A stretch of DNA of 64,000 bases from Spirochaetota bacterium (GTDB taxonomy: Bacteria > Spirochaetota > UBA4802 > UBA5368), in contig DATIKU010000014.1 of the NCBI GenBank assembly GCA_035477215.1, forward strand, positions 62,001 to 126,000. Direction: 5' to 3'. The number at the start of each line of letters is the position of its first letter. Within the stretch, counting starts at the first letter, position 1. A program made the translations under genes and the position numbers. Of this stretch, positions 1 through 64,000 are shown one piece after another. A model generated the notes under the pieces. The model worked only from the letters and a program-made list of their open reading frames with translations. It did not search any database and was not told where the DNA came from.

Positions 1-2
1 AC

Positions 3-1571
3 GCGAAGGACTATCTGCCCGGGTACAACGCCTACGCGCGCGCCTATTTCGACAAGCGCGAGTACGACCTCGCGCTCGGCAAGCTCGAGCGCGCCAATAA
101 AATCGACCCGGTCGATATCGATACGCTCAATAACCTGGGCTATTTCTATTCCCGGGTTCCCGAAAGTGTTTTCAATAGAATCAAGCGCGCCGACGAGAAG
201 GACTCGAAGCTCGACAAGGCCATCAAGTATTACCGCTATGTGCTCAACCGCAAGCCCGACAACGTCGCCGCGCTCTACGGCATAGGAAACGCCTACATGT
301 ACCAGGGGCAGTACCTCATGGCTCGCCAGTACTACGAAGACATCCTGAAGGTCGACCGCAAGTCGGTGGTGGGCTATTCGGGCCTCCTGAATCTTTATAT
401 CGAACGCGATGTCATGCCGCGGGTGATGGAGATTCACTCGGACCTGGTCGATAAAAAAATGTTGACGGACATTCCGTCGCCGCTGCTGGGCAAGCTCGCG
501 GCATATTATCTCGGCAAGAAGCGTACGGACTCCACGAACGTGCGCGTGGATTTCGGCATTCAGTCGCCGCGCTTCAAGGACGCGGCCGACAATCCCTTCC
601 CCGCGGTGAGGGCGGTCCTGGACGCGCTCCATCAGCGCGATCCGCATTACCCGCAGCAGTACGTGTTGTACGCGAAGCTAAGCAAGGAACAGAAGAATCC
701 GAAGCTGATGGAACAACACCTGATCACGGCCCTCGAGAAAGAGCCGAACTATTTCGCCGCGCTCCACCTGCTGGGTGAGTACCACTACGCGGTCAAGGAG
801 CCGGGCAAGGCCTACGCGGCATTCAACAAGGCCATAAAGGCGTATCCGTCACAGCCGGAGTTCACCCGCGAGGATTTTTACCATGAGACCGAAAACGTCG
901 GGTCGACGTATTTTTATATGGGCAATATATTCTATTATTTCTTTGACAAGGTCAAATATCGATTTGGCGACGACCTCGAAGAGCAGGCGCTGGATGCCGA
1001 GATCGAACAGCAGGGGAACTACGATATCGCGGGCCAAAAGTATGAAGAGGCTTTGAAGGAGGGCTTCAGGTCGCCGGAACTCTTCTATAACCTCGGGCGC
1101 ATCCATTACATGAAAGACCAGTACGAGCGGGCGCTCGAGCGATGGCTCGAGCTGTACGAGGAGTCCGTGGACAGCCCGGAAGTCATGATGGCGATGGGGA
1201 ACGCCTTCTATCACCTCGACAATCTTGAAGCGAGCAGGGGGGAATACCTCAAGCTGATCTCCATTTTCGAGCGTCAGGCCGAATCGATAACGAAGATATT
1301 CCCCGACAGGGCGGACCACGTCAAGGTCTTTCAGACGCTCGCCTCGGCCTACAATAACCTCGGGGCCGTGTACCAGAGGAAGAACGACGAGACGAAGAGC
1401 AATATAAGCTACTGGAAGGCGATCGATTACGCCAAACGGATAGACCGCGAGAACGAGTTCGCGAGGGTCAACATGGGACGCGCCTTCAAGGAACGCACCG
1501 AGCCGATACGGCCGATCCTCGACGAGAACATACCCTTCAGCCTCGGCATCTTCAGCCTGGAGATGCGCTGA
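3..1571 (+). CDS. TPR-repeat protein, 5' end outside window
   Basis: The reading frame is open from the first bases of the window, so the gene is cut at its 5' end; the GTG at 240 is internal, because about 79 in-frame codons precede it with the same repeat character. The visible 522 residues are mostly helical tetratricopeptide repeats with the usual small/aromatic pattern, for example AAYYLG, ALHLLGEYHY and LFYNLGRIHY. TPR arrays are protein-binding scaffolds. No signal peptide can be judged because the N terminus is missing. The partner is unknown. The gene stops 331 bases before the helicase gene and has no close downstream partner. The family call is secure; the function is not. Confidence 0.85.
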   Translation, partial: AKDYLPGYNAYARAYFDKREYDLALGKLERANKIDPVDIDTLNNLGYFYSRVPESVFNRIKRADEKDSKLDKAIKYYRYVLNRKPDNVAALYGIGNAYMYQGQYLMARQYYEDILKVDRKSVVGYSGLLNLYIERDVMPRVMEIHSDLVDKKMLTDIPSPLLGKLAAYYLGKKRTDSTNVRVDFGIQSPRFKDAADNPFPAVRAVLDALHQRDPHYPQQYVLYAKLSKEQKNPKLMEQHLITALEKEPNYFAALHLLGEYHYAVKEPGKAYAAFNKAIKAYPSQPEFTREDFYHETENVGSTYFYMGNIFYYFFDKVKYRFGDDLEEQALDAEIEQQGNYDIAGQKYEEALKEGFRSPELFYNLGRIHYMKDQYERALERWLELYEESVDSPEVMMAMGNAFYHLDNLEASRGEYLKLISIFERQAESITKIFPDRADHVKVFQTLASAYNNLGAVYQRKNDETKSNISYWKAIDYAKRIDRENEFARVNMGRAFKERTEPIRPILDENIPFSLGIFSLEMR

Positions 1572-1778
1572 CGCAGCGTTCCGTCCGGCCTTTCGCCCGG
1601 AACATATCAGGCGGCGCGCACGAGGCGGCACGGGTCCATCCCGGAAGGCGCCCGGAGCGCCTGTGTTCGCGCGATTCCGCTGCCATTGACCTGCCGCGCA
1701 TCCCCGGGGAATCCGGCCGTCCTCCGGATGGGCCGGACCGTCTTCAAGCTCGTGCCATAATCCCGGGTTAAAAAAAAC

Positions 1779-1806
1779 TTGTAAATATCGCGCCTGTCCT
1801 TATTAT
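1779..1806 (+). promoter_or_regulatory. Candidate sigma-70 promoter of the helicase gene
   Basis: A TTGTAA box (1779-1784), a 16-base spacer and a TATTAT box (1801-1806) lie about 100 bases ahead of the helicase start. This is the best promoter-like match in the 331-base gap 1572-1902, in which I see no gene. No strong hairpin terminator for the preceding TPR gene was found. Confidence 0.35.
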
Positions 1807-1902
1807 GTCACATCTGATCAGTGAGAACCCCCCGGTCATTGTTCCTGAAACTTATAAAGTGCGCGGCTTTGGCAGAGGGGCTTTTTTACGGCCGCGTCTT
1901 GA

Positions 1903-4746
1903 GTGCCGGATAGTGGTGAATGGATGAAAGCGGAGACCGTACCCGTAGCCGAGGACCTTTTCTCACTCGCTTCCGTGGAGCCTGCCGGAACAGGTATCGA
2001 CGGCGAGGACGAGCTACGTTCGCTCCTTCTGGACGGGCCACTGCCATTGGACGGGCGCTTCGAGCTTCGGGCCGAGGCATGCGCCCTTCAGCTCGCGCAC
2101 GCCAACAACAAGATACTCTCGCTCTCCAATTCGAGGACGCGCATACTCGCCCACCAGGTCGAGAGCACGCACCGCATCGTGAACAGCCTTAACCGGCGGT
2201 TTATCATCGCCGACGAGGTCGGCCTGGGAAAGACGATCGAGGCGGGGCTGGTCATCAAGGAACTCATCTACCGCCACGGTTACGCGAGGATACTCATCAT
2301 CTCGCCCGCCTCGCTCCTGCTCCAGTGGCAGCACGAAATGGAAAACAAGTTCAACGAGCACTTCGAGGTCCTCGACCGGCGGTTCATACGCCGTGCGCAG
2401 ACCAGGGGAGGCCGCGGCTCCAACCCGTGGCGTTTCTGCGAGAAGGCGATCTGCTCGCTCGATTTCATCAAGAACAGGTGCTTCGCCGCGAGCCTCTCCG
2501 CGAGTCGCTGGGACGCCGTCATCTTCGACGAGGCCCACCGACTTCGCCGCGATTCGCAGAAAAGCACGCTCGCCTATACTGTCGCGGAGGTGCTTTCGCG
2601 CAACACCAGGTCGCTCCTTCTGCTTACGGCTACTCCCTTCCGGGGGAAGCTCGAGGAGCTCTACTACCTCGTAGGGCTCGTCGATAAAAACCTTCTGGGA
2701 CCCTACCAGACGTTCTACAACAGGTACTGCATGGATGGCGCCGATCTCGCGCCGCTCCGCGACCGGCTTTCATCGGTCCTCATACGCCGCACCAAGAAAG
2801 AGGTGGGCGGGTTCACGCGCCGATTCGCGCGGACGATTCGTTTCGACCTGTATCCCGGGGAACGGGAGCTGTACGACGCGACCACCCGGTACGTGGTGGA
2901 GGAGTTCAACAGAGCCATGCAGGCCGAAAACCGCGCCGTTGGTTTCGTAATGACCGTATTCCAGAAACTCCTCGACTCGTCCTCCTTCGCGCTGCTCTCG
3001 GCGCTCGCCAACAGGAGGAACAACCTTGCCGCGATGCTGGAACGGGCCGAATCCGCCGCCGCGGCGCACCCGGAATTCGATCCGGAAGACGCCGATATCG
3101 ACGACGAAAACGCGGACGAGGCCGTTGCGGCGCTGGTGCGGAAAAGCGCCGCCGAAATACGCGAGGAGATCGCCACGCTCGAACGGCTCATCGCCCTGGC
3201 GCGCTCGATCACCATCAACAAGAAGGGCGAAAAACTCGCCTCGTTGCTGCGCCAGCTCAGAAGGCAGGGGCACGGCAAGTTCATAATATTCACACAGTTT
3301 CGCACAACTCAGGAGTATTTGTGCGGCCTCCTGGACGACTTCAGCGTCGAGCTTTTCCACGGATCCATGGACAGGGACGAAAAGGAAAAGGCGCTCCTCG
3401 ACTTCAGGCAGGGGGCCGAGGTGCTCATCTGCACCGAGGCGGGCGGCGAGGGGCGCAACATGCAGTTCTGCAACATCCTGATCAACTACGACCTCCCCTG
3501 GTCCCCGCTCAAAATCGAGCAGCGCATCGGAAGGGTGCACCGTTTCGGCCAGCCGTATGACGTTTTCATCTACAACTTTTCGACCCGGAACACGGTGGCC
3601 GAACGCGTGCTCGAGGTGCTCGAGAGAAAGCTCAAGCTTTTCGAGGAGTCCATCGGCGTCCCCGACGTGCTCCTGGGGCGGATTGAGGACGAGCTCGCCC
3701 TTTCAAGCCTCTTCATGGAGATGGCGGCCGGGGTGAGGCCGCGAAAGAGGATTCTGGCCGAGGTCGACGAGCGCATTGAAAACGCGCGCAGAAGCTATGA
3801 AAAACTGTCCGACCTCACCGTGGCGAGGAACCTCGATTTCAATTATGACGAATACTATTCTATCACGATGAAGGAGCGCCAGTTCTCGAACAGGCGGATC
3901 GAGCGATTTGTCGAGCGGATGGGAGCGATCGACGGCGCAGTCGGTGAATACCTGGGCCGGAAAAACCCGCGCACGGGGCTGTACCGGATCAGGCCCCTTC
4001 CCGGCAGGAGGGTCGAAGCGTCCTGTTACGGGAGTTTCGACAGTAAAATCGCCCTCGAGAACGAGAGCATAGAATTCCTCGCCTTCGGGCACCGCATCGT
4101 TGATTCCCTGTTCGCCCGCTGCGGAAGCGATGAATTCGGCGGGAAGACCGGCGTCAAGATCATTCGCTCGCCGGCCCCGTTTAAGGGGATGGTCTTCTGC
4201 TATCTGGTGACCCTCAACGCCCTTTCACCGACGCAGGAGCTCATGGTGGTGGCCGCCGATGGAACGGGAAGGCGAGACGACGAATTTTCTGAAATCGAAA
4301 GAGAGTTTATCGAGCAGGAGGGGATGGAGGTCTCCGGCGGGGATTTTGATCGGGATTTCCGACGCGTTATAACCGCAGCCGGCGATCGTTTCGACGAGGC
4401 CCGGGGCAGGCTCGAGCGCAGGATGGAGCGAAGGCTTGCCGATCTCCGCGAAACGCTCGACCTGTCCATCGATCCCGAGATAGACAAGATCACCGAGGCT
4501 TCCGACACCCGGATCAGGGAACTCTCGGAGCAGCTCGAGAGGCAGGAGTGTCAGCATAAATGGTTCGGAAGGGATATGCGAAGCGCTCTCACGCGAACGC
4601 GCAATGAAATCGCCCAGGTGGAAATGGAGCGGGAACGTCTCCTCGCGGGCTACAGGCGCTGCGTCGAGGCCAGGCCTGCGGTCCGACTGGTCTGCGCCGG
4701 CGTGTTAATTGCGGTTGCGGACGCGCTCAGCCGAAATGTTTTTTGA
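1903..4746 (+). CDS. RapA/HepA-like SNF2-family helicase
   Basis: A superfamily 2 Snf2-type ATPase expected to translocate on duplex DNA, remodelling protein-DNA or RNA polymerase complexes. Walker A is DEVGLGKT (residues 104-111), Walker B is DEAH (209-212), motif III is TATPF (about 242), and the second RecA lobe ends with motif VI QRIGRVHRFGQ (about 540-550). The DEVGLGKTIEAG spelling is typical of RapA/HepA-like proteins. An acidic insert (about 350-430) separates the lobes. The last 350 residues are charged and partly coiled-coil and match nothing I recall. The start is GTG 1903; ATG 1924, seven codons later, is equally possible. The 3' end overlaps the convergent PilZ gene by 20 bases. 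It stands alone, without methylase or nuclease partners, so a defence role is not supported. Confidence 0.85.
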   Translation: MPDSGEWMKAETVPVAEDLFSLASVEPAGTGIDGEDELRSLLLDGPLPLDGRFELRAEACALQLAHANNKILSLSNSRTRILAHQVESTHRIVNSLNRRFIIADEVGLGKTIEAGLVIKELIYRHGYARILIISPASLLLQWQHEMENKFNEHFEVLDRRFIRRAQTRGGRGSNPWRFCEKAICSLDFIKNRCFAASLSASRWDAVIFDEAHRLRRDSQKSTLAYTVAEVLSRNTRSLLLLTATPFRGKLEELYYLVGLVDKNLLGPYQTFYNRYCMDGADLAPLRDRLSSVLIRRTKKEVGGFTRRFARTIRFDLYPGERELYDATTRYVVEEFNRAMQAENRAVGFVMTVFQKLLDSSSFALLSALANRRNNLAAMLERAESAAAAHPEFDPEDADIDDENADEAVAALVRKSAAEIREEIATLERLIALARSITINKKGEKLASLLRQLRRQGHGKFIIFTQFRTTQEYLCGLLDDFSVELFHGSMDRDEKEKALLDFRQGAEVLICTEAGGEGRNMQFCNILINYDLPWSPLKIEQRIGRVHRFGQPYDVFIYNFSTRNTVAERVLEVLERKLKLFEESIGVPDVLLGRIEDELALSSLFMEMAAGVRPRKRILAEVDERIENARRSYEKLSDLTVARNLDFNYDEYYSITMKERQFSNRRIERFVERMGAIDGAVGEYLGRKNPRTGLYRIRPLPGRRVEASCYGSFDSKIALENESIEFLAFGHRIVDSLFARCGSDEFGGKTGVKIIRSPAPFKGMVFCYLVTLNALSPTQELMVVAADGTGRRDDEFSEIEREFIEQEGMEVSGGDFDRDFRRVITAAGDRFDEARGRLERRMERRLADLRETLDLSIDPEIDKITEASDTRIRELSEQLERQECQHKWFGRDMRSALTRTRNEIAQVEMERERLLAGYRRCVEARPAVRLVCAGVLIAVADALSRNVF

Positions 4747-5041
4747 GCTTTTTAATCGTTTCATCCGAGGCGTCGATAAATTCAATGCCCATGCCCGCCT
4801 TGATTTGATCGGACTCGTCCTCCCGCTTCCAGCGTATGGTCCCCTTCATGTTGACGGGTTCCTCGCCAGGGATGTAGAGGGAGAGCTCGACCTCGGAGCC
4901 CTCGCCCATGGGTTCGGGGGTGGTTATGAACAGGCCGCCATGGCTCATGTCGAATGTCGCGCTGAGGGTGATACCCTGATCGGAACGGACCTCCGATTTA
5001 ATCCGTTTCTGTACCCTGAGGTGTTTCCTTTTTTCTTCCAT
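4727..5041 (-). CDS. PilZ-domain protein
   Basis: A single-domain PilZ protein of 104 residues, expected to bind cyclic di-GMP in the cytoplasm. Both hallmark motifs are visible: an N-terminal basic RKHLRVQKR segment corresponding to RxxxR (residues 4-12) and DMSHGGLF (about 32-39) corresponding to [DN]xSxxG. The rest is a six-stranded-barrel-like pattern ending in a lysine-rich helix. A GGDEF cyclase encoded at 62-63 kb shows that the ligand can be made. The effector target (motility, polysaccharide, transcription) cannot be told from the context, because the gene stands alone and overlaps the convergent helicase gene at its 3' end. Confidence 0.88.
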   Translation of the reverse strand: MEEKRKHLRVQKRIKSEVRSDQGITLSATFDMSHGGLFITTPEPMGEGSEVELSLYIPGEEPVNMKGTIRWKREDESDQIKAGMGIEFIDASDETIKKLKKHFG

Positions 5042-5362
5042 GGTTATTTCCCCGATAACGAGTATAACGCCCGGCCCGCGACGTTCGACCGGTGTGGAAA
5101 TCGACTTAATACCCGGGCTGTCGCAAAACCCGGGAATACTGGGTTCGCCCCGACGATTGAGGGTAAACCTTCGAATTCTTCGGTTATGCCACAGCCTAAT
5201 ATATACGTATTGACAAATAATACAATAATTTTTTTACTTCGTATCGGACGATGCGGGGCATGGCCGGAATGAGCCTGCCGGTCGTTCGGCTTGCGCACGG
5301 GGCGGGCTTCATCCCGGCCGGAAGCGGAAAACGCGCGGAACGATCGCGTAACCAATAAAAAA
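5042..5362. other. Divergent intergenic region, 321 bp
   Basis: This gap lies between the divergent PilZ and LON genes. Its centre (about 5195-5245) is AT-rich and holds TTGACA at 5211 on the plus strand. On the minus strand it holds TTGTAT followed after 16 bases by TATATT, either of which could belong to promoters of the flanking genes. No gene is convincing here; the upstream extension of the LON frame to 5291 has no ribosome-binding site and no conserved look. Confidence 0.3.
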
Positions 5363-5974
5363 ATGCAGCCGCGAAAAATGAAAGAAAAATCTCTTCCGAT
5401 AATATTTCTTCAAAAGCAGGTGGTGTTCCCATACTGCAACGTCTCGTTTAGTTCGGGTAATAAAAATCTCGCCAAGATCAGCCAGGGGGACAGGGTCGTG
5501 GCCCTTCCGGTACGCACCGTGCTGGATGTTCTGTTTCCCAGCGGAAGGATGGCGACGCTTTCCGAGGTGGTTGAAATCAAGCGGGAGGAGCGCGCCTGGA
5601 GCGTTCATCTGAAGGGAATTTCGCGTGTCCGCCTCGGGCGTTTGTCAAGGTTCGCCAACGCCGTATACGAGGGTGTCGACGAGGTGGAGAGGCCCGGCCA
5701 GGAGCGCCTGCGCGAGGATTTGAGAAAAAAATCCCAGGAACTCATCTTCCTGATAAACGTCAACGAGTCAGACAAGCTCATCCACCTTCTCAACTTTCTG
5801 GTGAACCTTCCGCAGCTGGCGGATTTTGTGTCGAATTATTTTATATTGAAGTTTCCCCGGAGATATGAGATATTCATAGAGGGGGACGTTGAACTGCGCG
5901 CAAGGAAACTGCTCGCCGTGCTCGACGATCTTATCGCCGACCTCAAGGCCAAAAGAGAAAGGGAGCGGGAATGA
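5363..5974 (+). CDS. Stand-alone LON substrate-binding-domain protein
   Basis: About 203 residues resembling the N-terminal substrate-recognition domain of Lon protease, without the AAA+ or protease domains. The LPIIFLQKQVVFPYCNVSF opening (after residue 9) is the typical Lon N-terminal signature (LP.. PL.. VLFPG..), followed by a beta-rich domain and then helices. Free-standing LON-domain proteins are widespread and mostly uncharacterised. ATG 5363 or 5378 are the plausible starts; the frame is open further upstream but looks non-coding. The stop overlaps the next gene by four bases (ATGA), so the two are translationally coupled. Confidence 0.75.
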   Translation: MQPRKMKEKSLPIIFLQKQVVFPYCNVSFSSGNKNLAKISQGDRVVALPVRTVLDVLFPSGRMATLSEVVEIKREERAWSVHLKGISRVRLGRLSRFANAVYEGVDEVERPGQERLREDLRKKSQELIFLINVNESDKLIHLLNFLVNLPQLADFVSNYFILKFPRRYEIFIEGDVELRARKLLAVLDDLIADLKAKRERERE

Positions 5975-6435
5975 AGAAGAGCGTGGTGAACGATGACGTT
6001 TTTTATACTATCGCGTGGTCGCGCCAGATAGCCTACGAGAAGCATTCGGCTTCCCGCATACTTCCCGAGATGCCGGGGATACTCTGCCTGCTCGAGGCGG
6101 CGCCGCGCGGAGGGATGCGTTATCTGATATTTTATGGTTGCTGGCGCGACGGTCTTCGAATGGCGCTTAAAAACTTCCTGGACCCCGATTTCACCAAGTT
6201 TCCCGGTATCAACGCGCGGCTGCGCGGGCGCGCCATGCAGTACAAGTACACGGTGGTGGATTCGAGCATGCTGGACATGCAGGACGTCATGTTCTGGCTC
6301 ATCCGGACATACGAGCCCGAGTTCAACGCGCTGGAGGGCTTTGAGGATTCGAAGCGATACAGAAACATTTCGATCAGGGAAATGGATCTCGGCGTCGACC
6401 AGGTGATCGAGCGTCTTCCGAAAACGGGGCTTTGA
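5971..6435 (+). CDS. Conserved-looking hypothetical protein
   Basis: 154 residues, soluble, no signal peptide or membrane segment. I do not recognise the family. The central region PGILCLLEAAPRGGMRYLIF then YGCWRDGLR (about 34-65) has a strand-loop-strand layout faintly like GIY-YIG folds, but no catalytic residues can be assigned. It starts inside the stop codon of the LON-domain gene, so the two are co-expressed, which suggests a shared task. Codon use and composition match the neighbours. Confidence 0.7.
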   Translation: MKKSVVNDDVFYTIAWSRQIAYEKHSASRILPEMPGILCLLEAAPRGGMRYLIFYGCWRDGLRMALKNFLDPDFTKFPGINARLRGRAMQYKYTVVDSSMLDMQDVMFWLIRTYEPEFNALEGFEDSKRYRNISIREMDLGVDQVIERLPKTGL

Positions 6436-6449
6436 TCCGGCGCGCGACC

Positions 6450-7094
6450 TCACCGCACGGCGGAAAGCAGCAGGTCCTCTCTGGTGTAGATGTGCAGAAC
6501 GTTCTGATTGAGCGCTATGAATTCCAGCACATATTTTAGCCGGCATGCGGCGTCGAGCGGCGAGGCCACGCTGTTGTCGGCGTGCGGCGATGCCTGCATT
6601 ATGCGTTTGACGGTGATGCTACGTGTGTTGGGATCGGTTTCGAAAATATCGCGTCGAAAGCGCGAATAGGTTTCATAGATAGATCGTACTATGGCGTCCG
6701 AGCGTATCAGCCAGGCGATGTTAAGGTTGGCGTCGGCGTCGTGTATGTTCCTCGTGAAGTATTTGAGTATGCGCAGGACGATTTCGGGGTACAGGTGCTC
6801 ATTGATGAGATCTATGATCTTCTTCTCGAGTTCGGTGTCGATAATGCGCATCGACGGATAGGCGAGGCTTGGGATGTAGGCTATGCCCATTTTCGCCTTG
6901 AAGGCGGCGTAATCGAGAAAGCGGTCGATCGAGTCCTTGCGCATGATGTCGGTGTCGCGGAATGTGTCCTCGAGAAGGACCGATGCGATGGCCTCGAGGT
7001 CGCGCTCTTTCAGAAGGTTCCCGATGTTGACCGAGAGGCTTTCCTCAAGCGCTGTGAACTGTGCCGTGGTGCTTCCGTTGACGTAATCACCCAT
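6450..7094 (-). CDS. Hypothetical helical protein, last gene of YidD operon
   Basis: 214 residues, predicted soluble and mostly helical (runs such as EKKIIDLINEHLYPEIVLRI), with no signal peptide and no recognised motif. It begins 19 bases after the stop of the exported TPR/membrane gene 7114-7992 on the same strand, so it is probably the distal member of the operon that starts with the metallo-hydrolase at 9978. Its end faces the convergent gene ending at 6435, with only 14 bases between. Function unknown. Confidence 0.7.
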   Translation of the reverse strand: MGDYVNGSTTAQFTALEESLSVNIGNLLKERDLEAIASVLLEDTFRDTDIMRKDSIDRFLDYAAFKAKMGIAYIPSLAYPSMRIIDTELEKKIIDLINEHLYPEIVLRILKYFTRNIHDADANLNIAWLIRSDAIVRSIYETYSRFRRDIFETDPNTRSITVKRIMQASPHADNSVASPLDAACRLKYVLEFIALNQNVLHIYTREDLLLSAVR

Positions 7095-7113
7095 CGTTTC
7101 GATGCCTTTTTAA

Positions 7114-7992
7114 CTAAAAATGCCGGCGGGCGGCAAGCCGTACAGAGCGGTGGAAGGGCTCCCTGCTGTTGTATTCGTACACGTTCCTGACCGAAGAGAC
7201 CAGGGAGTACTGATATACGGTAAAGCCCGCGAATCCGAATACCGCCATTCTGAATTTATTATCGTCCCGCCACGCGTCGTAAATTAGACAGAGAAATGCC
7301 GAGTTGGTGAAAAGCGCGAGGAGGCCCTCGAGGTATCGGCCCGTGTAGAAATGACCGAAACCCGGAATGAGAATCGATCCGCCCACCGACAGGGCAAGGC
7401 TTTTCCGCGGGCGGTTGATCTCTTCCTCGATGAGCCGTTCGAGCTCCCGGGCGTGGTCGCCGTAGGCCCCGGCCGGGTAGGTGACGCCGTAAACCGCAAG
7501 GGCCGACTTCGCGCCGTCGAAATCGGATTGCAGGGTCATGGCATAACAGGCGTCAATGTCCGCTTCTTCGCGAAAGCGCCCGTCGGGATAGACGTAAAGG
7601 TATTCCTGATAGGTACGAAGGGCGAAGAAAGGAGACCCGGTCGCCAGACGAATGTACCCCAGGGACAAAAGCGCTCTCTCCGCCTCGGGCGTGGCGCGGT
7701 GCGACCGGTAGCAGTCGGAAAATGCGGATGCGGCTTCATAATAGTTGCCGCCGCGGTAATAGGCCTCTCCCGAAAGCAGCAGGGAGGTCGGGACCAGCGG
7801 CCCGCCGGGATAAAGGAAGCGGTACCGCATGCCCTCGGTGGCCGCCGAATAATAGTCGCCGCTGTCGAGGTTTGCTTTCATGAGGGCGATTATTTCCGCG
7901 CCGTCCGCGAAGAGTACGCGTGCCGGAGTGAAAAGCACAAGCGCGAGCAGCATCCCCGAGGCCCTGATAATCTTGCCATGTCTGTCCGTCAT
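7114..7992 (-). CDS. Exported TPR protein with C-terminal membrane segments
   Basis: 292 residues. An N-terminal hydrophobic signal (LLALVLFTPARVLFADG) is followed by TPR-like helical pairs (about 30-190). Then comes SILIPGFGHFYTGRYLEGLL (about 205-225), the P-G-x-G-x-x-Y-x-G-R motif of small membrane proteins of the TM2/DUF5683 type, and two hydrophobic segments. The same architecture occurs in the next upstream gene (8014-8931), so the two look like diverged paralogues. Both lie directly downstream of yidD, which suggests an inner-membrane or periplasmic assembly role. Function is not established. Confidence 0.7.
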   Translation of the reverse strand: MTDRHGKIIRASGMLLALVLFTPARVLFADGAEIIALMKANLDSGDYYSAATEGMRYRFLYPGGPLVPTSLLLSGEAYYRGGNYYEAASAFSDCYRSHRATPEAERALLSLGYIRLATGSPFFALRTYQEYLYVYPDGRFREEADIDACYAMTLQSDFDGAKSALAVYGVTYPAGAYGDHARELERLIEEEINRPRKSLALSVGGSILIPGFGHFYTGRYLEGLLALFTNSAFLCLIYDAWRDDNKFRMAVFGFAGFTVYQYSLVSSVRNVYEYNSREPFHRSVRLAARRHF

Positions 7993-8013
7993 CGCCGCGT
8001 CTCCCGTGGTGCG

Positions 8014-8931
8014 CTATCGCAACATCGCAGGAAAATTTTCGCCCCGAAGCGGCTCGTATTCGGGGATCATGCGCAATACGTCCGACCTGAACCGGTCGGT
8101 CCGCGCGCGGTTGAAGCCGTCGGCGGCGTTCCATGCCCCGTAGACGCCCCCGGCGTAGACGAGCGTCGTGAAAAAACCGAACGTGAAAGCCGCGCCACGG
8201 TGTTCCTGTCGCCAGGCCCAGATCGCGCCGGCCCCCAGGGCAAGAACCGCGGTAACGCTCCAGATCGCGTCGGCGTAGCGGCCGGCGTATGCCTGCCCTG
8301 CGCCCGGCACCACGGCCGAAAGCGCCGCCGCGAGAGGCCTTGATCGCGAGGGAAGTGCGTCGTGCGCCGAAAGACCATCGCGCAGAGCCGGGAGGATGGA
8401 AGCGGGATATTTCACCGCGCCCCTTTCGGCTTCGTCGTAAGCCGAAGCGAGGTCCCCCGCAAGAGTCAATATCTGGGCGGACCGGATGAAGCGCTCCTCT
8501 TCCATTGAGCCCTCCGGCCATGGCGCGCCCGCGGCGTCTATTGTCCGCACCGCCTCGGCAAAGGCGCCGAGGCGCGCGAGGGACTGCGAAAGGAGAAGGC
8601 GCGAGGCGGGGGACGGGGACGCAAGTGGAGAATCGGTCAGGCGCCGTATAACGGTACGGTATTGCCGGGCCTGATAGTAATTGGCGCTTATGAAATATTC
8701 GAGGTCATGCCGCCGTGGGGCGGGAACATATCTCATAAGCCTCCCGGTTTCGGCTATGCATTCGAAGTACCGGCCCGCCCTGTAGAGGTCGCGAACGAAT
8801 GACGCCTGCCGGTCGACGAAGCCGTCCCCGGCGGCGAAAAGCACGCCCGGCGCCGCGAACAGAAGGGTTGTTGCCGCGAAGAGGCGGCGGTACGGCGCCG
8901 CCTTTAATCGCGCCGTTATCCGGAACAGCAT
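8014..8931 (-). CDS. Exported TPR protein with C-terminal membrane segments, paralogue
   Basis: 305 residues from ATG 8931, four bases after the yidD stop; the frame is open further upstream, but that extension overlaps yidD and looks like noise. The order is a signal peptide ending near APGVLFAAG, TPR-like helices (QARQYRTVIRRL, SLARLGAFAEAVRTI), then SAVVPGAGQAYAGRYADAIW and two hydrophobic segments. The PGAGQxYAGR motif is shared with the downstream gene and with membrane proteins often seen beside yidD. It is probably anchored in the inner membrane with a periplasmic TPR domain. Confidence 0.7.
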   Translation of the reverse strand: MLFRITARLKAAPYRRLFAATTLLFAAPGVLFAAGDGFVDRQASFVRDLYRAGRYFECIAETGRLMRYVPAPRRHDLEYFISANYYQARQYRTVIRRLTDSPLASPSPASRLLLSQSLARLGAFAEAVRTIDAAGAPWPEGSMEEERFIRSAQILTLAGDLASAYDEAERGAVKYPASILPALRDGLSAHDALPSRSRPLAAALSAVVPGAGQAYAGRYADAIWSVTAVLALGAGAIWAWRQEHRGAAFTFGFFTTLVYAGGVYGAWNAADGFNRARTDRFRSDVLRMIPEYEPLRGENFPAMLR

Positions 8932-8935
8932 GGCG

Positions 8936-9337
8936 TTATCTCCCCAGGATTTCCAGGGGGAGCGGATCTTCGCCGGGCGGTGTATATGGATTGCAACGCA
9001 GCACCCGGTCGCCGGCGAGGACGGAGCCCGCCAGGAGGCCGAAACGCTCGACGGCCGCCGCGGCATAGACGCTGCATACAGGGTGGAACCGGCAGTTTGG
9101 ACCGTCCTGGGGGGAGATCACCACCTGGAAAAAACGGATGAGCAGATACCCTGCCGCCTGCGGGCCGCCGTACACCGGCCGCGGGACCGTGCGGGCGGGA
9201 CGCCGGGCGGGCAGGGTTTCGTCGCCGACACTGACGTCGGCGTTCCACGGCACGAAGTAATTTTCCGCGAACAGGTTTCCACCGGCAAGAAACATGAGGA
9301 TGAGGCCCAGGGCCGCGGATTGGCTTTTTATTTTCAT
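8936..9337 (-). CDS. yidD: Membrane protein insertion efficiency factor YidD
   Basis: 133 residues. The C-terminal two thirds match YidD, a small protein that helps YidC insert inner-membrane proteins: LLIRFFQVVISPQDGPNCRF, then HPVCSVYAAAAVERFGLL, and RVLRCNPYTPPGEDPLP. These include the paired cysteines of the (C)RxxPxCSxYA motif and the RCNP motif. Unusually it carries an N-terminal signal-like segment (LGLILMFLAGGNLFAE) and about 35 extra residues; ordinary YidD is 70-90 residues with only an amphipathic N terminus. It is not beside yidC, rpmH or rnpA, but heads a run of exported TPR/membrane genes. Confidence 0.88.
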   Translation of the reverse strand: MKIKSQSAALGLILMFLAGGNLFAENYFVPWNADVSVGDETLPARRPARTVPRPVYGGPQAAGYLLIRFFQVVISPQDGPNCRFHPVCSVYAAAAVERFGLLAGSVLAGDRVLRCNPYTPPGEDPLPLEILGR

Positions 9338-9354
9338 GGAGTACTGTTCCGGTA

Positions 9355-9978
9355 TCAGGTATAATACCGTTTCTGTTCCTTAACGGTGGAAACCGGGAAC
9401 CTGCCGTAATTATGCCCCGGCCAGATTTTAGTGGTGTCGGGCAGGCGAAGGATGACGTTCACGATGGAGTTCATGAGGTCTTTATGGGACCCGCCGGGCA
9501 TATCGGTCCGCCCCATGCCCTCGGTGAAGAGCGTGTCCCCGGTGAACAGGTTGCCGTCGGCAAGAATGCAGATGCTTCCGGGGGTGTGTCCCGGCGTATG
9601 AATGACATGAAGCTCCCGGCATCCGAGCGGTATGGCCTCCCCCCCGTGGAGCAGGCGGACTGGCCTGGGAGAAACCCCGCCGCCCGGCGCAAGTGACAGT
9701 ATCCTGTTCGGGATGCTCCGGGAGTGTTCGGCGTCGGCCTCGTGGACGAGGAGCAGCGCGCCGGTTTTTTTAATCGCTCGCGCGTTGCCCGAAGTGTGGT
9801 CCCAGTGGCCGTGCGTGTTGATGACATACCGCACCAGGGCGCCGTGTCGCGAGACGGTTTCGAAGATGTGCTCGAAATCGCCGGCAGGATCGATAAGCGC
9901 GGCCTCCCGAGTCTCCTCGTCGCAGAGGAGATAGCAGAAAACCGACATCCATGTAACTTCGATCTGCTCTATGATCAC
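9355..9978 (-). CDS. Metallo-beta-lactamase-fold hydrolase (glyoxalase II-like)
   Basis: 207 residues with the HxHxDH metal motif as THGHWDHTSG (about 55-64) and further ligands in HTPGHTPGS (about 130), FTGDTLF (about 147) and WPGHNYG (about 190). This is the layout of hydroxyacylglutathione-hydrolase-like enzymes, probably binding two Zn or Fe ions and hydrolysing a thioester or similar bond in the cytoplasm. The exact substrate cannot be deduced. It is the first gene of the minus-strand operon leading into yidD (17 bases downstream). Confidence 0.85.
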   Translation of the reverse strand: MIIEQIEVTWMSVFCYLLCDEETREAALIDPAGDFEHIFETVSRHGALVRYVINTHGHWDHTSGNARAIKKTGALLLVHEADAEHSRSIPNRILSLAPGGGVSPRPVRLLHGGEAIPLGCRELHVIHTPGHTPGSICILADGNLFTGDTLFTEGMGRTDMPGGSHKDLMNSIVNVILRLPDTTKIWPGHNYGRFPVSTVKEQKRYYT

Positions 9979-10188
9979 TGTACGGCACCCAAAGCGCCGC
10001 CCGAACTACCGGCTTTGCGCATAACCGGATATCCGTCGGCGGCAATGTTTAACATAGCGCAACGATGACAGCGGAACCGGCCCTCCTGAATGATGATGTT
10101 ACACGGCCGGAACGACTTTGTAACAGTAAACGGGGAGTTTTGGCAAGATAAAAAAACGGTTGCATTTGGTGCTTGTCGCGGGTAGTGT

Positions 10189-10217
10189 TTACCGGGGTCG
10201 GGCTCCGGCCCCGGTAA
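10189..10217 (+). promoter_or_regulatory. 9-bp perfect hairpin in the leader of the SpoIIE-type gene
   Basis: TTACCGGGG (10189-10197) and CCCCGGTAA (10209-10217) are perfect inverted repeats around an 11-base loop. The 3' arm runs into the ribosome-binding site AAGGGAAG (10216-10223) of the gene starting at 10235. The hairpin could limit translation, act as an attenuator or be a protein-binding palindrome. No poly-T tract follows, so it is not a typical terminator. Confidence 0.55.
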
Positions 10218-10234
10218 GGGAAGAAACATAACGA

Positions 10235-11377
10235 ATGGGTAACGAAGCATTCATCGACCGGTTCATGCGTTCCCTGGATTCACTGCGCGGCGTACTTTCC
10301 ATCGGCTGTCTCGACCTGATAGTGAAGGAAGATGGCGGCTATGTGTCAAAGTCCAAAAAGCTCTTTGATGAATCATTTCCGACCGTCGCTTTCGCGCGGA
10401 TGATCGATACAGGGGTTCTCGAAACGGCGAAAAGCTCGCCGGTCTTCGATTTGAAGCTCTCCGGCCCGGGGGGTGATGTTTTCTGCTCGCTGTTCCCGCT
10501 TTCCGGGGAGGGCGGTGACGGATATATCGTTATACAGGGAGACTCGCAGCTTGACCAGGTCGGGAAAGCCGTCGGGGCCTTTATGGCGGGCCTGCTTGCG
10601 GGGCAACCGGATGATTCAAAGGGACGTCCCGATACCGCGGGCGGAAAATACAGGGACGGCCTGCTCGGCATGCGTGAAATTCAGGCGAAGCTCTTTCCAC
10701 GCTTCGCCGGAGTGGATGGCCTCGACATCGCCTCGGTCTATCTGCCCGTGGAGCTCATGTCGGGGGACTTTATCGACGCCTTCTATCTCGACGAAAACCT
10801 CTATCAGATCACGGGCTGCGATGTGACGGGATATGACGCCGCTTCCTCGTACGCGGGGGCCGCGATGCGAACGCTCATCAAGTCGCTCTCATCGAAGAAG
10901 ATCGTTCCGTCGGCACTTATAGAGCTGACCGTATCAAAGCTCGACCGGATTCTGGAAGAGCTGCATTCCCTCGTCTACATGACCATTTTCCAGATAGAGC
11001 CGAAGACCGGGAAGGCACGGCTCTCATCCCTGGGCAGACTGAACACCATTCTGTATAAGGCGCAGAAGAAGGGTTTTATCGTCCTGAACAAGACGTCGAT
11101 AGGATACGATCTCGCTAAAAGGAACGTTTTCAAGGATATTTCGTTCGTTATCGAGCCTGGCGATATCCTGCTCTTTTATTCCAACGGCGTTTCAGAGGTC
11201 GCATCGGAAAACGGTAAAATGGCCTACGGTGAGAGCAGGATAGTGGAATGCCTGAATGAAAACCTCGGGGAGACATCGATGGATATCGTCCATGCGCTGA
11301 CCGAGTCACTGTCGGGATTCGCCAATCACTCCGGCTTCGATTACGATGTTCTGATTATCAGTATAAAGAAAACTTGA
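10235..11377 (+). CDS. SpoIIE/RsbU-type PP2C serine phosphatase
   Basis: 380 residues. The C-terminal half has the PP2C layout of SpoIIE/RsbU phosphatases: LMSGDFIDAF (about 175-184, the GGDxxD metal motif), CDVTGYDAASSYAGAAMR (about 196-213, the DVSGHG-like motif), GDILLFYSNGVSEV (about 309-322, the GD.lvLyTDGv.E motif) and a final FDYDVLIISI (metal-binding Asp). The N-terminal part (1-140) is an unrecognised sensor-like domain. Such enzymes dephosphorylate anti-sigma-factor antagonists in partner-switching cascades. No kinase or antagonist gene is adjacent. A hairpin overlaps the ribosome-binding site. Confidence 0.82.
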   Translation: MGNEAFIDRFMRSLDSLRGVLSIGCLDLIVKEDGGYVSKSKKLFDESFPTVAFARMIDTGVLETAKSSPVFDLKLSGPGGDVFCSLFPLSGEGGDGYIVIQGDSQLDQVGKAVGAFMAGLLAGQPDDSKGRPDTAGGKYRDGLLGMREIQAKLFPRFAGVDGLDIASVYLPVELMSGDFIDAFYLDENLYQITGCDVTGYDAASSYAGAAMRTLIKSLSSKKIVPSALIELTVSKLDRILEELHSLVYMTIFQIEPKTGKARLSSLGRLNTILYKAQKKGFIVLNKTSIGYDLAKRNVFKDISFVIEPGDILLFYSNGVSEVASENGKMAYGESRIVECLNENLGETSMDIVHALTESLSGFANHSGFDYDVLIISIKKT

Positions 11378-11449
11378 CAGACGGTTTTTATGCCGTGTGA
11401 TTGATTCTCCGTCCGAAAGACGACCAGCTTTTTTCCTGGGGGAGGACCA

Positions 11450-12292
11450 ATGAAGGCTTTTGCGATATTTCTTTTCAGGATCATCCCTACGGGGCTGCTT
11501 TCACGCTGTTTCGGTTACGCGGCGAGGCTTGCGCTACCATCCGTAATCCTGGTCCGGATAATTGTATGGTACTCGGCGAAATTCGGTGTTCGTACCGATG
11601 AGATGGTCTGTCCCGACGGCGGTTTCAGATGTCTCGAGGATTTTTTCACCAGGCGGCTCAAGCCGGGTGTGCATGTTGTTGACCGCGGGAAAAAATCGAT
11701 CGTATCCCCGGTCGACGCGCGGATCGACCATTTTGGCGCGATAGAGGGCGCAACGGTGTTCCAGGCCAAGGGCGTAGGCTACCGGCTCGGCGATCTCATC
11801 CCATCAGATTACCACAAGAATTTCATCAATGGCTCGTTTATCACACTTTACCTGTCCCCGGGCGACTACCACCGCATCCATTCGCCGGTGGGCGGCGAGG
11901 TGGCGGGATACTTCGCGCTGCCGGGAAAACTGCTTACGGTGCAGGAATACATGGTGCGCGGCCTGCCGGGTCTGTTCGCGAAGAACGAACGCCTGATCAG
12001 CTATATCCAGAGCGACGCCGGCATTGTGGCGGTCGTCAAGGTGGGGGCCATGAATGTCGGTCGTATCACCGTGACATACGATGGCGTTGAAACAAACCGG
12101 GCCTTCAGTCGCAGGGTGGAGCGCTTCTATCCGTCGGGGAAACGTCCGCTGATTGATAAAGGCGGTGAGCTGGGCGCTTTCCATCTCGGTTCAACCATCG
12201 TGCTGCTTTTCCAGAAGGACTCGATTAAAATGGATGCGTTCGCGGCTGGTGACCGGGTCCGGGTGGGAGAGCGGATCGCCGTGTTCCGGTAA
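11450..12292 (+). CDS. psd: Phosphatidylserine decarboxylase proenzyme
   Basis: 280 residues. Converts phosphatidylserine to phosphatidylethanolamine at the inner membrane with a pyruvoyl cofactor made by self-cleavage. The LGST cleavage motif (246-249, nucleophile Ser248) gives rise to the pyruvoyl group. The other members of the self-processing triad are Asp89 (SPVDA) and His144 (YHRIHSP), lining up with E. coli Asp90, His147 and Ser254. An N-terminal hydrophobic stretch (about 22-40) fits membrane association. ATG 11450 follows a GGGGGAGGA ribosome-binding site. It lies 72 bases after the phosphatase gene and 60 before the kinase-like gene. Confidence 0.95.
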   Translation: MKAFAIFLFRIIPTGLLSRCFGYAARLALPSVILVRIIVWYSAKFGVRTDEMVCPDGGFRCLEDFFTRRLKPGVHVVDRGKKSIVSPVDARIDHFGAIEGATVFQAKGVGYRLGDLIPSDYHKNFINGSFITLYLSPGDYHRIHSPVGGEVAGYFALPGKLLTVQEYMVRGLPGLFAKNERLISYIQSDAGIVAVVKVGAMNVGRITVTYDGVETNRAFSRRVERFYPSGKRPLIDKGGELGAFHLGSTIVLLFQKDSIKMDAFAAGDRVRVGERIAVFR

Positions 12293-12352
12293 CGGCAATT
12301 ATTTTGACGTTTCCGTGTCAAGCCCATATCTTTCAGTCCAGGAGGCGACGAT

Positions 12353-13087
12353 ATGGCCACCATGAGAACCTCATCGATAACGACGCATATCAATTCGCAG
12401 ATTGCGACCTGGCAGAAACAGCGGGAGAAGGTCGACCACGCCCCGAGGAAGGCCGTTCCGGTTCGGCCTTCGGGCCCGTTCGTAACCGTTTCGAGGGAAT
12501 ACGGGTGCGGCGGCTTTGATGTCGCCGAAAAGACGGCGGAGATAATCAATAAGGAGCGCCGGCCATCTCCGCTGTGGGTTGCTTATGACAGGGCAATCCT
12601 GGACGCGATGATGCAAGACCTTGGACTTAGCTCGAGCCTTCTCGAAACGCTCACTTCGCCGGCGCGCAAACAGATCGATAATTTTCTTCAAACGGCGCTC
12701 AGCGAGCTGCCACCGCAGGTGGTGGTGTACCGGAGTCTTGCCGAAACGGTACGTACGCTGGCGACCAACGGAAACGTCATCATCGTTGGAAGGGCGGGCC
12801 GAGCGATAACCCGGGGAATGGAGCGGGGATACCATGTACGGATAGTGGCCCCGCTCGAGTGGAGGGTCGAACGCATCGCCGGTCTTAGCGGCCTCACCCG
12901 CAAGGAAGCGGAAAAGATGATCCTCGAAAAAGGGCGCAGTCGCGAGGATTTCCTGCGGCGCTTCGTGAAATTTAAAAGCGGCGATCCGAGTGATTATCAT
13001 CTCGTCGTCAATAACGCGGAGCACGGCATGGACGGTGCCGCGCGTATGATAGTCGCCGGACTCTCGACAATGGGATGCTTGGACTGA
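12353..13087 (+). CDS. Cytidylate kinase-like family protein
   Basis: 244 residues. The segment FVTVSREYGCGGFDVAEKTA (about 43-62) is the P-loop-like GSGG region of the cytidylate-kinase-like family (AAK6/Cmk2 type). VIIVGRAGRAITRGM (about 142-156) and a helical lid with RVERIAGLSG and EDFLRRFVKF follow. The substrate is not certain: members are often annotated as cytidylate kinase without proof, and the ordinary P-loop GxxGxGKS is absent. The start has a good GGAGG site. It is followed seven bases later by the next gene, so the two are co-transcribed. Confidence 0.75.
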   Translation: MATMRTSSITTHINSQIATWQKQREKVDHAPRKAVPVRPSGPFVTVSREYGCGGFDVAEKTAEIINKERRPSPLWVAYDRAILDAMMQDLGLSSSLLETLTSPARKQIDNFLQTALSELPPQVVVYRSLAETVRTLATNGNVIIVGRAGRAITRGMERGYHVRIVAPLEWRVERIAGLSGLTRKEAEKMILEKGRSREDFLRRFVKFKSGDPSDYHLVVNNAEHGMDGAARMIVAGLSTMGCLD

Positions 13088-13094
13088 CACGCGC

Positions 13095-13589
13095 ATGGAG
13101 TCTGCCGGCGGCCTGCAATCGTTCGAGCTCGGAAGCGGGATACTGTCTTTCGATTTCACGAAAGGGATGCTGGTGTGCAGGGAGGCGGATGGCGAGCGCC
13201 GCAAACGCTGGGTGAAGAAGCTGGAGGGCGTTGGCCGCGTGGGAAACGTGATCGAGGACAAGGAGCGATACTACGTGGCGTGTGAAAACGGCGACGCCAA
13301 CGGGCATTTTCTGGCGCTCGACAGGCGAACGGGCGCGACCGAGTGGTTTATCCCCGGAAAGTCATTTTTACAGCTGATATATAACGAAGGGCTGTATCTC
13401 ATCTTCGTCGACGGCTCGATGAGGCATTACCTGCTCCGCGTGGACACGGCCGACGGAACCGCACTGTGGCACCACGGTGTCGACGAGGACCTTGCCGAGT
13501 ACAGTTTCAAGACGCGCAAAATAGTGCTTCTCTACGCATCGGGCAGGATGGAGGTCCTGGACTCCGAGCGCGGCGTCCGGGTCTCATGA
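13095..13589 (+). CDS. Hypothetical beta-repeat protein (PQQ-like)
   Basis: 164 residues, all-beta in appearance, with short repeated strands such as GHFLALDRRTGATEWFIPGK and RVDTADGTALWHHGVD. These resemble the blades of PQQ-like or beta-propeller repeats (L-D-x-x-T-G-x-x-x-W). Only two or three blades are present, too few for a closed propeller. There is no signal peptide. It begins seven bases after the cytidylate-kinase-like gene. Function unknown. Confidence 0.65.
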   Translation: MESAGGLQSFELGSGILSFDFTKGMLVCREADGERRKRWVKKLEGVGRVGNVIEDKERYYVACENGDANGHFLALDRRTGATEWFIPGKSFLQLIYNEGLYLIFVDGSMRHYLLRVDTADGTALWHHGVDEDLAEYSFKTRKIVLLYASGRMEVLDSERGVRVS

Positions 13590-13744
13590 ACAGGCCTTTG
13601 CTTTTGTCTTAAACATCCCGGGGAATCTGTCGATACTGGGATAGAAGGGGATAACCGTCGCCGGGGCCTGTCGCAGAGGCGCGGCCGGCGGGTACGGGGC
13701 GGATTCGGCGGGATGACGAACAGCTTGATGAACGAGGGCGGACT

Positions 13745-14584
13745 ATGAGAACAGCGGTACCCAGGGAAGCGGTCGACATCTACAACCACGCGCTTGCGCT
13801 TTCCAGCAAAGGCGATTACGGAACGGCGCTACGGGAATATTCCAAGGCCATTGAGCTCTACCCGCGCTTCATCGAGGCGTATAACAACATCGGCGAGATA
13901 TACTCCCGAATAGGCGACAGGGAACATGCCATCTCGACGTATATGCATGCGCTTTCAATCGAACGGAACCATAAAATCCTCCTGAACATAGGCGTGGAGT
14001 ATTACAACCGGCACGACTACAAGGCGGCGTTGAGGTTTTTTAAGGAGTCGCTCGGCAGGGAGCCGGGTTTTCTGGAGGGCAATTTTTATCTCGGCATGAC
14101 GCTTTTCAACATGAAAGACCTCCGCTCCTCCGAGGCGGCGTTCGCACGGGTGATCGCAATCGACTGGCGGCACCTCAAGGCAAACTACATGCTGTCGTAC
14201 ATTTACTATGAATGGAAGGACTATGCCGGAACCATCGCGTGTCTGGACCGCATTCGGGACGTCGCCGATGACAGGCAGTTCGTCAACAAGTATTACGGAT
14301 TCTGCCACTACCATCTCGGAAATTTCAGCGAGGCGATCAAGTACCTCACGGTGGCGCTCGAGTCGAGCCCGAAATACGCGAAGTTCAGGAACTATCTGCG
14401 GGAGCTTACCTACGAAAACAAGATGAAGGAAATCGGGGACCTCGACGGGCGCATCAGCGAAATGGAAGAGAAACTGATGAGCTTAAAGCCCACCATACGC
14501 GAACTTTCACACCTCAGCATGCTCTACATATTCAAGGGGGAGTACAAGAAGGCCGAAGACCTGCTGCTCTCGGCACGGCGGTAG
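13745..14584 (+). CDS. TPR-repeat protein
   Basis: 279 residues made almost wholly of tetratricopeptide repeats starting near residue 5: AVDIYNHALALSSKGDYGTA, EAYNNIGEIYSRIGDREHAI, LLNIGVEYYNRHDYKAALRF, and three or four more. The last part has a coiled-coil-like stretch (GDLDGRISEMEEKLMSLKP). There is no signal peptide, so it is probably a cytoplasmic protein-interaction scaffold. ATG 13745 follows GAGGGCGG. The 3' end overlaps by 53 bases the convergent reactivation-domain gene. Confidence 0.82.
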   Translation: MRTAVPREAVDIYNHALALSSKGDYGTALREYSKAIELYPRFIEAYNNIGEIYSRIGDREHAISTYMHALSIERNHKILLNIGVEYYNRHDYKAALRFFKESLGREPGFLEGNFYLGMTLFNMKDLRSSEAAFARVIAIDWRHLKANYMLSYIYYEWKDYAGTIACLDRIRDVADDRQFVNKYYGFCHYHLGNFSEAIKYLTVALESSPKYAKFRNYLRELTYENKMKEIGDLDGRISEMEEKLMSLKPTIRELSHLSMLYIFKGEYKKAEDLLLSARR

Positions 14585-15278
14585 CCGCCGCGCCGTGTCC
14601 GCATCCTCCGACTGCGCCGCTTTCCACCCCGTTAAAGGGGGCCATCCTCGCGGGACAGCGCGCCCGCGGGCATCGACTGCAGTTGATGAACCCCTCGCTC
14701 GAAAAAAAGAGTATTCCCGATAACGATTTCAGCGGTCTCATGAGCATGCTGTCGGTAAGCGATACGCCTATTCGCTCCGCGGAGGCGCCGAACAGCGCGA
14801 AGAGCTTTTTTTGCTCGGCAATACGCCAGCCGTCAAGGGAACCGGGGTTCATCATGGAAAGCGGGCCGCCGTTGTGCCGGTCTAAAATGTGGCTTTTAAG
14901 CGAGTCGACGGCCGAGGCCAGCGCGAAGGTCGCTATGGCGTCGGCCCTGAAGCGTTCAAGCATCTCCGTATAAGAATTCGCCCATGCCTCGATTTCGGGG
15001 CCGCCGGTGGCGATGAAGGGGAAGGCATGCGCCTGCCCGGCAAGGTTTTCCGCGATAAGGTCCCCGTCGAAAGCGATACCCTCAATGTCCGCGCCGTCCG
15101 CCCGCACGCGGTCTATGCGCGCAGCGCGGTAAACGGCCGCCGGCCGGCCGGCCGCTTCGGCCTCGCGCGTCATGGACTCAACGCGGCCGGCTTCCCGGCC
15201 CTCCGGGGAGATCCTCAGGGCCGAACGGATCGCGTCCCGGTCGATCGTGAGGGTGATGCTTTCGAGAACGGTATCCAT
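14532..15278 (-). CDS. Methionine-synthase reactivation-domain-like protein
   Basis: About 248 residues from the internal ATG 15278. The central and C-terminal parts resemble the activation domain of B12-dependent methionine synthase, which binds S-adenosylmethionine to re-methylate inactive cobalamin: LSMMNPGSLDGWRIAEQKKL, ERIGVSLTDSMLMRPLKSLS, then GILFFSSEGF and CSRCPRARCPARMAPF with a Cys-rich tail motif. Free-standing versions are known in anaerobes with corrinoid methyltransferases, where they are proposed to act as reactivators. No corrinoid protein gene is adjacent. The final 30 residues, which overlap the TPR gene, look non-conserved. It follows slyD by 28 bases. Confidence 0.75.
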   Translation of the reverse strand: MDTVLESITLTIDRDAIRSALRISPEGREAGRVESMTREAEAAGRPAAVYRAARIDRVRADGADIEGIAFDGDLIAENLAGQAHAFPFIATGGPEIEAWANSYTEMLERFRADAIATFALASAVDSLKSHILDRHNGGPLSMMNPGSLDGWRIAEQKKLFALFGASAERIGVSLTDSMLMRPLKSLSGILFFSSEGFINCSRCPRARCPARMAPFNGVESGAVGGCGHGAAATAVPRAAGLRPSCTPP

Positions 15279-15306
15279 CCTGCCGGCGTCTCCCAGGCGG
15301 GGGGTA

Positions 15307-15798
15307 TCAGCACGAACAGCCCGATTTGCAGGAATCGCATCCATCGTCCCCGCACGCGTCGCCGTATTTAACGGTATCGTTGATCTCGAGGAGCTTGATA
15401 TGGAAATGCAGGGTCTTTCCCGAGAGGGGATGGTTGAGGTCGATCGTCACCGTATCGTCGGTGATTTCGGTTATCGTGGCGGGTACCCGCGCCCCGTTGT
15501 CAAGCTGTACGCCGATGGTCATGCCGATTTCCGGTTCGAACTGTGACTTTACGTCCGCCACGGGAAAGCGGTGGAGGAGCGAATCGTCATAGTCGCCGTA
15601 CGCCTCTGTGGGCGGCAGGACGATATCTATCTCGTCGTCGATCTTCATTCCGGCCACCGCGCTGTCGAAACCGGGGATCACCATCCCCGCTCCCAGCTGG
15701 AACTCGAGGGGCTCTTTGTCGGCCGAGGTGTCGAAGACCTCTCCGTTCCCGAGAGAACCGGTATAATGAACGACCACGTATTTTCCGTTTTCAATCAT
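15307..15798 (-). CDS. slyD: FKBP-type peptidyl-prolyl isomerase SlyD-like
   Basis: 163 residues. It has the SlyD order: half an FKBP domain (KYVVVHYTGSLGNGEVFDTS, about 6-25), an inserted flap (about 70-120), then the conserved NHPLSGKTLHFHIKLLEI (about 121-138), and a Cys/Asp-rich metal-binding tail (CGDDGCDSCKSGCSC). SlyD catalyses prolyl isomerisation, acts as a chaperone and delivers nickel to [NiFe]-hydrogenase maturation. That is notable because this window encodes such a hydrogenase at 36-47 kb. GGAGAA precedes the ATG. It sits in a minus-strand set with panC and a lipoprotein. Confidence 0.9.
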   Translation of the reverse strand: MIENGKYVVVHYTGSLGNGEVFDTSADKEPLEFQLGAGMVIPGFDSAVAGMKIDDEIDIVLPPTEAYGDYDDSLLHRFPVADVKSQFEPEIGMTIGVQLDNGARVPATITEITDDTVTIDLNHPLSGKTLHFHIKLLEINDTVKYGDACGDDGCDSCKSGCSC

Positions 15799-15839
15799 GA
15801 GTATTCTCCTGTTATTTTAAGTGCGCCGCAACTCCTATC

Positions 15840-16316
15840 TCACCAGTCCGTCATGTCGAATTTCCAGTACGGCCCTTCCTTTACAAACGAGAGTTCCATG
15901 CCGTTCTGGGCCGTCAGTGTCGCCCTGGCGTCGTTTATTTGACTCTTTAAAATACCGCTGTCGAGCGCCCTCCCCATGGCGTCCTCATTCAGGGTGCGCG
16001 CGAGGCGCATCTGCAGCGCCAGATAGGCGGTGGGCGACAGGCCCGCAAGCTGTCCGGCGCCGACTCCGAACTGTTCCGCCATCTTTTCGCGCTGGCGTTC
16101 GTTCATTGTCGCGATCAGGGCGGTCATGGTGTGTATCCTGCTGACGCTTTCCCCGGAGAGCACCTCGAGCATGAGGCCGGGATCGTTCCGGTGGTATGCC
16201 TTCTGGAGGACGCCGAACGCCTCTTCGGGGGAAAGAGGGCCTCGTGGCGAGCATGCCATCGTAAGAATGAACGCGGCCGCAAGCGTCGCCGCGAGCGTTC
16301 TGTTCAGTATATGCAT
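15840..16316 (-). CDS. Putative lipoprotein of unknown function
   Basis: 158 residues with a classical lipoprotein signal: a short basic start, a hydrophobic run and the lipobox LTMAC (cleavage before Cys22). The mature part is helical (GVLQKAYHRNDPGLMLEVL) and ends in a strand WKFDMTDW, resembling small domains that read polar envelope conditions, but no family is recognised. It overlaps the end of panC by 13 bases and precedes slyD by 41 bases. Confidence 0.75.
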   Translation of the reverse strand: MHILNRTLAATLAAAFILTMACSPRGPLSPEEAFGVLQKAYHRNDPGLMLEVLSGESVSRIHTMTALIATMNERQREKMAEQFGVGAGQLAGLSPTAYLALQMRLARTLNEDAMGRALDSGILKSQINDARATLTAQNGMELSFVKEGPYWKFDMTDW

Positions 16317-17173
16317 GCGAATTTTCCGTTCCTTTCATCTATTATCATATTGTCGATCAGCCTGGTGGAGCCGAAAAAGGCCGCTATGGCGAGTACGCTT
16401 TTGCGGTTTATTTCGTCGGCGGGCTGCAGATCACTATAGCGCACCACGCTTATATAGTCAATTTTATCAGGAGAACCTTCCGCAAGAACCCGCCCGACGG
16501 CATCCATGATGTTCGATGCCGAGCGTTCGCCCGAGGCGATTTTATCCGCGGCCCTTTTTAAAGAGCGATTTATGCAGAGGGCCCTGCGCCGTTCGTCGGC
16601 ACCGAGGTGCTTGTTCCGCGAGCTCATGGCAAGGCCGTCGTCCTCGCGCACCGTCGGCGCTATGACGATTTTCAGAGGGAAATTGAGATCGGCCGCCATC
16701 TTCTCGAGGCTGACCGCCTGCTGGATGTCCTTCTGGCCGAACACGGCGACATCGGGTAGCACGATATTGAAGAGCTTGCTGACGACCGTAAAGACCCCGC
16801 GGAAGTGGCCCGGGCGGTGCGCGCCGCAGAGATGGTCGGTGAGGAGGTCGACATCGACGCCGGTGCGCTGGTCGAGGTACATCACGTCGTCGTTCGGAAC
16901 GAACACCAGGTCCACGCCAATTTCCCGGGCGATGGACAGATCGCGTTCGAGGTCGCGCGGATAGTTCGAAAAGTCCTTCGGATCGTTGAACTGTATTTTG
17001 TTCACGAATATGCTCATCACCTGGAATCCGGTCTGTTTTCTCGATTCCTCGACGAGGCTGGTGTGGCCGCGGTGCAGGTATCCCATCGTGGGTACGAAAC
17101 CGATGCTCTTGCCTTCAACCCTGGCGGCGCGGACGATGGATCGTACTTCCTCTATGGTATGCGCTGTCTTCAT
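16304..17173 (-). CDS. panC: Pantothenate synthetase
   Basis: 289 residues, the usual length. Condenses pantoate and beta-alanine with ATP to make pantothenate, the vitamin part of coenzyme A. The nucleotidyltransferase signature FVPTMGYLHRGH (27-37, HIGH-like) is present, followed by NKIQFNDPKDFSNYPR, the VFGQKDIQQ segment (binding pantoate), and the KMSKS-like REDDGLAMSSRN (about 178-189). GGAGAA precedes the ATG. panB and panD are not adjacent. It is the first gene of a minus-strand operon with the lipoprotein, slyD and the reactivation-domain gene. Confidence 0.96.
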   Translation of the reverse strand: MKTAHTIEEVRSIVRAARVEGKSIGFVPTMGYLHRGHTSLVEESRKQTGFQVMSIFVNKIQFNDPKDFSNYPRDLERDLSIAREIGVDLVFVPNDDVMYLDQRTGVDVDLLTDHLCGAHRPGHFRGVFTVVSKLFNIVLPDVAVFGQKDIQQAVSLEKMAADLNFPLKIVIAPTVREDDGLAMSSRNKHLGADERRRALCINRSLKRAADKIASGERSASNIMDAVGRVLAEGSPDKIDYISVVRYSDLQPADEINRKSVLAIAAFFGSTRLIDNMIIDERNGKFACIY

Positions 17174-17354
17174 TGCGTTCTCCTGGCCCCGGATTCCCCG
17201 GGCGGTTTCCCGGTACTCCGGCGGGAATGCGCGCCGCTCCCGGAAGGAATGAATCTTCCGATGAATCTTCCGATGGGATCAGTCATCATCTCTGTTGTTC
17301 GAGATTAGGGCGATACGGTTTAATCTGTCAATACTTTTGATCGAGGCGTACCGG

Positions 17355-18302
17355 TCAGGCCTTCTCCGCTGCAACGACCATCATGTCCCCCATGTTGAAG
17401 CGCTTTGCCGCGAAATCGGCCGCCTTTCTCAGAGGGGATCCCGGCCTTCCGAATCCGCTGCCGTAAGTGCTGCAGGCGACGAACCGGAATCCGTTCACGG
17501 TCAGAAGGCGCCTCATCTGGCCTATCGAAAAGAAGTAGAGGTGTTCGGGGAAGTTATAGTATCTCCAACTGCTCCCGAACAGGCGCATGAAACTCGCGCC
17601 TCCCGCCCTGCAGGTGGAAAGGTAGAGCCTTCCGCCATCGCCGAGATCTCGATGTATCTTTTGAAGAAAGAGGTCGGGGCGGTGCAGGTGTTCTATGGTC
17701 GCCCAGAGGGTAATGAGGTCGAACCTGTCGCGGTATTTCTTTTCGAGGTAGTCACAGCGCGTAACGTCGAGCTTCAGCCGGTCGCGCGCAAACGCCACGC
17801 AGCTCTCGGAGATGTCGATGCCCGAAGCGTTCCATCCGCGGGCCGCGAGCATGTTGACGAAGTAGCCCGCGGCGCAGCCGATGTCGAGCGCCCTGCGGGC
17901 TCCCCGCAAAGAGCGCTCATGTTCCGAAAAACCGAGGTCGCCGAGATTGAGGAGGAAGAGGCGTTCGATCTGCGCCCGCGTTCCCGGGGCGAAGTAGTTG
18001 TCATAGCCGCGGTCGGTCCGCCGTGTAAAATAGGCGGACCGGTAGTATTGGCCGATTTCCTTTTCGGTTGGACGGGGCGAAAGAAACCGCAGGCCGCAGA
18101 ACGCGCAGCGCACCAGTGTAAACGCCTCGCCATCGGCTGAAGACTTGGTGAAAACGACCCTGCGCTTCGCCGGACCGCAGAGGATGCAGTGAGCTTCTTC
18201 CATCGGGACAAAGGAATATCCGGGCTTTGCGGTCGCGTCAAGGGATTTTCGCCGCGGTGAAAGAAAGTAGTCCGATCCGATGAAATAATCTTGCCATTTC
18301 AT
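17355..18302 (-). CDS. Class I SAM-dependent methyltransferase
   Basis: 315 residues. An N-terminal zinc-ribbon-like pair (CILCG near 38 and RCAFCGLRFLSPRP near 65) precedes a Rossmann methyltransferase domain with motif I ALDIGCAAGYFVNMLAARGW (about 138-157), an acidic strand end GIDIS, and FDLITLWATIEHLHRPD (about 190-206). This zinc-ribbon plus UbiG-like layout is common among methyltransferases acting on sugars or lipid-linked substrates in surface polysaccharide loci. The real substrate is unknown. It stands alone, divergent from the gene at 18472. Confidence 0.82.
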   Translation of the reverse strand: MKWQDYFIGSDYFLSPRRKSLDATAKPGYSFVPMEEAHCILCGPAKRRVVFTKSSADGEAFTLVRCAFCGLRFLSPRPTEKEIGQYYRSAYFTRRTDRGYDNYFAPGTRAQIERLFLLNLGDLGFSEHERSLRGARRALDIGCAAGYFVNMLAARGWNASGIDISESCVAFARDRLKLDVTRCDYLEKKYRDRFDLITLWATIEHLHRPDLFLQKIHRDLGDGGRLYLSTCRAGGASFMRLFGSSWRYYNFPEHLYFFSIGQMRRLLTVNGFRFVACSTYGSGFGRPGSPLRKAADFAAKRFNMGDMMVVAAEKA

Positions 18303-18471
18303 CGGCCGGGTGCTTTGTATCGTTCTATTATGGCATGAAGGTAACGATATTCGACGCGGGGTGCGTGTTCTTTCCGGCCCTGATGAAGGGACGCGGTTTT
18401 ATCGATGGAATACCGGATTGTTATCAAAATAAAACATGGGAACATTACAATCATCCCGAAAGGTCCTTCTG

Positions 18472-19509
18472 ATGTCCGAGAACAAGCGGGCATCGGTGAG
18501 CATCCGCGGCGCGCTGGGCAGGTTCGGTCTCGAGGTGGAGTCGCGCTTTCTGAATCTCAGCTCCATCCCCATGATTAAAAAGATACTGGCCAGGACCGGG
18601 AACACCGCGTTCATACGCACGGACCTTTTCCGGTTCATCCGCGAGGAGGGCGCCCCCTTCGCGCTGGTGATGGATTACGAGGCCGGCCTGGGGGCGGACC
18701 TGGGCGATACTGACGGCAGGAAGCTTTTGCGCACGTTCCTCATCTCGTACATCATTCTTTCGCGCGGCAAGGGATTCGAATCGCTCGGGGCCAACTTCCT
18801 GTTGCTCGGGACCGCGCAGAATATGGGGGAGATATCGAAGATCGAGCAGAACCCGCTTTCGGTGCTCGATATGATCTCGACGAGGGACACGATCGTCAAT
18901 TCCTTCGTCAACGACCTGCGCGGCGACCGGCAGAGATTTCTCCGCCATTTTTTTATCAGGGGGCTCAACACCGACTCGCCCGCGGGCGGGGCCGCCGATA
19001 CGGTCAGCAAGTTCATAAAGAGCGTTAACGACAGGGGCCGCCTGGCGGACGACGCGGTCGTTTCGACCGGTCTTTCGTCGCGGGACGGAGACGGTCCTCC
19101 CGCGAAGCTCATCTACCGCATTGACGAACAGCGGGTATGGGTGGACGGCGATGTCCTCGGTGTCGATTCCGGGGCGCAGTACGCCGCGCTTCGAACGGGG
19201 GAGTTTTACCTGGCCGGACACTATACCAATCGCAACCTCCGCGAGGTGGATGGGAAGCTCAAAAGCGCGATAACCAGGGGGGTGGCGACGGTCAAGTTCG
19301 AGGCGGACTCGCCCATCGTCATCAACATGAAGGATGGCTGCGTAACGGACGCCTCCACGGCGGCCTCGCTCGCGCAGATGCTCGTGCACGACCTGGGCGG
19401 CTTCGCCGGTATCCGGCTGACCGTAAACGGCGAAAACCGTAAAATTCTGGAAAAATCGACCGGATACACTCTGCTCAGGGACTATCTGCGCTACGCCGAC
19501 GAGCCCTGA
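18472..19509 (+). CDS. Hypothetical protein, 345 residues
   Basis: The start at ATG 18472 is chosen because AAAGG lies about 8 bases upstream; the in-frame ATG 12 codons earlier has none. The protein is soluble, with an alpha-rich N-terminal half (AFIRTDLFRFIREEGAPFAL, KLLRTFLISYIILSRGKG) and a beta-rich C-terminal third (KLIYRIDEQRVWVDGDVLGV). I do not recognise a family. It lies between the methyltransferase and the convergent dnaE with no obvious partner. Confidence 0.68.
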   Translation: MSENKRASVSIRGALGRFGLEVESRFLNLSSIPMIKKILARTGNTAFIRTDLFRFIREEGAPFALVMDYEAGLGADLGDTDGRKLLRTFLISYIILSRGKGFESLGANFLLLGTAQNMGEISKIEQNPLSVLDMISTRDTIVNSFVNDLRGDRQRFLRHFFIRGLNTDSPAGGAADTVSKFIKSVNDRGRLADDAVVSTGLSSRDGDGPPAKLIYRIDEQRVWVDGDVLGVDSGAQYAALRTGEFYLAGHYTNRNLREVDGKLKSAITRGVATVKFEADSPIVINMKDGCVTDASTAASLAQMLVHDLGGFAGIRLTVNGENRKILEKSTGYTLLRDYLRYADEP

Positions 19510-19527
19510 GGGTACGCGTTCCGTGCA

Positions 19528-22500
19528 TCAGCAGTTGTGCGTCGAATAGCGCACCGCTTCTTCGCCGACGAGCTTCGTAAGCCCGTTCATAAACGTATCG
19601 CTCGGCGTTATTCCATAGGTATGATGGGCGCGTACGATCTTCTCTTCCCCCCGCGCCTCGCGTATGTGAAAAAACACCGGGCAGCCCCCGCGGTTTTCGA
19701 CAATGACGCGCTTGATCTGCGCGAGCAGGTCCTCGTCGATGCCGACGGGGTCGAGCTTGATATGGATGGCGGCGATCGACTTGCGGCGCGTCTCCCTGAG
19801 CGACTTCACCTCGTTTACGATGATCTTCTTCGGCCTGTCGTTGTCGAACTCGACGCTTCCCTTTACCATGACGGGCTCTTCGGCGGTAAGTAACTGTTCG
19901 TATTTCGAGAGCACGTCGGGAAAGAAGAGCGCCTCTATCGCGCCTTCCATATCCTCGAGCTTCGCCACGGCGAACCGTTTTCCGTTTTTCGAAATGCGTG
20001 CCTTGAGGTCGCTTACGATGCCGACGATGGAAAAATCGCCCGATTCGCGATTGCCCCCGAGCTCGGATATGCCGGTGCACGCGAAGGTCTTGATTTCCCG
20101 TTCGTATTTCGCCAGAGGGTGTCCCGACACGTACACTCCCAGAACTTCCTTTTCGTGCTGAAGTTTCACGTTGTCGTGCCAGGGGTCGATTTCCGGAAGC
20201 TCGTCGATGAGCCCGCCCCGTCCGCCGCCGTTGCCCGATTCGAAGAGGTTCCCCTGCCCGCTGGCGCGATCCTCCTGGAGGCGCCTGCCGCTTTCAAGCA
20301 TCATGTCGATTGAATGAAAAAGCCGGGCGCGCACGGGGTGGATGGAATCGAAGGCGCCGGCGCGCACCAGCGATTCCATGGCTCCCTTGTTAACGGCCAT
20401 CAGGTCGATCTCTTCCAGAAAATCGTCCAGTGTTTCGAAGCGTTTCTTTTTGGAACGCGCCTCGACGATCGATTCGATCGCCTTTTCCCCGATGCCTTTG
20501 ATGGCGGAGAGGCCGAAGCGGATGCAGCCTTTTTCCGTGGTAAAATCCTTTTTGCTGTGGTTGATGTCGGGCGGCAGGATGGCGATGCCGTTTTCGCGGC
20601 AGTCTCCCACGTATTTGATGATATCGTCCTGGTTGTCGGGCTGGAACGAAAGAAGCGCCGCCAGGTACTCGAGCGGATAATGGGCCTTGAGGTACGCCGT
20701 CTGGAAGGAGACGAGCGCGTAGGCCGCCGAGTGCGATTTGTTGAACCCGTAACGGCCGAACTTTTCGATCTGCTCGAAGATGCTCTGGGCGATCTTCGCG
20801 GGGATCTTTTTTGTCTCGGCCCCCTTAAGGAACTTGTTCTCCATCTGCGTGATGATTTCCGGGATCTTCTTTCCCATCGCCTTGCGCAGCTTGTCAGCCT
20901 CGGGGAGGCTGAACCCGCCCAGCACCTGGGAGATGAGCATAACCTGCTCCTGATAGACGATGACGCCGAGCGTTTCCATGAGGATGGGCTCGAGGGAAGG
21001 GTGTTCGTAGCGAACCCTGCCGGGGTTGCGCCTTCGGGAGATGAAGTCGTCCACCATGCCGGCGTCGAGCGGTCCCGGCCTGTAGAGCGCGTTTATCGCG
21101 ATTATGTCCTCGAATTTCGTGGGCCGGAGCTTTCGTAAAATATTCTGCATCCCCGCGCTTTCAAGCTGAAATACGCCCCTGGTGTTCGCCTTCTGGAGCA
21201 ATGCGAACGTCGTCCGGTCGTCAAGGGGCAGGGTGTTGAGGTCGATTTTCACACCGTGGTTTTCCGCGATATACTCGACGCACCGCGTGATGATGCTCAG
21301 GTTTTTGAGGCCGAGGAAGTCCATTTTGACCAGGCCGGCGGCCTCGAGCGTCCCCTTGTCGTACTGCGAGGAGACGCTTCCGTCTTTCATGTCCTTGTAG
21401 AGCGGCACATACTCCGTCAGCGGATCGCGCGAGATGACGACGCCCGCCGCGTGCTTTCCGGCGGAGCGAACCAGCCCCTCGAGCGTCAGCGAAATATCGA
21501 CGAGCATTCTGCCCCTGTCGCCGGCGGAGCGGATATTCTTAAAATCCTCCGACGCCTCCAGGGCCTCCTTGAGCGAATCCTCGGTTATGAGCTTGCTGAT
21601 TTCGTTCGCCTCGGCGAAGGGGATGCCCAGGACCCTCGCGACGTCCTTGATGACCGCCTTGGCCTTCATCTTGTTGAAGGTTATGATCTGGCTTACGTGG
21701 TCGTTGCCGTATTTCCTCCTTACGTATTCGATCACCTCCTCGCGGCGATCGGCGCAGAAGTCGATGTCCATGTCGGGCATCTCGTTGCGGTCCGGGTTGA
21801 GGAAGCGCTCGAAGAGGAGGTTGTAATCGAGCGGATTGAGGCTGGTAATCCCCAGGCAGTACGACACCATGGAGCCGGCGGCCGAACCGCGACCCGGTCC
21901 CACGGGGATACCCCTGGCCTTGGCGTAGTTGATGAAATCCCATACGATCAGGAAGTAGCCCGAAAACTTCATCCCGGTGATGACGCGAAGCTCGTAATCA
22001 ATGCGGGCCGCCACCTCCCCCGGTATCCCGGCGCCGAAGTGCATCCTCGCTCCGTCGAGAACGAGCTGCCTGAGGTAGGAGTCGAGGGTGAAGCCCTCGG
22101 GCACCACGAAGTTCGGAAGGATCGGGTTATTGAGTTCCAGTTCGAGATCGATCATCTCGAATATCTTGTAGGTGTTATGAAGGGCGTCCGGGAAGTCGGG
22201 GAAGATACGCTCCATTTCGGCCTGGTTTTTCAAATAAAACTGGTCGGAGGGGAACCTCATCCGGTTTTCGTCGCTGAGGGTCTTGCCGGTCTGGATGCAG
22301 AGGAGCACCTCGTGAGAGAACGAGTCCTCCCTTCTGAGGTAGTGGCAGTCGTTTGTGGCGATGAGGTCGAGCCCGAGCTTCGAGGCCATCGCCGCCAGTG
22401 CGGTGTTGACGGTCTTCTGTTCGGGGATGCCGTGGTCCTGAAGTTCCAGGAAGAAGTTGCCGTTGCCGAATATCTCGTTCATGCGCCCCGCGACGCCCAG

Positions 22501-22968
22501 GGCCTCTCTGGTCTTGCCCTGCAGGATGAGCGACGGTATTTCGCCCGCCAGGCAGGCGCTCGACGCGATGATTCCCCCGCCGTACTTTTGAAGCGTTTCG
22601 AGGTCGATCCTCGGCTTGTAGTAAAAGCCCTCGAGATAGCCGATCGAGGAGAGCTTCATGAGGTTGCGGTACCCCTCATAATCGCGCGCCAGGAGGAGCA
22701 GGTGGTACGCGGCGTCCTTGCCGCCGGAGCGCGCGTCTTTTTCGAAACGCGAGCCCGGCGCCATGTAGAACTCCTGCCCTACGATCGGCTTTATGCCTTT
22801 TTTCCGGGCTTTCTGGTAGAATTCGATCGCGCCGAACATGTTGCCATGGTCGGTGAGCGCGATGCCGGGCATGCCGAGCGCGACGGCGCTGTCGATCATG
22901 CTGTCGATTGTGAGCGCTCCGTCGAGTATCGAATAGTCCGAATGGTTGTGCAGGTGTATGAATTTCAT
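19528..22968 (-). CDS. dnaE: DNA polymerase III alpha subunit
   Basis: 1146 residues from ATG 22968; the frame extends about 63 codons further up but that part lacks conservation, and MKFIHLHNHSDYSILDGAL is the normal DnaE start. The order is: PHP domain (HLHNHSDYS, residues 5-13), polymerase domain with the catalytic aspartates in PDMDIDFCADRR (about 398-409), fingers (GVFQLESAGM, YRPGPLD, GRYGFNKSHSAAYA), a helix-hairpin-helix region (about 850), an OB-fold (EVLGVYVSGHPLA on, about 980-1090) and a C-terminal tail for clamp/tau contact. This is the replicative DnaE1 type. It converges on the gene ending at 19509. Confidence 0.97.
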   Translation of the reverse strand: MKFIHLHNHSDYSILDGALTIDSMIDSAVALGMPGIALTDHGNMFGAIEFYQKARKKGIKPIVGQEFYMAPGSRFEKDARSGGKDAAYHLLLLARDYEGYRNLMKLSSIGYLEGFYYKPRIDLETLQKYGGGIIASSACLAGEIPSLILQGKTREALGVAGRMNEIFGNGNFFLELQDHGIPEQKTVNTALAAMASKLGLDLIATNDCHYLRREDSFSHEVLLCIQTGKTLSDENRMRFPSDQFYLKNQAEMERIFPDFPDALHNTYKIFEMIDLELELNNPILPNFVVPEGFTLDSYLRQLVLDGARMHFGAGIPGEVAARIDYELRVITGMKFSGYFLIVWDFINYAKARGIPVGPGRGSAAGSMVSYCLGITSLNPLDYNLLFERFLNPDRNEMPDMDIDFCADRREEVIEYVRRKYGNDHVSQIITFNKMKAKAVIKDVARVLGIPFAEANEISKLITEDSLKEALEASEDFKNIRSAGDRGRMLVDISLTLEGLVRSAGKHAAGVVISRDPLTEYVPLYKDMKDGSVSSQYDKGTLEAAGLVKMDFLGLKNLSIITRCVEYIAENHGVKIDLNTLPLDDRTTFALLQKANTRGVFQLESAGMQNILRKLRPTKFEDIIAINALYRPGPLDAGMVDDFISRRRNPGRVRYEHPSLEPILMETLGVIVYQEQVMLISQVLGGFSLPEADKLRKAMGKKIPEIITQMENKFLKGAETKKIPAKIAQSIFEQIEKFGRYGFNKSHSAAYALVSFQTAYLKAHYPLEYLAALLSFQPDNQDDIIKYVGDCRENGIAILPPDINHSKKDFTTEKGCIRFGLSAIKGIGEKAIESIVEARSKKKRFETLDDFLEEIDLMAVNKGAMESLVRAGAFDSIHPVRARLFHSIDMMLESGRRLQEDRASGQGNLFESGNGGGRGGLIDELPEIDPWHDNVKLQHEKEVLGVYVSGHPLAKYEREIKTFACTGISELGGNRESGDFSIVGIVSDLKARISKNGKRFAVAKLEDMEGAIEALFFPDVLSKYEQLLTAEEPVMVKGSVEFDNDRPKKIIVNEVKSLRETRRKSIAAIHIKLDPVGIDEDLLAQIKRVIVENRGGCPVFFHIREARGEEKIVRAHHTYGITPSDTFMNGLTKLVGEEAVRYSTHNC

Positions 22969-23046
22969 GACTGGAATGTACCTATGCTGGGGCGAAGGGG
23001 ACATAATTTCAAGCACATTAATCAAAAAAATAAAGACATATTTTAA

Positions 23047-23075
23047 TTGACTGATTTGTCCGCCGCTTCGATACT
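23047..23075 (+). promoter_or_regulatory. Candidate promoter for Trm112-like/PpiD/CheX genes
   Basis: TTGACT (23047-23052), a 17-base spacer and GATACT (23070-23075) lie about 85 bases before the Trm112-like start. Two more TTGACA boxes follow in the gap before the PpiD-like gene (around 23334 and 23370), but neither has a well-spaced -10 box. Confidence 0.4.
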
Positions 23076-23159
23076 CCACTGCGGCGGTCCGGTACGGGTG
23101 GAAGCGGCCCATCCGGCGAGGGCCGGCACGATAAATCACGAGAGGGGCGGCTTTCAATT

Positions 23160-23327
23160 ATGATCGACACCAAACTCCTGGATATTCTCGCCTGCCCGGT
23201 CTGCAAGGGCGATATAGAATACGACGCCAAAAACGAGAAGATCATCTGCACCGAATGCGCCCGGCGGTATCCCGTGAAGGACGGCATTCCGGTCATGCTG
23301 GCAGACGAAGCCGAGCAGGGTTCGTAA
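23160..23327 (+). CDS. Trm112-family / UPF0434 small zinc protein
   Basis: A 55-residue protein with four cysteines in two pairs: LACPVCKG (10-17) and CTEC (30-33). It continues RRYPVKDGIPVML (36-48), the typical end of the bacterial Trm112-like/YcaR family. These small zinc-ribbon proteins act as partners or stabilisers of other enzymes, notably methyltransferases; the bacterial role is poorly known. GAGGGG lies about 12 bases before the ATG. It is divergent from dnaE and 92 bases ahead of the PpiD-like gene. Confidence 0.85.
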   Translation: MIDTKLLDILACPVCKGDIEYDAKNEKIICTECARRYPVKDGIPVMLADEAEQGS

Positions 23328-23419
23328 TTGCGTTGACAAATACGCGGAGTGGAATAGTTTCCCCCTCCTTGACAAAGGGCGCGTCGGCGCCCCCATAATC
23401 CGGTTCCTGAAGGTATACC

Positions 23420-24559
23420 ATGTTCGGTTCCAGGTCGCCTGTCGTTAAGATCGCGGGATATGCCATCATCGGTTTCTTTGTGCTTATCATCATCATCTCT
23501 TTCGGGATGCCCGAGTTCATGTCGCCGCTCGGCATGGACAAGAGCATCGTGGCCGTCGTCAACGGCGAGAAGGTCCATCACCTCGATTTTCTCCGTTACC
23601 GCAACAGCGTGTCCCAGAGGGTCCCGGACGCCAACAGCAAGGAGATGCAGCACTATATCCTCGACAGCATGATCCGCTACCGCCTCCAGCTTCAGAAGGC
23701 GCGGGAGCTCGGCATGCAGGTGTCGGACGACAGGGTCAAGCGCGTTATCCGCGAGATGCCCATGTTCAGGGACGAATCCGGAAAATTCAACCGCCAGCAC
23801 CTCGACCTGTTTCTCGATCATCACCACCTCAGTCTGAACGATTACTACGTCATGGTCCGCGAGGACCTCATAAACGAGGAGTTGGTGCGCATGATACAAA
23901 ACGGCGTGGGTGTCTCGCGCGATGAGATCATCACCCGCAACGCCGTTGACAATTCCAGAATTCAGATCCGCTATTGCTACGCCTCGAATTCCGAGCTCAG
24001 GAGGCGCTGGGCCGATATCCTAAGGGTGAGCGACGCCGAGATCGACGGCGAGTTCGCGGCGAACCGGTCCGAGGTAAAGGACCCTAAAACGGACCGCGAG
24101 CGCGTTAAAACCAAGCTGGAGGACCGAAAGTTCGAGGCGAAGAAAAAGGAAATAATCGGCGAGATAGATCGCCTGTCCATGGAGGGCGGATCGTTCGAGC
24201 GGGCCGCGGCGCGCCTTGGAGGCGGAGTGCGCACCTCGTCGGTATTCAAGGTGGGCGAACCGGTGCGGGAGGCCGGAGAGAAGGGGAATGTACTTTATTC
24301 CCTCAGCGATTCGCCGCTATTCATCGGCGATTGCCTCGCGCTTAAAAGCGGCAGCGCCTCGCGGGTGATCGCTTCTTTCGACGGGCTGTATGTGTTTACG
24401 CCGGTGCGAAAGGAAGTGCCGCTCGGGGAGCCGGTCGCGGCGCAGTACGGGGCCATGGATGCGAAGCTCAGGAACGACAAAGCAAACGCCGTGTACATCA
24501 GCATGATGACGGTTTTTCTTGAAAAGTCGAAGGTCTCGAAAAATTTAAATTTTGATTGA
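23420..24559 (+). CDS. SurA/PpiD-like periplasmic chaperone
   Basis: 379 residues. One N-terminal transmembrane anchor (YAIIGFFVLIIIISFGM, about 14-30) is followed by a SurA_N-type domain: IVAVVNGEKVHHLDFLRYRN (about 43-62), LDSMIRYRLQLQKARELG, and an FNRQHLDLFL segment. This is the layout of PpiD, which helps fold proteins leaving the Sec translocon. A recognisable parvulin isomerase domain is missing; the second half is charged and helical, then beta. It is therefore probably a chaperone without isomerase activity. Confidence 0.75.
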   Translation: MFGSRSPVVKIAGYAIIGFFVLIIIISFGMPEFMSPLGMDKSIVAVVNGEKVHHLDFLRYRNSVSQRVPDANSKEMQHYILDSMIRYRLQLQKARELGMQVSDDRVKRVIREMPMFRDESGKFNRQHLDLFLDHHHLSLNDYYVMVREDLINEELVRMIQNGVGVSRDEIITRNAVDNSRIQIRYCYASNSELRRRWADILRVSDAEIDGEFAANRSEVKDPKTDRERVKTKLEDRKFEAKKKEIIGEIDRLSMEGGSFERAAARLGGGVRTSSVFKVGEPVREAGEKGNVLYSLSDSPLFIGDCLALKSGSASRVIASFDGLYVFTPVRKEVPLGEPVAAQYGAMDAKLRNDKANAVYISMMTVFLEKSKVSKNLNFD

Positions 24560-24663
24560 TATTGTCCGGTTTTCGTTGTAGAAATGTCGTTGGGAAATCG
24601 TGCGGCGGGGCTGCTATCGCGACGAGCGCATCAGAGGGACATGCAGAGGGAAAGAGGGCGGCT

Positions 24664-25128
24664 ATGAACATAAACGCTGAATATGTGAATCCATTTCTTG
24701 AGGCGGCGGGGGCGGTTTTTAAATCCGTTGTGGGCGTCGACCTGAAAAGGGGCAAGCTTTCCATAAAGGAGTCCCCGACGCCCTCTCACGAGGTGGCTAT
24801 TCTCATCGGTATTACCGGATCGATCAGCGGTGAGGTCGTCTACAGCATGGGATACAACATGGTCTACAAGATCGCCGAAATCCTGGCCCCGGGGCTTACC
24901 GAGGGGCAGATGAAGACCGAATACAAGGACATCATCGGCGAGCTCGCCAACATGATAACGGGCAACGCCATGAACATATTCGCCTATTCCGGCAAGCGCA
25001 TCGAGATCACCACGCCCACCGTTATCGACGGCAAGAACTTCACCATCACCCACGTCAAACAGACAACGCTGGCGATAAGTCTCTACAGCCCGTTCGGCCA
25101 GCTCGAGATGAACGTTGCCCTTAAGTAG
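24664..25128 (+). CDS. cheX: CheX-type chemotaxis phosphatase
   Basis: 154 residues from ATG 24664, preceded by GAGGG; the open frame upstream to 24556 looks non-coding. CheX dephosphorylates CheY-P. The CheC/CheX signature is visible in DIIGELANMITGNAMNIF (about 89-106), with catalytic Glu93 and Asn96 of the ExxN motif, as in T. maritima CheX. MNINAEYVNPFLEAAGAVFK is a typical CheX start. No che operon is adjacent. Its stop is three bases from the end of the convergent TPR gene. Confidence 0.88.
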   Translation: MNINAEYVNPFLEAAGAVFKSVVGVDLKRGKLSIKESPTPSHEVAILIGITGSISGEVVYSMGYNMVYKIAEILAPGLTEGQMKTEYKDIIGELANMITGNAMNIFAYSGKRIEITTPTVIDGKNFTITHVKQTTLAISLYSPFGQLEMNVALK

Positions 25129-25130
25129 GC

Positions 25131-25991
25131 CTAATTTCCAGTTTTAAAATAAGTCGATTCGATATAACGCAGGTCGCGTTCGACCCGCGCCTTCAGCGGA
25201 GAGTTGCGAAAGTGTGGGGACCCCTCGTCGTTCGCCCTCTTTAAAAACGCGCGATAAACGCGCCGCGCGGTTTCCATGTCTTTAAGAGTCCTGTCTTTCT
25301 CGAACACCTTGGCCATGAGGTAGTACGCGTCGTCGACCGTTTCGCGGTCGGGATAATACCTGATTATATTGATCGCCGTTTCAAGCGCCTGGGTGCCTTT
25401 GCCGCCGTTAAGGTAGATGTTGCCCAGGAACAGCAGCGCGTCATCCGAGCGTTCGTGGTCGGGAAACTGCGAGGATACGCGAAAAAACGACTCGATGGCC
25501 CCCGGGATATTGCCGCCCATATAATGGGCCTCGCCGGTCGAATAGAGCGCCATGGGGTATTCCCCGGAGTCTTCGGCAATGGACGCGTATTCACGCACGG
25601 CCTCCGCCGGTCGGTTGGCGCTGAAATGTATCTTGCCCGCCCAAATCGACGCCGAGTCCCTGAACGGGCTTTCGGGATATTTTGATTTCAGCTCGTTGAA
25701 TTTCGCCAGCGCCGCCTGGTTCATGGTGGCGTTGTACAGTTGAATTCCCGTTTTGAGAAGCACCTCGTCCGGTCCGGGTGCGCCCTTGCCGGGCTTTTCA
25801 TCTTTCTGTACGGGCTCACCGGGCTTCTTTTCCGCGGGGACCGGTGTTTTAGGCGCGGCAGGCTTCTTTTCCGCGGGCGCTTCGCCCTCGAGTATGCTTC
25901 GGATTATGGCCTCGGTCTGTTGAGTGTCCCGGGCCATCAGGTACGTGAATGAGAGCAGTATGATGACGGGTATAAGCGGCAGGCGTTTCAT
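25131..25991 (-). CDS. Exported TPR protein, YbgF/BamD-like
   Basis: 286 residues. A signal peptide (LIPVIILLSFTYLMA) is followed by a Lys/Pro/Glu-rich linker (about 35-75) and TPR units such as GIQLYNATMNQAALAKFNEL, GEYPMALYSTGEAHYMGGNI and DDAYYLMAKVFEKDRTLKD. This arrangement recalls CpoB/YbgF and BamD, periplasmic helpers of envelope assembly, but no specific family is proven. The start overlaps the stop of the preceding gene by four bases (ATGA), so the two are translationally coupled. Confidence 0.75.
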   Translation of the reverse strand: MKRLPLIPVIILLSFTYLMARDTQQTEAIIRSILEGEAPAEKKPAAPKTPVPAEKKPGEPVQKDEKPGKGAPGPDEVLLKTGIQLYNATMNQAALAKFNELKSKYPESPFRDSASIWAGKIHFSANRPAEAVREYASIAEDSGEYPMALYSTGEAHYMGGNIPGAIESFFRVSSQFPDHERSDDALLFLGNIYLNGGKGTQALETAINIIRYYPDRETVDDAYYLMAKVFEKDRTLKDMETARRVYRAFLKRANDEGSPHFRNSPLKARVERDLRYIESTYFKTGN

Positions 25992-26722
25992 TTCGCGATT
26001 ATTCCCGTGTCCTTTTGGATTGGCCGCAGTTCCGCCGGACGGCGCTTCAGTTCTTTAACGGGCCCTGGCGCCTGCTTTTCCGACGGGGCACTGTCCTCGC
26101 GGACAAGCGGCTTTTCGGTTGGGGGCGGCGGCACACGGTCGTCGCCTTCAATGGTGCCCGGTTTAAGGACGCGTTCCGTCCGCTCATCCTTTAAAACTTC
26201 CGGCTTTTCGCCGAGACCGGGATACGGGTCCCTGCGTCTCAGGTTTTTGACATCGGAAGCGGCGCGAACATCATCGGTCCGGGCCGGTTCGGATATACGG
26301 TCGCGCAGGTCGAGGTCAGGCATCGGCGAAATAGCGCGCTCGAGGGAGGGCGGTTCGATGATGCCGTCCCCCGTTTCCGGCTCGAGCCTGCCCTGGACGG
26401 GGAATTGTCTCTTCTTGATCGTCGATTCCCTTATTTCGCTCAGAAGCTCCGAATCGAGCATCGACCGGAAATCGCCGCCGCGCTTCTCGAGTTTTATATC
26501 GATGTCGAAGACGTCGTTGGTTTCGCCCGCTATCTGGGTGCCCATTTTGCGCGCACTCTTTTTCCCGATCTGGTGCCCGATGATGACCGCAACGATGAGA
26601 AGGACGGCCGTCAGCAGAAAAAAGCTCTGGCGTATCGTTTCGGCCGTCTTTCTGGGGGTTCGTTCGATGAGGGCGTTGAGAGCGCCGATCATTCGTGAGA
26701 ATATATGTACCAGTAAATTCAT
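25988..26722 (-). CDS. Single-pass membrane protein with Pro/Arg-rich extension
   Basis: 244 residues. One transmembrane helix (FFLLTAVLLIVAVIIGHQIG, about 34-53) precedes a long low-complexity, Pro-, Arg- and Glu-rich region (about 120-244), probably unfolded and periplasmic. I do not recognise the family. The layout resembles proteins that span the periplasm or recruit partners. It is coupled to the TPR gene 25131-25991 by an ATGA overlap, and follows the gene ending at 26756 by 33 bases. Confidence 0.65.
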   Translation of the reverse strand: MNLLVHIFSRMIGALNALIERTPRKTAETIRQSFFLLTAVLLIVAVIIGHQIGKKSARKMGTQIAGETNDVFDIDIKLEKRGGDFRSMLDSELLSEIRESTIKKRQFPVQGRLEPETGDGIIEPPSLERAISPMPDLDLRDRISEPARTDDVRAASDVKNLRRRDPYPGLGEKPEVLKDERTERVLKPGTIEGDDRVPPPPTEKPLVREDSAPSEKQAPGPVKELKRRPAELRPIQKDTGIIAK

Positions 26723-26755
26723 GATTCTTTCCGGCCTCGTTTGTGATGATTCCCG

Positions 26756-27643
26756 TCAGCCGTTTCTGTCAAGTATAATGACAACCCTGCACCGTTTCAA
26801 ACTATTTCTTGTGGCCTGCGCCGCGAGCACCCGCCGCACGTCCTTTTCGGATATAACCGGACAGGCGTTCATACTTTTGAGCGCGACCGAGTAATAGGGG
26901 CGGTCTCCCGCCCTGCCCAGGGCGCGCGCTTCGTCTTCGGTGTAGCAGTAGGCCGCGAGGCCGTGTTTGAGCGCGAAGCGGCTGTCGATGAAAGTCCTGC
27001 CGTAGATCTCGACGCCATGCCCGTCGTAAATCGAAGGGAAAAGCATTGGCTCCAGCTTGAGGCCTCGTCCGTCCACGATGAGTCCGGTGTAATCGGTCTT
27101 GAGCGGCGTATCATCGACAACCGGAAGCTCCATTGCCGGGAAGTCCCAGTGGAGCGATCCGATCAGTCCGCCGAAGCTCAACCGCGCCTCGCAGGCGCTT
27201 TCAAGAAAGCCGGCCGGATAGCGCCTGAACCTGGTTTCCTCGGCTATCGTTTCGGAGAGGCGCCGCCGCACCGTGTCGTCCTCCCGAAGATAGTCGCCCA
27301 GACTGCGGTCGGGGTCTATTCGAATGGTCTTTATGGCGCGCAGCAGGTTTTCGAGCGAGGTCTCGCGCGCCCTGCGGTAGGTATCGCTTCGCGCCCCGTT
27401 TATGGAAAGCGTTCTGCCGTCCTCGGGATCGACCGCCGCGCCTTCGGGAGCGACCATCGCCTCGGAGCGGCCGGTCGCGCTGATGAACGATTTTGTCCAG
27501 TTTATGCTCCCGTTGCCGCGGTGTACAACGAAGTCGGCGGCGCTCGCGGGAGCGCAGACTAAAAGCAGTATGACCGTCGCGCCGGCGACTGCGGGGATGA
27601 TCCTTTTTCCAGCCCTAAAGCGGCAAGCGTCTCGTTTCAGCAA
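26756..27643 (-). CDS. Secreted hypothetical protein
   Basis: 295 residues. The frame opens with TTG 27643, and a signal peptide ends near VCAPASAADF. The mature part begins VVHRGNGSINWTKSFISATG, with a beta strand and the repeated-helix region RARETSLENLLRAIKTIRID. This resembles the N-terminal half of LPP20/FlgT-like envelope proteins, though I cannot assign it firmly. The rest is alpha/beta with two Cys residues. It lies between the DUF115 gene and the membrane-protein gene on the same strand. The start codon is uncertain; no good ribosome-binding site is seen. Confidence 0.6.
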   Translation of the reverse strand: MLKRDACRFRAGKRIIPAVAGATVILLLVCAPASAADFVVHRGNGSINWTKSFISATGRSEAMVAPEGAAVDPEDGRTLSINGARSDTYRRARETSLENLLRAIKTIRIDPDRSLGDYLREDDTVRRRLSETIAEETRFRRYPAGFLESACEARLSFGGLIGSLHWDFPAMELPVVDDTPLKTDYTGLIVDGRGLKLEPMLFPSIYDGHGVEIYGRTFIDSRFALKHGLAAYCYTEDEARALGRAGDRPYYSVALKSMNACPVISEKDVRRVLAAQATRNSLKRCRVVIILDRNG

Positions 27644-27730
27644 GGGGAGATTCCGTTAATATTCAGTCTGGAACAACCGCGTCGCTTCAATTATCGGCCG
27701 CGCGGGAGGTCTTTTCCAGTAAAATATGCG

Positions 27731-29455
27731 TCAGGGCAGGTCGTCGATACGGGCGCGGCAGGATGCAAGGTGCCGCTGGAGCTTGCGTGCCGCTGCGGCA
27801 ATGTCCGCAAAAAGGATGCCGGCACTTCTTTCGGCGGAAAGCTCCGCGTGCCTGGCGAGATAGGCGTTTGTCCGGCGAAGAAAAGGGCTGAAAAGCTCCG
27901 GCAGAGCCCTGGAAGCGGTATCGAGCAGTAGTTGTCGTTCCGCATCGGTAAATTCCCCGGCCGGTCTTGCCGCCAGAGAGGCCGCCGCCCCGGTTGCATC
28001 CAGCGCGTCCTCGAGCGCCGTACGCAGGGCCCGGGCGCTTCGCGCCCCAGGGGCCATGGAGCGGCGCAGTATTTCGACCGGCCCGGGGGTGCGCACGGGA
28101 AACTCATCGAGTAGCGACTCGAGCGGGCGCTCGACGGTGCCCGCGATGCGCGCGCCCTCCCCGCCGGCGTTTATTACGGGCACCGCGACTTTAAGGGCTG
28201 AATCCTCGAACCAGCTTCGATAGAGGTCGAACACGTAATCGGAGATGACGGTACCGCCTCCGCCGTACGCCTCGACATACTTGATCTTGCGTTTGCGGAT
28301 GACCCGCTGATTGATGCCGTCGAGATTGAGGAAGCGCGTTGTCCGGGTAAGCCACTCCCCGTTGTGATGGGTGCCGGTGCTGTGGATTTCCCTGCCGGTG
28401 TAGGCCAGGTCCTGACCCACCAGTACGATCGGGCTGCATCCGAGATTGAGCAGAAGATCGAAGGCGCTTGTGGCCACCGAACCGCCCGACTGAATGTCCC
28501 CCGGCGGCTCGATGTGGCGCTCGACCCAGTCCATCGCCGGGGTCGGTTCGCGTCGTACTCCGCCGTCGGGCCCATTGTAGTATTTCGCCGTGGTGCTGAA
28601 CATGATCTTTCCCTGATAAACGTCGGCAATGCGCGGGTAGCTCACCATGTCCGCAAGAAGCACCGTGCCGCCGGGGCGTTCGCCGAGAAAGTGTTTGATG
28701 CTGTGTTTCTGCGCGTCGATCGTCATGACGATGTGCGGCTCCACGCCGTGGCGGAGCAGCACCTTGAGGGCCGTATCAACCGAAACGATGAGGGCCCTGC
28801 CGCGGAGCCGTCCGAGCATGGAGGCGTTTTTCCGCAGCGAAGGGCCCGCGGACACTATTATGCCGGGAAATCCCGAAAATTTTCCAAACAGGTCCGCGAC
28901 CCTGCCCGCGTCGAAGCTTCGGGGGAGGTTCGCGAATATGTTAGCGATCCAGCGTTCCTCGAACTCGAAGCGCGTAAGAAGGTCCGAAAGCTTTGATGAA
29001 AAATAGCGGCTGATATCGGCGACCATCGAATCATAAAAGTCTTTGCCCAGCAGGTACGACGGACGATGGAAATAGACCGCCTTGCCGCGGAACATGTCGA
29101 TATCGAAGCTTTCGAGCAGGGAAGGGATGTCGCCGGGTGAGCCGATTATGTGCGCGCCTTCCAGGTTTGACGGGCACGAAGCCCGCGCGAGGCGGACGAC
29201 CTCCGGGTCTTTTTCGAGGGCTATGACGGCACGGTTCGGTAAACGGCTGCGCAGGGCCGCGACATGGTAGCCCAGGCCGAGTCCGCAAACGAGTATGGCG
29301 GTGGCCCTTCCGGGGTTAAACGCGGAGGCGGCGCGCTCCGCTTCGCGCACCGGATCGTAGGCGGAGTGGATCCTGATTTCAGGCGGGCCCGCGAAAACAA
29401 GGGTTTTGGATCCCGAAGGGGTGTCGTTGACTGTGAAGCGGCTCATGCGAGACAA
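27731..29455 (-). CDS. DUF115/MptE-like motility-associated (Maf) glycosyltransferase-family protein
   Basis: 574 residues of the DUF115 (6-hydroxymethylpterin pyrophosphokinase MptE-like) family, the Maf flagellin-glycosylation type. N-terminal Rossmann-like part: AILVCGLGLGYHVAALRSRL (about 53-72) and ALEKDPEVVRLA. The core contains GIIVSAGPSLRKNASMLGRL (about 193-212), ALIVSVDTALKVLLRHGVEP, MTIDAQ, and IVLVGQDLAYTGREIHSTGT (about 338-357). Maf proteins transfer nonulosonic sugars to flagellin, though in lineages without glycosylated flagellin the family may do something else. It begins 12 bases after the HDOD gene on the same strand, linking it to signalling or motility. Confidence 0.82.
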   Translation of the reverse strand: MSRMSRFTVNDTPSGSKTLVFAGPPEIRIHSAYDPVREAERAASAFNPGRATAILVCGLGLGYHVAALRSRLPNRAVIALEKDPEVVRLARASCPSNLEGAHIIGSPGDIPSLLESFDIDMFRGKAVYFHRPSYLLGKDFYDSMVADISRYFSSKLSDLLTRFEFEERWIANIFANLPRSFDAGRVADLFGKFSGFPGIIVSAGPSLRKNASMLGRLRGRALIVSVDTALKVLLRHGVEPHIVMTIDAQKHSIKHFLGERPGGTVLLADMVSYPRIADVYQGKIMFSTTAKYYNGPDGGVRREPTPAMDWVERHIEPPGDIQSGGSVATSAFDLLLNLGCSPIVLVGQDLAYTGREIHSTGTHHNGEWLTRTTRFLNLDGINQRVIRKRKIKYVEAYGGGGTVISDYVFDLYRSWFEDSALKVAVPVINAGGEGARIAGTVERPLESLLDEFPVRTPGPVEILRRSMAPGARSARALRTALEDALDATGAAASLAARPAGEFTDAERQLLLDTASRALPELFSPFLRRTNAYLARHAELSAERSAGILFADIAAAARKLQRHLASCRARIDDLP

Positions 29456-29467
29456 CCGGCTCCGGGC

Positions 29468-30946
29468 CTATTCGGTCCGGTTAGCATAGGCCGTTTTCAG
29501 ATCGGCATGGAGTTCGTCAAAGGCCGTATCTGAAGTGAGCGCGAAGCGCGCGAGCACTTCGTCCTCCGTATAATAAAGCTGGTAACGGCGGGCCTCAATG
29601 CCGCACATCATGTTGGCAAGATAGATGACGAACACGGTATCGCGGTGCTTTTCGTCGGCGTTGAGCGGCGTGTGATGGCAGCGGATCGATTCGACCAGAT
29701 AATCCGGGAAGGCCCACTTCCCGGCGATCATCTCGCCTATGCTCGCGTGGCTGATTCCCACTGAAATCTCCTCCATCACCGTGGACGTCCTGATCTTCCG
29801 GTCTTTCACGATGGCCGCGATTTTATTTGTGGTGCCGAGGTCGGTCGAAAGCATGATGATCTTGCCGAGATCGTGCAGCAGGCCGGCGAGAAACGCGTTT
29901 TCGACCATCCGCGCGAGCTTGTATTTCATAGCGATCCGGCGCGCGTAGAAGGCCACCTGGTTGCAGTGGGCCCAGATCTGTTCGAAGCGCGAGTAGCGCT
30001 TGTCGAGTATCGAGCGCGCGCTGGTGGCCAGCAGGATGGCGTTCAGGTTTTTAAGCCCGATGTTCTTGATCGCTTCGGCTATTGTCTCGATGCGCTTGCC
30101 GGCGATGAAGCCCGCGGAATTGGCGAGCTTCAGCACGTCCGAGGAGAGTGCGGGGTCGAGGGTGATTTTTTCTGATATCTCGACGATGGACGATTCGGGA
30201 TTCGCGCATAGCTGCCGGAGGTCCATAATATTCTTCGGAAAGGTGGGGATGCCCTCGATCTCCGTAAGGATCTGTTTTTTTATGGTGGTGGTTATCTCTC
30301 GCGGCCGCAGATCGAAGGGGATTGAGAGCAGGGTCCTTGTGTCCTTCTCGCCGCGGATGATCTTGTAGTTCTCGACACCGATGCCGGAGTTTTTCAATAA
30401 AAGAACGGTAAGCACGATCCCCAGGCCGGCTCCCTCGGTATCGTCGTAGATTTCCTCGTAGGCCTCGCTGAAGTCCTCGTAGTGGCGCGCCTTTTCCATC
30501 CGCATGCTGATGCGCGCCATCTCCTCGGGCCGAATCACTGAATTATTGAGCACCTGGATTACGAGCCCTTTTTGGTCCTTCTTCATGCTGAAGCTGACCC
30601 GGTAATCGCTGTTTTTCAGCTCAACGTCCATGATCTCGAAGTGGCTGATGACATTCTTTTTGAACATCTCGATCCCTTCGGGGTAGCGCTCGGCGTCGTC
30701 GATGTTGATGCCGATAGTCCGGAAATACACACGCTTGGCGTTGGCCTTTACGGCGTTGATGCATATCTCCCTGATTATCGTTATGAACGTATCGAGCAGG
30801 AATATATGGTCCATCCCGGCGAGGATCTTCGCGAACAGCGCGTTGATGTATCGCACCACGTCCTCGGACAGGTAATGGAAGGAGAAGCTGTAAGGCTCGC
30901 CTTTGGCCACCCTTGCGGCTGTATCGGAAGTGTTGGGAATTGCCAT
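29468..30946 (-). CDS. HATPase-like fold fused to HDOD signalling domain
   Basis: 492 residues. The C-terminal half is an HDOD domain (IEGIPTFPKNIMDLRQLCAN on, from about 230): TLDPALSSDVLKLANSAGF (about 263-281), AIKNIGLKNLNAILLATSA and LLHDLGKIIML (about 357), keeping an HD pair. HDOD proteins act in signalling, often with c-di-GMP or chemotaxis. The N-terminal 220 residues resemble a GHKL/HATPase fold: IIREICINAVKANAKR (58-73, N-box with Glu60 and Asn64), then YDDTEGAGLGIVLTVLLL (about 167-184, G2-like). The DxGxG box is not clear, so ATP binding is unproven. The DUF115 gene follows by 12 bases. Confidence 0.78.
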   Translation of the reverse strand: MAIPNTSDTAARVAKGEPYSFSFHYLSEDVVRYINALFAKILAGMDHIFLLDTFITIIREICINAVKANAKRVYFRTIGINIDDAERYPEGIEMFKKNVISHFEIMDVELKNSDYRVSFSMKKDQKGLVIQVLNNSVIRPEEMARISMRMEKARHYEDFSEAYEEIYDDTEGAGLGIVLTVLLLKNSGIGVENYKIIRGEKDTRTLLSIPFDLRPREITTTIKKQILTEIEGIPTFPKNIMDLRQLCANPESSIVEISEKITLDPALSSDVLKLANSAGFIAGKRIETIAEAIKNIGLKNLNAILLATSARSILDKRYSRFEQIWAHCNQVAFYARRIAMKYKLARMVENAFLAGLLHDLGKIIMLSTDLGTTNKIAAIVKDRKIRTSTVMEEISVGISHASIGEMIAGKWAFPDYLVESIRCHHTPLNADEKHRDTVFVIYLANMMCGIEARRYQLYYTEDEVLARFALTSDTAFDELHADLKTAYANRTE

Positions 30947-31085
30947 GTTGTTTATTGTTCCCGCAATTCTGTAATGGGTCCGCCTTCGCGCCCTGTATTG
31001 AATATCGAACCGGCAACATGCTTACTGAACAGATAAATTGTCTCGAGACGGGCCTTCCGACAACTTCCATTCAAAGAAAACGGGG

Positions 31086-31104
31086 CACTGTTTTGTCAAC
31101 AGTG
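31086..31104 (-). terminator. Hairpin downstream of comEC
   Basis: CACTGTT (31086-31092) and AACAGTG (31098-31104) form a perfect 7-bp stem with a 5-base loop, 22 bases after the comEC stop when read on the minus strand. The minus-strand run CCCCGTTTTC follows, so this may be a weak terminator. The loop region also spells TTGACA on the minus strand, which could be the -35 box of the HDOD gene. Confidence 0.35.
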
Positions 31105-31125
31105 TTTTCCGGCGGCCGGTTCGTT

Positions 31126-33261
31126 TTACCGCCTTTCGGGCGTCGCCGGCAATCCCGGGCGGGCAATATCGGCGAGGTCTCCATCCGACCGGAAATATGC
31201 ACGCAGACGTTCCATGGCCGCCGCGAGCGTCGACATGGGAGAGACGCGGGTAGGAGGCGAGAAAAGATCCGTACATCGCATCGCGTCGCCGCAGTGAACC
31301 GGCGGGGGGCGGAGGCGGCGAAACTCCGGCGTTACACCGTCGCGCTCGAGAACCGCCACGAGCCGCGACAGGGCCCGTGAAAAGCGGAAGCCCGAATCGA
31401 TGATGCAGGCGGAGACCACGCAGCGACGGGCGAGAAAGCAGGAGGCGGACAGAGAGCGAAAATCGGTTTCGGCAAGGGCCAACTGTACCGTTTCAACGCG
31501 TTCGCGTTCCAGGATCTCGTACACGGCTCTGGCCTCTTCAATTCCGGTGAGCCGGCCGTACAGCAGGGCGTGGCGGCCGTCGGAGACGACAATTGTTCGC
31601 CCGGCCTCCTCGTATACGACGCGCGGAGCGACAGGTCGCCCGGCGTCTGATGACAGCATGAACCACGCTCCGGCAAAGGCCAGGGGGAGGGCAATGGCGG
31701 CCGCGTGTCTGTTCTTCCGCTTCGCGAACAGGGGGGCTATGTAGAGCGCGAAGAAGGGAAGAAGGACCCACCAGCGGTGTTCCATCCTGAAATGGCCGCC
31801 CAGCGAGGCCATTGCGCGCACGAACAGAGAGGTGGCCTCTACCGCCATGTCGACCGGCACGGCGAGTACGCGCGCGGCGGTTTCGGAGAGAAGACCGGCG
31901 CATTGCGCCGCGATGGAGGCCGACAGCGCGAAGGCTACGCCGGGTACGGCAACGAGGTTTGAGACGACGCCCGCCAGGTTGATCTCGTTCATGTGATACA
32001 GTATGATGGGGAACACGGGAATTTGCGCCGCAAGCGTCAGTGCGAGCGGCCCCCTCAGGGGGCGGGGAAGGAGGTCGAGGCAGGCGTCGAAGGATCGGTA
32101 AAAGAGCAGTATCCCGAGCGTCGCCCCGAAGGTGAGCTGGAAGCCCGGCTCGTAGAGCTCGTGCGGCATGAAAATCAGGATCGCCGACGCGGTCAGAAAA
32201 AGAGTATTGACCGCGCCCCGGTCCATATCGAAGAGGCGCTGGACAGCGTACGCGGCGAACATCATAAAGGCGCGCACGAGCGAGACGGGCATGTCCGTTA
32301 TATAGAGATAAAAACAGAGAAGGGCGGTGGTAACCGCAAGAATGGTCATCTTTCCGATTCGTAGCGGAGCGAGGAGCATGAACGGGATGGCGGCGACGAT
32401 TCCCACGTGCAGGCCGCTCGCGGCAAGGATGTGCATCACCCCCGCTTTTTTGTAGTATTCGATCGTTCGCTTGTCCAGGTGGTTCTTGTTGCCGAAATAG
32501 AGCGCCTTCAGGAGCGATGCCGTCCCGGCACTGAAATGCAGGTCGATCGATCGGGCGATACCGGAGCGAATTGTTTCGCGTGCGCCATCGGGCGTGGTTT
32601 TGACGACGGCGAGAGAGTCTTCATCGGCATAGGCGACGTATGCCAGTCCGCGACGCGCAAGTCCGCGGAGAAATGAAGATTCCCTGATTCGCTCCATGGT
32701 GATCGGCCGCGCTTCAGAGAATACGGCGCACTCGTCTCCTCTCCGCACGGTCGTGTCGCGCGGGGCGAGGACCACCGCGCGCGATATTTCGGCCGCCCGG
32801 TCCCGTGTGCCGGGAACGTGGTCCAGCCGAATGACGATCTCGGAGGTGTAGCGCTGCATGCGGGCGCTTTCCACTGTGCCGGCAAAGGATGTTAGAGCGG
32901 TCGATTCGGCGTCGGGGCGCGCCAGCGCATTGATGCGATACGCGGTGACCGCGGCACAGGCGAGCGCGAGCACGGCGAGCAGGCGGACGCGGAGCGGGGA
33001 ATGTGGCGTGTTTGGGGTTTCTGTTTCGCCCCAGGCCGGTAAAATCGGCCCCGGTGTGTCACGATACGGGCGCTCTTCCTTGCGGGCGATGGTTTTCTGG
33101 ACAATCGGATGGAGTATTATGATGGCGCCGAGCGCAACCGCAATGCCGGCGAAGCGGTCGGCCGGCGAATCGAGAGTCGATCCATAGGCGAGGAGAATCG
33201 AAGCGATGACGACCAGAAGGAGAAATAGCGACGGCTGTACTACGCGCGAAGCCGGTATCAC
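31126..33261 (-). CDS. comEC: ComEC/Rec2-family DNA-uptake channel protein
   Basis: 711 residues. ComEC forms the inner-membrane channel carrying single-stranded DNA in natural transformation. Two or three N-terminal membrane helices precede an extracytoplasmic OB-like region (about 120-230). The competence domain carries the signature GVMHILAASGLHVGI (about 278-292) and seven or more hydrophobic helices (about 290-540). The C-terminal 170 residues sit where ComEC normally has a metallo-beta-lactamase-type nuclease domain, but no HxHxDH motif is present. The start is GTG 33261, overlapping the stop of the outer-membrane gene by four bases (GTGA). No other competence genes are adjacent. Confidence 0.88.
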   Translation of the reverse strand: MIPASRVVQPSLFLLLVVIASILLAYGSTLDSPADRFAGIAVALGAIIILHPIVQKTIARKEERPYRDTPGPILPAWGETETPNTPHSPLRVRLLAVLALACAAVTAYRINALARPDAESTALTSFAGTVESARMQRYTSEIVIRLDHVPGTRDRAAEISRAVVLAPRDTTVRRGDECAVFSEARPITMERIRESSFLRGLARRGLAYVAYADEDSLAVVKTTPDGARETIRSGIARSIDLHFSAGTASLLKALYFGNKNHLDKRTIEYYKKAGVMHILAASGLHVGIVAAIPFMLLAPLRIGKMTILAVTTALLCFYLYITDMPVSLVRAFMMFAAYAVQRLFDMDRGAVNTLFLTASAILIFMPHELYEPGFQLTFGATLGILLFYRSFDACLDLLPRPLRGPLALTLAAQIPVFPIILYHMNEINLAGVVSNLVAVPGVAFALSASIAAQCAGLLSETAARVLAVPVDMAVEATSLFVRAMASLGGHFRMEHRWWVLLPFFALYIAPLFAKRKNRHAAAIALPLAFAGAWFMLSSDAGRPVAPRVVYEEAGRTIVVSDGRHALLYGRLTGIEEARAVYEILERERVETVQLALAETDFRSLSASCFLARRCVVSACIIDSGFRFSRALSRLVAVLERDGVTPEFRRLRPPPVHCGDAMRCTDLFSPPTRVSPMSTLAAAMERLRAYFRSDGDLADIARPGLPATPERR

Positions 33262-33884
33262 AGCCTGCCGATTTTATAAACGACCCCAAGGTTGACCCCG
33301 TATGAGATAATGGTCGAGTCCTCCCCGAGGCCGTACGAGCCGTATCGCCCGATAATATCGAACAGCAGTATCCAGTCGCGGAAAAACATCCATCCAAGAC
33401 CCGCCGAAGCGGCGAGCCCGGCGCCGCCGTCATAGTCCTTGTCCGAGGGGCCCGTCTCCATGTAGAGTCCCATGCCGGGAGAGAGGAAAAAGGATTCGCC
33501 GAGCCGAAACGCGTACTTGCCGGTGGCGGAGTAGAGAAGGCGAAATGATGCGACCGCGTCTTCCGACGCTCCCGTGTTCACCGCCTGGAGCGAGAATTCG
33601 CCGATGATATCGCGCACAACCACGTCGAGGAGCATGCCGCCCGAGAAATACGCGCCCGTGGCGCTACTGGATTCGCGGTGATCGACGACCCACTCGCTAT
33701 AGTCGATCGAGGCAGCCCCGCCGCCCAGCGTCGCGCCGATGTAGGTGAAAAAAAGCTCCTGCTGTGCCGAGACCGGCATCGACAGGGCCATAACGGCGGC
33801 GACGATTGCCGCGCGGACCCCGGCAACGAACGACCGGGGGCGCTTTCGCCCGGTATGTATCATCGCGATCGTGCCTTTATTCAT
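33258..33884 (-). CDS. Predicted outer-membrane beta-barrel protein
   Basis: 208 residues. A signal peptide ends at SMPVSAQQ (about 36-43), followed by alternating amphipathic strands ending in aromatic residues, for example YIGATLGGGAASIDYSEWVV, GAYFSGGMLLDVVV, FFLSPGMGLYMETG and IISYGVNLGVVYKIGRL as the last strand. About 160 mature residues would suit an eight-strand barrel of the OmpX/OmpA-like kind. No precise family is assigned. An internal ATG at residue 8 (MIHTG) is an alternative start. It is translationally coupled to comEC and 107 bases after lolA. Confidence 0.68.
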   Translation of the reverse strand: MNKGTIAMIHTGRKRPRSFVAGVRAAIVAAVMALSMPVSAQQELFFTYIGATLGGGAASIDYSEWVVDHRESSSATGAYFSGGMLLDVVVRDIIGEFSLQAVNTGASEDAVASFRLLYSATGKYAFRLGESFFLSPGMGLYMETGPSDKDYDGGAGLAASAGLGWMFFRDWILLFDIIGRYGSYGLGEDSTIISYGVNLGVVYKIGRL

Positions 33885-33991
33885 CGCCGGCGTTTCCCTG
33901 TGTCGTTCGAAGTGGAGCGCACGCGCGCTCTGCGCGACTTGCCCGGCCGGGGACGGGGGAAATCCCCGCGCCGGCGGAAGTTGCCTCGTTT

Positions 33992-34600
33992 CTATTTAAC
34001 ATCGAGCGGATTCTTCACCAGTTGAGCGTTAGACGGTATGGAGAAGTCGAATATGCCCGGGGCCATGCTCTCTCCGGTTTTGATGTTCGAAAAGGCAATG
34101 GACATGCCGTCGCCGGCCTTGTTGAGCAGCACGATCTTCCTGGGAAGGAAACTTCCATCGAGGACCAGCGTTACGTCCGAATACGCGCGCTCGCTGTTTT
34201 TAAGCTTGATAGTGTATCCGGAGGGGCCCTGGGCCGTGAGGATGGCGAGATAGCCGCTGACCAGCCCCGCAAGCCCTCCCGACCCCCCGCGAGCGAGGTC
34301 CTGGACCCCGCAAATATTGCTGGAAGAGTCGAAGACCCACAGCCTCCTGCCGTTGGATGAGAGGATACGGCCGGAGGGACTGGTGAATTTAACCAGCAGC
34401 CTCCCCGGGGCCATGTATTTAAAATCGCCGCTGTATCCCTGCCCGCTCTGGTGCATCCAGGAGAGGGTGCCGCTCATCGTGCCGACGCTGTTCATGCGCG
34501 CCTGGAATTTACCGACCGCCTCATCCCCCGTAAGCGCTGACGCGGCCTGCGCGTAGGCCATGAATGCGGCACACGCGAGAATGGTGAGTATCCGTTTCAT
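33992..34600 (-). CDS. lolA: LolA-like outer-membrane lipoprotein carrier protein
   Basis: 202 residues with signal peptide (MKRILTILACAAFMAYAQA). LolA takes lipoproteins from the LolCDE exporter across the periplasm to LolB. Visible hallmarks: GDEAVGKFQARMNSVGTMSG (about 25-44), YMAPGRLLVKFTSPSGRIL (about 62-80), SSNGRRLWVFDSSSN, and near the end PRKIVLLNKAGDGMSIAFSN (about 152-171). The gene starts opposite the + strand gene 34854 and precedes the outer-membrane protein gene. LolCDE-type genes may be those at 50.7-52.7 kb, though these could be a MacB-like pair. Confidence 0.85.
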   Translation of the reverse strand: MKRILTILACAAFMAYAQAASALTGDEAVGKFQARMNSVGTMSGTLSWMHQSGQGYSGDFKYMAPGRLLVKFTSPSGRILSSNGRRLWVFDSSSNICGVQDLARGGSGGLAGLVSGYLAILTAQGPSGYTIKLKNSERAYSDVTLVLDGSFLPRKIVLLNKAGDGMSIAFSNIKTGESMAPGIFDFSIPSNAQLVKNPLDVK

Positions 34601-34853
34601 TGTTTCAGAGTCCCCATATATAGTACGTTATCAGGTTGAAAAAAGTAAAAAGAAAATTTGCTCCCGCCGAAAATCAGCCGGTTTTCCGGGGATTCCGCAT
34701 CCCGGCAGCCTTGAAGCTATTCTTTACGGAACAGCCTCCAGAGACACTTTCTATGAACTGGTTATGCAAATGCAATACAATTTCCGTGGCGCTTTTCTCT
34801 TGATTGCCTGCGGGGGGCGCGGTACAGTTGGTTCGGCGGGTAAGGGAGGGCCT

Positions 34854-35345
34854 ATGATTGCGCGGCTTTTCAGCGAGAACACCGATCTTGAGGCGTTCCG
34901 GGAGAGGGTTGCCGCCCTGAAGGGGGATTTTCCGTTCGAAAAGGACGACATGACCGCCCTGGGGGATGTTTACTTCGAGCGTTTCCCCGACAGCTTCTCG
35001 AACCGCAACTGCCGGGATGTAACCAGGGGCTACCGGATGGTGCGCATTTGCGTCATCGAGAAGCTCGTAAACCGCTGCCCGGCCGAATCGATCGCCCCGC
35101 TCCGCGACATGTTTTACGACGTCGCCACACTCCAGCCGAAGGTCGAGCTGTTTGTGCGGGATGTCGGCCGCGAACGGGCGCTCGAATGTCACCGCGTGAT
35201 GGAGGACGAACTGGCCGCCATCCGGCACGTCATCGACTCGCTTCCCATCGGCATGATCAAGGAGCGCTTCATCAGCGGCATAAGCTACATTTACAACGCG
35301 ATCTACCTAATAAAAGGCGCTATCGACAAGTTCCCGGTCGGGTAA
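34854..35345 (+). CDS. Hypothetical helical protein
   Basis: 163 residues starting at ATG 34854, preceded by the strong site AAGGGAGG; the longer frame from 34560 overlaps the lolA promoter region and has no such site. It is all-alpha in appearance (ALGDVYFERFPDSFSNRNCR, KVELFVRDVGRERALECHRV, ISGISYIYNAIYLIKGAIDK), with no signal peptide. No family is recognised. The 3' end overlaps the convergent DUF2294-like gene by 26 bases. Confidence 0.65.
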   Translation: MIARLFSENTDLEAFRERVAALKGDFPFEKDDMTALGDVYFERFPDSFSNRNCRDVTRGYRMVRICVIEKLVNRCPAESIAPLRDMFYDVATLQPKVELFVRDVGRERALECHRVMEDELAAIRHVIDSLPIGMIKERFISGISYIYNAIYLIKGAIDKFPVG

Positions 35346-36039
35346 CGGCCCACGCCCGGCGAACCTCGGCGTTCGCCGCGGACCTGCCGCAACAGCTTGC
35401 TGGCCGCTTATTCCGGGCCCCGCATTTCGTAACCGGTGATTCCCTGCCGCGTGCGCATCTGTCCCACGAGCGCCCCCGGTTGAAAAAGCCGTTGAAGAAT
35501 ACCATGGCCGGACGGTCATGAATATCCCTGTACTGCGGAGGCCCTAAGATGTTGGCAAAATACGAATGGACGATCCCGGTGGAGGTCGTGGCGCCCTTGC
35601 TCCTCACCATTCCCTCGCGGAAGACCGAAAATGCCCGGTCGACGTCCGCAAAGCGTTCTATGACGGGATGGTCGTCAAATTTAGCGTGGAAATAGATGAG
35701 TATGAGAAGCGGCCCCACCTTCGCCGGGTAGCACAGCCACTCATCGTCGACCGGGTCGATCACCTCCAGCGGGTTTCGGTCCACCCTGATGAACTGCCCG
35801 GCGCACCGGTTGATGGGCGGGTTCAGGATCAGCGGCGGATTGACGAGCGCCAATTCTTCGCCACTTTTTGAAAGCTGCGTTTCCGCGCGCGCAAGGACTC
35901 CCTTGAGGCGAACGATGATCGTGTCATCGTTTATATATGTTCTGGTTTCTACCGGCCCCCTGCCCATGTATTCCTTCCCGAACTTGATCAGCGCTTCGCT
36001 GATCTCGGCCTCGATCATCCCCTTGCTCCTGGTTTTCAC
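35320..36039 (-). CDS. DUF2294-domain protein with unrecognised C-terminal region
   Basis: 239 residues from GTG 36039, preceded by AGGGGAA. Residues 1-60 match the DUF2294 pattern: GMIEAEISEALIKFGKEYMG (7-26), RGPVETRTYINDDTIIVRLK (27-46), then GVLARAETQLSKSGEELA. From about residue 65 to 180 comes an alpha/beta region (NPPLILNPPINRCAGQFIRV, KVGPLLILIYFHAKFDDHPV) that I cannot assign. The last 50 residues, rich in Arg and Cys, look non-conserved and run over the neighbouring gene. DUF2294 genes neighbour formate-dehydrogenase-like genes elsewhere (from memory, B. subtilis yrhF), and here the hydrogenase cluster is divergent. Confidence 0.65.
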   Translation of the reverse strand: MKTRSKGMIEAEISEALIKFGKEYMGRGPVETRTYINDDTIIVRLKGVLARAETQLSKSGEELALVNPPLILNPPINRCAGQFIRVDRNPLEVIDPVDDEWLCYPAKVGPLLILIYFHAKFDDHPVIERFADVDRAFSVFREGMVRSKGATTSTGIVHSYFANILGPPQYRDIHDRPAMVFFNGFFNRGRSWDRCARGRESPVTKCGARNKRPASCCGRSAANAEVRRAWAVTRPGTCR

Positions 36040-36492
36040 GGTCTTGTTCCCCTGGAGTCCGGTCGGTGGAAGGCGCCGCGAGACATGTGTCGTGTCATTC
36101 GGCGGACTACTAACATGGGAACGGGTGAGTTGTATTATTTGATAATATATTTATTGTATTATAATATAGACATATATTATTGGATGTAAAATATAAAATA
36201 ACAATAATTCATAAATCGTATAAATAAGAAAAAATAATAAATTATGGTGTATTAGAATTAAAAAAATATTGACTAAAATAATCATGGGGCTACGGTTGGC
36301 GGGTGATTTGGGCGTGAAGCGTAGCGATCACAAGGCCGCCCGTAAGGGTTCCATAGGCTCCGCTCTGGGTCTTGTCGGTTTGCGTACAGCCGTCCGCGGT
36401 GCTTAAGGGCCTGTCGTTTGCAACGGGTTGTAATAGAGGGCGGCGCTGTGCGCAACCGGCAGCGGAAATTCTATTACGTGGAGTGTTATGGT
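36040..36492. other. AT-rich divergent spacer upstream of hydrogenase cluster
   Basis: 453 bases without a gene. About 36125-36290 is by eye more than four fifths A+T, in sharp contrast to the GC-rich surroundings. TTGATA (36139) and TATAAT (36160-36165) lie there with a 15-base spacing, and TTGACT occurs at 36269. These may form promoters for the hydrogenase cluster, the DUF2294 gene or both, perhaps with sites for a nucleoid-binding silencer. The remaining 36291-36492 is GC-rich; I see no clear riboswitch in it. The open frame from 36418 precedes the chosen start of the first subunit. Confidence 0.6.
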
Positions 36493-38496
36493 ATGAATCA
36501 GAAACCTGGCGTGTGCACTTTCTGCGGGACGGGTTGCGGCCACTTCATCGGTACCGAAAACAACAGAATCACCCGGGTCTATCCCTCCCAGAACCATCCC
36601 ATAGGCAAAGGTCGATTATGCGTGCGGGGCTGGAACATCCACGAACTCCTCGATACGCCGGAACGAATAAAAAAACCGCTGGTGCGCGCGGACGGGGGCT
36701 TTAAGGAATCATCGTATGATGACGCGGTGGCGCGTCTGGTGGACACTCTAAAGAAATATCCTCCCGAATCGATCGGTTTTCTTGCATCGCCGCGCTCCTC
36801 GAACGAGGAACAGTATCTGTTGATGAAGCTCGCGCGCGCCGCGTTCAAAACGAACAACATCAGCCTCGATAGCGATTCCGGGCACCGGGCGAGCCTCAAC
36901 GTACTCCACACGGGAACGGGAATGGCGGGCATGCTCGGTTCGGTCGAAGAAATACGGAAGTCCGAATTTATCCTTGTGGCGGGGATCGACATCACCCGCC
37001 AGAATCCCATCATCGGAAGCGAGATCCACATGGCCGAGCGCGCCGGCGCCATGGTGGTGACCCTTGACAGCCGACGCACGCAGATTGCGAAGCTCTCGAA
37101 GAAATTTTTACAGGTAAAACCCGGCGCCAATAAACTGGCGATCCTCGCGCTCGCCAAAACCATTTACGATGAGAACCTCTCCGACGCCGCCTTTTTGCGC
37201 TCGCACACCGAGGGATTCGAAAAATTCCGCCACGCCTTCGGGCTTCTCCCCGACAACGAAGTGTCCGACAGGACCGGCATCCCGGCCGACGAAATCAAAG
37301 CCGTGGCCCGCGACCTCGCGAAAGCGAGGTCGGCGATGGTGTTTTTCGCATCCGGCATCTCCGGCCTCGACGAGGACACGATCGGCTATATTTACAACCT
37401 CTTCCTCATGGCCGGCAAGGTCGGAAAGGAAGGATGCGGCGTCAATCCCGTCGCGGGCCTGAATAACCTCCAGGGCGGGTACGACATGGGGCTCGCCCCC
37501 GATCTTCTTACCGGGTTCCAGCCGCTCGCCGACGTGGCGGCGAAGAAGTTCTCCGCGGAATGGAAGACCGACGTGCCGTCCTCGCCGGGCGCGCCCATTT
37601 ATGAAATGCTGTCGGACCGGTCATCGAAACTCAAAGCGCTTGTTGTGGTCGACCACGACGAAGGAATCGTTAGATACGCTGACGCCATCGGCAAGCTCGA
37701 TTTCATCGCCTATATCGGCGCCTTTAAAAACGCGTTCGCCGATTACGCGCATGTCGTGCTCCCAATAGCCACCTATGTGCAGGAGGACGCCACCTTTACC
37801 AACACCGAGCGCCGCATACAGTTTTCGATGAAGAAGATCGAGCCCGAGGACGGGCTGCTCCCCGGCTGGAAGCTCTATTCCATGATAGCCGGGAAGGCGG
37901 GCCAGTCCTGGAAGTACGCGAAGGTCTCCGACGTAATGGACGAGATCGCGCGGCTCACCCCCGCCTATGCCGGCGTTTCACACGCGAAGCTTTCGGGGGC
38001 GTTCGGGTTGCAGTGGCCTGTCGATGAAAAGAATCCGCGTGGAACCAAGCGGTTCGATGTCGCGAAAGCGGGCCGCAAGCTTTCCTTCTACAGGGTCAGC
38101 GATGTCTTCGAGATGCCGGCGGCGAAGGAACAGTTTCCCTTTCTGCTGATGGTCGGCAAGGCGCAGCATTTCTGGCACCAGAACAATCTCATGAAAAAGA
38201 CGCATATTCCCATGCGCGAATATAACGCGACGCTTTTGGACTACCCGGAAGGCTACGTCGAAATCTGCCCGCAAAGCGCGAAGGAGATCGGCGTGCGCGA
38301 CCACTGGCCGGTGCGCGTGGTATCGCCGCACGGCGAAATGCGGGTGTCGGCCAGGGTTTCGGACGACGTCAAGCCATACACCGCTTACGCGCCGTATTTC
38401 GTCCAGGAAATGATATCGCGCTTTTTGCTGGGACACACGGAGGTTCTCAGGCAGGGAGAAGACGCAACCATTCCAGTAAGGATTGAGAAGGTATGA
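36493..38496 (+). CDS. Molybdopterin-oxidoreductase (FdhF-like) subunit lacking catalytic Sec/Cys
   Basis: 667 residues from ATG 36493 (GTGGAG upstream). It has the formate-dehydrogenase alpha plan: an N-terminal [4Fe-4S] site CTFCGTGC (residues 8-15) plus Cys at GRLCVRG, an MGD-binding core, and a C-terminal domain with GKAQHFWHQNNL. Aligned by eye without gaps to E. coli FdhF (TNN ... 16 residues ... H), the Sec140 position is Gly130 (codon GGG at 36880), His141 is kept (His131), and Arg333 in VNPVRG is Ala321 (VNPVAG). It is therefore unlikely to be a normal formate dehydrogenase; it may be a NuoG-like electron-carrying scaffold. It overlaps the next gene by four bases. Confidence 0.85.
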   Translation: MNQKPGVCTFCGTGCGHFIGTENNRITRVYPSQNHPIGKGRLCVRGWNIHELLDTPERIKKPLVRADGGFKESSYDDAVARLVDTLKKYPPESIGFLASPRSSNEEQYLLMKLARAAFKTNNISLDSDSGHRASLNVLHTGTGMAGMLGSVEEIRKSEFILVAGIDITRQNPIIGSEIHMAERAGAMVVTLDSRRTQIAKLSKKFLQVKPGANKLAILALAKTIYDENLSDAAFLRSHTEGFEKFRHAFGLLPDNEVSDRTGIPADEIKAVARDLAKARSAMVFFASGISGLDEDTIGYIYNLFLMAGKVGKEGCGVNPVAGLNNLQGGYDMGLAPDLLTGFQPLADVAAKKFSAEWKTDVPSSPGAPIYEMLSDRSSKLKALVVVDHDEGIVRYADAIGKLDFIAYIGAFKNAFADYAHVVLPIATYVQEDATFTNTERRIQFSMKKIEPEDGLLPGWKLYSMIAGKAGQSWKYAKVSDVMDEIARLTPAYAGVSHAKLSGAFGLQWPVDEKNPRGTKRFDVAKAGRKLSFYRVSDVFEMPAAKEQFPFLLMVGKAQHFWHQNNLMKKTHIPMREYNATLLDYPEGYVEICPQSAKEIGVRDHWPVRVVSPHGEMRVSARVSDDVKPYTAYAPYFVQEMISRFLLGHTEVLRQGEDATIPVRIEKV

Positions 38497-39560
38497 CCAT
38501 GTTCCTTATCAAGAAAGCCGACGTCGGTAACATCGCACAGGAGCTCAGCCGGGAATACCAGATATATGGCCCCATGATCGAAAAGGGCTCGGGGCAGACC
38601 TTCTTCGACCGGGCACAGGACCTGGCTGAAATCAACCTCTCGGCCCCAATCCCGTCAAATCCGCCCAAGTCGGTCGTGTTTCCGCAGATGGAGCGCATCC
38701 TCTCGTATGAATATGACAGGGCGAAAAACGCGGTAAAGATGGAGCCCGATTACAAAATCGAACCCAGGGCGCTGGTGGGGCTTCGCCCCTGCGACCTGGC
38801 CGGCATACTCTGCCTGGACCGTTTCTTCATGGGGCAGGAATTCGTCGACGAGGTGTACCTGAACCATCGCAAGAAGATGTTCATCGTCACCAATACATGC
38901 GTCGCTCCTTTTAAACAATGCTTCTGCGTATGCACCGACAGCGGGCCCGCGGCGGGCGAGGGCTACGACCTCAACCTTACCGACCTCGGCAAGGAATGCC
39001 TGGTCGAGGTCGGCTCAGAAAAGGGGACGGCCCTGGCCGCGAAGCTCGCCCTCAAGCCGGCGAACGACTCCCACCTCGCGATGAAAAAGGAAAAGGTCGA
39101 CAAATCCATCGCGATGTTCGAGGGCATTGCCGTCGATTCCAAGGCGTGGATTTCGCGCGTCATGAACCGCGTCACCACCGGCTTCGTGAAGGAGGACGTG
39201 TGGGAGTATGTCGGCGACCAGTGTTTCGAGTGCGGCGCCTGTACCTTCGTGTGCCCTTCGTGCTCATGCTTCAACATCGCCGACGTAAACAACCCGGAGT
39301 GCGCCGGCTGCGCTGACCGGCTGCGCACATGGGACTCGTGCTCCTACGAAGGGTATTCGCGCATGGCGGGCGGCCACAATCCCCGCAAACCCGTTGAAGA
39401 CCGCCGCAACAAGAGGTTTTTCTGCAAGCTGTCATACTCGCAGATGAAGAAATATCTGCGGCCGGGCTGCGTAGGATGCGGCCGGTGCGCCTGGGTGTGC
39501 CCCGGCGATATCGGTCTGCCGAACGTCGTGACCTATGTCAGAAGGGAAATAACGAGGTAG
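38493..39560 (+). CDS. AsrA/sulfhydrogenase-beta-like 4Fe-4S protein
   Basis: 355 residues. The middle has RPCDLAGILCLDRFF, and the C-terminal part has two ferredoxin-type cluster motifs: ECGACTFVCPSCSCF (about 247-261) and GCVGCGRCAWVCPGDIGLPN (about 328-347), with more cysteines between (ECAGC, WDSC). This is the plan of anaerobic sulfite reductase subunit A and the beta subunit of soluble sulfhydrogenases. It passes electrons between the flavin subunit encoded next and the rest of the complex. The start overlaps the upstream stop (ATGA); the third codon ATG 38499 is an alternative. Confidence 0.85.
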   Translation: MTMFLIKKADVGNIAQELSREYQIYGPMIEKGSGQTFFDRAQDLAEINLSAPIPSNPPKSVVFPQMERILSYEYDRAKNAVKMEPDYKIEPRALVGLRPCDLAGILCLDRFFMGQEFVDEVYLNHRKKMFIVTNTCVAPFKQCFCVCTDSGPAAGEGYDLNLTDLGKECLVEVGSEKGTALAAKLALKPANDSHLAMKKEKVDKSIAMFEGIAVDSKAWISRVMNRVTTGFVKEDVWEYVGDQCFECGACTFVCPSCSCFNIADVNNPECAGCADRLRTWDSCSYEGYSRMAGGHNPRKPVEDRRNKRFFCKLSYSQMKKYLRPGCVGCGRCAWVCPGDIGLPNVVTYVRREITR

Positions 39561-39569
39561 GGGAAGCGT

Positions 39570-40421
39570 ATGAGCCAGGTATTGAACATCCAGAACGGAA
39601 AGATAGTCACCGTACCCGAGGTCGCCACGATCGAGGAGATCAGGGACGAGATTCGCGAGGTGAAGACCTTCTACCTTTCGATCGACAACAAGGAAATATG
39701 GAATAATTTCAAGTACAAGTCCGGGCAGTTCATCATGTGCACGATATTCGGCGCGGGCGAGTTCGCCGTGTCGCTGCCGCCCAGCCCCGAGAACGATCGC
39801 TTTCACATAACGGTGCGCACTGTCGGAAAGGTCACCAGCGCCCTCCACGGGCTGAAGCCCGGCGACAAGGTGGGCCTCCGCGGACCGTTTGGCAACGGCT
39901 TTCCCTTCGAGGAATTCAAGGGCAAGAACCTGGTTTACGTGGCGGGCGGCATCGGTCTTATCCCGCTCCGCTCGTCCATCGTCCACGCCCTTCAGCACAA
40001 GAAGGATTTCGGACGGGTGCTGGTGCTTCATGGCGCGCGCACGCCCGACGACCTCATGTATAAGGAGAACATCAAGGAGTGGCAGAGCTTCGAGGGTTTC
40101 GAGACCTATATAACGGTCGACGCGCCCACGCCGGACTGGAAGGGCGAGACGGGATTCGTTCACACCCTTTTCGACAAGGCGAACCTTCCCGTCGAGAACA
40201 CCATCGCATTCGTGTGCGGTCCGCCTGTCATGTTCAACACGGTGATCGGCGAGCTCCTGAAACGAGGCCTCCCGGACGAAAATATCTACTCGACGCTTGA
40301 GAGGCACATGAAATGCGGCATCGGCAAATGCCAGCACTGCGCCGTGGGAAGAACGCTTGTCTGTACGGACGGGCCGGTATACACCTACCGGCAGATAAAA
40401 ACCCTCGGCGAGGAGATATAG
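39570..40421 (+). CDS. AsrB/sulfhydrogenase-gamma-like FAD/NAD(P)-binding protein
   Basis: 283 residues of the ferredoxin-NADP reductase type. It has an FAD-binding barrel (about 25-120), an NAD(P)-binding part with YVAGGIGLIPLRSSI (about 125-139) and VCGPPVMFN (about 215), and a C-terminal [2Fe-2S] motif CGIGKCQHCAVGRTLVC (about 250-266). Such subunits link NAD(P)H to an iron-sulfur chain. Here it gives the hydrogenase a likely pyridine-nucleotide port. GGGGAAG precedes the ATG, nine bases after the previous gene. Confidence 0.9.
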   Translation: MSQVLNIQNGKIVTVPEVATIEEIRDEIREVKTFYLSIDNKEIWNNFKYKSGQFIMCTIFGAGEFAVSLPPSPENDRFHITVRTVGKVTSALHGLKPGDKVGLRGPFGNGFPFEEFKGKNLVYVAGGIGLIPLRSSIVHALQHKKDFGRVLVLHGARTPDDLMYKENIKEWQSFEGFETYITVDAPTPDWKGETGFVHTLFDKANLPVENTIAFVCGPPVMFNTVIGELLKRGLPDENIYSTLERHMKCGIGKCQHCAVGRTLVCTDGPVYTYRQIKTLGEEI

Positions 40422-40466
40422 CCTCGGCGTGCGGGCGGACTGCCTGGGATGGAAGAACGGAGAGCG

Positions 40467-40964
40467 ATGAGCATCGTCGATGACATACGAAAAGCACTTT
40501 CGGGCAGGGCCTGTATCGTGGGCATGGGAAACACACTGCTTGGAGACGACGGCGCGGGCGTGATTCTTGTCGAAGCTCTCCGGGCCGCCGGCGCGGGCGG
40601 GGCCCACCTGGTAAATGCCGAGGACATCATCGAGAGCCACGCCTTCGAGATCGCCGACGGAGACTGGGACAGGGTCATTGTGATCGACGCGGTGCGCTTC
40701 GGCGGCAGGCCCGGCGATGTGATGTTCGGAGCCTTCTCCGAGATCGGCGACCTCCTGAATGACTACTCGACCCACAAGCTTTCGCTGCGGCTTTCGGAAT
40801 CGATCTGGCGAGGGCGGGGCAAGGAAACCTATCTCCTCGGTATCGAGCCCGGGAACCTGAATTTCGGTGAGGGGCTTTCGCAGGCCGTAAAAATGAGCGC
40901 CGACACACTCTGTAAAATACTTGTTGGAGCAGTTAAACAGCACCCCGAAGGAGCATGTGTATGA
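40467..40964 (+). CDS. Hydrogenase maturation protease (HycI/HyaD family)
   Basis: 165 residues from ATG 40467 (GGAGAG upstream). It cleaves the C-terminal tail of the [NiFe]-hydrogenase large subunit after Ni insertion. Family features: ACIVGMGNTLLGDDGAGV (about 12-29), with the Asp/Glu Ni-sensing residues in GNxLxxDDG, a further Glu in NAEDIIESH (about 46), and VIVIDAVRFGGRPGD (about 63-77). The substrate is almost surely the large subunit encoded at 42.85 kb, whose C-terminal extension matches HycE-type pre-proteins. Its stop overlaps the next start (ATGA). Confidence 0.9.
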   Translation: MSIVDDIRKALSGRACIVGMGNTLLGDDGAGVILVEALRAAGAGGAHLVNAEDIIESHAFEIADGDWDRVIVIDAVRFGGRPGDVMFGAFSEIGDLLNDYSTHKLSLRLSESIWRGRGKETYLLGIEPGNLNFGEGLSQAVKMSADTLCKILVGAVKQHPEGACV

Positions 40965-42817
40965 GTGACCTTTATGGAAAACTGATTCTCGCGATGGCGA
41001 TACTTCTCTGTTCGGCGGTAGTTGTGCCCTTAATCGCCGAGAAGCGCAGGCTGGCGGGCTGGCTCAACTTCGTCTTTGTCGCCGTTGCGGGGGCCATCCT
41101 TCTTTCGATCAGCTACAGCGTCATCTTTGTGAACTCCCTCCAGGCGCAGCTCGTATCGGTGGGGCCGCTCGATATGTACTTTCTCCTGGACAGCTTCTCC
41201 GGGTTCTTCCTGGGGATCATCGCCCTCATGGCCATCGTCAGCGCCTTCTACTCGATCGAGTACATGGAGCACTACGACGATTACGGCCTGCGGAGCTACT
41301 ACGCGAATTACCCGATTTTCGTGCTGGGCATGGCGGGGATCGTCACCGTGGACGACCTCACCACCGGTTTCACCATCGCCTGGCAGGCTATGACCATCAC
41401 CAGCTATTTCCTGGTGCGATTCGAGCACCGGAAGCCCGAAATCGTCAGGGCCGCCAACAAGTACCTCATTCTCATGCAGCTTGCCTGGGTATTCATCGTC
41501 GTCGCGGCCTTCATCGCCGGCACCTCGATGGGAGATTCGATCCATGCCGTTACCCGCAGTCTGGGGAACACGCACGGCGCGGTTCCGTACATTGTCTACG
41601 GGCTCCTCTTCCTCGGCTTCGGCTTCAAGGCGGCGGTGTTCCCCTTCGGCCAGATGTGGCTGCCCGACGCGCACTCCATCGCCCCGTCTCCGATAAGCGC
41701 GCTCCTTTCGGGCGTGATGATAAAAACCGGCGTGTATGGGATAATCCGCACCTTCTTCTGGATGGTGCCGCACGCCGAGACCTTTCACTTCAGCGGCGCC
41801 TTCTGGGGCGTGCTCATCGCCTCCTTCGGGGTGGTGACGCTCTTTATCGGCACCGTGCAGTCCATGAAACAGAGCCATTCCAAGCGGCTGCTCGCTTATT
41901 CATCGATAGGGCAGGTCGGCTACATCATCCTCGGTATCGGCGCGGCGCTCTTCATGGTGAGCGCCGAAAGCGCGTCGCTTAAGATGCTCGGACTCATCGC
42001 CCTCGTCGGCGTAGTTTATCATATACTCAACCACGCGGTCTTCAAGGGACTGCTCTTTTTAACCAGCGGCAGCGTCCTCTACAGCACCGGGACCAAGGAC
42101 CTCAACAAGCTCGGCGGGCTCATCAACCTCATGCCGGTCACCGCGCTGGTTGCGGGCATTTCGTCCCTCTCGATCTCCGGTGTGCCGCCCTTCAGCGGGT
42201 TCGCGAGCAAGTGGACGCTGGTGTCGACTTCGCTTCTCGCCGGTAGCGAGGTGCTCTTCCTGGTGATCTTCGGAATCATCGCGCTCTTTACCAGCGCCGT
42301 GACGCTTTCATGCTACGTAAAATTTTTCGGTATGACCTTCACCTCGGCGGGCGCCGAGTGGGGAGTCGGCAAAAAGGTGAAGGAAGTGCCCGCGGGAATG
42401 CTCATCCCGAAGCTCTTCCTCGCGGCGCTCTGCCTGCTCCAGGGGCTCATCCCCTTCTTCTACTTTCAGACGATCATCGGCATTTTCGCGAATTCGGGAG
42501 GGTCGATGGTCTCGGCGGTGTTCAGGAACCTGAATGTCCAGGACCACGTCTTCAACTCGGCCATGGGCGTATCGGTGGGCATTCCGGGGCTTTCGTCGGT
42601 GTCGTCGATCGCGGTTCCGGCGGTTCTCCTGATAATCTTCGCGGCGGCGTTTGGCTTTGCCGCCGTGCTGAAGCGCGCGGGCGGATCGAAGGAGCGCGAG
42701 GTTCCCACCTGGCTCTGCGGCTACCAGGACCTGCACGACAAGACCAGGTACCGCGACAAGAGCATGTTCTCCGCGCTTAAAAACCTGCTGCATTGGACCG
42801 GCGGGAACGTAAAGTAA
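40961..42817 (+). CDS. HycC/NuoL-like antiporter-type membrane subunit
   Basis: About 618 residues with 14-16 hydrophobic helices, in the Mrp/NuoL/HycC proton-conducting family. The conserved core is intact: FGFKAAVFPFGQMWLPDAHS (about 224-243, with the buried Lys), PSPISALLSGVMIKTGVYG (about 246-264), SKRLLAYSSIGQVGYIILG and NHAVFKGLLFL. The complex can therefore be expected to pump protons or Na+. The start at ATG 40961 has GAAGGAG at 7 bases and overlaps the protease stop; ATG 40955 is too close to that site. Only one such antiporter-like subunit is encoded, as in E. coli Hyc (FHL-1), not Hyf. Confidence 0.9.
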   Translation: MSDLYGKLILAMAILLCSAVVVPLIAEKRRLAGWLNFVFVAVAGAILLSISYSVIFVNSLQAQLVSVGPLDMYFLLDSFSGFFLGIIALMAIVSAFYSIEYMEHYDDYGLRSYYANYPIFVLGMAGIVTVDDLTTGFTIAWQAMTITSYFLVRFEHRKPEIVRAANKYLILMQLAWVFIVVAAFIAGTSMGDSIHAVTRSLGNTHGAVPYIVYGLLFLGFGFKAAVFPFGQMWLPDAHSIAPSPISALLSGVMIKTGVYGIIRTFFWMVPHAETFHFSGAFWGVLIASFGVVTLFIGTVQSMKQSHSKRLLAYSSIGQVGYIILGIGAALFMVSAESASLKMLGLIALVGVVYHILNHAVFKGLLFLTSGSVLYSTGTKDLNKLGGLINLMPVTALVAGISSLSISGVPPFSGFASKWTLVSTSLLAGSEVLFLVIFGIIALFTSAVTLSCYVKFFGMTFTSAGAEWGVGKKVKEVPAGMLIPKLFLAALCLLQGLIPFFYFQTIIGIFANSGGSMVSAVFRNLNVQDHVFNSAMGVSVGIPGLSSVSSIAVPAVLLIIFAAAFGFAAVLKRAGGSKEREVPTWLCGYQDLHDKTRYRDKSMFSALKNLLHWTGGNVK

Positions 42818-42851
42818 TTAAATAGGCCATCCTTATTAAACGAGGTGCGGT

Positions 42852-44525
42852 ATGCCAGGGATTGAAGAGATCAAAAGCGGTTTAAATAAAAAGTTCAAGA
42901 ATGCCGTCGTCGCCGTTGAGGAGCAAAACCCGACGAGGCTGTTCGTGGATATAAAAAGCGCAAAGGTGCGCGAGATTTCAAACGAGATCATCGCCATGGG
43001 CGGGCGCTACCTTGTGAGCATCGGTTGCGACAATATCAGCCGCGACGGGACGCTGGGCATGATCCACACCTTCGGCTTCGACAAGGACGGTATTTTTTTG
43101 TCCCTGCGCACCTCGGTCCCCGAATCGAAGCCCGTGATGGATTCCATCACGCCGGACATCCCCAACGCCGGATGGTCCGAGCGCGAATTCATGGATCTCC
43201 TGGGCATGAAGTTCACCGGGCACCCCAAGCCCAAACGGCTCATCCTCGCCGACGACTGGCCCGAAGGCGTGCATCCGCTCCGAAAGGACATCCCCTGGAA
43301 CCTCATGCCGCCGGCCGCCGAGGACGTGGCCTATCAGCTCGACGAGTGCCCCGAGGGGTGCAGCATCGTCCCGGTAGGCCCCTATCACCCCACGCTGCAC
43401 GAGCCGGCGCACTTTGCCGTATTCGTGGACGGGGAGACCATAAAGGGTAGCGATTACCGGGGCTTCATGACGCACCGCGGCATAGAGAAGCTCTGCCAGA
43501 CGCAGCTTACGTATAACGAGATACCCTTTGTTGCCGAGCGCATCTGCGGTATCTGCGGCTCGGTGCACGCCACTTCCTATTCGCAGGCCGTGGAGCTGGC
43601 CGGCGGTATAAAGATATCGCGCAGGGCCGAGTACATCCGCACCATCATGCTCGAGATCGAGAGGGTTCACTCGCACCTCCTGTGGCTCGGGGTCGCCGGT
43701 CACCTCATCGGTTTCGACACGGTGTTCATGCAGTCGTGGCGCATACGCGAGCCCATCATGTGGCTGGGCGAGCGCATCACCGGCAACAGGAAGACTTACG
43801 GCATGATCGTCATCGGCGGCGTACGCCGGGACATCACCCCCGAAATAAAAGAAGACATACTGAATGTGATAGGCAAGGTGGAGGAGGAGCTCCTCGTCGT
43901 CCAGAAGGCCATACAGGGCGACTCGGCCATCCACAGAAGGACCAAGGGCGTCGGCTATGTTTCAACCGCCGACACGGTGCTCTGGAGCCTGGTCGGGCCC
44001 GTTGCTCGAGCAAGGAACGTCGATATCGACGTACGGCGCGACTATCCGTACGCCGCGTACGACGAAATGAAGTTCGACGTGCCGGTCTTCGATTCCAACG
44101 ATGTATGGGCTACACTGCTGGTGCGCCTGCTGGAGACCTTCGAATCGATCAAGATAATACGGCAGTGCCTCGATAAAATGCCGAACGACGGTCCGATACT
44201 CACCGAGCTCGAGGCGCCGATCCCGGCCCTTAAGCATGGCCTGGCAGCCGTCGAGGCGCCCCGCGGCGAAGTGGTGCACTATGTCATCACCGGCGAGAAA
44301 AACGCCCCGGAGCGCTGGCGCGTGCGCGCCCCGACGTATCCGAATCTCCAGGGCGTGCCGCTCATGCTTCTGGGCAACCAGCTCGCCGATGTGCCGATCA
44401 TCATCGGGAGCATCGATCCGTGCTTTTCATGCACTGACCGGATGGAGATAGTGGACCTGCGATCGGGCGCCGCGAAAACGGCCTCCCGGCGCGAGCTTGA
44501 AGAGCTTTCACGGAATAAACGATAG
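42852..44525 (+). CDS. Group 4 [NiFe]-hydrogenase large subunit (NuoCD/HycE-like)
   Basis: 557 residues. The N-terminal 170 are a NuoC-type domain (WSEREFMDLLGMKFTGHPKP). The rest is the catalytic NuoD/HycE-type domain. Both pairs of Ni ligands are present: ERICGICGSVH (about 229-239, CxxC) and DPCFSCTDR (about 522-530, CxxC), so it is a real hydrogenase, not a complex I NuoD. The residues after DPCFSCTDR give about 28 C-terminal amino acids, probably removed by the HycI-type protease two genes upstream. The start follows GAGGTG. The reaction is reversible proton reduction at the cytoplasmic side of the membrane. Confidence 0.94.
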   Translation: MPGIEEIKSGLNKKFKNAVVAVEEQNPTRLFVDIKSAKVREISNEIIAMGGRYLVSIGCDNISRDGTLGMIHTFGFDKDGIFLSLRTSVPESKPVMDSITPDIPNAGWSEREFMDLLGMKFTGHPKPKRLILADDWPEGVHPLRKDIPWNLMPPAAEDVAYQLDECPEGCSIVPVGPYHPTLHEPAHFAVFVDGETIKGSDYRGFMTHRGIEKLCQTQLTYNEIPFVAERICGICGSVHATSYSQAVELAGGIKISRRAEYIRTIMLEIERVHSHLLWLGVAGHLIGFDTVFMQSWRIREPIMWLGERITGNRKTYGMIVIGGVRRDITPEIKEDILNVIGKVEEELLVVQKAIQGDSAIHRRTKGVGYVSTADTVLWSLVGPVARARNVDIDVRRDYPYAAYDEMKFDVPVFDSNDVWATLLVRLLETFESIKIIRQCLDKMPNDGPILTELEAPIPALKHGLAAVEAPRGEVVHYVITGEKNAPERWRVRAPTYPNLQGVPLMLLGNQLADVPIIIGSIDPCFSCTDRMEIVDLRSGAAKTASRRELEELSRNKR

Positions 44526-44535
44526 AGGAAAGCGT

Positions 44536-45435
44536 ATGGACATCCTGATAGCCGTGATCAACGTATTGATTTTCCTGGCGCTCGCCCCGCTCTTCGAGGG
44601 CGTTGTGCGAAAGCTCTATGCCAAGGTGCAGTCCCGCATGGGCCCGCCGATCTTCCAGCCTTATTACGATCTCCTGAAGCTTCTGGGCAAAGAGACGCTT
44701 TCGGCCGGCAACTGGGCGTTCAGAATCGCGCCCATGATGGCGCTCGCGTCAATTATAACGGCGGTGTCGCTTATGCCGCTCGGCTACACTCCCGGGTTCC
44801 TCACGCAGTACGGGGACATCATCACCATCATCTATCTTCTTGCGCTTGGCGGGGTGTCGGTGCTGTTGGGGGCGCTTTCCAGTAAAAACACCTATGCCAT
44901 GGTGGGGGCGAGCCGGGAGATGGTCACCATGATCATGGTGGAGCCGGTGCTCGCCATGACCCTCATCCTTGGCGCGCTCAAGGCGAAGAGCCTCGCTATC
45001 GACGCCAGTATAGCGAGTTCGCTCGGCGGGTCCTACGGGTTCTCGATGGTGCTTATGCTCGTCGTCTTCCTGATGGCGCTCCAGGCCTTCGTGGCCAGAC
45101 AGCCCTTCGACATCGCAGAGGCCGAGGTCGAGATAATGGAAGGGCCCTTCATCGAGTACAGCGGCCCCGGGCTCGCCCTCTTCAAGTACTATATGATGAT
45201 CAAGCAGATGTTCTACGCGGCGCTGTTCGTTGCGGTGTTTGTGCCGCTCGTCTATACGGGGTATTTCTTCGTCGATGTGGCGGTTCAGCTTGTCGGGATA
45301 CTGGTGGTCTTCGTGCTCATCGCCCTGCTCGGCTCGACCAATCCGAGGCTGCGCATCGACCAGGCGGTGAAGTATTACGCGATATTGATCGCCGCATCGC
45401 TCGTGGCCGTCGGGTTGTCGGTATATGGAATATAG
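44536..45435 (+). CDS. HycD/NuoH-like membrane subunit
   Basis: 299 residues from ATG 44536 (AGAGGAAAG upstream); the frame is open to 44497 but that overlaps the large subunit. It has eight hydrophobic helices. Hallmarks of the NuoH/HycD family: RMGPPIFQPYYDLLKLLGKE (about 35-54) and AEVEIMEGPFIEYSGPGLAL (about 196-215), which bind near the quinone-like or proton path. It anchors the hydrophilic arm of the hydrogenase to the membrane. It begins eight bases after the large-subunit stop, and is followed by an unusual gap with two hairpins. Confidence 0.92.
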   Translation: MDILIAVINVLIFLALAPLFEGVVRKLYAKVQSRMGPPIFQPYYDLLKLLGKETLSAGNWAFRIAPMMALASIITAVSLMPLGYTPGFLTQYGDIITIIYLLALGGVSVLLGALSSKNTYAMVGASREMVTMIMVEPVLAMTLILGALKAKSLAIDASIASSLGGSYGFSMVLMLVVFLMALQAFVARQPFDIAEAEVEIMEGPFIEYSGPGLALFKYYMMIKQMFYAALFVAVFVPLVYTGYFFVDVAVQLVGILVVFVLIALLGSTNPRLRIDQAVKYYAILIAASLVAVGLSVYGI

Positions 45436-45460
45436 CCGATTGAATCCCCTCAGCCTCCGG

Positions 45461-45487
45461 CGGCTCCCCTTTGATAAAGGGGAGCCG
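45461..45487. repeat. 12-bp perfect hairpin repeat in hydrogenase operon
   Basis: Arms CGGCTCCCCTTT (45461-45472) and AAAGGGGAGCCG (45476-45487) around GAT. The 166-base gap it occupies separates the NuoH-like and ferredoxin genes and contains a second related hairpin. The CCCTTTG...AAAGGG spelling is that of short dispersed palindromic repeats seen in many genomes, so this is probably a mobile or REP-like remnant. It may also set relative mRNA levels within the operon. Confidence 0.7.
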
Positions 45488-45515
45488 CTGAGAAGGGACT
45501 GGTTGATCGACAGGA

Positions 45516-45536
45516 GCCCCCTTTGCCAAAGGGGGC
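45516..45536. repeat. 9-bp perfect hairpin repeat in hydrogenase operon
   Basis: Arms GCCCCCTTT (45516-45524) and AAAGGGGGC (45528-45536) around GCC, 28 bases after the first hairpin. The two stems share the CCCTTT/AAAGGG core and a three-base loop, so they are likely copies of one element. Confidence 0.65.
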
Positions 45537-45601
45537 GGGCCGGAGGGCGGGGGATTTGATTATGCAGGTCGGTTTAAATCTTGAACCCAAGGAGAAACAC
45601 C

Positions 45602-46147
45602 GTGTGGCTGACAAGTAAGATAAAGCAGGTTTTCATGGTGGCAAAACCCGGCGTGGTGACGCTCCGGTATCCGTTCGAGCCGCGCCCGGCTCCAGCGAAT
45701 TTCAGGGGGCAGCCATACTGGGATCACCACAAGTGCATAGGCTGTGGCGGGTGCGCGGCGCACTGCCCGGCGCGCACGATACTGGTGCGTGACCTCTGTC
45801 AGGAGCTTCGGGTCATGTTATATGACGGGTCGCGCTGCACCTACTGCGCGCGCTGCGCCGACGTGTGCCCCGAGGACGCCATCACCATGACCGAGAGCTT
45901 TGAACTTGCGACCGGAGACAAGGAAGATATCAACGAAACCATGGAGCTGTTCATGGCCACTTGTCAGCGCTGCGGGCGCTGTTACGACCACGAGACAACA
46001 AACGTGATCGACCGCATGTCGAGAATCGGCTTCAAGTATGACAGCATCGAGATGAGGGCCGTGGTGCCGGTTGGCTCCGAGCAGTTCGATATGAAACTGT
46101 ACGAAAAGACCGAAAAAATCAAAAGGCCGGAAAAGGCGGGAGAGTAG
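45602..46147 (+). CDS. HycF/NuoI-like polyferredoxin subunit
   Basis: 181 residues from GTG 45602, preceded by AAGGAGA; the upstream TTG 45581 lacks a site. Two classical [4Fe-4S] motifs are present: CIGCGGCAAHCP (about 46-57) and CTYCARCADVCPEDA (about 80-94). A third, shortened Cys set, CQRCGRCYD, lies near 122-130, not usual in NuoI. The opening FEPRPAPANFRGQPYWDHHK is the typical NuoI/HycF N terminus. It carries electrons from the AsrA-like part toward the small subunit. Confidence 0.9.
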   Translation: MWLTSKIKQVFMVAKPGVVTLRYPFEPRPAPANFRGQPYWDHHKCIGCGGCAAHCPARTILVRDLCQELRVMLYDGSRCTYCARCADVCPEDAITMTESFELATGDKEDINETMELFMATCQRCGRCYDHETTNVIDRMSRIGFKYDSIEMRAVVPVGSEQFDMKLYEKTEKIKRPEKAGE

Positions 46148-46149
46148 CC

Positions 46150-46680
46150 ATGCTTGCTAATCTGATCAAAAAGGCGTTCCTAAAATCGCTGTGGGTGTAT
46201 CACTGCAATGCGGGGGCGTGTAACGGCTGCGACATCGAGATCCTGAACGTCCTCACTCCCTATTACGATATCGAACGGTTCGGCATGAAGCTCGTGGCCT
46301 CTCCCCGGCACGCCGACGTGATGCTGATTTCCGGCGCGGTGACGAGGCCCACGCTTCCCATCGTCAAGAAGGCGTATAACGCCATGCCCTCGCCCAAGCT
46401 GGTCTTCGGCATTGGTTCGTGCGCCGTGGGCGGCGGCTGCTGGTTCGACTGCTACAATGTAACCGGCGGTGCGGACAAGGCCGTTCCCGTCAACTACTAC
46501 ATTCCCGGCTGCCCGCCGCGCCCCGAGGCGATCATTTACGGCGTTGCCCTCGCGCTGGGCCTGGTCGAGAAGAAGGTCGCGCCAATAGAGCTCAAACAGA
46601 TGGAGTTCCCGATCGATATGTACGAGCGCAACAAGGCCTGGGAAGAGCGAAACGTAATTTACAAATTAATTAAAGATTAG
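46150..46680 (+). CDS. Group 4 hydrogenase small subunit (HycG/NuoB-like)
   Basis: 176 residues. It holds the proximal [4Fe-4S] cluster next to the NiFe site: CNAGACNGCD (19-28), GIGSCAVGGGCWFDC (about 93-107) and GCPPRPEAI (about 123-131). The absence of the second and third clusters of soluble small subunits is normal for group 4 enzymes. It starts two bases after the ferredoxin stop and ends the structural set of nine genes. Confidence 0.93.
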   Translation: MLANLIKKAFLKSLWVYHCNAGACNGCDIEILNVLTPYYDIERFGMKLVASPRHADVMLISGAVTRPTLPIVKKAYNAMPSPKLVFGIGSCAVGGGCWFDCYNVTGGADKAVPVNYYIPGCPPRPEAIIYGVALALGLVEKKVAPIELKQMEFPIDMYERNKAWEERNVIYKLIKD

Positions 46681-46803
46681 AAGATGAAAGATTATAAGAT
46701 TTCGGATGGCATGATGACCGGTTCTCCGGAAGGGGGCTTCACGCTTAACAAGTCTTCGAATCTTGAATCTTTAATTCGCAATCCATAATTTTTGGAGCGT
46801 GAC

Positions 46804-47205
46804 ATGGCAAAGAAGATACTTTTAGTGGACGACGACAGCGACCTGGTGGCGAGCCTTTCGCAGGCGCTTATGATGAATGGTTACGACGTATCCATAGCCA
46901 ATAGCGGGGCCGAAGGCCTTGTGAAGCTCCTCGAGGTGCGGCCGGACCTCATGATACTCGACGTTATGATGGAAACCGACACGGCAGGTTTTGAGATAAC
47001 CTATCAGATTCGAAGCCAGAGACCGACCTCCAGGTACAAGGATGTCAGGGAGACGCCCATCGTCATGCTGACGGCGATCAACCAGGTCACCAACTCCAGG
47101 TTCTCGCTTAGCGAGGGGCAGAGTTTTCTTCCCGGCGTCAATGATTTCCTCACCAAGCCGGTCAAAATTGACGAACTCCTGGGAAAAGTGAAAAAGTTAC
47201 TATAG
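46804..47205 (+). CDS. Single-domain response regulator (CheY-like)
   Basis: 133 residues from ATG 46804. Receiver domain only: KKILLVDDDSDLVASLSQAL (3-22, acidic pocket), phospho-acceptor in PDLMILDVMM (about 47-56, Asp53), and FLTKPVKIDELLGKVKKLL (Lys near the end). A short insert (SRYKDVRETP) sits between strands 3 and 4. No output domain is present. It lies 123 bases downstream of the hydrogenase small subunit and may be co-transcribed, but the kinase partner is not in the window. Confidence 0.85.
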   Translation: MAKKILLVDDDSDLVASLSQALMMNGYDVSIANSGAEGLVKLLEVRPDLMILDVMMETDTAGFEITYQIRSQRPTSRYKDVRETPIVMLTAINQVTNSRFSLSEGQSFLPGVNDFLTKPVKIDELLGKVKKLL

Positions 47206-47273
47206 GCCAAAAAAGGCCTTGCCCTTTGTCCGCCTTTCGATAGACGATATCAGGCGGTATATCCGATTAATCA

Positions 47274-47301
47274 GGGAGATATCGAACGGTATCTCCCTTT
47301 T
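47274..47301 (+). terminator. Rho-independent terminator after response regulator
   Basis: GGGAGATA (47274-47281) pairs perfectly with TATCTCCC (47290-47297), followed by TTTTG. It ends 18 bases before the next start and is the only clear terminator of the 36-47 kb plus-strand cluster. Confidence 0.7.
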
Positions 47302-47318
47302 GCGTGGTGGATGCTTCG

Positions 47319-48029
47319 ATGAAAATTCGGCATATAATTTTCGTTCTTCTGGTTGCGGTGGTCACAATCTCCTGGTATAACAGCCAGAAATTGTACCGCT
47401 GGTATCTGACGGCCTATTACCAGCGTTTCCTCGGCGAGGACAGGGGTAAATCGATAGAAAAGGCCCGTGTTCTTTTCAGGGAAGAGCGGTATGACGATCT
47501 GCTCGGATACATCGATCGCCTGATGACACTTTACCCGGCCGATTACGACCTTCGCCGCTTGAAGGGGCTTTCCCTCATCAAAACGGGACGCAGATCGGAG
47601 GGGGCCCGGATGGTGATCGCGTCCCTCAGGAACAACGAGGATCTCAATGCCATCGGGAGTGTCATCGAGATTCTTTTCGAGGAACGGGAGTACGCTGACC
47701 TGGCGGATATCCTTTCCCGCCACCGCGTATCAGGAAATTCATTCCTCCTATACGTACATGGCGTGTCGCTTTACCATGCGGGCCGCCATGCCGAGGCCGA
47801 GCGGCGCCTGGTGGAGGCGGGCAGGGCCGGAAAGCGCGACTACGACACGCTGTTCCACCTCGGCCTTGCGCAAGAGAAGAACGGTAGAATCAACGAGGCA
47901 CTCGCTACGTTTGAAAGCGCGTACGAGCTCAATCCGGTCCGCACCGAGGCCAGGGGGGCCATGGTGCGCCTTTATCGCATAACAAAACAATACCACAAGG
48001 CGGAAAAGCATTTTGGGAGGTCTCCATGA
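47319..48029 (+). CDS. Membrane-anchored TPR protein
   Basis: 236 residues from ATG 47319. One N-terminal hydrophobic segment (IIFVLLVAVVTISWYNS) is followed by TPR units: ALLxYIDRLMTLYPADYDLR-type helices, VSLYHAGRHAEAERRLVEAG (about 155) and GLAQEKNGRINEALATFESA (about 190). It may be anchored in the inner membrane. It overlaps the start of the acyl-CoA synthetase gene (ATGA). Function unknown. Confidence 0.72.
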   Translation: MKIRHIIFVLLVAVVTISWYNSQKLYRWYLTAYYQRFLGEDRGKSIEKARVLFREERYDDLLGYIDRLMTLYPADYDLRRLKGLSLIKTGRRSEGARMVIASLRNNEDLNAIGSVIEILFEEREYADLADILSRHRVSGNSFLLYVHGVSLYHAGRHAEAERRLVEAGRAGKRDYDTLFHLGLAQEKNGRINEALATFESAYELNPVRTEARGAMVRLYRITKQYHKAEKHFGRSP

Positions 48030-49420
48030 TCGATCGTTTTTTCCATCCCGACGGTGTGGCCATAATCGGCGCCACCGACAACGCGGCCAAGGGAGGCTAC
48101 CATATTCTGCGAAACACCCTGGCCGGATACCGGGGGCGTGTGTATCCTGTCAATCCGAGGTACGGAGAGATCCTCGGTACCTCGTGTTACCCCGATGTTG
48201 CCTCAATCCCGGAAAACTTCGACCTTGCCATTTATTTTATCCCGGCGAAATATCTGCCCGGCACAATCCGCGAATGCGCGAAAAAGGGAGTGAAGGCGAT
48301 CATCATCGAATCCGCGGGTTTTTCGGAGGTGGGCGAGGAGGGCAGGAGGCTGCAGACAGAGTCGGTCAGCCTGGCCCGGAGCTTCGGCATACGCCTGTGG
48401 GGGCCTAATTGCATGGGTCTTCTCGACGGGCATTCAAGAAACGTCTTTTCGTTTATGTATACGGACAGGTGGATGACGCTCATGAAGCCGGGAAAGGTTT
48501 CGCTCATCGTGCAGAGCGGCATGCTTTCCGCGGGTTTTCTCATGATGATCCTGGAGCGCGGCGGCATGGGCATCGCGAAGGTGTGTTCGATCGGCAACAA
48601 GTGCGACGTCAATGAGACGGAGCTCATGGAATACCTTGTCGCGGACGAGGAAACCGGCGTTATCGGCTGTTATCTCGAATCGATCGTCGACGGGCGGAAG
48701 TTCCTCGAGATCGCGCGCTCTACATCAAAGCCGATCATTGTACTGAAGGCGGGAAGGAGTGAACAGGGGGCGAAGGCGGCGGTGAGCCACACCGCAAGCC
48801 TTTCCGGCTCGGCGGCGGTGCACGAGGGGGCGTTCCGCCAGGCCGGCATCGTTCAGGTGTATGATGTACACGAGCTCATGGACTTCGCGCGCGGATTTTC
48901 AAAAATAACGCCGTGCGGCTCGGACGGCGGCACCGCGGTCATTACCTTCTCGGGCGGGGCCGGCATCGTGACCTCGGACCTTCTGGCGGATTGGGGAGTT
49001 AAGCTCGCCGAGTTCGGGCCCGAGACGATAAGCGCGCTTGCGGAGGTGTTTCCCCCGTGGATGAGGCCCTCGCACCCGGTAGACGTATGGCCGGCGGTTG
49101 AATTAAACGGCCTTGAGCTCGTGTATAACAGAGCCTTCGAAGCGGTCATTAAAGACCCGAATGTCGATTCGGTCATCATTGAATCGATCGCATGGAACCT
49201 GTCGAGCCCCGATTATCTGGTTACCGCCGGCGAGATGCAGAAGCGCTATCGAAAGCCGGTCGCCCTGTGGCAGATCGGCCCCAGCGAGGCGAATGAGCGC
49301 TATCGCTCTGTTGCCGAGGAGGCGGGGATCCCGGTCTTCGCCGAGATCAGCCGATGTGCCGCGTTCATCGCCGGCGTGAAGGCCCATTCGAGGAAGAAAG
49401 CAGGGATTAAAACCTCTTGA
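48026..49420 (+). CDS. ADP-forming acyl/acetyl-CoA synthetase alpha-type protein
   Basis: 464 residues, the size of a free alpha subunit. ADP-forming acetyl-CoA synthetase makes ATP from acyl-CoA, Pi and ADP in anaerobes. The CoA-binding domain opens PDGVAIIGATDNAAKGGYHI (8-27), and the ligase domains follow. The phosphohistidine of the archaeal enzyme corresponds to His255 in AAVSHTASLSGS (251-262). The ATP-grasp beta subunit is not in this window, so either it is encoded elsewhere or the protein is a related CoA-binding ligase-like protein. GGAGG precedes the start, and the gene is coupled to the TPR gene. Confidence 0.82.
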   Translation: MIDRFFHPDGVAIIGATDNAAKGGYHILRNTLAGYRGRVYPVNPRYGEILGTSCYPDVASIPENFDLAIYFIPAKYLPGTIRECAKKGVKAIIIESAGFSEVGEEGRRLQTESVSLARSFGIRLWGPNCMGLLDGHSRNVFSFMYTDRWMTLMKPGKVSLIVQSGMLSAGFLMMILERGGMGIAKVCSIGNKCDVNETELMEYLVADEETGVIGCYLESIVDGRKFLEIARSTSKPIIVLKAGRSEQGAKAAVSHTASLSGSAAVHEGAFRQAGIVQVYDVHELMDFARGFSKITPCGSDGGTAVITFSGGAGIVTSDLLADWGVKLAEFGPETISALAEVFPPWMRPSHPVDVWPAVELNGLELVYNRAFEAVIKDPNVDSVIIESIAWNLSSPDYLVTAGEMQKRYRKPVALWQIGPSEANERYRSVAEEAGIPVFAEISRCAAFIAGVKAHSRKKAGIKTS

Positions 49421-50399
49421 GCTTCTCGTGCTCGAGCGCGCACTTCTTCTCCTTTTTATCTTTGTACCATCGGTAATAATCGAGGTCGTGCGCCGGGACC
49501 ATGATGCAGTTGTGGTGATCGTAATAGTCCCGGTAATGGTTCAGAAAATGTCCGAACTCGTGCGTTGCGTACAGTGCTATGACGTCGGTAACGAGCTCCG
49601 CGGGCGTCTCCTCCCCGCGTTCGGCGACGAAAAATCCGTCCCGCGAAAGAAAGGGATAAGTGAAAATGACGCCGGACGCGCGGTAGGCGTTGTGAATGTT
49701 TTCCTCGACCAGTCCGGTGGTTATCCCATAGCGAAGCGCCACGTAGATCGGGATATCGACTTCCATGTCGGCCATGATAGTGTTGGTAAAGATGAAGTGG
49801 GCACCCTCGAGATGGCGCAACGCCATGTCCCAGAACGGATAGGTGAGCGTACTATCGTGCGGTGATTCCGCCAGGCGGGTGCCGTCCGATGTTTTAATGT
49901 TCTGTATCTTCCTGAGTTTTTCGACGTACTGCCGGTAGATGTGCGACGAGATCTCCTTTCGGTCCTTGTATCGCTTGAATCCGGGGACGTGTTGTTGCAG
50001 TGTCGTTTCCGGGGCCGAGGAGACGAGTTCGTCGATGTACTTCGCCAGGCGGCCGCGGTCGCCCTCGCTGTCGATATCCAGCAAACTGTTTTTAAGCTGG
50101 TGCATCATCGGCAGATCGTCGAGCCTTTTCACCTCCTCTCTGAATGCCTGCATACTTTGATTCCCCTGGATGAAAAAGCTAACCCTGTAGCCCAGGTACT
50201 CGTCTATGTAGTTTTTGCAACGCCCCAGCATGTCCTGAAACTCCGCTTCGGAGAGCGCCGGCAGGCGCGGATCGATGACGTGCCGTATGACGATCGGATA
50301 TTCCCGGTCGACCGGGAGCTCCCTCAGTGTGGAGTCGCCAAGCGTGGCGCAGAACGCAAGCAGGATAAACGCAAGGAAGGGGTATAGGCGGCTTTTCAT
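49407..50399 (-). CDS. Putative exported zinc metalloprotease
   Basis: 330 residues. An N-terminal hydrophobic signal (PFLAFILLAFCATLG), possibly a weak lipobox ending at Cys17, is followed by about 250 residues of unknown fold. Near residue 280 comes YATHEFGHFLNHYRDYYDHH: HExxH plus a third His four residues later (HEFGHFLNH), and a following YDHH that could add ligands. It is reminiscent of zincin metalloproteases, though not the metzincin HExxHxxGxxH spacing. I do not recognise the family. The start has AGAGGT. The 3' end overlaps the acyl-CoA synthetase gene by 14 bases. Confidence 0.68.
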   Translation of the reverse strand: MKSRLYPFLAFILLAFCATLGDSTLRELPVDREYPIVIRHVIDPRLPALSEAEFQDMLGRCKNYIDEYLGYRVSFFIQGNQSMQAFREEVKRLDDLPMMHQLKNSLLDIDSEGDRGRLAKYIDELVSSAPETTLQQHVPGFKRYKDRKEISSHIYRQYVEKLRKIQNIKTSDGTRLAESPHDSTLTYPFWDMALRHLEGAHFIFTNTIMADMEVDIPIYVALRYGITTGLVEENIHNAYRASGVIFTYPFLSRDGFFVAERGEETPAELVTDVIALYATHEFGHFLNHYRDYYDHHNCIMVPAHDLDYYRWYKDKKEKKCALEHEKLKRF

Positions 50400-50585
50400 A
50401 TCGTGTACCTCTATTCGAAGATGAAATTGAAGGTATGCCTTCCCCGGGGTATTTCAAGCGAAATTACGGGCCGGTCGGATGCAAAGGGTCGTCTATTGGG
50501 AAGAGTGGAATGTTTCCGGGCCACGGCGCCTTGCTTCAACCGCTTGTTCTGTTCATCCCCGTTTATCAAATACCGGATTAGAATA

Positions 50586-50614
50586 TTGACAAATATACCG
50601 GATCGCTCTATCAT
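50586..50614 (+). promoter_or_regulatory. Sigma-70-type promoter of ABC exporter genes
   Basis: TTGACA (50586-50591), 17-base spacer and TATCAT (50609-50614), about 87 bases before the permease start. It is one of the strongest promoter matches in the window. The whole 301-base gap 50400-50700 holds no gene. Confidence 0.6.
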
Positions 50615-50700
50615 CGTCCGACGCGGTCAGTGAAATAATTATCTTGACAGGCCGCGGGGAACGTCCAGGCTGGGTGCCGCGTGAGACCGTACGGATACCA

Positions 50701-51996
50701 ATGAAGGCATTTCTACAATACATCGGACGGAACCTTTATTTTTCACTGAGGGAGATTGTCAGAAACATCCTGCGAAGCCTGCTGTCGAGCTTCGGCATCA
50801 TCTTCCTTATCGCTTTCCTCGTGCTCTACCTCTCGCTTCGGCAGTCGATCAAGGAATACGTCGGCGGGACGCTGTTCGGGACGCTCGACATCAACGAGAT
50901 CGTGGTCTCCCCTCCCGCGTCGGGCGCGGGTGAGCTCGTCAGCATGGGCGGGCGATCGGAAAAAATCGCCACGGACAGGGTTAGGCGGATACGGGCCATT
51001 CCCGGAATCGGCGAGATCAATTCCATAATACGGATGGAGTACCCGGCGAAGGTCAAGCTCGAGATGTTCGGCCGTTCGGTCAGGGAATATATGCCGGTCT
51101 ACGGTATCAGCCCGGCTTTTCTGCGAAAGTCAGAAACCCGCTGGCGCCAGTTCGTTCCGGGCGCTGAGATTCCGGTCATAGTGCCGAAATTCGTTCTGGA
51201 CGTCTTCAATAACCTGGCCGCCGCGCGTGGCCTTCCGCAGCTCGGGGAAAAAACTCTTTGGGGCTTCCCGATGGAGCTTGTGATCGAGACGGCTTCACGC
51301 GGCGCCCCCGAACGAAAGAAGTACGATCAACCGGCCCGTGTCTTCGGTTTCAGCGCGGAATTGCCGCTGACGGGCCTGGTAGTCCCTTCCGACTTCATCA
51401 CGAAGTTCGCCGCCGCGCATGCAGGCGATCCCGCGGCCATCAGGCCGGGTTTTTCGTACGCCCAGCTCGTCGTTACGGTTAAAGACGTGAGGGATCTTCC
51501 GGCAATCAGTAAAAAAATCCAGTCGCTGGGGCTCAAGGTCGAATCGCAGCAGGAGATCGCGGCCAAAACCAACAAGGCGCTTGCCGTCATCGACGGTTCG
51601 TCGCTGGTTATAATGGGCATTTTCCTTTTCCTGACGGTGATCGCGATCTTTAATTCCTACCTTACCATTGTTTACAACCGCAGTTATACCTTTTCGCTTC
51701 AGCGGGTGATCGGTGTTTCCAAGGCCCGCATCATCCTGACGTTCGTTTTCGAGGCCGCCCTGATCGGGGCGCTCTTCGGCTTTATCGGCTATTACACGGG
51801 GGTGATGGCCATCGGATATTTTAAGCATAATATGCCGCACTGGGTCCCGGTGCTCAAGGGGCTGACTCTGAGCGTGGACTCCGGGGGGCTGTTGCCCCTG
51901 GCGGTCGGGCTGTCGGCGATTCTCTCGTCGGTTTCGGCGTTCATTCCGGCTGTATTTGCGTCTAACATGAATCTTTTCAGGGCGGTGCAGAAATAA
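50701..51996 (+). CDS. ABC transporter permease, MacB/FtsX-like
   Basis: 431 residues from ATG 50701. One N-terminal helix (FGIIFLIAFLVLYLSL) precedes a large extracytoplasmic domain (about 60-290). The C-terminal FtsX-type domain has three helices (VIMGIFLFLTVIAIFNSYLT, ILTFVFEAALIGALFGFIGY, GGLLPLAVGLSAILSSVSAF). This is the mechanotransmission-type fold used to export lipoproteins, antibiotics or peptides across the envelope. The ATPase gene follows after one base. With LolA present elsewhere, a LolCE-like role is possible, but the domain is not diagnostic. Confidence 0.82.
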   Translation: MKAFLQYIGRNLYFSLREIVRNILRSLLSSFGIIFLIAFLVLYLSLRQSIKEYVGGTLFGTLDINEIVVSPPASGAGELVSMGGRSEKIATDRVRRIRAIPGIGEINSIIRMEYPAKVKLEMFGRSVREYMPVYGISPAFLRKSETRWRQFVPGAEIPVIVPKFVLDVFNNLAAARGLPQLGEKTLWGFPMELVIETASRGAPERKKYDQPARVFGFSAELPLTGLVVPSDFITKFAAAHAGDPAAIRPGFSYAQLVVTVKDVRDLPAISKKIQSLGLKVESQQEIAAKTNKALAVIDGSSLVIMGIFLFLTVIAIFNSYLTIVYNRSYTFSLQRVIGVSKARIILTFVFEAALIGALFGFIGYYTGVMAIGYFKHNMPHWVPVLKGLTLSVDSGGLLPLAVGLSAILSSVSAFIPAVFASNMNLFRAVQK

Positions 51997-51997
51997 A

Positions 51998-52732
51998 ATG
52001 CGTGGAGCGGGCGGCGAAAAAACCGGCGGAGAACCGGCTCTTCTCTCGATAGAGGGCGTCAGCGCCTCGTTCGGGAAACGGAAGATCCTCGACGGGGCAA
52101 GTTTTACGGTCGAGCCCTCGTCCATCGTGGCGATTACCGGGCGCTCGGGAGCGGGGAAAACGACGCTTCTGGGTATCATCTCGGGACTTATGAAGCCCGA
52201 CAGCGGCAAGGTCGTCTATAAGGGGCAGAACATCCTGAAGTGGGGCGATTTCAAGCGCTCGCGCTTTCGCAACCGGGAGATCGGCTTCGTCTTCCAGTTC
52301 TTCAACCTGCTGCCAGACATGACGTCGTACCAGAACATATTCTATCCGGCGATTATAAGCCCCAGGTCGCGGAACCTGAAAGAAAAAGTCGACTACCTCG
52401 TCGCATACCTTCAGCTCGAGAATATCCTGCACCAGTATCCGGCGACCCTTTCGGGAGGCGAGCGCCAGCGTGTTGCGATTGCCCGCGCGATCATCAACAA
52501 TCCCCGGGTCATCCTGGCAGACGAGCCCACCGGGAACCTGGACGGGCGCTCGGCAAACGATATATTGAGCCTGTTTAAAAAACTGAGGGATGAAAACGGC
52601 ATGGCGATCGTCATCGCGACCCACGACAGCCGCACCGTCGCCAACGCCGACGTGCATTTCAATATCGATGACGCGCAACTGAAGCGGATAGAGCCGCCGG
52701 AGCGCAGAAAAAGATCGCGCCGCGGTCGATGA
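51998..52732 (+). CDS. ABC transporter ATP-binding protein, LolD/MacB-like
   Basis: 244 residues. Walker A GRSGAGKTT (about 47-55), Q-loop near FVFQFFNLLPDMTSYQN (about 97-113), signature LSGGERQR (about 150-157), Walker B VILADEPTGNLDGRS (about 170-184) and switch HDS (about 207). The LADEPTGNLD spelling is typical of LolD/MacB/FtsE ATPases. It powers the permease encoded one base upstream. ATG 51998 has no clear ribosome-binding site and likely depends on translational coupling. Confidence 0.9.
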   Translation: MRGAGGEKTGGEPALLSIEGVSASFGKRKILDGASFTVEPSSIVAITGRSGAGKTTLLGIISGLMKPDSGKVVYKGQNILKWGDFKRSRFRNREIGFVFQFFNLLPDMTSYQNIFYPAIISPRSRNLKEKVDYLVAYLQLENILHQYPATLSGGERQRVAIARAIINNPRVILADEPTGNLDGRSANDILSLFKKLRDENGMAIVIATHDSRTVANADVHFNIDDAQLKRIEPPERRKRSRRGR

Positions 52733-52766
52733 GCCGCGGCTTGAAGCTCTCAAACGTCGGAGGATC

Positions 52767-54575
52767 ATGACTGCGGGCAGAATGTCGGTGCTGTACAAGG
52801 CGATCATCATCGTGTCGATCGCGGTCTTCAGCCTCGCGCTTCGTATGTACAGTCTCAACAGCGATCCGCCCGATTACCTGTCATGGAGTGCCGCAATCTA
52901 TGTCGACGAAGGGTACAAGGCGCTCGATGCCCGGAATATTTTAAAGTACGGCGCCCCCCGCTGGAGCGAGCACGACAGCTACCGCGGCCACCGCGACGAA
53001 TCCCCTGTGATCCATGCCGTCCAGCTCTGGATATTCGAGACCTTCGGCATTAAAATAATCAACCTCAGATATTTCAATATCGCCGTTTCGGTGGGAATCA
53101 TAGTACTGACGCTGTTTGTACTTTCTTTTTTCTTCAATAAGCGTACGATCTTTCTGCTGGGGCTTGCGATGTCCATCAACGTTATACTCCTGTTCCACAG
53201 CAGAATAGCGCTGTACGAACTTCCCATGGTGTTTCTATGCGTGCTGCTTTTTCTGCCCATGTTTTTTTATCTGAGCCGCATGGGTCAAATCGACCGGGCG
53301 GGACACATCCTCTTCGTCTTCGCCCTGTCACTTGTGGTCGTCCTTGTCTCCTGGCTGGGGATGCGGATAAAAGGTTCGTTCGCGATATACATTGGTTCCG
53401 TGCTTGCGGCCTTCGCTTTCGCCGCGATCCTGCCGTTCTTTAAGAAACGCACGCGCTACCCGCGCATACTCGATCCCAAAAACCTGTTTCTTATGGCCAT
53501 CGGCGGAATCCTGCTGGTGTCTTTTATCCTCTATGTCTGGCAGGCGAACCTTGGCTTTCAGGTGCGCTACCTGGGGAATCCGTTCATACTCCTTGGTAAA
53601 ATCTGGTTTCTCGAGATCATCTATCTGCAGCCAAACACCTTTCTCATGGCGGTGTTGTGTACAATCGCAGTTATAAAAATACTGGGCAACAGGCGCTATT
53701 TCAGCTATAATCGCGAGCGTTTTCTGCAGTACCAGATCGATGTTTTTTTCGCACTCCAGTTCATCTTTTCGTTCCTCGTCGTTTACATGTCCTCGTACAG
53801 TCCGCTGCGCTACTTCCTCTTTTCCGAGGTGTCGATACTGTTCCTCGCGGGGCGGTTCGTGGCGAATTATGATGGTGAGATCAAGATTCTGAATGAGGGG
53901 AGGAAGCGCCCTAAAAGCGCGGCCCGCTCCCTGATCATTTTCGTGCTAATGTTCTATATCGCCATCCAGTTTGTCATCTTTCTGGTAATGCTTTTTTTAA
54001 GCTACGAGACCAGAAAAGTGATCTTCGATGATTTCTACCTTAACCTGACGAAGGGGGTCCTTGCGGGCCCAGGGGCGTCTTTCGTATTCATCCTGATCGC
54101 GGTCGTTCTGCCGCTCGTTTTCTACCTCGCGAAGAACTACGACGATTTCGTCGCCTTTATACAGAAGCATATAACCCCGAAGATGATGATTTTCCTGCTC
54201 ATCGAAGTGCAGCTCATCTACCTGCTCAGCTGGCAGTTCAACCGGACAACAACGATTCGTGATGCGATGGATTTCGTCAACACACTGCCGGCCGGCTCCG
54301 TGATGATCGGGGACTGGGCCCCCATGCTCTGTTTCGAAAGCGATCTCAAGCCCATATATTCAAACCCGGACGACCGGCGGAATGTCGGCAATATTCCGCT
54401 GCTTCGACCCGATTACGTGGTTGTGAAGTCGCACAAAAATGAGGAAGCGAAATACAACGAGTACGTTCCCGGACTCATTGAGCCCGATAATTTTATTTAC
54501 GGTTTCAAGGTGCAGGCATTCGATATCAAAATCTACCGCGTGGATAAATACGCGAAAAAACCGCGCGCGCCGTGA
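52767..54575 (+). CDS. GT-C / PMT (GT39)-like membrane glycosyltransferase
   Basis: 602 residues with about 10-12 hydrophobic helices. After the first helix comes IYVDEGYKALDARN (about 46-59), the catalytic D/E motif in the first extracytoplasmic loop of dolichyl-phosphate-mannose-type transferases. The end is a soluble domain with MDFVNTLPAGSVMIGDWAPM (about 502-521). Such enzymes move a sugar from a polyprenyl-phosphate donor to protein, lipid or glycan outside the inner membrane. GGAGG precedes the start. It follows the ABC ATPase by 34 bases and is probably in one transcript with it. Confidence 0.78.
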   Translation: MTAGRMSVLYKAIIIVSIAVFSLALRMYSLNSDPPDYLSWSAAIYVDEGYKALDARNILKYGAPRWSEHDSYRGHRDESPVIHAVQLWIFETFGIKIINLRYFNIAVSVGIIVLTLFVLSFFFNKRTIFLLGLAMSINVILLFHSRIALYELPMVFLCVLLFLPMFFYLSRMGQIDRAGHILFVFALSLVVVLVSWLGMRIKGSFAIYIGSVLAAFAFAAILPFFKKRTRYPRILDPKNLFLMAIGGILLVSFILYVWQANLGFQVRYLGNPFILLGKIWFLEIIYLQPNTFLMAVLCTIAVIKILGNRRYFSYNRERFLQYQIDVFFALQFIFSFLVVYMSSYSPLRYFLFSEVSILFLAGRFVANYDGEIKILNEGRKRPKSAARSLIIFVLMFYIAIQFVIFLVMLFLSYETRKVIFDDFYLNLTKGVLAGPGASFVFILIAVVLPLVFYLAKNYDDFVAFIQKHITPKMMIFLLIEVQLIYLLSWQFNRTTTIRDAMDFVNTLPAGSVMIGDWAPMLCFESDLKPIYSNPDDRRNVGNIPLLRPDYVVVKSHKNEEAKYNEYVPGLIEPDNFIYGFKVQAFDIKIYRVDKYAKKPRAP

Positions 54576-54579
54576 TCAA

Positions 54580-55827
54580 TCATTCATAAATTTTTTCGTC
54601 CACCTCGCCGGCGTTGGGCGCGTCCTGTTCCACGTCGCGGACGTTTTCCTTTGAAAAAACCTTGAAGTATTCCTTGTACCATTCATTCTGGATGATGAGC
54701 TGCATGATCTCGTTGGTGCCGACCCATATCATGGAAAGCCGAATGTCGCGCAGGATGCGCTCGATCGGATAGACATTGGTGTAGCCGATGCCGCCCATCA
54801 CCTGCATGCAGTTGTTCACCACCTCCCACGACGCCTCGGTGATGAACTTCTTGCTTTCGGAGACCATGCGGCGGAGGCGTCCGGGATGCACCTTCGCGGA
54901 GTCTATGGCGCGCGCGGTGGTGTAGGCGATCGAACGCATGGTGTCGAGCCTCTGGACGCAGTCCGCCACGCGAAAACCGACCGCCTGGAAGTTCATAATG
55001 GGCACGCCGAACGCCTTGCGCATCGATGTGTACCGTGTCGCGATCTCGACGGCGGGCCGTACGGAACCGATGGTCATCGCCGCAGTGCCGAGACGCTCCG
55101 GGAGCATGTTGGTCTGGAATACCGGGAAGCCGCCATTGATGCCGTTGAGGGCATAGCGTTCGGGCACGCGCACGTCGTCCAGGATGACGCGTCCCGCGCC
55201 GCCGCCGCGCACCCCCATGAGGCCGTAGATGTATTTTGATTCGACACCCTTCGTGCGCGGCACCATGAAACAGGTCATACGCTGGTGGGCAGGAGCTGAC
55301 GGATCGGTCACCGCGTAGACCATGAACCAGTCGGCGCCCTCCGCCCCCACGATGAAGCGCTTCTGGCCGTTAATGATCCAGTCGCCGCCGTCCTTACGGG
55401 CCGTGGTCGCCGCGCCGAAAAAGTCCGATCCGCCGCGCGGCTCGGTGAGGCATTCAGCAGCGTACACTTCGCCCCTGAGGAGCGGGACCACTATTTCCTG
55501 TTTCAGTTCCTCGATACCGTAATTGACAATGGCCTCGCAGACGATGTCGGCGCCGACGCCCCACAGGCAGGCCAGACTGTAGCTGGCCACGCCGATCTCC
55601 TCGGCCACCATGGTATCGTCGACCCAGCCGAGTTCACGGCCTCCGTATTCTTTTGGAAGTCTGATGCCGAGCAGCTTGCGCCTGCCGGCCTCTTTCAGGT
55701 ATTCTTGGGGAAACTGTATCTTTTCCGCGTCCATGTCGAGGATCATCTCTTTGGGAACCCAGTTGGTGAAAGCGCGGGCCTCGTCGCGAAGTTTTAGTTG
55801 CTCGTCGGTGAGTAGAAAATCAAACAT
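54580..55827 (-). CDS. Acyl-CoA dehydrogenase
   Basis: 415 residues of the FAD-dependent acyl-CoA dehydrogenase family: N-terminal helical domain, middle beta domain (AAECLTEPRGGSDFFGAATT, about 129-148), and C-terminal helical domain with CMQVMGGIGYTNVYPIERIL (about 350-369). The region where many members have the catalytic Glu (YEGTxE/QI, MCAD Glu376) reads MIWVGTNEIMQ, with Val. The base is therefore elsewhere, as in isovaleryl-CoA type enzymes, or the enzyme is unusual. The promoter and a perfect operator palindrome are just upstream, divergent from the XRE gene. Confidence 0.9.
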   Translation of the reverse strand: MFDFLLTDEQLKLRDEARAFTNWVPKEMILDMDAEKIQFPQEYLKEAGRRKLLGIRLPKEYGGRELGWVDDTMVAEEIGVASYSLACLWGVGADIVCEAIVNYGIEELKQEIVVPLLRGEVYAAECLTEPRGGSDFFGAATTARKDGGDWIINGQKRFIVGAEGADWFMVYAVTDPSAPAHQRMTCFMVPRTKGVESKYIYGLMGVRGGGAGRVILDDVRVPERYALNGINGGFPVFQTNMLPERLGTAAMTIGSVRPAVEIATRYTSMRKAFGVPIMNFQAVGFRVADCVQRLDTMRSIAYTTARAIDSAKVHPGRLRRMVSESKKFITEASWEVVNNCMQVMGGIGYTNVYPIERILRDIRLSMIWVGTNEIMQLIIQNEWYKEYFKVFSKENVRDVEQDAPNAGEVDEKIYE

Positions 55828-55843
55828 GAAGGTGCCCCCCTGT

Positions 55844-55864
55844 ATTATAACAAAATGTTATAAT
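55844..55864. promoter_or_regulatory. 21-bp perfect operator palindrome
   Basis: ATTATAACA (55844-55852), AAA, TGTTATAAT (55856-55864). It abuts the -10 box of the minus-strand promoter, so a bound repressor would block the acyl-CoA dehydrogenase gene. The symmetry suits a TetR, GntR or XRE dimer; the XRE gene encoded 160 bases away and the TetR at 59.7 kb are candidates. A TGTTAT half-site recurs nearby (about 55877). Confidence 0.7.
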
Positions 55865-55892
55865 ATTATAAATACTTGTTATATTTTGTCAA
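55865..55892 (-). promoter_or_regulatory. Consensus sigma-70 promoter of acyl-CoA dehydrogenase gene
   Basis: Read on the minus strand: TTGACA (55892-55887), 16-base spacer and TATAAT (55870-55865), an exact match to both consensus boxes. The downstream gene starts at 55827 after a GGGGGG ribosome-binding stretch. Confidence 0.75.
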
Positions 55893-56025
55893 CCATACTG
55901 TAATTATTTCCGGGTTTAGCCGGGAAATGACGGCGCGAGGATCGGGGAGCGGATTATCATGAATTTTTATTGAACTTTCAGGCTCAAAATTAAATGCTAC
56001 CAGTTAATCCGCGGGAAACGGTTGT

Positions 56026-56385
56026 ATGGGATTCAAGGAAATCGGAAAAAAGATCCAGACTGCGCGCGAAGAGAAGGGCATGACCCAGGCTACCCTCGCC
56101 GAGGGCCTGGGCATATCGCAGGCCGCCCTTTCAAATTATGAGCTGGGCAAGCGCCGCCTGTATCTGGGAAAGATTCAGGCGGTCGCAGAACTGCTCGGCA
56201 AGAGCGTCGATTATTTCATAGCCCAGGAGAAATTCTTCGAAGGCGATGAGCGGGATGCATCGAACGGGCGCGAACGATTGCTCGGTTCCCTCTACGAGCG
56301 TACGGTCCGCCTGAGCGACGGGAATCTGCGGGAGCTTGAGGGTTTCCTCGATTTCCTTGAGTGGAGGCGGAAAAACAATGAATAA
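56026..56385 (+). CDS. XRE-family transcriptional regulator
   Basis: 119 residues. An N-terminal Cro/CI helix-turn-helix (residues 6-62): IGKKIQTAREEKGMTQATLA then EGLGISQAALSNYELGKRRL. A C-terminal extension of about 55 residues, with a helical tail (RELEGFLDFLEWRRKNNE), probably dimerises the protein. It is divergent from one acyl-CoA dehydrogenase gene and overlaps the start of another by eight bases. It may therefore control one or both, perhaps through the palindrome at 55844-55864. No ligand domain is evident. Confidence 0.88.
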   Translation: MGFKEIGKKIQTAREEKGMTQATLAEGLGISQAALSNYELGKRRLYLGKIQAVAELLGKSVDYFIAQEKFFEGDERDASNGRERLLGSLYERTVRLSDGNLRELEGFLDFLEWRRKNNE

Positions 56386-57505
56386 ACCCGGCATGCTCCA
56401 GAGCGATGAAATTCAAAGGGCCCGGGAAACCGGGAGGAAACTCGGCTCCACGCCGGAGCACTCCGACATGGGCCTGTCCGACGCGGCGCGCCGCCTGTTC
56501 GCGGGATTGTCCGCGGCGAATTACCATGCCCTGCTTGTCCCACAAACGCATGGGGGCGGGGGGCTTGACTATGCGACCGCCGGCCAGATCTACGAGGAAC
56601 TGAGCTATCATGGGATCGGCTTCATGCCCACCCTGCTGACGAATGCGCATTGCGCCGAGCTGTTGAAAATAGCCGGCAACAGGCAGAGCGAACAGGGCTT
56701 TTTGAAGAAGATCGGGAGCGACGGCCGCATCTTCGGTTTCTGTCTTACCGAGGAAGATGCGGGCTCCGATATTACGGGCATCCGCTGCATGGCCGACCAG
56801 GCGGGGGACGGATACGTGATCAACGGCGAAAAGTCCATCGTGATAAATAACAGCATCGCCGATTTCTTTATCGTGATAGCCACCACGGATTTCTCGAAGG
56901 GAAGGGCGGGTCTCAACGCTTTCGTAGTGGACGCCTCGTCGCCCGGCGTGGAGCGCGGTGAATCGGTCAGGGGTTTTGGTTTCGGGAACAGCGTAATCGG
57001 GAAAGTCGGATTCAGGAACGTCGCAATCCCCCGCGAGAACATGCTCGGGGAGGAGGGAAGCGGGTATTTTCTCGTGATGGAAACCTTCGACAAGGGGCGG
57101 CCGCTTGTCGCGGCCAGCTGTGCCGGCGCCGCCGGGAGGCTCCTTGATATTGTAACGGCGCATGTGCGCCGGAGGGAGCAATTCGGAAAACCGCTCTTCT
57201 CGTTCCAGGGGATATCGTTCAGGCTCGCCGACCTGGCCACGCGGCTGCGGGCTTCGAGACTTCTTTACCTCGACGCGCTTGCGCTCATCGACGAGGGGCG
57301 CGAATTTACCATGGAGGCGTCGATGGCCAAGCTTTTCGCCAGCGAAACGCTCCGCGACCTCGCCGAGTTCTGCCTTGAAGCGCTCGGTTACCGCGCCTTC
57401 GAGGCCGATTCCGAGGCGCGAAACATTTTCAACGACGCACAGCTCCTCATTTCGATAGACGGCTCATCCAATGTCCAGAGAATGGTCATCGCGTCCCAGC
57501 TTTAA
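56378..57505 (+). CDS. Acyl-CoA dehydrogenase-like protein
   Basis: 375 residues from ATG 56378, inside the end of the XRE gene with GGAGGCGG upstream. It keeps the family plan: FGFCLTEEDAGSDITGIRC (about 119-137), flavin-contacting GKVGFRNVAIPRENML, and RREQFGKPLFSFQGISFRLA (about 266-285). The catalytic-Glu region reads SIDGSSNVQRMVI, so Asp takes the place of Glu in YEGTxxI. This is compatible with altered substrate range or activity. Probably fatty-acid or amino-acid derived acyl-CoA oxidation, together with the other dehydrogenase. Confidence 0.87.
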   Translation: MNKPGMLQSDEIQRARETGRKLGSTPEHSDMGLSDAARRLFAGLSAANYHALLVPQTHGGGGLDYATAGQIYEELSYHGIGFMPTLLTNAHCAELLKIAGNRQSEQGFLKKIGSDGRIFGFCLTEEDAGSDITGIRCMADQAGDGYVINGEKSIVINNSIADFFIVIATTDFSKGRAGLNAFVVDASSPGVERGESVRGFGFGNSVIGKVGFRNVAIPRENMLGEEGSGYFLVMETFDKGRPLVAASCAGAAGRLLDIVTAHVRRREQFGKPLFSFQGISFRLADLATRLRASRLLYLDALALIDEGREFTMEASMAKLFASETLRDLAEFCLEALGYRAFEADSEARNIFNDAQLLISIDGSSNVQRMVIASQL

Positions 57506-58031
57506 TCCGCGGTACGGCATCGCCGCTCTTCGCTTGGTTGCCGGCGCTTGTTCCACAGGTGGGGGGCGTCGATATCGCCCGGAGGCCTGTTGTGTATCGC
57601 CATACCGGGCCGCGTATCGCATCTACGTACATCTGCCGGAGTATATCGAAAAAACGCAACGGCGAACAGAAACGCATTCGGTCTTTGAAAGGGCGGCGGC
57701 ACGACTCGAGAAATGACACCTCGCTGGAGGTGGGCGCCGGATCGGCCTGCGCGGTGGGCGGCGCCGTTTCCCCGACCGGGTGCAGCATATTCCCGGAGCG
57801 TGCGACCGCGGAGATGAAAGCGCGCGTCATGGCCGTAACGCCGGTCTGGACTATGGTAAGGGACTCCGCGGCGTTCCATGGCCGCTCGCGGCCGGCATTC
57901 GGGAAGCCGGCGCAAGCGGCGCTGTGAGCAGGATTGAGGCGGTGCGAAGCGCCGTTAAGATCCACGACTGTGGTATCGAAAAAGAATTTATTATTTCACG
58001 TGAACGGTGCACTGGCCTGTATCCGGCGGCG
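57506..58031. other. 526-bp stretch without a convincing gene
   Basis: This gap lies between the convergent acyl-CoA dehydrogenase and CapA genes. Overlapping open frames exist on both strands (57538-57927 plus, 57486-57965 minus), but none has a conserved look or a good ribosome-binding site, and their composition is low-complexity. It may hold decayed coding sequence. Confidence 0.35.
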
Positions 58032-59222
58032 TCAGTGGTCGGCGAAGTGTATCGTATCGATTGTACGGTTGCTTAGAAGAGCTTTTTTTATTACTTCCAT
58101 CCGGACGATAAGTCGCCGTGCGGTTTCGTCGTCGGCGATGGCGGCGGAAGTCTTCGCCCGGAGGGCGTTGATCTCGTCGGCGATGGCGACGGGCCGGATG
58201 CTGCGAAACATTCGACCGGACCGGTGGCGGACGATTTCATTGACGGTTCGGATGGGGACTATCTCGAATCGCGGGCGGATGGACCTGTCGTGCCGTTCCA
58301 GGAAGAGCGTTACGATCGCCGAGTCGCGCGTGCTGAGCGCGGTCGCGGCGCCGATCGCGTGTTCGCTGGACTGGTTGGAGATGAAGTTGCCGAGGCTGTG
58401 GAAGATGTGGTACATGCGGCCGTCGGCCGCCGTAAACCGATCGACGCGCTGGAGCACATGCGGATGGTGTCCGATTATAAGGTCCGCGCCATGCTCTCCA
58501 TATTCGCGCATCAATGCGGCATCGGCGGCCAGGGGAACGGTCACGTATTCGGCGCCCGCGTGCACCGACATGACGATAAAATCAGCGCGCGCCTTCATCG
58601 CGTCGATCTGTTCGAGCATCAGCTCCTTTTTATAAAAATTGTTAAGATAAAAACGGCTGCTCGCCCGTGGAAACGCGGTGTTGACGACACCGGTACAGGC
58701 GATAAGGCCGACGCGGATGCCGTTCTTCTGGAATACATATCCAGCGGCCGCCTCTTCCATCGAAGGGCCGCCACCGACGTATCGGATTCCATAACGCTTC
58801 AGGTGTTCGAGCGTTTCAAGCGCGCCCGCTATGCCCTGATCGAGGATGTGGTTGTTCGCGATCGTTACGAGCGATATCCCGGCTTTTTTAAGCGCGCCGA
58901 GCACCTCTGGCCTGCAGTTGAAAACGTATGGCCTGCTCTCGAACGGGGCCGATACCGGAAACTCCAGATTTCCGAGCGTGATATCAGCCGTCAGCAGCCG
59001 AGGGGCGATCAGCTCGAACAGGTAATCGAACCCGCCGTTGTTGGCCGATTCGCCCGGGTTGCCGGATGGGATGTCGTTTAGGCGTGCGCAGGACTTAACG
59101 GGTATATGCATGATGATGTCGCCCACGAAGGAAACGGAAAGCCCCTCCGGCGCCCGGCGGCACGACTGAAGCAAAACGAAAATGAGCAGGACGGCCAGGG
59201 CTGTGCGGGTTGTTTTAGGCAT
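58032..59222 (-). CDS. CapA-like metallophosphatase-fold lipoprotein
   Basis: 396 residues from ATG 59222 with a lipoprotein signal (LAVLLIFVLLQSC, Cys near 18). CapA/PgsA-like calcineurin-type motifs: SVSFVGDIIMH (about 28-38), LGNLEFPVS (about 82), VTIANNHILDQG (about 119-130), VMSVHAGAEYVTVP (about 217), IIGHHPHVLQRV (about 250) and SLGNFISNQ (about 278). The CapA family is linked to poly-gamma-glutamate export or retention, but this gene lacks capB/capC partners. It may be an envelope lipoprotein with a related phosphoesterase activity. The upstream frame to 59393 looks non-coding. Confidence 0.82.
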   Translation of the reverse strand: MPKTTRTALAVLLIFVLLQSCRRAPEGLSVSFVGDIIMHIPVKSCARLNDIPSGNPGESANNGGFDYLFELIAPRLLTADITLGNLEFPVSAPFESRPYVFNCRPEVLGALKKAGISLVTIANNHILDQGIAGALETLEHLKRYGIRYVGGGPSMEEAAAGYVFQKNGIRVGLIACTGVVNTAFPRASSRFYLNNFYKKELMLEQIDAMKARADFIVMSVHAGAEYVTVPLAADAALMREYGEHGADLIIGHHPHVLQRVDRFTAADGRMYHIFHSLGNFISNQSSEHAIGAATALSTRDSAIVTLFLERHDRSIRPRFEIVPIRTVNEIVRHRSGRMFRSIRPVAIADEINALRAKTSAAIADDETARRLIVRMEVIKKALLSNRTIDTIHFADH

Positions 59223-59395
59223 GATTTGAAACGTAATCCCCTCTAAATCGATCGGGCGGCTTTCGGACAGCAAAGCCCGATTGCTCGTATAAGTCAAACG
59301 AATTGATCGACGGTGCCGCAAACCGATGGAGAGCGAAACACGACGAATTCGGATATCGGGGCGTGAATTAAATTTCGGGGAATACGCCGTCATTG

Positions 59396-59420
59396 CGGGC
59401 CCCTGCCGTATCGGGGCCCG
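59396..59420. promoter_or_regulatory. 8-bp GC-rich hairpin in CapA-TetR spacer
   Basis: CGGGCCCC (59396-59403) pairs with GGGGCCCG (59413-59420), loop 9 bases, followed by TCTCCTTTTA. It lies between divergent genes, so it does not end either. Function unknown; it may be a chance palindrome. The rest of the 470-base spacer 59223-59692 holds the TetR promoter and operator. Confidence 0.35.
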
Positions 59421-59566
59421 GCGCTCTCCTTTTATGCTAAGCTTTTACAATTAACTTCCCGCCTTTTAAGATCGCCGCGTCGCCGGGCTCCTTGCGATGA
59501 CAATATGTTCACCCCTGATTTAAATTCCCACACTGATGTCGCGGGTCGGGCCGGGCGATTAATGTG

Positions 59567-59594
59567 TTGACAGAAGTGGGGTCGCTTCTATAAT
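59567..59594 (+). promoter_or_regulatory. Consensus sigma-70 promoter of TetR operon
   Basis: TTGACA (59567-59572), 16-base spacer and TATAAT (59589-59594). Both boxes match consensus. It drives the TetR, SCP2 and M24 gene set. Confidence 0.75.
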
Positions 59595-59598
59595 GAAC

Positions 59599-59623
59599 AA
59601 ATAAATAATATATTCATTTATTT
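59599..59623. promoter_or_regulatory. TetR operator palindrome
   Basis: AAATAAAT (59599-59606) and ATTTATTT (59616-59623) are perfect inverted repeats with a 9-base spacer. They lie at the transcription start, four bases after the -10 box. Such a position fits autorepression by the TetR encoded at 59693. Confidence 0.65.
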
Positions 59624-59692
59624 AATGTGCGTGCTCCGGGACCAGGTGAAATCCGCCCCGTTTCCGGATTGCGCGGCGGGTTTAACTGAAGC

Positions 59693-60274
59693 ATGAGAAA
59701 GAAGGAAAAACAGGAAGCGATATACGAGGCCGCGCTAAGGGTGTTCGCCCGCTATGGCTTCAAGAAAACCACGGTCGAAGACATCGCCCGCGAACTCGGC
59801 ATGACCAAGGGCAATCTCTACCTGTATGCCCGGAACAAGCGCAAATTGTATGAGAAGACGGTCGAATATGCCATGCTCCGCTGGCAGGCCCGGGTGCGCG
59901 AGGCGGTGGCGCTTGAAAAGGACGCCCGGTCGATGTTCATAACGATGTGCAACAAGGCCGTCGAGTACCTGGCGATGGACGAGAATTTTCGCCGCCTGCT
60001 GGTGCACGACCCTGAGATATTTCCGATGTTTCCCGTCCGGGACCCCTACGAGCGGATCAACAGAAACTCCATGGCCATGATCAGGTTTATTCTGAAAAAG
60101 GGCATGGCGGAAGGAGACTTCAGGAAGGTAAATCCGCGCACGACGCCGAACGCGATATTTTCCATATATAAGATGTTCATAATACGGATGTACATTCACC
60201 CGGAAGGAAAGGAGATGCGGAAGGTCTTCGAGGAGACCCTCGAGCTCCTGACGCGGGGGCTGTTCAGGGACTGA
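59693..60274 (+). CDS. TetR/AcrR-family transcriptional regulator
   Basis: 193 residues. N-terminal TetR helix-turn-helix: QEAIYEAALRVFARYGFKKT (about 7-26) then TVEDIARELGMTKGNLYLYA (about 27-46), with the family's TxxxIAxxxGxxKGxxYxxF pattern. A helical ligand-binding C-terminal domain follows (about 60-193). It is the first gene after a consensus promoter and a 25-bp palindrome, so it is probably autoregulated and controls the following SCP2 and M24 genes. The ligand may be a fatty acyl-CoA or sterol-like lipid, inferred only from SCP2. Confidence 0.9.
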   Translation: MRKKEKQEAIYEAALRVFARYGFKKTTVEDIARELGMTKGNLYLYARNKRKLYEKTVEYAMLRWQARVREAVALEKDARSMFITMCNKAVEYLAMDENFRRLLVHDPEIFPMFPVRDPYERINRNSMAMIRFILKKGMAEGDFRKVNPRTTPNAIFSIYKMFIIRMYIHPEGKEMRKVFEETLELLTRGLFRD

Positions 60275-60299
60275 TACTATTTACTCAGGGAGGCGCAGA

Positions 60300-60701
60300 A
60301 TGGCACAGGCGGTTAAATACTTAAGCACCGAATGGCGGGACGAGGCCGAAAAGCGGCTGAAGAGCGAACTCAGCCCGGAAAAAATGAACAACATCACCTC
60401 TTCCATGTCCAATATCTACCAGAATTGCCCGGACGGAAAGACCCGCTACCTGTTTTTCAAGTTCGAGGACGGAAATTTCGCAGAGCTTGCGATAGGTGAC
60501 GGCGAGCCGCCCGCGGCGGAATTCCGGATCAGCGGTGATTACGAGGTTTTCGCGAAGATTTCGCGCGCCGAGCTCGGCTCGCAGAAGGCGCTCATGACCG
60601 GAAAGCTGAAGCTCAAGGGCAATATGATCAAGGCACTCAAGCTCGCTTCAGTCGCAGACAGGCTCAACAAAGTCCTGTCGAAGATTCCCGCCGAGTACTG
60701 A
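60300..60701 (+). CDS. SCP2 sterol-carrier-domain protein
   Basis: 133 residues. SCP2-like lipid-binding fold: DGKTRYLFFKFEDGNFAELA (about 44-63), EFRISGDYEVFAKISRAELG (about 75-94) and ALMTGKLKLKGNMIKALKLA (about 99-118). Small free-standing SCP2 proteins bind fatty acids, acyl-CoA or sterols. GGGAGG precedes the ATG. It lies 25 bases after tetR, and its lipid ligand may be related to that sensed by the regulator. Confidence 0.86.
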   Translation: MAQAVKYLSTEWRDEAEKRLKSELSPEKMNNITSSMSNIYQNCPDGKTRYLFFKFEDGNFAELAIGDGEPPAAEFRISGDYEVFAKISRAELGSQKALMTGKLKLKGNMIKALKLASVADRLNKVLSKIPAEY

Positions 60702-60748
60702 TCGCGCGTCGAAAGGCTTTGGATTATACATTTAGAGAGGTGAACAGC

Positions 60749-61975
60749 ATGACATCACGTATAGAAAACAAGGGGCCGTATTTTATAGATTTTCCGGCCC
60801 GCATAAAAAGCATACAGGCCGAGATGGCGAGGCAGAATATCGATGTATACCTCGGCTCGCGCCTGCGCACCCTGTCGTGGACGCTCGACGCGTTCTGCCC
60901 GTGGCGGAGCTTCGTGGTTATTCCCGCCCAGGGAATGCCCGCGGCGTTCAGCTTCGTCATCGACGCCGCGCGCATCGCCGACGAAACCTGGATCGACGAG
61001 GACCGCGTCTATGGCTTCGTTCCCATGGGCGGGCAGGACCAGATAGAGCTCATAAGCGACTTCATAAAAGACCAGTTAAAGGGAGGGAAGGGCCGTGTCG
61101 GCATCGAGAGCGGAATGTCCAATTACCTGCCCGAGGGCTGGCTTACGCACTACGAGTATCAGCGTTATTCGGAAGCGCTCGATGGGTGCGGGCTGGTAAA
61201 CGCCCATTCGATAGTCGACGCGCTTTCGATCGTCAAGGACCCGGGTACGATCAACCGTTTCCGCGAGGCCTCGCGCATCGTGGACGTCGGACACAGGGCA
61301 GTGTTCGAGGCGATAAAGGACGGCGGATGGAAGGGCATGACCGAAACGGAGATTGCCGGGCTCGCCGCGCTCGCCATGCGGCGCGAAGGGAGCGAATGGG
61401 AGTGGAGCTTCACAGGCGGCAACGAGATCGCCGCGGGATACCGCACTGGCCTTGCCGGAGGCGCCTGCACCCCCGCCACTCGAAAAAAACTCGCAGCGGG
61501 CGAGCCACTCATGGTCGACATTCATTCCATGTTCATGCTGGGCCTGGGCGACCACTCGCACAACTACCTGATCGCGCCGGCGACCGACCGGCAGCGCTGG
61601 CACGCCAGAAACTTCGTGGACATCGTCGCACTCACGCTCAAGACCTATCGCGCCGGTATAACTCCATCAACGCTCGCCGATGCGATGATGGCATTCGCCG
61701 AAGAGCGCGGTTTCTCCGACTACATGGTGCCCGGGTTCGAGCATGGAATAGGCATGATGGGGGACGAGTGGCGGATCGGACTAAACGACGGTCCCTTCCC
61801 CTACTGGACCAATCCAGACCATGTATACCGCGAGAACGAGGTGCTGATCTGCGCCATGCAGTACGCCTGTCCGGAGGAAAACATCGGTTTTCGCTATGAG
61901 AACCCGATCGTTATCATGAAGGACGGATGCGACGAGATGTCGAAATTTCCGCTGGGGATCGAGGAGATTCGTTGA
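60749..61975 (+). CDS. M24-family metallopeptidase (Xaa-Pro/creatinase-like)
   Basis: 408 residues from ATG 60749 with GAGAGGTG upstream. An N-terminal creatinase-like domain precedes the pita-bread catalytic domain. Metal ligands by family position: Asp in MVDIHSMF (about 256), Asp in LGLGDHSHN (about 267), His in PGFEHGIGMMG (about 330), Glu in PEENIGFRYENP (about 379-388). The nearby GDEWRIGLNDGP segment suggests an unusual substrate. It may be an Xaa-Pro dipeptidase, aminopeptidase P or a creatinase-type hydrolase. It is the third gene after tetR. Its stop codon lies in the first unit of the tandem repeat. Confidence 0.86.
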   Translation: MTSRIENKGPYFIDFPARIKSIQAEMARQNIDVYLGSRLRTLSWTLDAFCPWRSFVVIPAQGMPAAFSFVIDAARIADETWIDEDRVYGFVPMGGQDQIELISDFIKDQLKGGKGRVGIESGMSNYLPEGWLTHYEYQRYSEALDGCGLVNAHSIVDALSIVKDPGTINRFREASRIVDVGHRAVFEAIKDGGWKGMTETEIAGLAALAMRREGSEWEWSFTGGNEIAAGYRTGLAGGACTPATRKKLAAGEPLMVDIHSMFMLGLGDHSHNYLIAPATDRQRWHARNFVDIVALTLKTYRAGITPSTLADAMMAFAEERGFSDYMVPGFEHGIGMMGDEWRIGLNDGPFPYWTNPDHVYRENEVLICAMQYACPEENIGFRYENPIVIMKDGCDEMSKFPLGIEEIR

Positions 61976-62148
61976 AGGCGCGGATGTCGCGCGAAGGCGC
62001 GGATGGCGCGGATGTCGCGTGAAGGCGCGTGAAGGCGCGGATGTCGCGTGAAGGCGCGTGAAGGCGCGTGAAGGCGCGTGAAGGCGCGTGAAGGCGCGTG
62101 AAGGCGCGGATGTCGCGTGAAGGCGCGGATGTCGCGGATGGCGCGGAT
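61971..62148. repeat. Interleaved 9/10-bp tandem repeat array
   Basis: About 18 units of two kinds, all beginning GCG: GCGTGAAGGC (10 bases; about 11 copies, some slightly changed, six in a row at 62036-62096) and GCGGATGTC or GCGGATGGC (9 bases; about 7 copies). The first unit, variant GTTGAAGGC, contains the stop codon of the M24 gene, and the last runs into a hairpin. The two unit kinds are mixed in irregular order, indicating slipped-strand growth from two related seeds. Confidence 0.9.
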
Positions 62149-62160
62149 GGGTATCCGCGC
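62141..62160. terminator. Bidirectional hairpin between M24 and GGDEF genes
   Basis: GCGCGGAT (62141-62148) and ATCCGCGC (62153-62160) form a perfect stem with loop GGGT, followed by TTT. It sits at the end of the repeat array, between two convergent genes, and could terminate both transcripts. The left arm is made from repeat units. Confidence 0.5.
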
Positions 62161-62162
62161 TT

Positions 62163-63173
62163 TCATGCGTTCTTCCTGACCGTCCCCTTGTGGTGATACA
62201 TGCCGGCGTCGGCCATCCGGATGAGTTCCCGGATTTTCGGGAAGGGGCCGGCGGCGGTGCCGTAGGAAAAGCACACGGACGGTCCGTCCGCCATGGCGAA
62301 GCGTGAAAGCTTTTTCATCTCGCGCGCGAACCGTCTCTCGATTTTTTCCACCTGTTCGGACGGTGCGGGAACTATCGCGAGAAATTCGTCGCCGCCGATG
62401 CGGAAGAGCATGTCGTTGTATCGCAGGCGCGATTTTAAAATTCTTGATACTTCTTTCAACACCTCGTCCCCCAGCGGATGCCCGAAACCGTCGTTGATTT
62501 CCTTGAATTTATCAACGTCGACCATGACCACTACCATGGCCGGTTCGGTGTCGTAGCGCCTGCGGCGCGGGGAGGCCGTTTTTTCCGCTTCGGCAACAAC
62601 CTGGTCCAGTTTCGCCCGATTGAAAAGACCGGTCAGGGGATCGGTAAGGCTGCGCTGAAGCGCCTGCTCGTAGAGCGCCGAGTTCGCGAAGGCGATCGCC
62701 GCGTAATCGGCGATGGCCTGGAGGATCAGGTGTTCCATTTCGGTGAAAAGTCCCCCGGTGGTGCGGTTTACCAGCTCGATGACGCCGTACAGTGTGTCAC
62801 CGAAAACGATCGGCACGGCCATCACCGATTTCGTTTTGAATCCCGTGGCCTTGTCGACCCTGTCGCTGAACCGCTTGTCCCTCGATGTGTCGGGAACGAA
62901 GATGGAGCGCTTCGTCCGCGCCACCGTGCCCGCTATCCCTTCGCCCATTCCCAGCCGGATGTTTTCGACGGCTTTCGCGTCGATTCCCTTTACAATAACG
63001 AAGAAAAGTTCGTCGGTATTGGGGTCGAGCCGCATGAGGCTCCAGTTCTCCGCGTCGAAGAACAGGTGAATCTCTTCCATTATGGAGTCGAGTATCACCC
63101 CGAATTCGAGGGAGGAAGTTATGATCTTGCCAATGTTCGAATAGAGCTTTTTAATATTTAAGAGTTCTTCCAT
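62163..63173 (-). CDS. GAF-GGDEF diguanylate cyclase
   Basis: 336 residues from ATG 63173 (GGAGAG upstream). An N-terminal GAF sensor domain (about 20-165: ILDSIMEEIHLFFDAENWSL then VPIVFGDTLYGVIELVN) is followed by a GGDEF domain (about 175-330). The active-site motif is GGDEF itself (in RIGGDEFLAIV), so it should make cyclic di-GMP from two GTP. The inhibitory I-site RxxD is present as RYND, five residues before GGDEF, giving product feedback. Its signal is unknown; GAF domains bind small ligands or cyclic nucleotides. The PilZ protein at 4.7 kb is a possible receptor. Confidence 0.93.
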   Translation of the reverse strand: MEELLNIKKLYSNIGKIITSSLEFGVILDSIMEEIHLFFDAENWSLMRLDPNTDELFFVIVKGIDAKAVENIRLGMGEGIAGTVARTKRSIFVPDTSRDKRFSDRVDKATGFKTKSVMAVPIVFGDTLYGVIELVNRTTGGLFTEMEHLILQAIADYAAIAFANSALYEQALQRSLTDPLTGLFNRAKLDQVVAEAEKTASPRRRRYDTEPAMVVVMVDVDKFKEINDGFGHPLGDEVLKEVSRILKSRLRYNDMLFRIGGDEFLAIVPAPSEQVEKIERRFAREMKKLSRFAMADGPSVCFSYGTAAGPFPKIRELIRMADAGMYHHKGTVRKNA

Positions 63174-63456
63174 CGCTCTCCGTTTTAAGGGTCGAATATC
63201 CCGCATGCACAGGGGATGGAAAGTATTGTGGGAGAGCCGCTTTTTTGCAATGATATTTCCGGGCATGGGCCCTCACGCGGACGACGCGCCGGACCGGTAT
63301 CGGTTTTCCGCCTTCGGCGAGAGCGGCCCCGGGCGAAAAAATCCATCCCCTCCTTTTTGTTTGATTATAATTTCGGGGAAATCCGCCGATAAGAAAACCA
63401 GGGGTTGGGACACCGTGCATAGAGACATAATCAGCGTGGACAAGGGGAGCGATATC

Positions 63457-63966
63457 ATGAAAAAAACGGCGATGTTCCTGGCGTGCGGCGCCTTGCTGGC
63501 GCTGGCGGGTATGGAACTCCATGCGCAGGAGGCTCCGAAGGAGGCCGCAAAAGAAGCATCTGGTAAGAGCCTCGGCGCCGTTGCGGACGATATAAAGTTT
63601 GAGAACGCCCTGCAGTTCTACTCCATGGGCGATTACCGCAAGGCCCTTCAGATGTTCAACGAGTACCTGGAGATATATCTCACCGGGGCGCATCGCAGCG
63701 AGGCATTGCGTCATGTCGCCCTGATCCACTTCGACCGGTTCGAGTACGAAAAGTCGATCCGTGCCTATACCGCCATCCATGAGGAGTCCAATAACACCGA
63801 GGAAGGCATAGAGGCGTATTACAAAACAGGCATCTGCTATCAGAAGATGGGTTACGACACCAGGGCGCAGGGCGTATTCCGATCCATAATCGAGCAGTAT
63901 CCATATTCGACCTATGCATATCTTTCCAGGATACAGATAGACCTGCTCAAAATAATAGAGAAGTGA
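63457..63966 (+). CDS. Exported TPR protein, YbgF/CpoB-like
   Basis: 169 residues from ATG 63457 (AGGGGAG upstream); the longer frame from 63205 overlaps the divergent cyclase start. A signal peptide (FLACGALLALAGMELHAQ) and short charged linker precede TPR units: ALQFYSMGDYRKALQMFNEY, YKTGICYQKMGYDTRAQGVF. The end SIIEQYPYSTYAYLSRIQID is typical of YbgF-type repeats. It may act in envelope upkeep like the similar protein at 25.1 kb. TATAAT occurs at about 63365 upstream. A GTG frame at 63975, after the stop, may be the start of the next gene, cut by the window end. Confidence 0.78.
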   Translation: MKKTAMFLACGALLALAGMELHAQEAPKEAAKEASGKSLGAVADDIKFENALQFYSMGDYRKALQMFNEYLEIYLTGAHRSEALRHVALIHFDRFEYEKSIRAYTAIHEESNNTEEGIEAYYKTGICYQKMGYDTRAQGVFRSIIEQYPYSTYAYLSRIQIDLLKIIEK

Positions 63967-64000
63967 GCGGTCCGGTGAATAAAGCGCGGCGTCCTTCAAA

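Follow-up and report, generated by a model that had tools for sequence, protein, structure and literature searches.

FdhL, a 667-residue relative of formate dehydrogenase (FDH) from a Spirochaetota bacterium, is probably a molybdopterin-free descendant of the FDHs that has a structural role, with one [4Fe-4S] cluster, in a group 4 hydrogenase of the proton-pumping type that appears to use NAD(P)H. It is encoded by the first gene of an operon that extends from position 36493 to about 47205 of the window (the 64,000 nucleotides of DNA that we analyzed). The operon has the order FdhL–HydB–HydG–HycI–HyfB–HycE–HycD–HycF–HycG–response regulator (Table 1). An earlier note on this DNA had described FdhL, but it made no link to the downstream group 4 [NiFe]-hydrogenase operon.

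Table 1. Genes of the FdhL operon and key codons of FdhL, in coordinates of the window.
Feature	Position	Strand	Remarks
FdhL, FDH-fold subunit, 667 aa	36493..38496	+	Gly at Mo-ligand position; [4Fe-4S] Cys intact
GGG codon, Gly130 (FdhF Sec140 position)	36880..36882	+	
His131 codon	36883-36885	+	directly after Gly130
GCG codon, Ala321 in VNPVAG (FdhF Arg333 position)	37453..37455	+	
HydB/AsrA-like Fe-S protein that connects the flavin subunit to the hydrogenase	38493..39560	+	three clade-specific extra Cys
HydG/AsrB-like subunit with FAD, NAD(P) and [2Fe-2S]	39570..40421	+	predicted NAD(P)H electron entry
HycI-type hydrogenase maturation protease	40467..40964	+	start uncertain, ORF from 40449
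HyfB/HycC antiporter-like membrane subunit	40955..42817	+	
HycE-like fused NuoC-NuoD large subunit	42852..44525	+	ICGIC (Cys232/235), DPCFSC (Cys524/527)
HycD/NuoH-like membrane subunit	44536..45435	+	ATG at 44536, ORF from 44497
HycF/NuoI-like ferredoxin subunit	45581..46147	+	additional CxxC motif
HycG/NuoB-like small subunit	46150..46680	+	
Single-domain response regulator	46804..47205	+	last operon gene

We aligned FdhL to FdhF from E. coli K-12 (NC_000913) and to FdhL's own relatives. The earlier note had claimed that the Mo ligand of FdhF (Sec140) corresponds to Gly130, that His141 is kept as His131, that Arg333 is replaced by Ala, and that the N-terminal [4Fe-4S] cysteines are intact. 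All of this is correct: the segment from TNN to the ligand position aligns to FdhF with no gap, the codon for Gly130 is GGG and not TGA, Arg333 aligns to Ala321, and the cysteines are at positions 8, 11, 15 and 43. The note was also right that the spacing is the same in both proteins, but the fixed spacing is TNN-x7-ligand-His, rather than 16 residues from TNN to H(x)G. FdhF and 56 other active FDHs all share this spacing, so the alignment is secure, and we ruled out a misalignment. A hidden UGA or a wrong frame is ruled out as well, by the GGG codon and by the presence of Gly in 34 proteins.

FdhL has also lost residues that the earlier note did not mention. The catalytic Lys44 of FdhF, which lies beside the cluster in FDHs, is replaced by Arg45. 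Other losses (in FdhF numbering) are Gln335, which is Leu; Asp134, Cys136 and Arg138; Asn176, which is Asp; His181, which is Asn; Glu403, which is His388 of FdhL; and His655, which is Phe636 of FdhL. In other words, the fold and the [4Fe-4S] motif of an FDH are present, while the Cys or Sec ligand for Mo or W, Arg333 and Lys44 are absent. FdhL's score against the NCBIfam model for FdhF-type FDHs (TIGR01591) is 438.8, which is below the cut-off of 666.25.

These losses are shared by FdhL's orthologs. Among 296 genomes from the same phylum (Spirochaetota), 32 have an ortholog of FdhL (at least 52% identity). A scan of a genome collection added some Rhodocyclaceae, among them Rhodocyclus purpureus DSM 168, as well as a "delta proteobacterium" MAG, and a search in the phylum of that MAG found one further carrier. 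Because FdhL is present in just 3 of 250 sampled genomes of Rhodocyclaceae, and because the seed genome alone carries it among 399 Pseudomonadota, FdhL is rare outside of the Spirochaetota. In a quick IQ-TREE analysis, the FdhL clade forms one side of a branch with an SH-aLRT of 100 and a long stem.

Gly occupies the ligand position in all 34 full-length orthologs and in one fragment; none has the Cys or Ser that the earlier note had regarded as evidence against its reading. The earlier note had also suggested checking if both Gly and Ala are conserved in this branch. Gly is, but Ala is not: in the same 34 proteins and the fragment, the position of Arg333 is Ala, Thr, Ser or Val, and never Arg. 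Lys44 is replaced by Arg in every full-length ortholog, His141 is kept in all orthologs but one (which has Gln), and the four [4Fe-4S] cysteines are invariant across 34 sequences. In contrast, 57 active FDHs have Cys (35 proteins) or Sec (22 proteins) as the ligand, always with the His and the Arg. More broadly, we considered the 111 alignment columns in which active FDHs are invariant to 95% or more. Of these, the FdhL clade keeps 44, including all of the Fe-S cysteines, and has almost completely lost another 38, which are scattered over the active site and the cofactor domains (including 134, 136, 138, 176, 181, 302, 335, 403, 429, 478 and 655). Since the ligand, the Arg and the Lys are gone from all full-length orthologs, we agree with the earlier note that FdhL does not oxidize formate in the usual way.

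The loss of catalytic residues, along with a deletion of 27 residues in the copies from Rhodocyclaceae, might be taken to mean that FdhL is a decaying pseudogene or an assembly error. This is refuted by several lines of evidence, and we give it virtually no credence. First, the reading frame is open in all full-length copies, and 110 columns are near-invariant within the clade. Second, comparisons to four congeneric genomes give dN/dS of 0.06-0.08 (NG86), which is similar to the values for HydB and HycE, so FdhL is under purifying selection. Third, FdhL and HycE strictly co-occur: a search for HycE at 66% identity or above matched the very same 32 genomes of Spirochaetota that carry FdhL, and the next homologs of HycE are at most 50% identical. 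FdhL is the fastest-evolving structural subunit of the operon, because its identity between the window and the Rhodocyclaceae is low (41-44%, as compared to 60-61% for HydB, 71-74% for HydG, 66-67% for HycE and 79-85% for HycG). The identity of the HycI protease is lower still.

The earlier note also suggested that FdhL might catalyze a different Mo- or W-dependent reaction, and the metal site vacated by Gly could be open to one. The FDH fold is intact, and most carriers of FdhL encode genes for the molybdenum cofactor (Moco): of 37 carriers, 32 have MoaC and 29 have MoeA. In carriers with such genes, a cofactor in FdhL is conceivable. However, we did not find MoaA, MoaC or MoeA in G147 (97% complete) or in G163 (98% complete, in 20 contigs). 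These are draft genomes from two genera of one family of Spirochaetota (f44), and both contain the complete ten-gene operon (loci L153 and L154). FdhL is the sole molybdopterin-family protein in G147, and G163 has just one other match, a NuoG-like ORF. Because these genomes have the operon but not the three genes, FdhL probably functions without Mo- or W-bisPGD in them, unless all three genes are accidentally missing from two independent assemblies. Furthermore, FdhL has lost residues of the cofactor domains as well as of the active site (the positions of Lys44, Asn176, His181, Gln335, Glu403, Asp429, Asp478 and His655). We therefore consider another Mo or W reaction to be very improbable.

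The window's genome encodes two other members of the molybdopterin family. Contig C34 (L134 = C34:70000-89900; 9751-12828) encodes an FdnG-type FDH with one in-frame TGA, followed by His, and with the Arg intact, so the organism probably uses selenocysteine. With this Sec-containing enzyme encoded elsewhere in the genome, formate can be handled by an enzyme other than FdhL. Contig C8 (L135 = C8:25000-44900, about 9628-11604) encodes a protein of about 650 amino acids with a twin-arginine-like N terminus, which by eye looks like the Moco-free QrcB. Thus, two of the genome's three molybdopterin-family members look cofactor-free, as judged from their sequences.

The rest of the operon indicates what FdhL works with. 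It encodes NuoB-, NuoC-, NuoD-, NuoH- and NuoI-like subunits, an antiporter-like subunit and a maturation protease, as expected for a group 4 [NiFe]-hydrogenase (Hyc/Hyf). HycE carries both CxxC motifs for the Ni/Fe ligands. Hyp maturation is present too, with HypD in all 37 carriers of FdhL that were tested. HydB and HydG resemble the input module of the sulfhydrogenases and AsrAB, by their domains (PF00175, PF00970, PF10418 and PF17179) and by their DHODB-type Fe-S and HydB clusters, although their scores are below the family-specific NCBIfam cut-offs. Other Spirochaetota and the Rhodocyclaceae have the ten genes in this order; two Desulfobacterota-like genomes have them rearranged, with HycD before FdhL and no HyfB after the protease. 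The gene order and the co-occurrence suggest that FdhL and the hydrogenase form a stoichiometric complex.

We noticed several other features of this region. Wherever a copy of the operon extends far enough, a single-domain response regulator lies 3' of HycG, across phyla (L034-L037, L039, L042-L046, L153 and L154). Relative to FDH-linked HydB, the HydB of this operon has three conserved extra cysteines, one of which replaces the invariant His of "HKL" (giving FFCKLS). These suggest a changed or added Fe-S site, and perhaps they remodel the electron path. Upstream of the operon, an AT-rich stretch at 36130-36280, within GC-rich surroundings, is perhaps regulatory. Farther upstream, the reverse strand (27731-29455) encodes a large protein with a 6-hydroxymethylpterin diphosphokinase MptE-like domain (PF01973).

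The mechanism that we infer covers how the subunits form a complex, how electrons move, how this is coupled to ions and how FdhL acts as a scaffold. NADH or NADPH would reduce the FAD and [2Fe-2S] cluster of HydG. Electrons would then most likely pass through the clusters of HydB to HycF, HycG and the Ni-Fe site in HycE, and the path would be reversible. HyfB and HycD are predicted to couple electron transfer to ion movement, in either direction. FdhL would attach HydB and HydG to the arm that carries the hydrogenase, and its cluster would probably be a side branch that is needed for stability, as are N7 of NuoG and C1/C2 of StnC. We favor this scaffold role for FdhL, with the cluster as a side branch, because the clusters of these two proteins are off the electron path and yet are needed for stability or assembly. 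Specifically, N7 in NuoG, which is equivalent to FdhL's cluster, only stabilizes the complex (PMC5123574, PMC9474812). In StnC, both the inactive FdhF domain and its clusters are off the path, but the complex does not assemble without them (PMC10482914).

Alternatively, FdhL's cluster could be on the path and relay electrons from HydB to HycF. FdhL's four cysteines are invariant in 34 sequences, which is stricter than for N7, since some NuoG proteins do not conserve that cluster. In formate hydrogenlyase from E. coli, cluster A1 of FdhF is on the path from Mo to HycB, and FdhF touches HycF (PMC9474812). But FdhL has a single cluster, which in FDHs accepts electrons from Mo and is a terminus rather than a through-station, and in both of the characterized Moco-free homologs (NuoG and StnC) the cluster is off the path. 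An on-path relay is conceivable, but we think it is rather unlikely. The earlier note had proposed that FdhL might be an electron conduit "as NuoG is". The comparison to NuoG holds up, but the term conduit is imprecise, because N7 is off the path and because FdhL lacks the N-terminal domain that conducts electrons in NuoG.

FdhL and the C-terminal domain of NuoG (also known as Nqo3 or NDUFS1) have much in common: an FDH fold that is Moco-free in NuoG and probably also in FdhL, a [4Fe-4S] cluster at the FS0-type position, and a place in the module that brings in electrons from NAD(P)H, on a membrane arm of the complex I family. However, FdhL does not have NuoG's N-terminal ferredoxin-like (conducting) domain and instead begins at the Fe-S domain of FDH. 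Also, FdhL pairs with HydB and HydG and works with a [NiFe]-hydrogenase, while NuoG pairs with NuoEF and works with a quinone reductase. We rejected the idea that FdhL is a branch of NuoG: FdhL is 19.3% identical to NuoG, which is no closer than active FDHs (20.0%), and its scores as a NuoG are far lower. With the NuoG profile (TIGR01973), the score of 127.6 is below the cut-off of 470. The two proteins do have five derived states in common (K44R, N176D, T300S, L332I and R333A), but 5 of 38 may be due to chance among conservative changes.

We also compared FdhL and its operon to other known systems. As proposed for FdhL, StnC of the Stn transhydrogenase (8oh5) and NfnC (9bov) keep an inactive FdhF domain for assembly, with [4Fe-4S] clusters off the path (PMC10482914). 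In these proteins, the domain is fused to others of the GltD and ferredoxin types, and the complex is soluble and bifurcating, with no hydrogenase. E. coli FHL-1 (FdhF-HycBCDEFG) and the FdhL operon each combine a subunit of the FdhF fold with a group 4 hydrogenase of the Hyc type, which has HycD and a single antiporter-like subunit; in FHL-1, FdhF is catalytic, there are no NAD(P) subunits, and HycB takes the place of HydB. A group 4 hydrogenase cluster from Saganbacteria RX5A appears similar from its description (PMC6349859), in which we found no mention of the ligand residues or of a loss of the active site. It includes an "unclassifiable" oxidoreductase, as do its relatives from Zixibacteria and Omnitrophica. 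We discarded the hyf-like clusters of Nitrospira and Acidithiobacillus as precedents because their descriptions mention no FdhL-HydB-HydG arrangement, and according to HydDB, the cluster from A. ferrooxidans has no hydrogenase catalytic subunit. Our literature search found nothing relevant about the hydrogenases of Rhodocyclus.

An AlphaFold model of FdhL (based on an alignment of 30 sequences) has a pLDDT of 86.8 and a pTM of 0.90. Its top hits from Foldseek are FDHs, with TM-scores of 0.86-0.90 (0.86-0.89 for R. aestuarii FDH, ForCE1 and FdhF, 1aa6), and NuoG from complex I and NfnABC rank below them. The model thus indicates that FdhL has kept the FDH fold. The segments with pLDDT under 50 are 557-564, 573-576 and 636-641.

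We identified 25 positions, including His388 and Tyr407, with residues that are invariant in the FdhL clade and absent from active FDHs. Some of these overlap or adjoin the low-pLDDT segments (Q563, N564, N565, M567, P573, Y577, Y635 and F636). By sequence, this region seems to correspond to the C-terminal pterin-binding or cap region of FDHs; in the FDH of R. capsulatus, the cap loop contacts both MGDs (PMC7171172). Because clade-specific invariant residues fall in the former pterin-binding or cap region, the pocket is not merely decayed; something new is conserved there. One explanation is that the pocket has become a binding site, for a nucleotide, a small molecule or a loop of a partner, which would gate or regulate the hydrogenase. 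The clade-specific residues (including His388, Tyr407, QNN-M at 563-567, Pro573, Tyr577 and Phe636) fit this idea, several are in stretches with pLDDT below 50, as expected if a ligand or a partner orders them, and GDP has been reported in a cofactor-free NarGH (PMC5123574). But an interface between proteins would give the same pattern of residues, and we consider a new binding site to be unlikely.

To understand where FdhL came from, we inspected the closest active FDHs, with about 10 kb on either side (about 20 kb was read). Five of these (L122, L123, L127, L129 and L130) adjoin HydB- and HydG-like genes, so they form the same three-subunit module, but unlike FdhL, their Cys or Sec, His and Arg are all intact. 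We did not find a group 4 hydrogenase within the roughly 20 kb around these genes. The simplest history is that a three-subunit, NAD(P)+-linked FDH (FdhF-HydB-HydG) was recruited by a Hyc-type hydrogenase and that catalysis was lost afterwards. As a more specific and only tentative proposal, the NAD(P)-linked FDH may have been grafted onto an arm of the complex I family, with the cofactor lost and the pocket then rebuilt for a new job in the hydrogenase. In the Rhodocyclaceae, the 27 deleted residues follow the DMG motif and are approximately the segment that is missing from NuoG. Because the identity to NuoG (19.3%) does not exceed that of active FDHs (20.0%), this likeness is convergent.

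In the openly accessible literature that we searched, we found no account of a group 4 hydrogenase that contains an FDH subunit without Moco. According to one paper, NuoG is unique among subunits of the molybdopterin family in having lost the cofactor (PMC5123574), and the route by which complex I acquired an FDH-like subunit is still debated (PMC9474812). The FdhL clade would be an independent replay, on a hydrogenase, of the history of NuoG in complex I. It offers graded erosion, from full-length proteins in Spirochaetota to proteins in Rhodocyclaceae from which roughly the stretch absent in NuoG is missing, along with carriers that have no detectable Moco pathway and active FdhF-HydB-HydG relatives. 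One carrier, Rhodocyclus purpureus DSM 168, is a named strain from a culture collection. Our results also correct the annotation of this operon, which could be read as a formate hydrogenlyase and would wrongly predict formate metabolism.

Follow-up and report, generated by a model that had tools for sequence, protein, structure and literature searches.

What could be the function of a gene cluster that joins a formate dehydrogenase-like molybdenum (Mo) subunit without its active-site residues, a sulfite reductase-like diaphorase and a membrane-bound [NiFe] hydrogenase? Such a cluster lies in the window, the whole stretch of 64,000 nucleotides that was analysed. The preferred reading, which is drawn from sequence and held at a probability of roughly 0.7, is that the genes would encode an NAD(P)H:H2 oxidoreductase that is reversible and coupled to ion movement, with the inactive Mo subunit kept as a structural or cluster-bearing relic like NuoG.

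Nine consecutive genes on the + strand occupy positions 36493–46680, and profile matches confirm the identities that an earlier, sequence-only reading had given them. The conserved block runs beyond 46680, where a tenth gene for a receiver-domain protein is included. The genes are as follows:

36493–38496, + strand: formate dehydrogenase-like Mo subunit, non-catalytic (Sec140 to Gly, Arg333 to Ala, N-terminal [4Fe-4S] site retained)
38493–39560, + strand: AsrA/HydB-like iron-sulfur electron-transfer subunit (TIGR02910 and ShyB/HydB matches)
39570–40421, + strand: AsrB/HydG-like FAD/NAD(P)/[2Fe-2S] subunit, the diaphorase (ShyC/HydG and TIGR02911 matches)
40449–40964, + strand: HycI-type hydrogenase maturation protease (TIGR00072, above cut-off)
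40955–42817, + strand: HycC-like antiporter subunit (hydrogenase 4 subunit B, Proton_antipo_M)
42852–44525, + strand: HycE-like [NiFe] large subunit, in which DPCFSCTDR is followed by a C-terminal tail (Complex1_49kDa/30kDa, NiFeSe_Hases)
44542–45435, + strand: HycD/NuoH-like membrane subunit (NADHdh)
45581–46147, + strand: HycF-like 2x[4Fe-4S] subunit with an additional CxxCxxC (NuoI-like)
46150–46680, + strand: HycG-like [NiFe] small subunit (NuoB-like)
46792–47205, + strand: stand-alone response-regulator receiver protein, the conserved tenth gene (PF00072)

The HycD start at 44542 is our choice within an open frame that starts at 44497. The ATG of the Mo gene is at 36493 and the analysis frame runs from 36490, so that residue numbers given here for the Mo protein exceed the true ones by one.

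The cluster is not a chance assembly, since the same order recurs in many genomes. Genome-wide scans covered 296 genomes from the phylum and, out of 586 relatives, the best 80, leaving out L080–L083 and L087 as copies of loci already in the set. Of 31 related Spirochaetota loci, 28 have all nine genes in the same order, as do 22 of 33 loci from outside the phylum; such conservation had been predicted, and the incomplete loci are mostly explained by contig ends. HycG is followed by the receiver-domain gene in 31/31 of the Spirochaetota loci and in 15/33 of those from elsewhere. Within a HycE tree (70 of 117 rows) the loci with this architecture form one clade of 45 rows (95/91), which spans at least seven phyla and adjoins formate hydrogenlyase; the architecture label changes twice across 66 scored rows, a count that omits four contig-cut rows. 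The Mo protein and HycE have been inherited together: across 51 sequences their distances are correlated (r 0.956). Two observations had been named beforehand as evidence against a distinct complex. One was frequent absence of the first three genes, but the clade has a single real absence of the Mo gene, the rest being due to contig ends. That locus, L112, has AsrAB and a different gene order. The other was an intact Sec/Cys formate dehydrogenase in the same position, which is confined to loci outside the clade: E. coli formate hydrogenlyase and L069 have a Sec enzyme and L114 (Thermococcus) a Cys enzyme, all without AsrAB, whilst L142 has a Cys enzyme near AsrA but in a different gene order. 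The E. coli HycE itself groups with L069, L114, L141 and L145, outside the 45-row clade.

The Mo protein belongs with the formate dehydrogenase alpha subunits (TIGR01591, E 2.8e-131, 438.8 bits, below the 666 cut-off). The loss of its active-site residues, noticed first in the window, proves to be real and to extend throughout the clade. When aligned with formate dehydrogenases including E. coli FdhF, all 27 full-length Spirochaetota sequences, the window included, have glycine at the Sec140 position, and all 27 have A, T, S or V in place of Arg333. Outside the phylum the Sec column holds G, Y, W, V, D or A in 25/26 sequences; L102 has a Cys there, yet its Arg333 is replaced by Pro, and L115 has an Arg at the 333 column. 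The frames of some relatives are overlong, with TGA read through, and for these the motif columns alone were used. The four [4Fe-4S] cysteines of the Mo protein are retained. A comparison that omits L108, ten near-identical rows, L115, L123 and NuoG shows that 23 of the 78 positions invariant across 14 intact formate dehydrogenases are lost in most of 41 degenerate ones, and that the cluster cysteines remain. Because the cluster site is kept in nearly all sequences, the scaffold role first proposed for this protein may understate what it does. The degenerate proteins all fall within one clade of 42 rows (99) in a tree that omits L108 and ten near-identical rows. A pseudogene is ruled out by the low dN/dS of the Mo gene (0.059–0.079, against 0.038–0.062 for HycE), which indicates purifying selection, and by the open frame in full-length Spirochaetota copies.

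A fold model of moderate quality (mean pLDDT 75.5; confidence is low in the loops around the cluster and the pocket) suggests that the whole formate dehydrogenase fold is retained, the nearest structure being FDH-H (1aa6, Z 35.8). The other matches are to formate dehydrogenase-like and further Mo-enzyme folds, arsenite oxidase among them; NuoG is unlisted, which is uninformative. This predicted fold would suit a true formate hydrogenlyase, in which the Mo subunit oxidises formate via an unusual site and AsrAB is a mere side branch, as would the finding that E. coli formate hydrogenlyase (7z0s, 399 bits) is the nearest solved structure for HycE and that most hosts make the molybdenum cofactor. 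Such an enzyme is nevertheless very improbable, because the Sec/Cys and Arg333 are gone across the whole clade and HycB, the four-cluster ferredoxin, is absent from the nine genes. Moreover, the Mo subunit is retained in hosts without moaA, moaC and moeA. These are G147 and G163 (97 and 98% complete), in which moaA over the cut-off, moaC and moeA are missing and the only PF00384 proteins are the Mo subunit and, in G163, one NuoG. A moaA over the cut-off is found in 28/32 Spirochaetota genomes and 10/11 others, so the loss of cofactor synthesis is demonstrated in few hosts only.

Arsenite oxidase holds its pyranopterin cofactor without a protein ligand. If the Mo subunit did likewise it might act on another substrate, with AsrAB and the hydrogenase as two electron outlets, and both the moaA of most hosts and the structural match to arsenite oxidase would accord with this. 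The Sec position, however, differs between subclades (G, Y, W, V, D, A) and hence does not resemble a site under catalytic constraint, and G147 and G163 keep the protein without making the cofactor, which leaves this explanation improbable. With respect to other formate enzymes, no FdhF-like formate dehydrogenase was found in genome G000 at E<1e-30, and none of the PF00384 family was found in Chitinibacter tainanensis, a cultured species (locus L088, strain DSM 15459) that PMC3083699 describes as an aerobe. A Sec formate dehydrogenase-N and a QrcB-like protein are, however, encoded in G000; its host therefore uses formate in some way, and the idea that this genome wholly lacks formate dehydrogenase was rejected.

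The hydrogenase core has kept its metal ligands. The Ni-Fe cysteines of HycE are invariant (C232 and C235 in 64/64, C524 and C527 in 61/61), as are C24, C27 and C91 of HycG (62/62), with C121 in 60/61; the residue counts for the cluster subunits omit L109. The four Ni-Fe ligands in the large subunit, together with the NuoH-like and antiporter-like membrane subunits (NADHdh, Proton_antipo_M), are those of a group 4 [NiFe] hydrogenase. A hydrogenase-related complex of the Ehr type, which has no Ni-Fe ligands, is ruled out by the same four cysteines. The maturation protease HycI has D33, D34, D80 and H109 in 58/58 sequences, as does E. coli HycI, and amongst the hyp maturation genes (hypA–F) that the sequence-only reading had proposed to look for, hypD is present in 32/32 genomes. 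Alignment of HycC with E. coli HycC and NuoL/M/N places Lys residues, missing from the E. coli protein, at its Leu208 (57/58), Glu391 (58/58) and Gln285 (52/58), which are positions named as departures in the formate hydrogenlyase structure paper (PMC9474812). At the TM5 position where the antiporter fold has Glu, 47/58 HycC sequences have Gln. Ion pumping is thus not assured, and a full set of pump residues in HycC would be too strong a claim.

The diaphorase is most closely related to NADPH sulfhydrogenase 1 of P. furiosus (group 3b; 9nez), whose beta and gamma chains are the nearest solved relatives of AsrA (9nez_B, E 9e-36) and AsrB (9nez_C, E 1.8e-56). Fifteen AsrA cysteines are invariant in every sequence covering them (59/59 or 60/60), and C249, C254, C257 and C265 of AsrB are found in 61/61. 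AsrA has more cysteines than two clusters require, and ferredoxin could dock there. In contrast to the soluble group 3b core of the sulfhydrogenase, the HycE and HycG of the cluster are group 4-like and come with a membrane arm.

Sulfhydrogenases reduce S0. A sulfite or sulfur reductase complex built with AsrAB would fit this activity and the TIGR02910 and TIGR02911 matches, but it is extremely improbable: unlike AsrABC sulfite reductase, the nine genes include no siroheme subunit AsrC, and the Ni-Fe cysteines and HycE tail are retained. An electron-confurcating or ferredoxin-linked enzyme, in which the AsrB flavin and AsrA clusters join NAD(P)H and ferredoxin for H2 production, would make use of AsrA cysteines beyond those of a simple two-cluster carrier, and Rnf, which links ferredoxin and NADH, is encoded in the same genome as the cluster. 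This is unlikely, however, given that the nearest relative of AsrA and AsrB is a sulfhydrogenase whose module takes NADPH, and that the gene block holds no second flavoprotein or bifurcating partner. The sequence-only reading had allowed for either NAD(P)H or ferredoxin; for the reason of this kinship with the NADPH sulfhydrogenase, NAD(P)H is the better supported.

As an ion-coupled NAD(P)H:H2 oxidoreductase, the nine products would probably assemble into a single complex. Electrons from NAD(P)H would enter at the FAD and [2Fe-2S] centre of AsrB, pass to the [4Fe-4S] clusters of AsrA and continue through the HycF clusters and the HycG cluster to the NiFe site in HycE, in a reversible manner. 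HycD and HycC would couple this reaction to the movement of H+ or Na+. AsrA and AsrB would stand where formate hydrogenlyase has HycB and FdhF. The Mo protein, descended from a formate dehydrogenase but inactive, would serve the input arm as a structural component and might hold a single [4Fe-4S] cluster, a role similar to that of NuoG in complex I. As to direction, the release of H2 driven by NAD(P)H is slightly favoured, either when H2 is low or against an ion gradient.

The E. coli Hyc/FdhF formate hydrogenlyase (group 4a; 7z0s/7z0t) shares homologues of HycC, HycD, HycE, HycF, HycG and HycI, a formate dehydrogenase-fold subunit and the HycE C-terminal tail. The cluster departs from it in having gained AsrA and AsrB, and has neither the catalytic Sec/Cys formate dehydrogenase, the HycB nor the large-subunit clade of group 4a. 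A related arrangement, a group 4 hydrogenase called ‘enigmatic’, was described in 2019 from Saganbacteria RX5A and from Omnitrophica/Zixibacteria (PMC6349859). By that description it has asrA and asrB, subunits resembling antiporters, and a Mo oxidoreductase that could not be classified as a formate dehydrogenase, but cooF is also listed. The Omnitrophota loci have the order AsrA-AsrB-HycD-HycG-HycE, with no Mo gene in the stretches examined, and they form a separate HycE clade (tree of 98 of 117 rows).

Complex I, too, contains a molybdoenzyme-like subunit that is inactive and of disputed history. It shares with the cluster the antiporter-like and NuoH-like arm, an NAD(P)H input module and this inactive Mo-family subunit (NuoG), but complex I has lost the Ni-Fe ligands and has a quinone site in their stead, whereas the cluster retains all four Ni-Fe cysteines and has AsrB instead of NuoF, with no NuoE/F within the gene block. 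A formate dehydrogenase appears to have met the same fate here, inside what would still be a [NiFe] hydrogenase, one with a different NAD(P)H module. The chances are about even that the complex I plan was built here a second time, independently, in which case a formate hydrogenlyase-like ancestor gained AsrAB and its formate dehydrogenase died into a NuoG-like cluster-bearing relic as the Ni-Fe site stayed active. Such a setting makes it possible to test, on enzymes that exist today, in which order these events took place and what the relic subunit does. If correct, the cluster would offer a living model of a stage that accounts of how complex I arose commonly take for granted, and at least seven bacterial phyla would share a distinct class of NAD(P)H:H2 enzyme coupled to ion movement. 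Where genes of this cluster carry the annotation ‘formate dehydrogenase’ or ‘sulfite reductase’, they are probably misnamed in such bacteria, and the enzyme would give many anaerobic bacteria an ion-coupled means of exchanging NAD(P)H for H2.

The cluster comprises nine consecutive genes of a 3.57 Mb draft genome (G000, 95% complete), and family matches bear out the identities that the sequence-only reading had given to all nine.

36493-46680, + strand: FDH-alpha-like (the Mo protein), AsrA-like, AsrB-like, HycI-type protease, HycC-, HycE-, HycD-, HycF- and HycG-like genes
46792-47205: stand-alone receiver-domain protein (PF00072), after HycG

This cluster is a genuine variant of the group 4 [NiFe] hydrogenases, both conserved and widespread. 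With the HycE-like protein as query, 52 of 296 genomes of the phylum matched at 1e-60, and the stretches around the top 31 relatives (67-97% identity) were examined. The same nine-gene order is present in 28 of these 31 loci; the remaining three end at contig ends, with the Mo gene on another contig of those genomes. From a named collection, the best 80 of 586 relatives were used, and 33 non-Spirochaetota loci were scored, being those that group with the clade plus L109, which was counted along. The nine genes are in order in 22 of them. Seven of the 11 exceptions are truncated by contig ends (L095, L101, L104, L106, L109, L115 and L138); L089 is without a HycI match, HycD precedes HycE in L108, L111 and L138, and L112 has AsrAB and no Mo gene. 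The conservation on which the sequence-only reading had made its proposal conditional is thus found in other genomes. Among the relatives listed, loci with a degenerate Mo protein, its FDH active site lost, occur in Spirochaetota, Aminicenantota, Acidobacteriota, Pseudomonadota, Verrucomicrobiota, Gemmatimonadota and Armatimonadota, and one of the carriers, Chitinibacter tainanensis DSM 15459 (L088), is available in culture as an isolate.

The receiver gene lies downstream in 31/31 Spirochaetota loci, making this receiver-only response regulator a conserved tenth cluster gene. Another receiver-only gene (L163:7418-7792) comes after the protease-like gene in the host's second hydrogenase operon, which is Vhu/Hox-like, and such genes may serve in hydrogenase-linked signalling or assembly. 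Also 3' of the cluster (48026-49420) are an acetate-CoA ligase alpha-like gene and a TPR gene, a pair found in this place in at least five of the 31 relative loci (L035, L038, L039, L040 and L044), all from the host's own family.

The Mo protein, judged from its residues, is not a working FDH. When aligned to E. coli FdhF, all 27 full-length Spirochaetota proteins have Gly for Sec140, and A, T, S or V for Arg333. In 26 further proteins of this type the Sec column is mixed, with G in 11, Y in 9, V in 2 and a single case each of W, D, A and C. The single Cys, in L102, is accompanied by Pro at 333, and L115 has Arg in the 333 column together with Val at the Sec column. An alignment of 14 intact FDHs has 78 invariant positions; 27 of these, the four [4Fe-4S] cysteines included, persist in 90% or more of 41 degenerate proteins, and 23, among them Lys44, Arg138, Sec140, His181 and Arg333, are lost in most. 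The predicted fold (mean pLDDT 75.5) is nearest to FDH-H (1aa6; Z 35.8, rmsd 3.0 over 575 residues). Between congeners, dN/dS is 0.059-0.079 for the Mo protein and 0.038-0.062 for HycE, and this low, HycE-like value indicates that the Mo protein is maintained. In the Armatimonadota loci L108 and L111 the profile hits Mo-like genes only piecewise, as if middle parts were lost, and degeneration may be further advanced there.

Among cluster-bearing Spirochaetota genomes, moaA is over the cut-off in 28/32 and moaC in 27/32. In G147 (97% complete) and G163 (98% complete) moaA over the cut-off, moaC and moeA were all not found, and their PF00384 proteins are this Mo subunit only and the Mo subunit plus NuoG, respectively; in G300, a Verrucomicrobiales genome of unstated completeness, neither moaA over the cut-off nor moeA was found. 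At least some hosts, as far as these drafts show, therefore keep the Mo subunit without cofactor synthesis. This absence speaks for those hosts only and is no proof of an empty Mo subunit in others.

The hydrogenase core is intact in its ligands. The Ni-Fe cysteines of HycE are invariant (64/64 and 61/61), HycG and HycF retain their cluster cysteines, HycI retains residues that it shares with E. coli HycI, and hypD, one of the hyp genes that the sequence-only reading had proposed to look for elsewhere in the genome, is found in 32/32 genomes. The solved structure closest to HycE is that of E. coli FHL (7z0s, E 3.2e-118). HycF carries an extra CxxCxxC. The E. coli protein has a Cys quartet that binds an ion close to the FdhF contact (PMC9474812), and so the docking place of the Mo protein may be kept. 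Among solved structures, the beta and gamma subunits of P. furiosus sulfhydrogenase 1 (9nez) are closest to AsrA and AsrB. The [2Fe-2S] cysteines of AsrB are kept in 61/61, 15 cysteines of AsrA are conserved in every sequence covering them, and HycB is absent from the cluster. On these grounds NAD(P)H is the most likely source of the electrons.

In the membrane arm, E. coli HycC carries Leu208 instead of the Lys of TM7 and Glu391 at a position that is Lys in other group 4 enzymes, and Gln285 and Ala230 interrupt its path (PMC9474812). At these positions cluster HycC proteins have Lys at 208 (57/58), 391 (58/58) and 285 (52/58), and Ser/Thr at 230 (55/58); the TM5 Glu is Gln in 47/58. Ion coupling through the arm is plausible from these residues. 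Six loci (L102, L105, L107, L124, L140 and L149) have an extra antiporter-like subunit between HycF and HycG, a variant of possibly greater ion-pumping capacity.

In the HycE tree (70 rows) the cluster loci fall together in a single 45-row clade (bootstrap 95, SH-aLRT 91), outside which lie E. coli HycE, the Sec-FDH FHL locus L069 of the same phylum and Thermococcus L114. The state 'degenerate Mo plus AsrAB' changes twice across 66 scorable rows, e.g. by a single gain and a single loss. In a separate clade, to which Omnitrophota and Elusimicrobia belong among others, AsrAB stands in a different gene order and the stretch contains no Mo gene, except in L142, which has an intact Cys FDH. One genome, G186, holds both this cluster and a separate FHL-like locus with a Sec FDH (L058, L069). 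In the Mo-protein tree (58 rows) all 42 degenerate proteins fall on one side of a branch (support 99) from 14 intact FDHs. Pairwise distances of the Mo protein correlate with those of HycE (r 0.956, 51 sequences) and AsrA (r 0.938), which denotes co-inheritance and not contact, because relatedness by itself already yields high correlation.

Formate cannot be the general electron donor. The PF00384 proteins of C. tainanensis are this Mo protein and NuoG only, and in several relatives other parts of the genome encode Sec FDHs (one in-frame TGA). With the window Mo protein as query, no FDH of G000 other than itself was found at 1e-30; the genome does encode a Sec FDH-N and a QrcB-like protein. 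It also encodes a hydrogenase of the uptake type, a soluble, Vhu/Hox-like one that has HoxF/U-like subunits and, on the same contig, Rnf subunits C, D, G and E; PF01512 matches no proteins besides RnfC and the HoxF-like one, and accordingly no separate NuoF is seen. The QrcB-like protein (L179:1143-3107, contig C8; 654 aa, molybdopterin family, 335 bits against a cut-off of 440) is perhaps another non-catalytic Mo-family subunit of this genome.

For Saganbacteria RX5A, Matheus Carnevali et al. (2019) described a group 4 hydrogenase, termed 'enigmatic', that comes with asrA, asrB, cooF and a Mo oxidoreductase not assignable as FDH, and that has relatives in Zixibacteria and Omnitrophica (PMC6349859); active-site loss and phylum spread are not reported in the accessible text of that paper. 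HydDB group 4g is listed as of unknown function (PMC5037454). A literature search, with most subscription journals outside its reach, found no other description of such a cluster.

The cluster product is best read, from its gene content and residues, as a putative ion-coupled NAD(P)H:H2 oxidoreductase with a relic FDH subunit. Its interest lies in the parallel with complex I, which likewise has an NAD(P)H module, a dead Mo-family subunit and an antiporter arm. In the view of the FHL authors, FdhF and NDUFS1 entered their complexes independently (PMC9474812), and separate origins of such relic subunits would fit that view.
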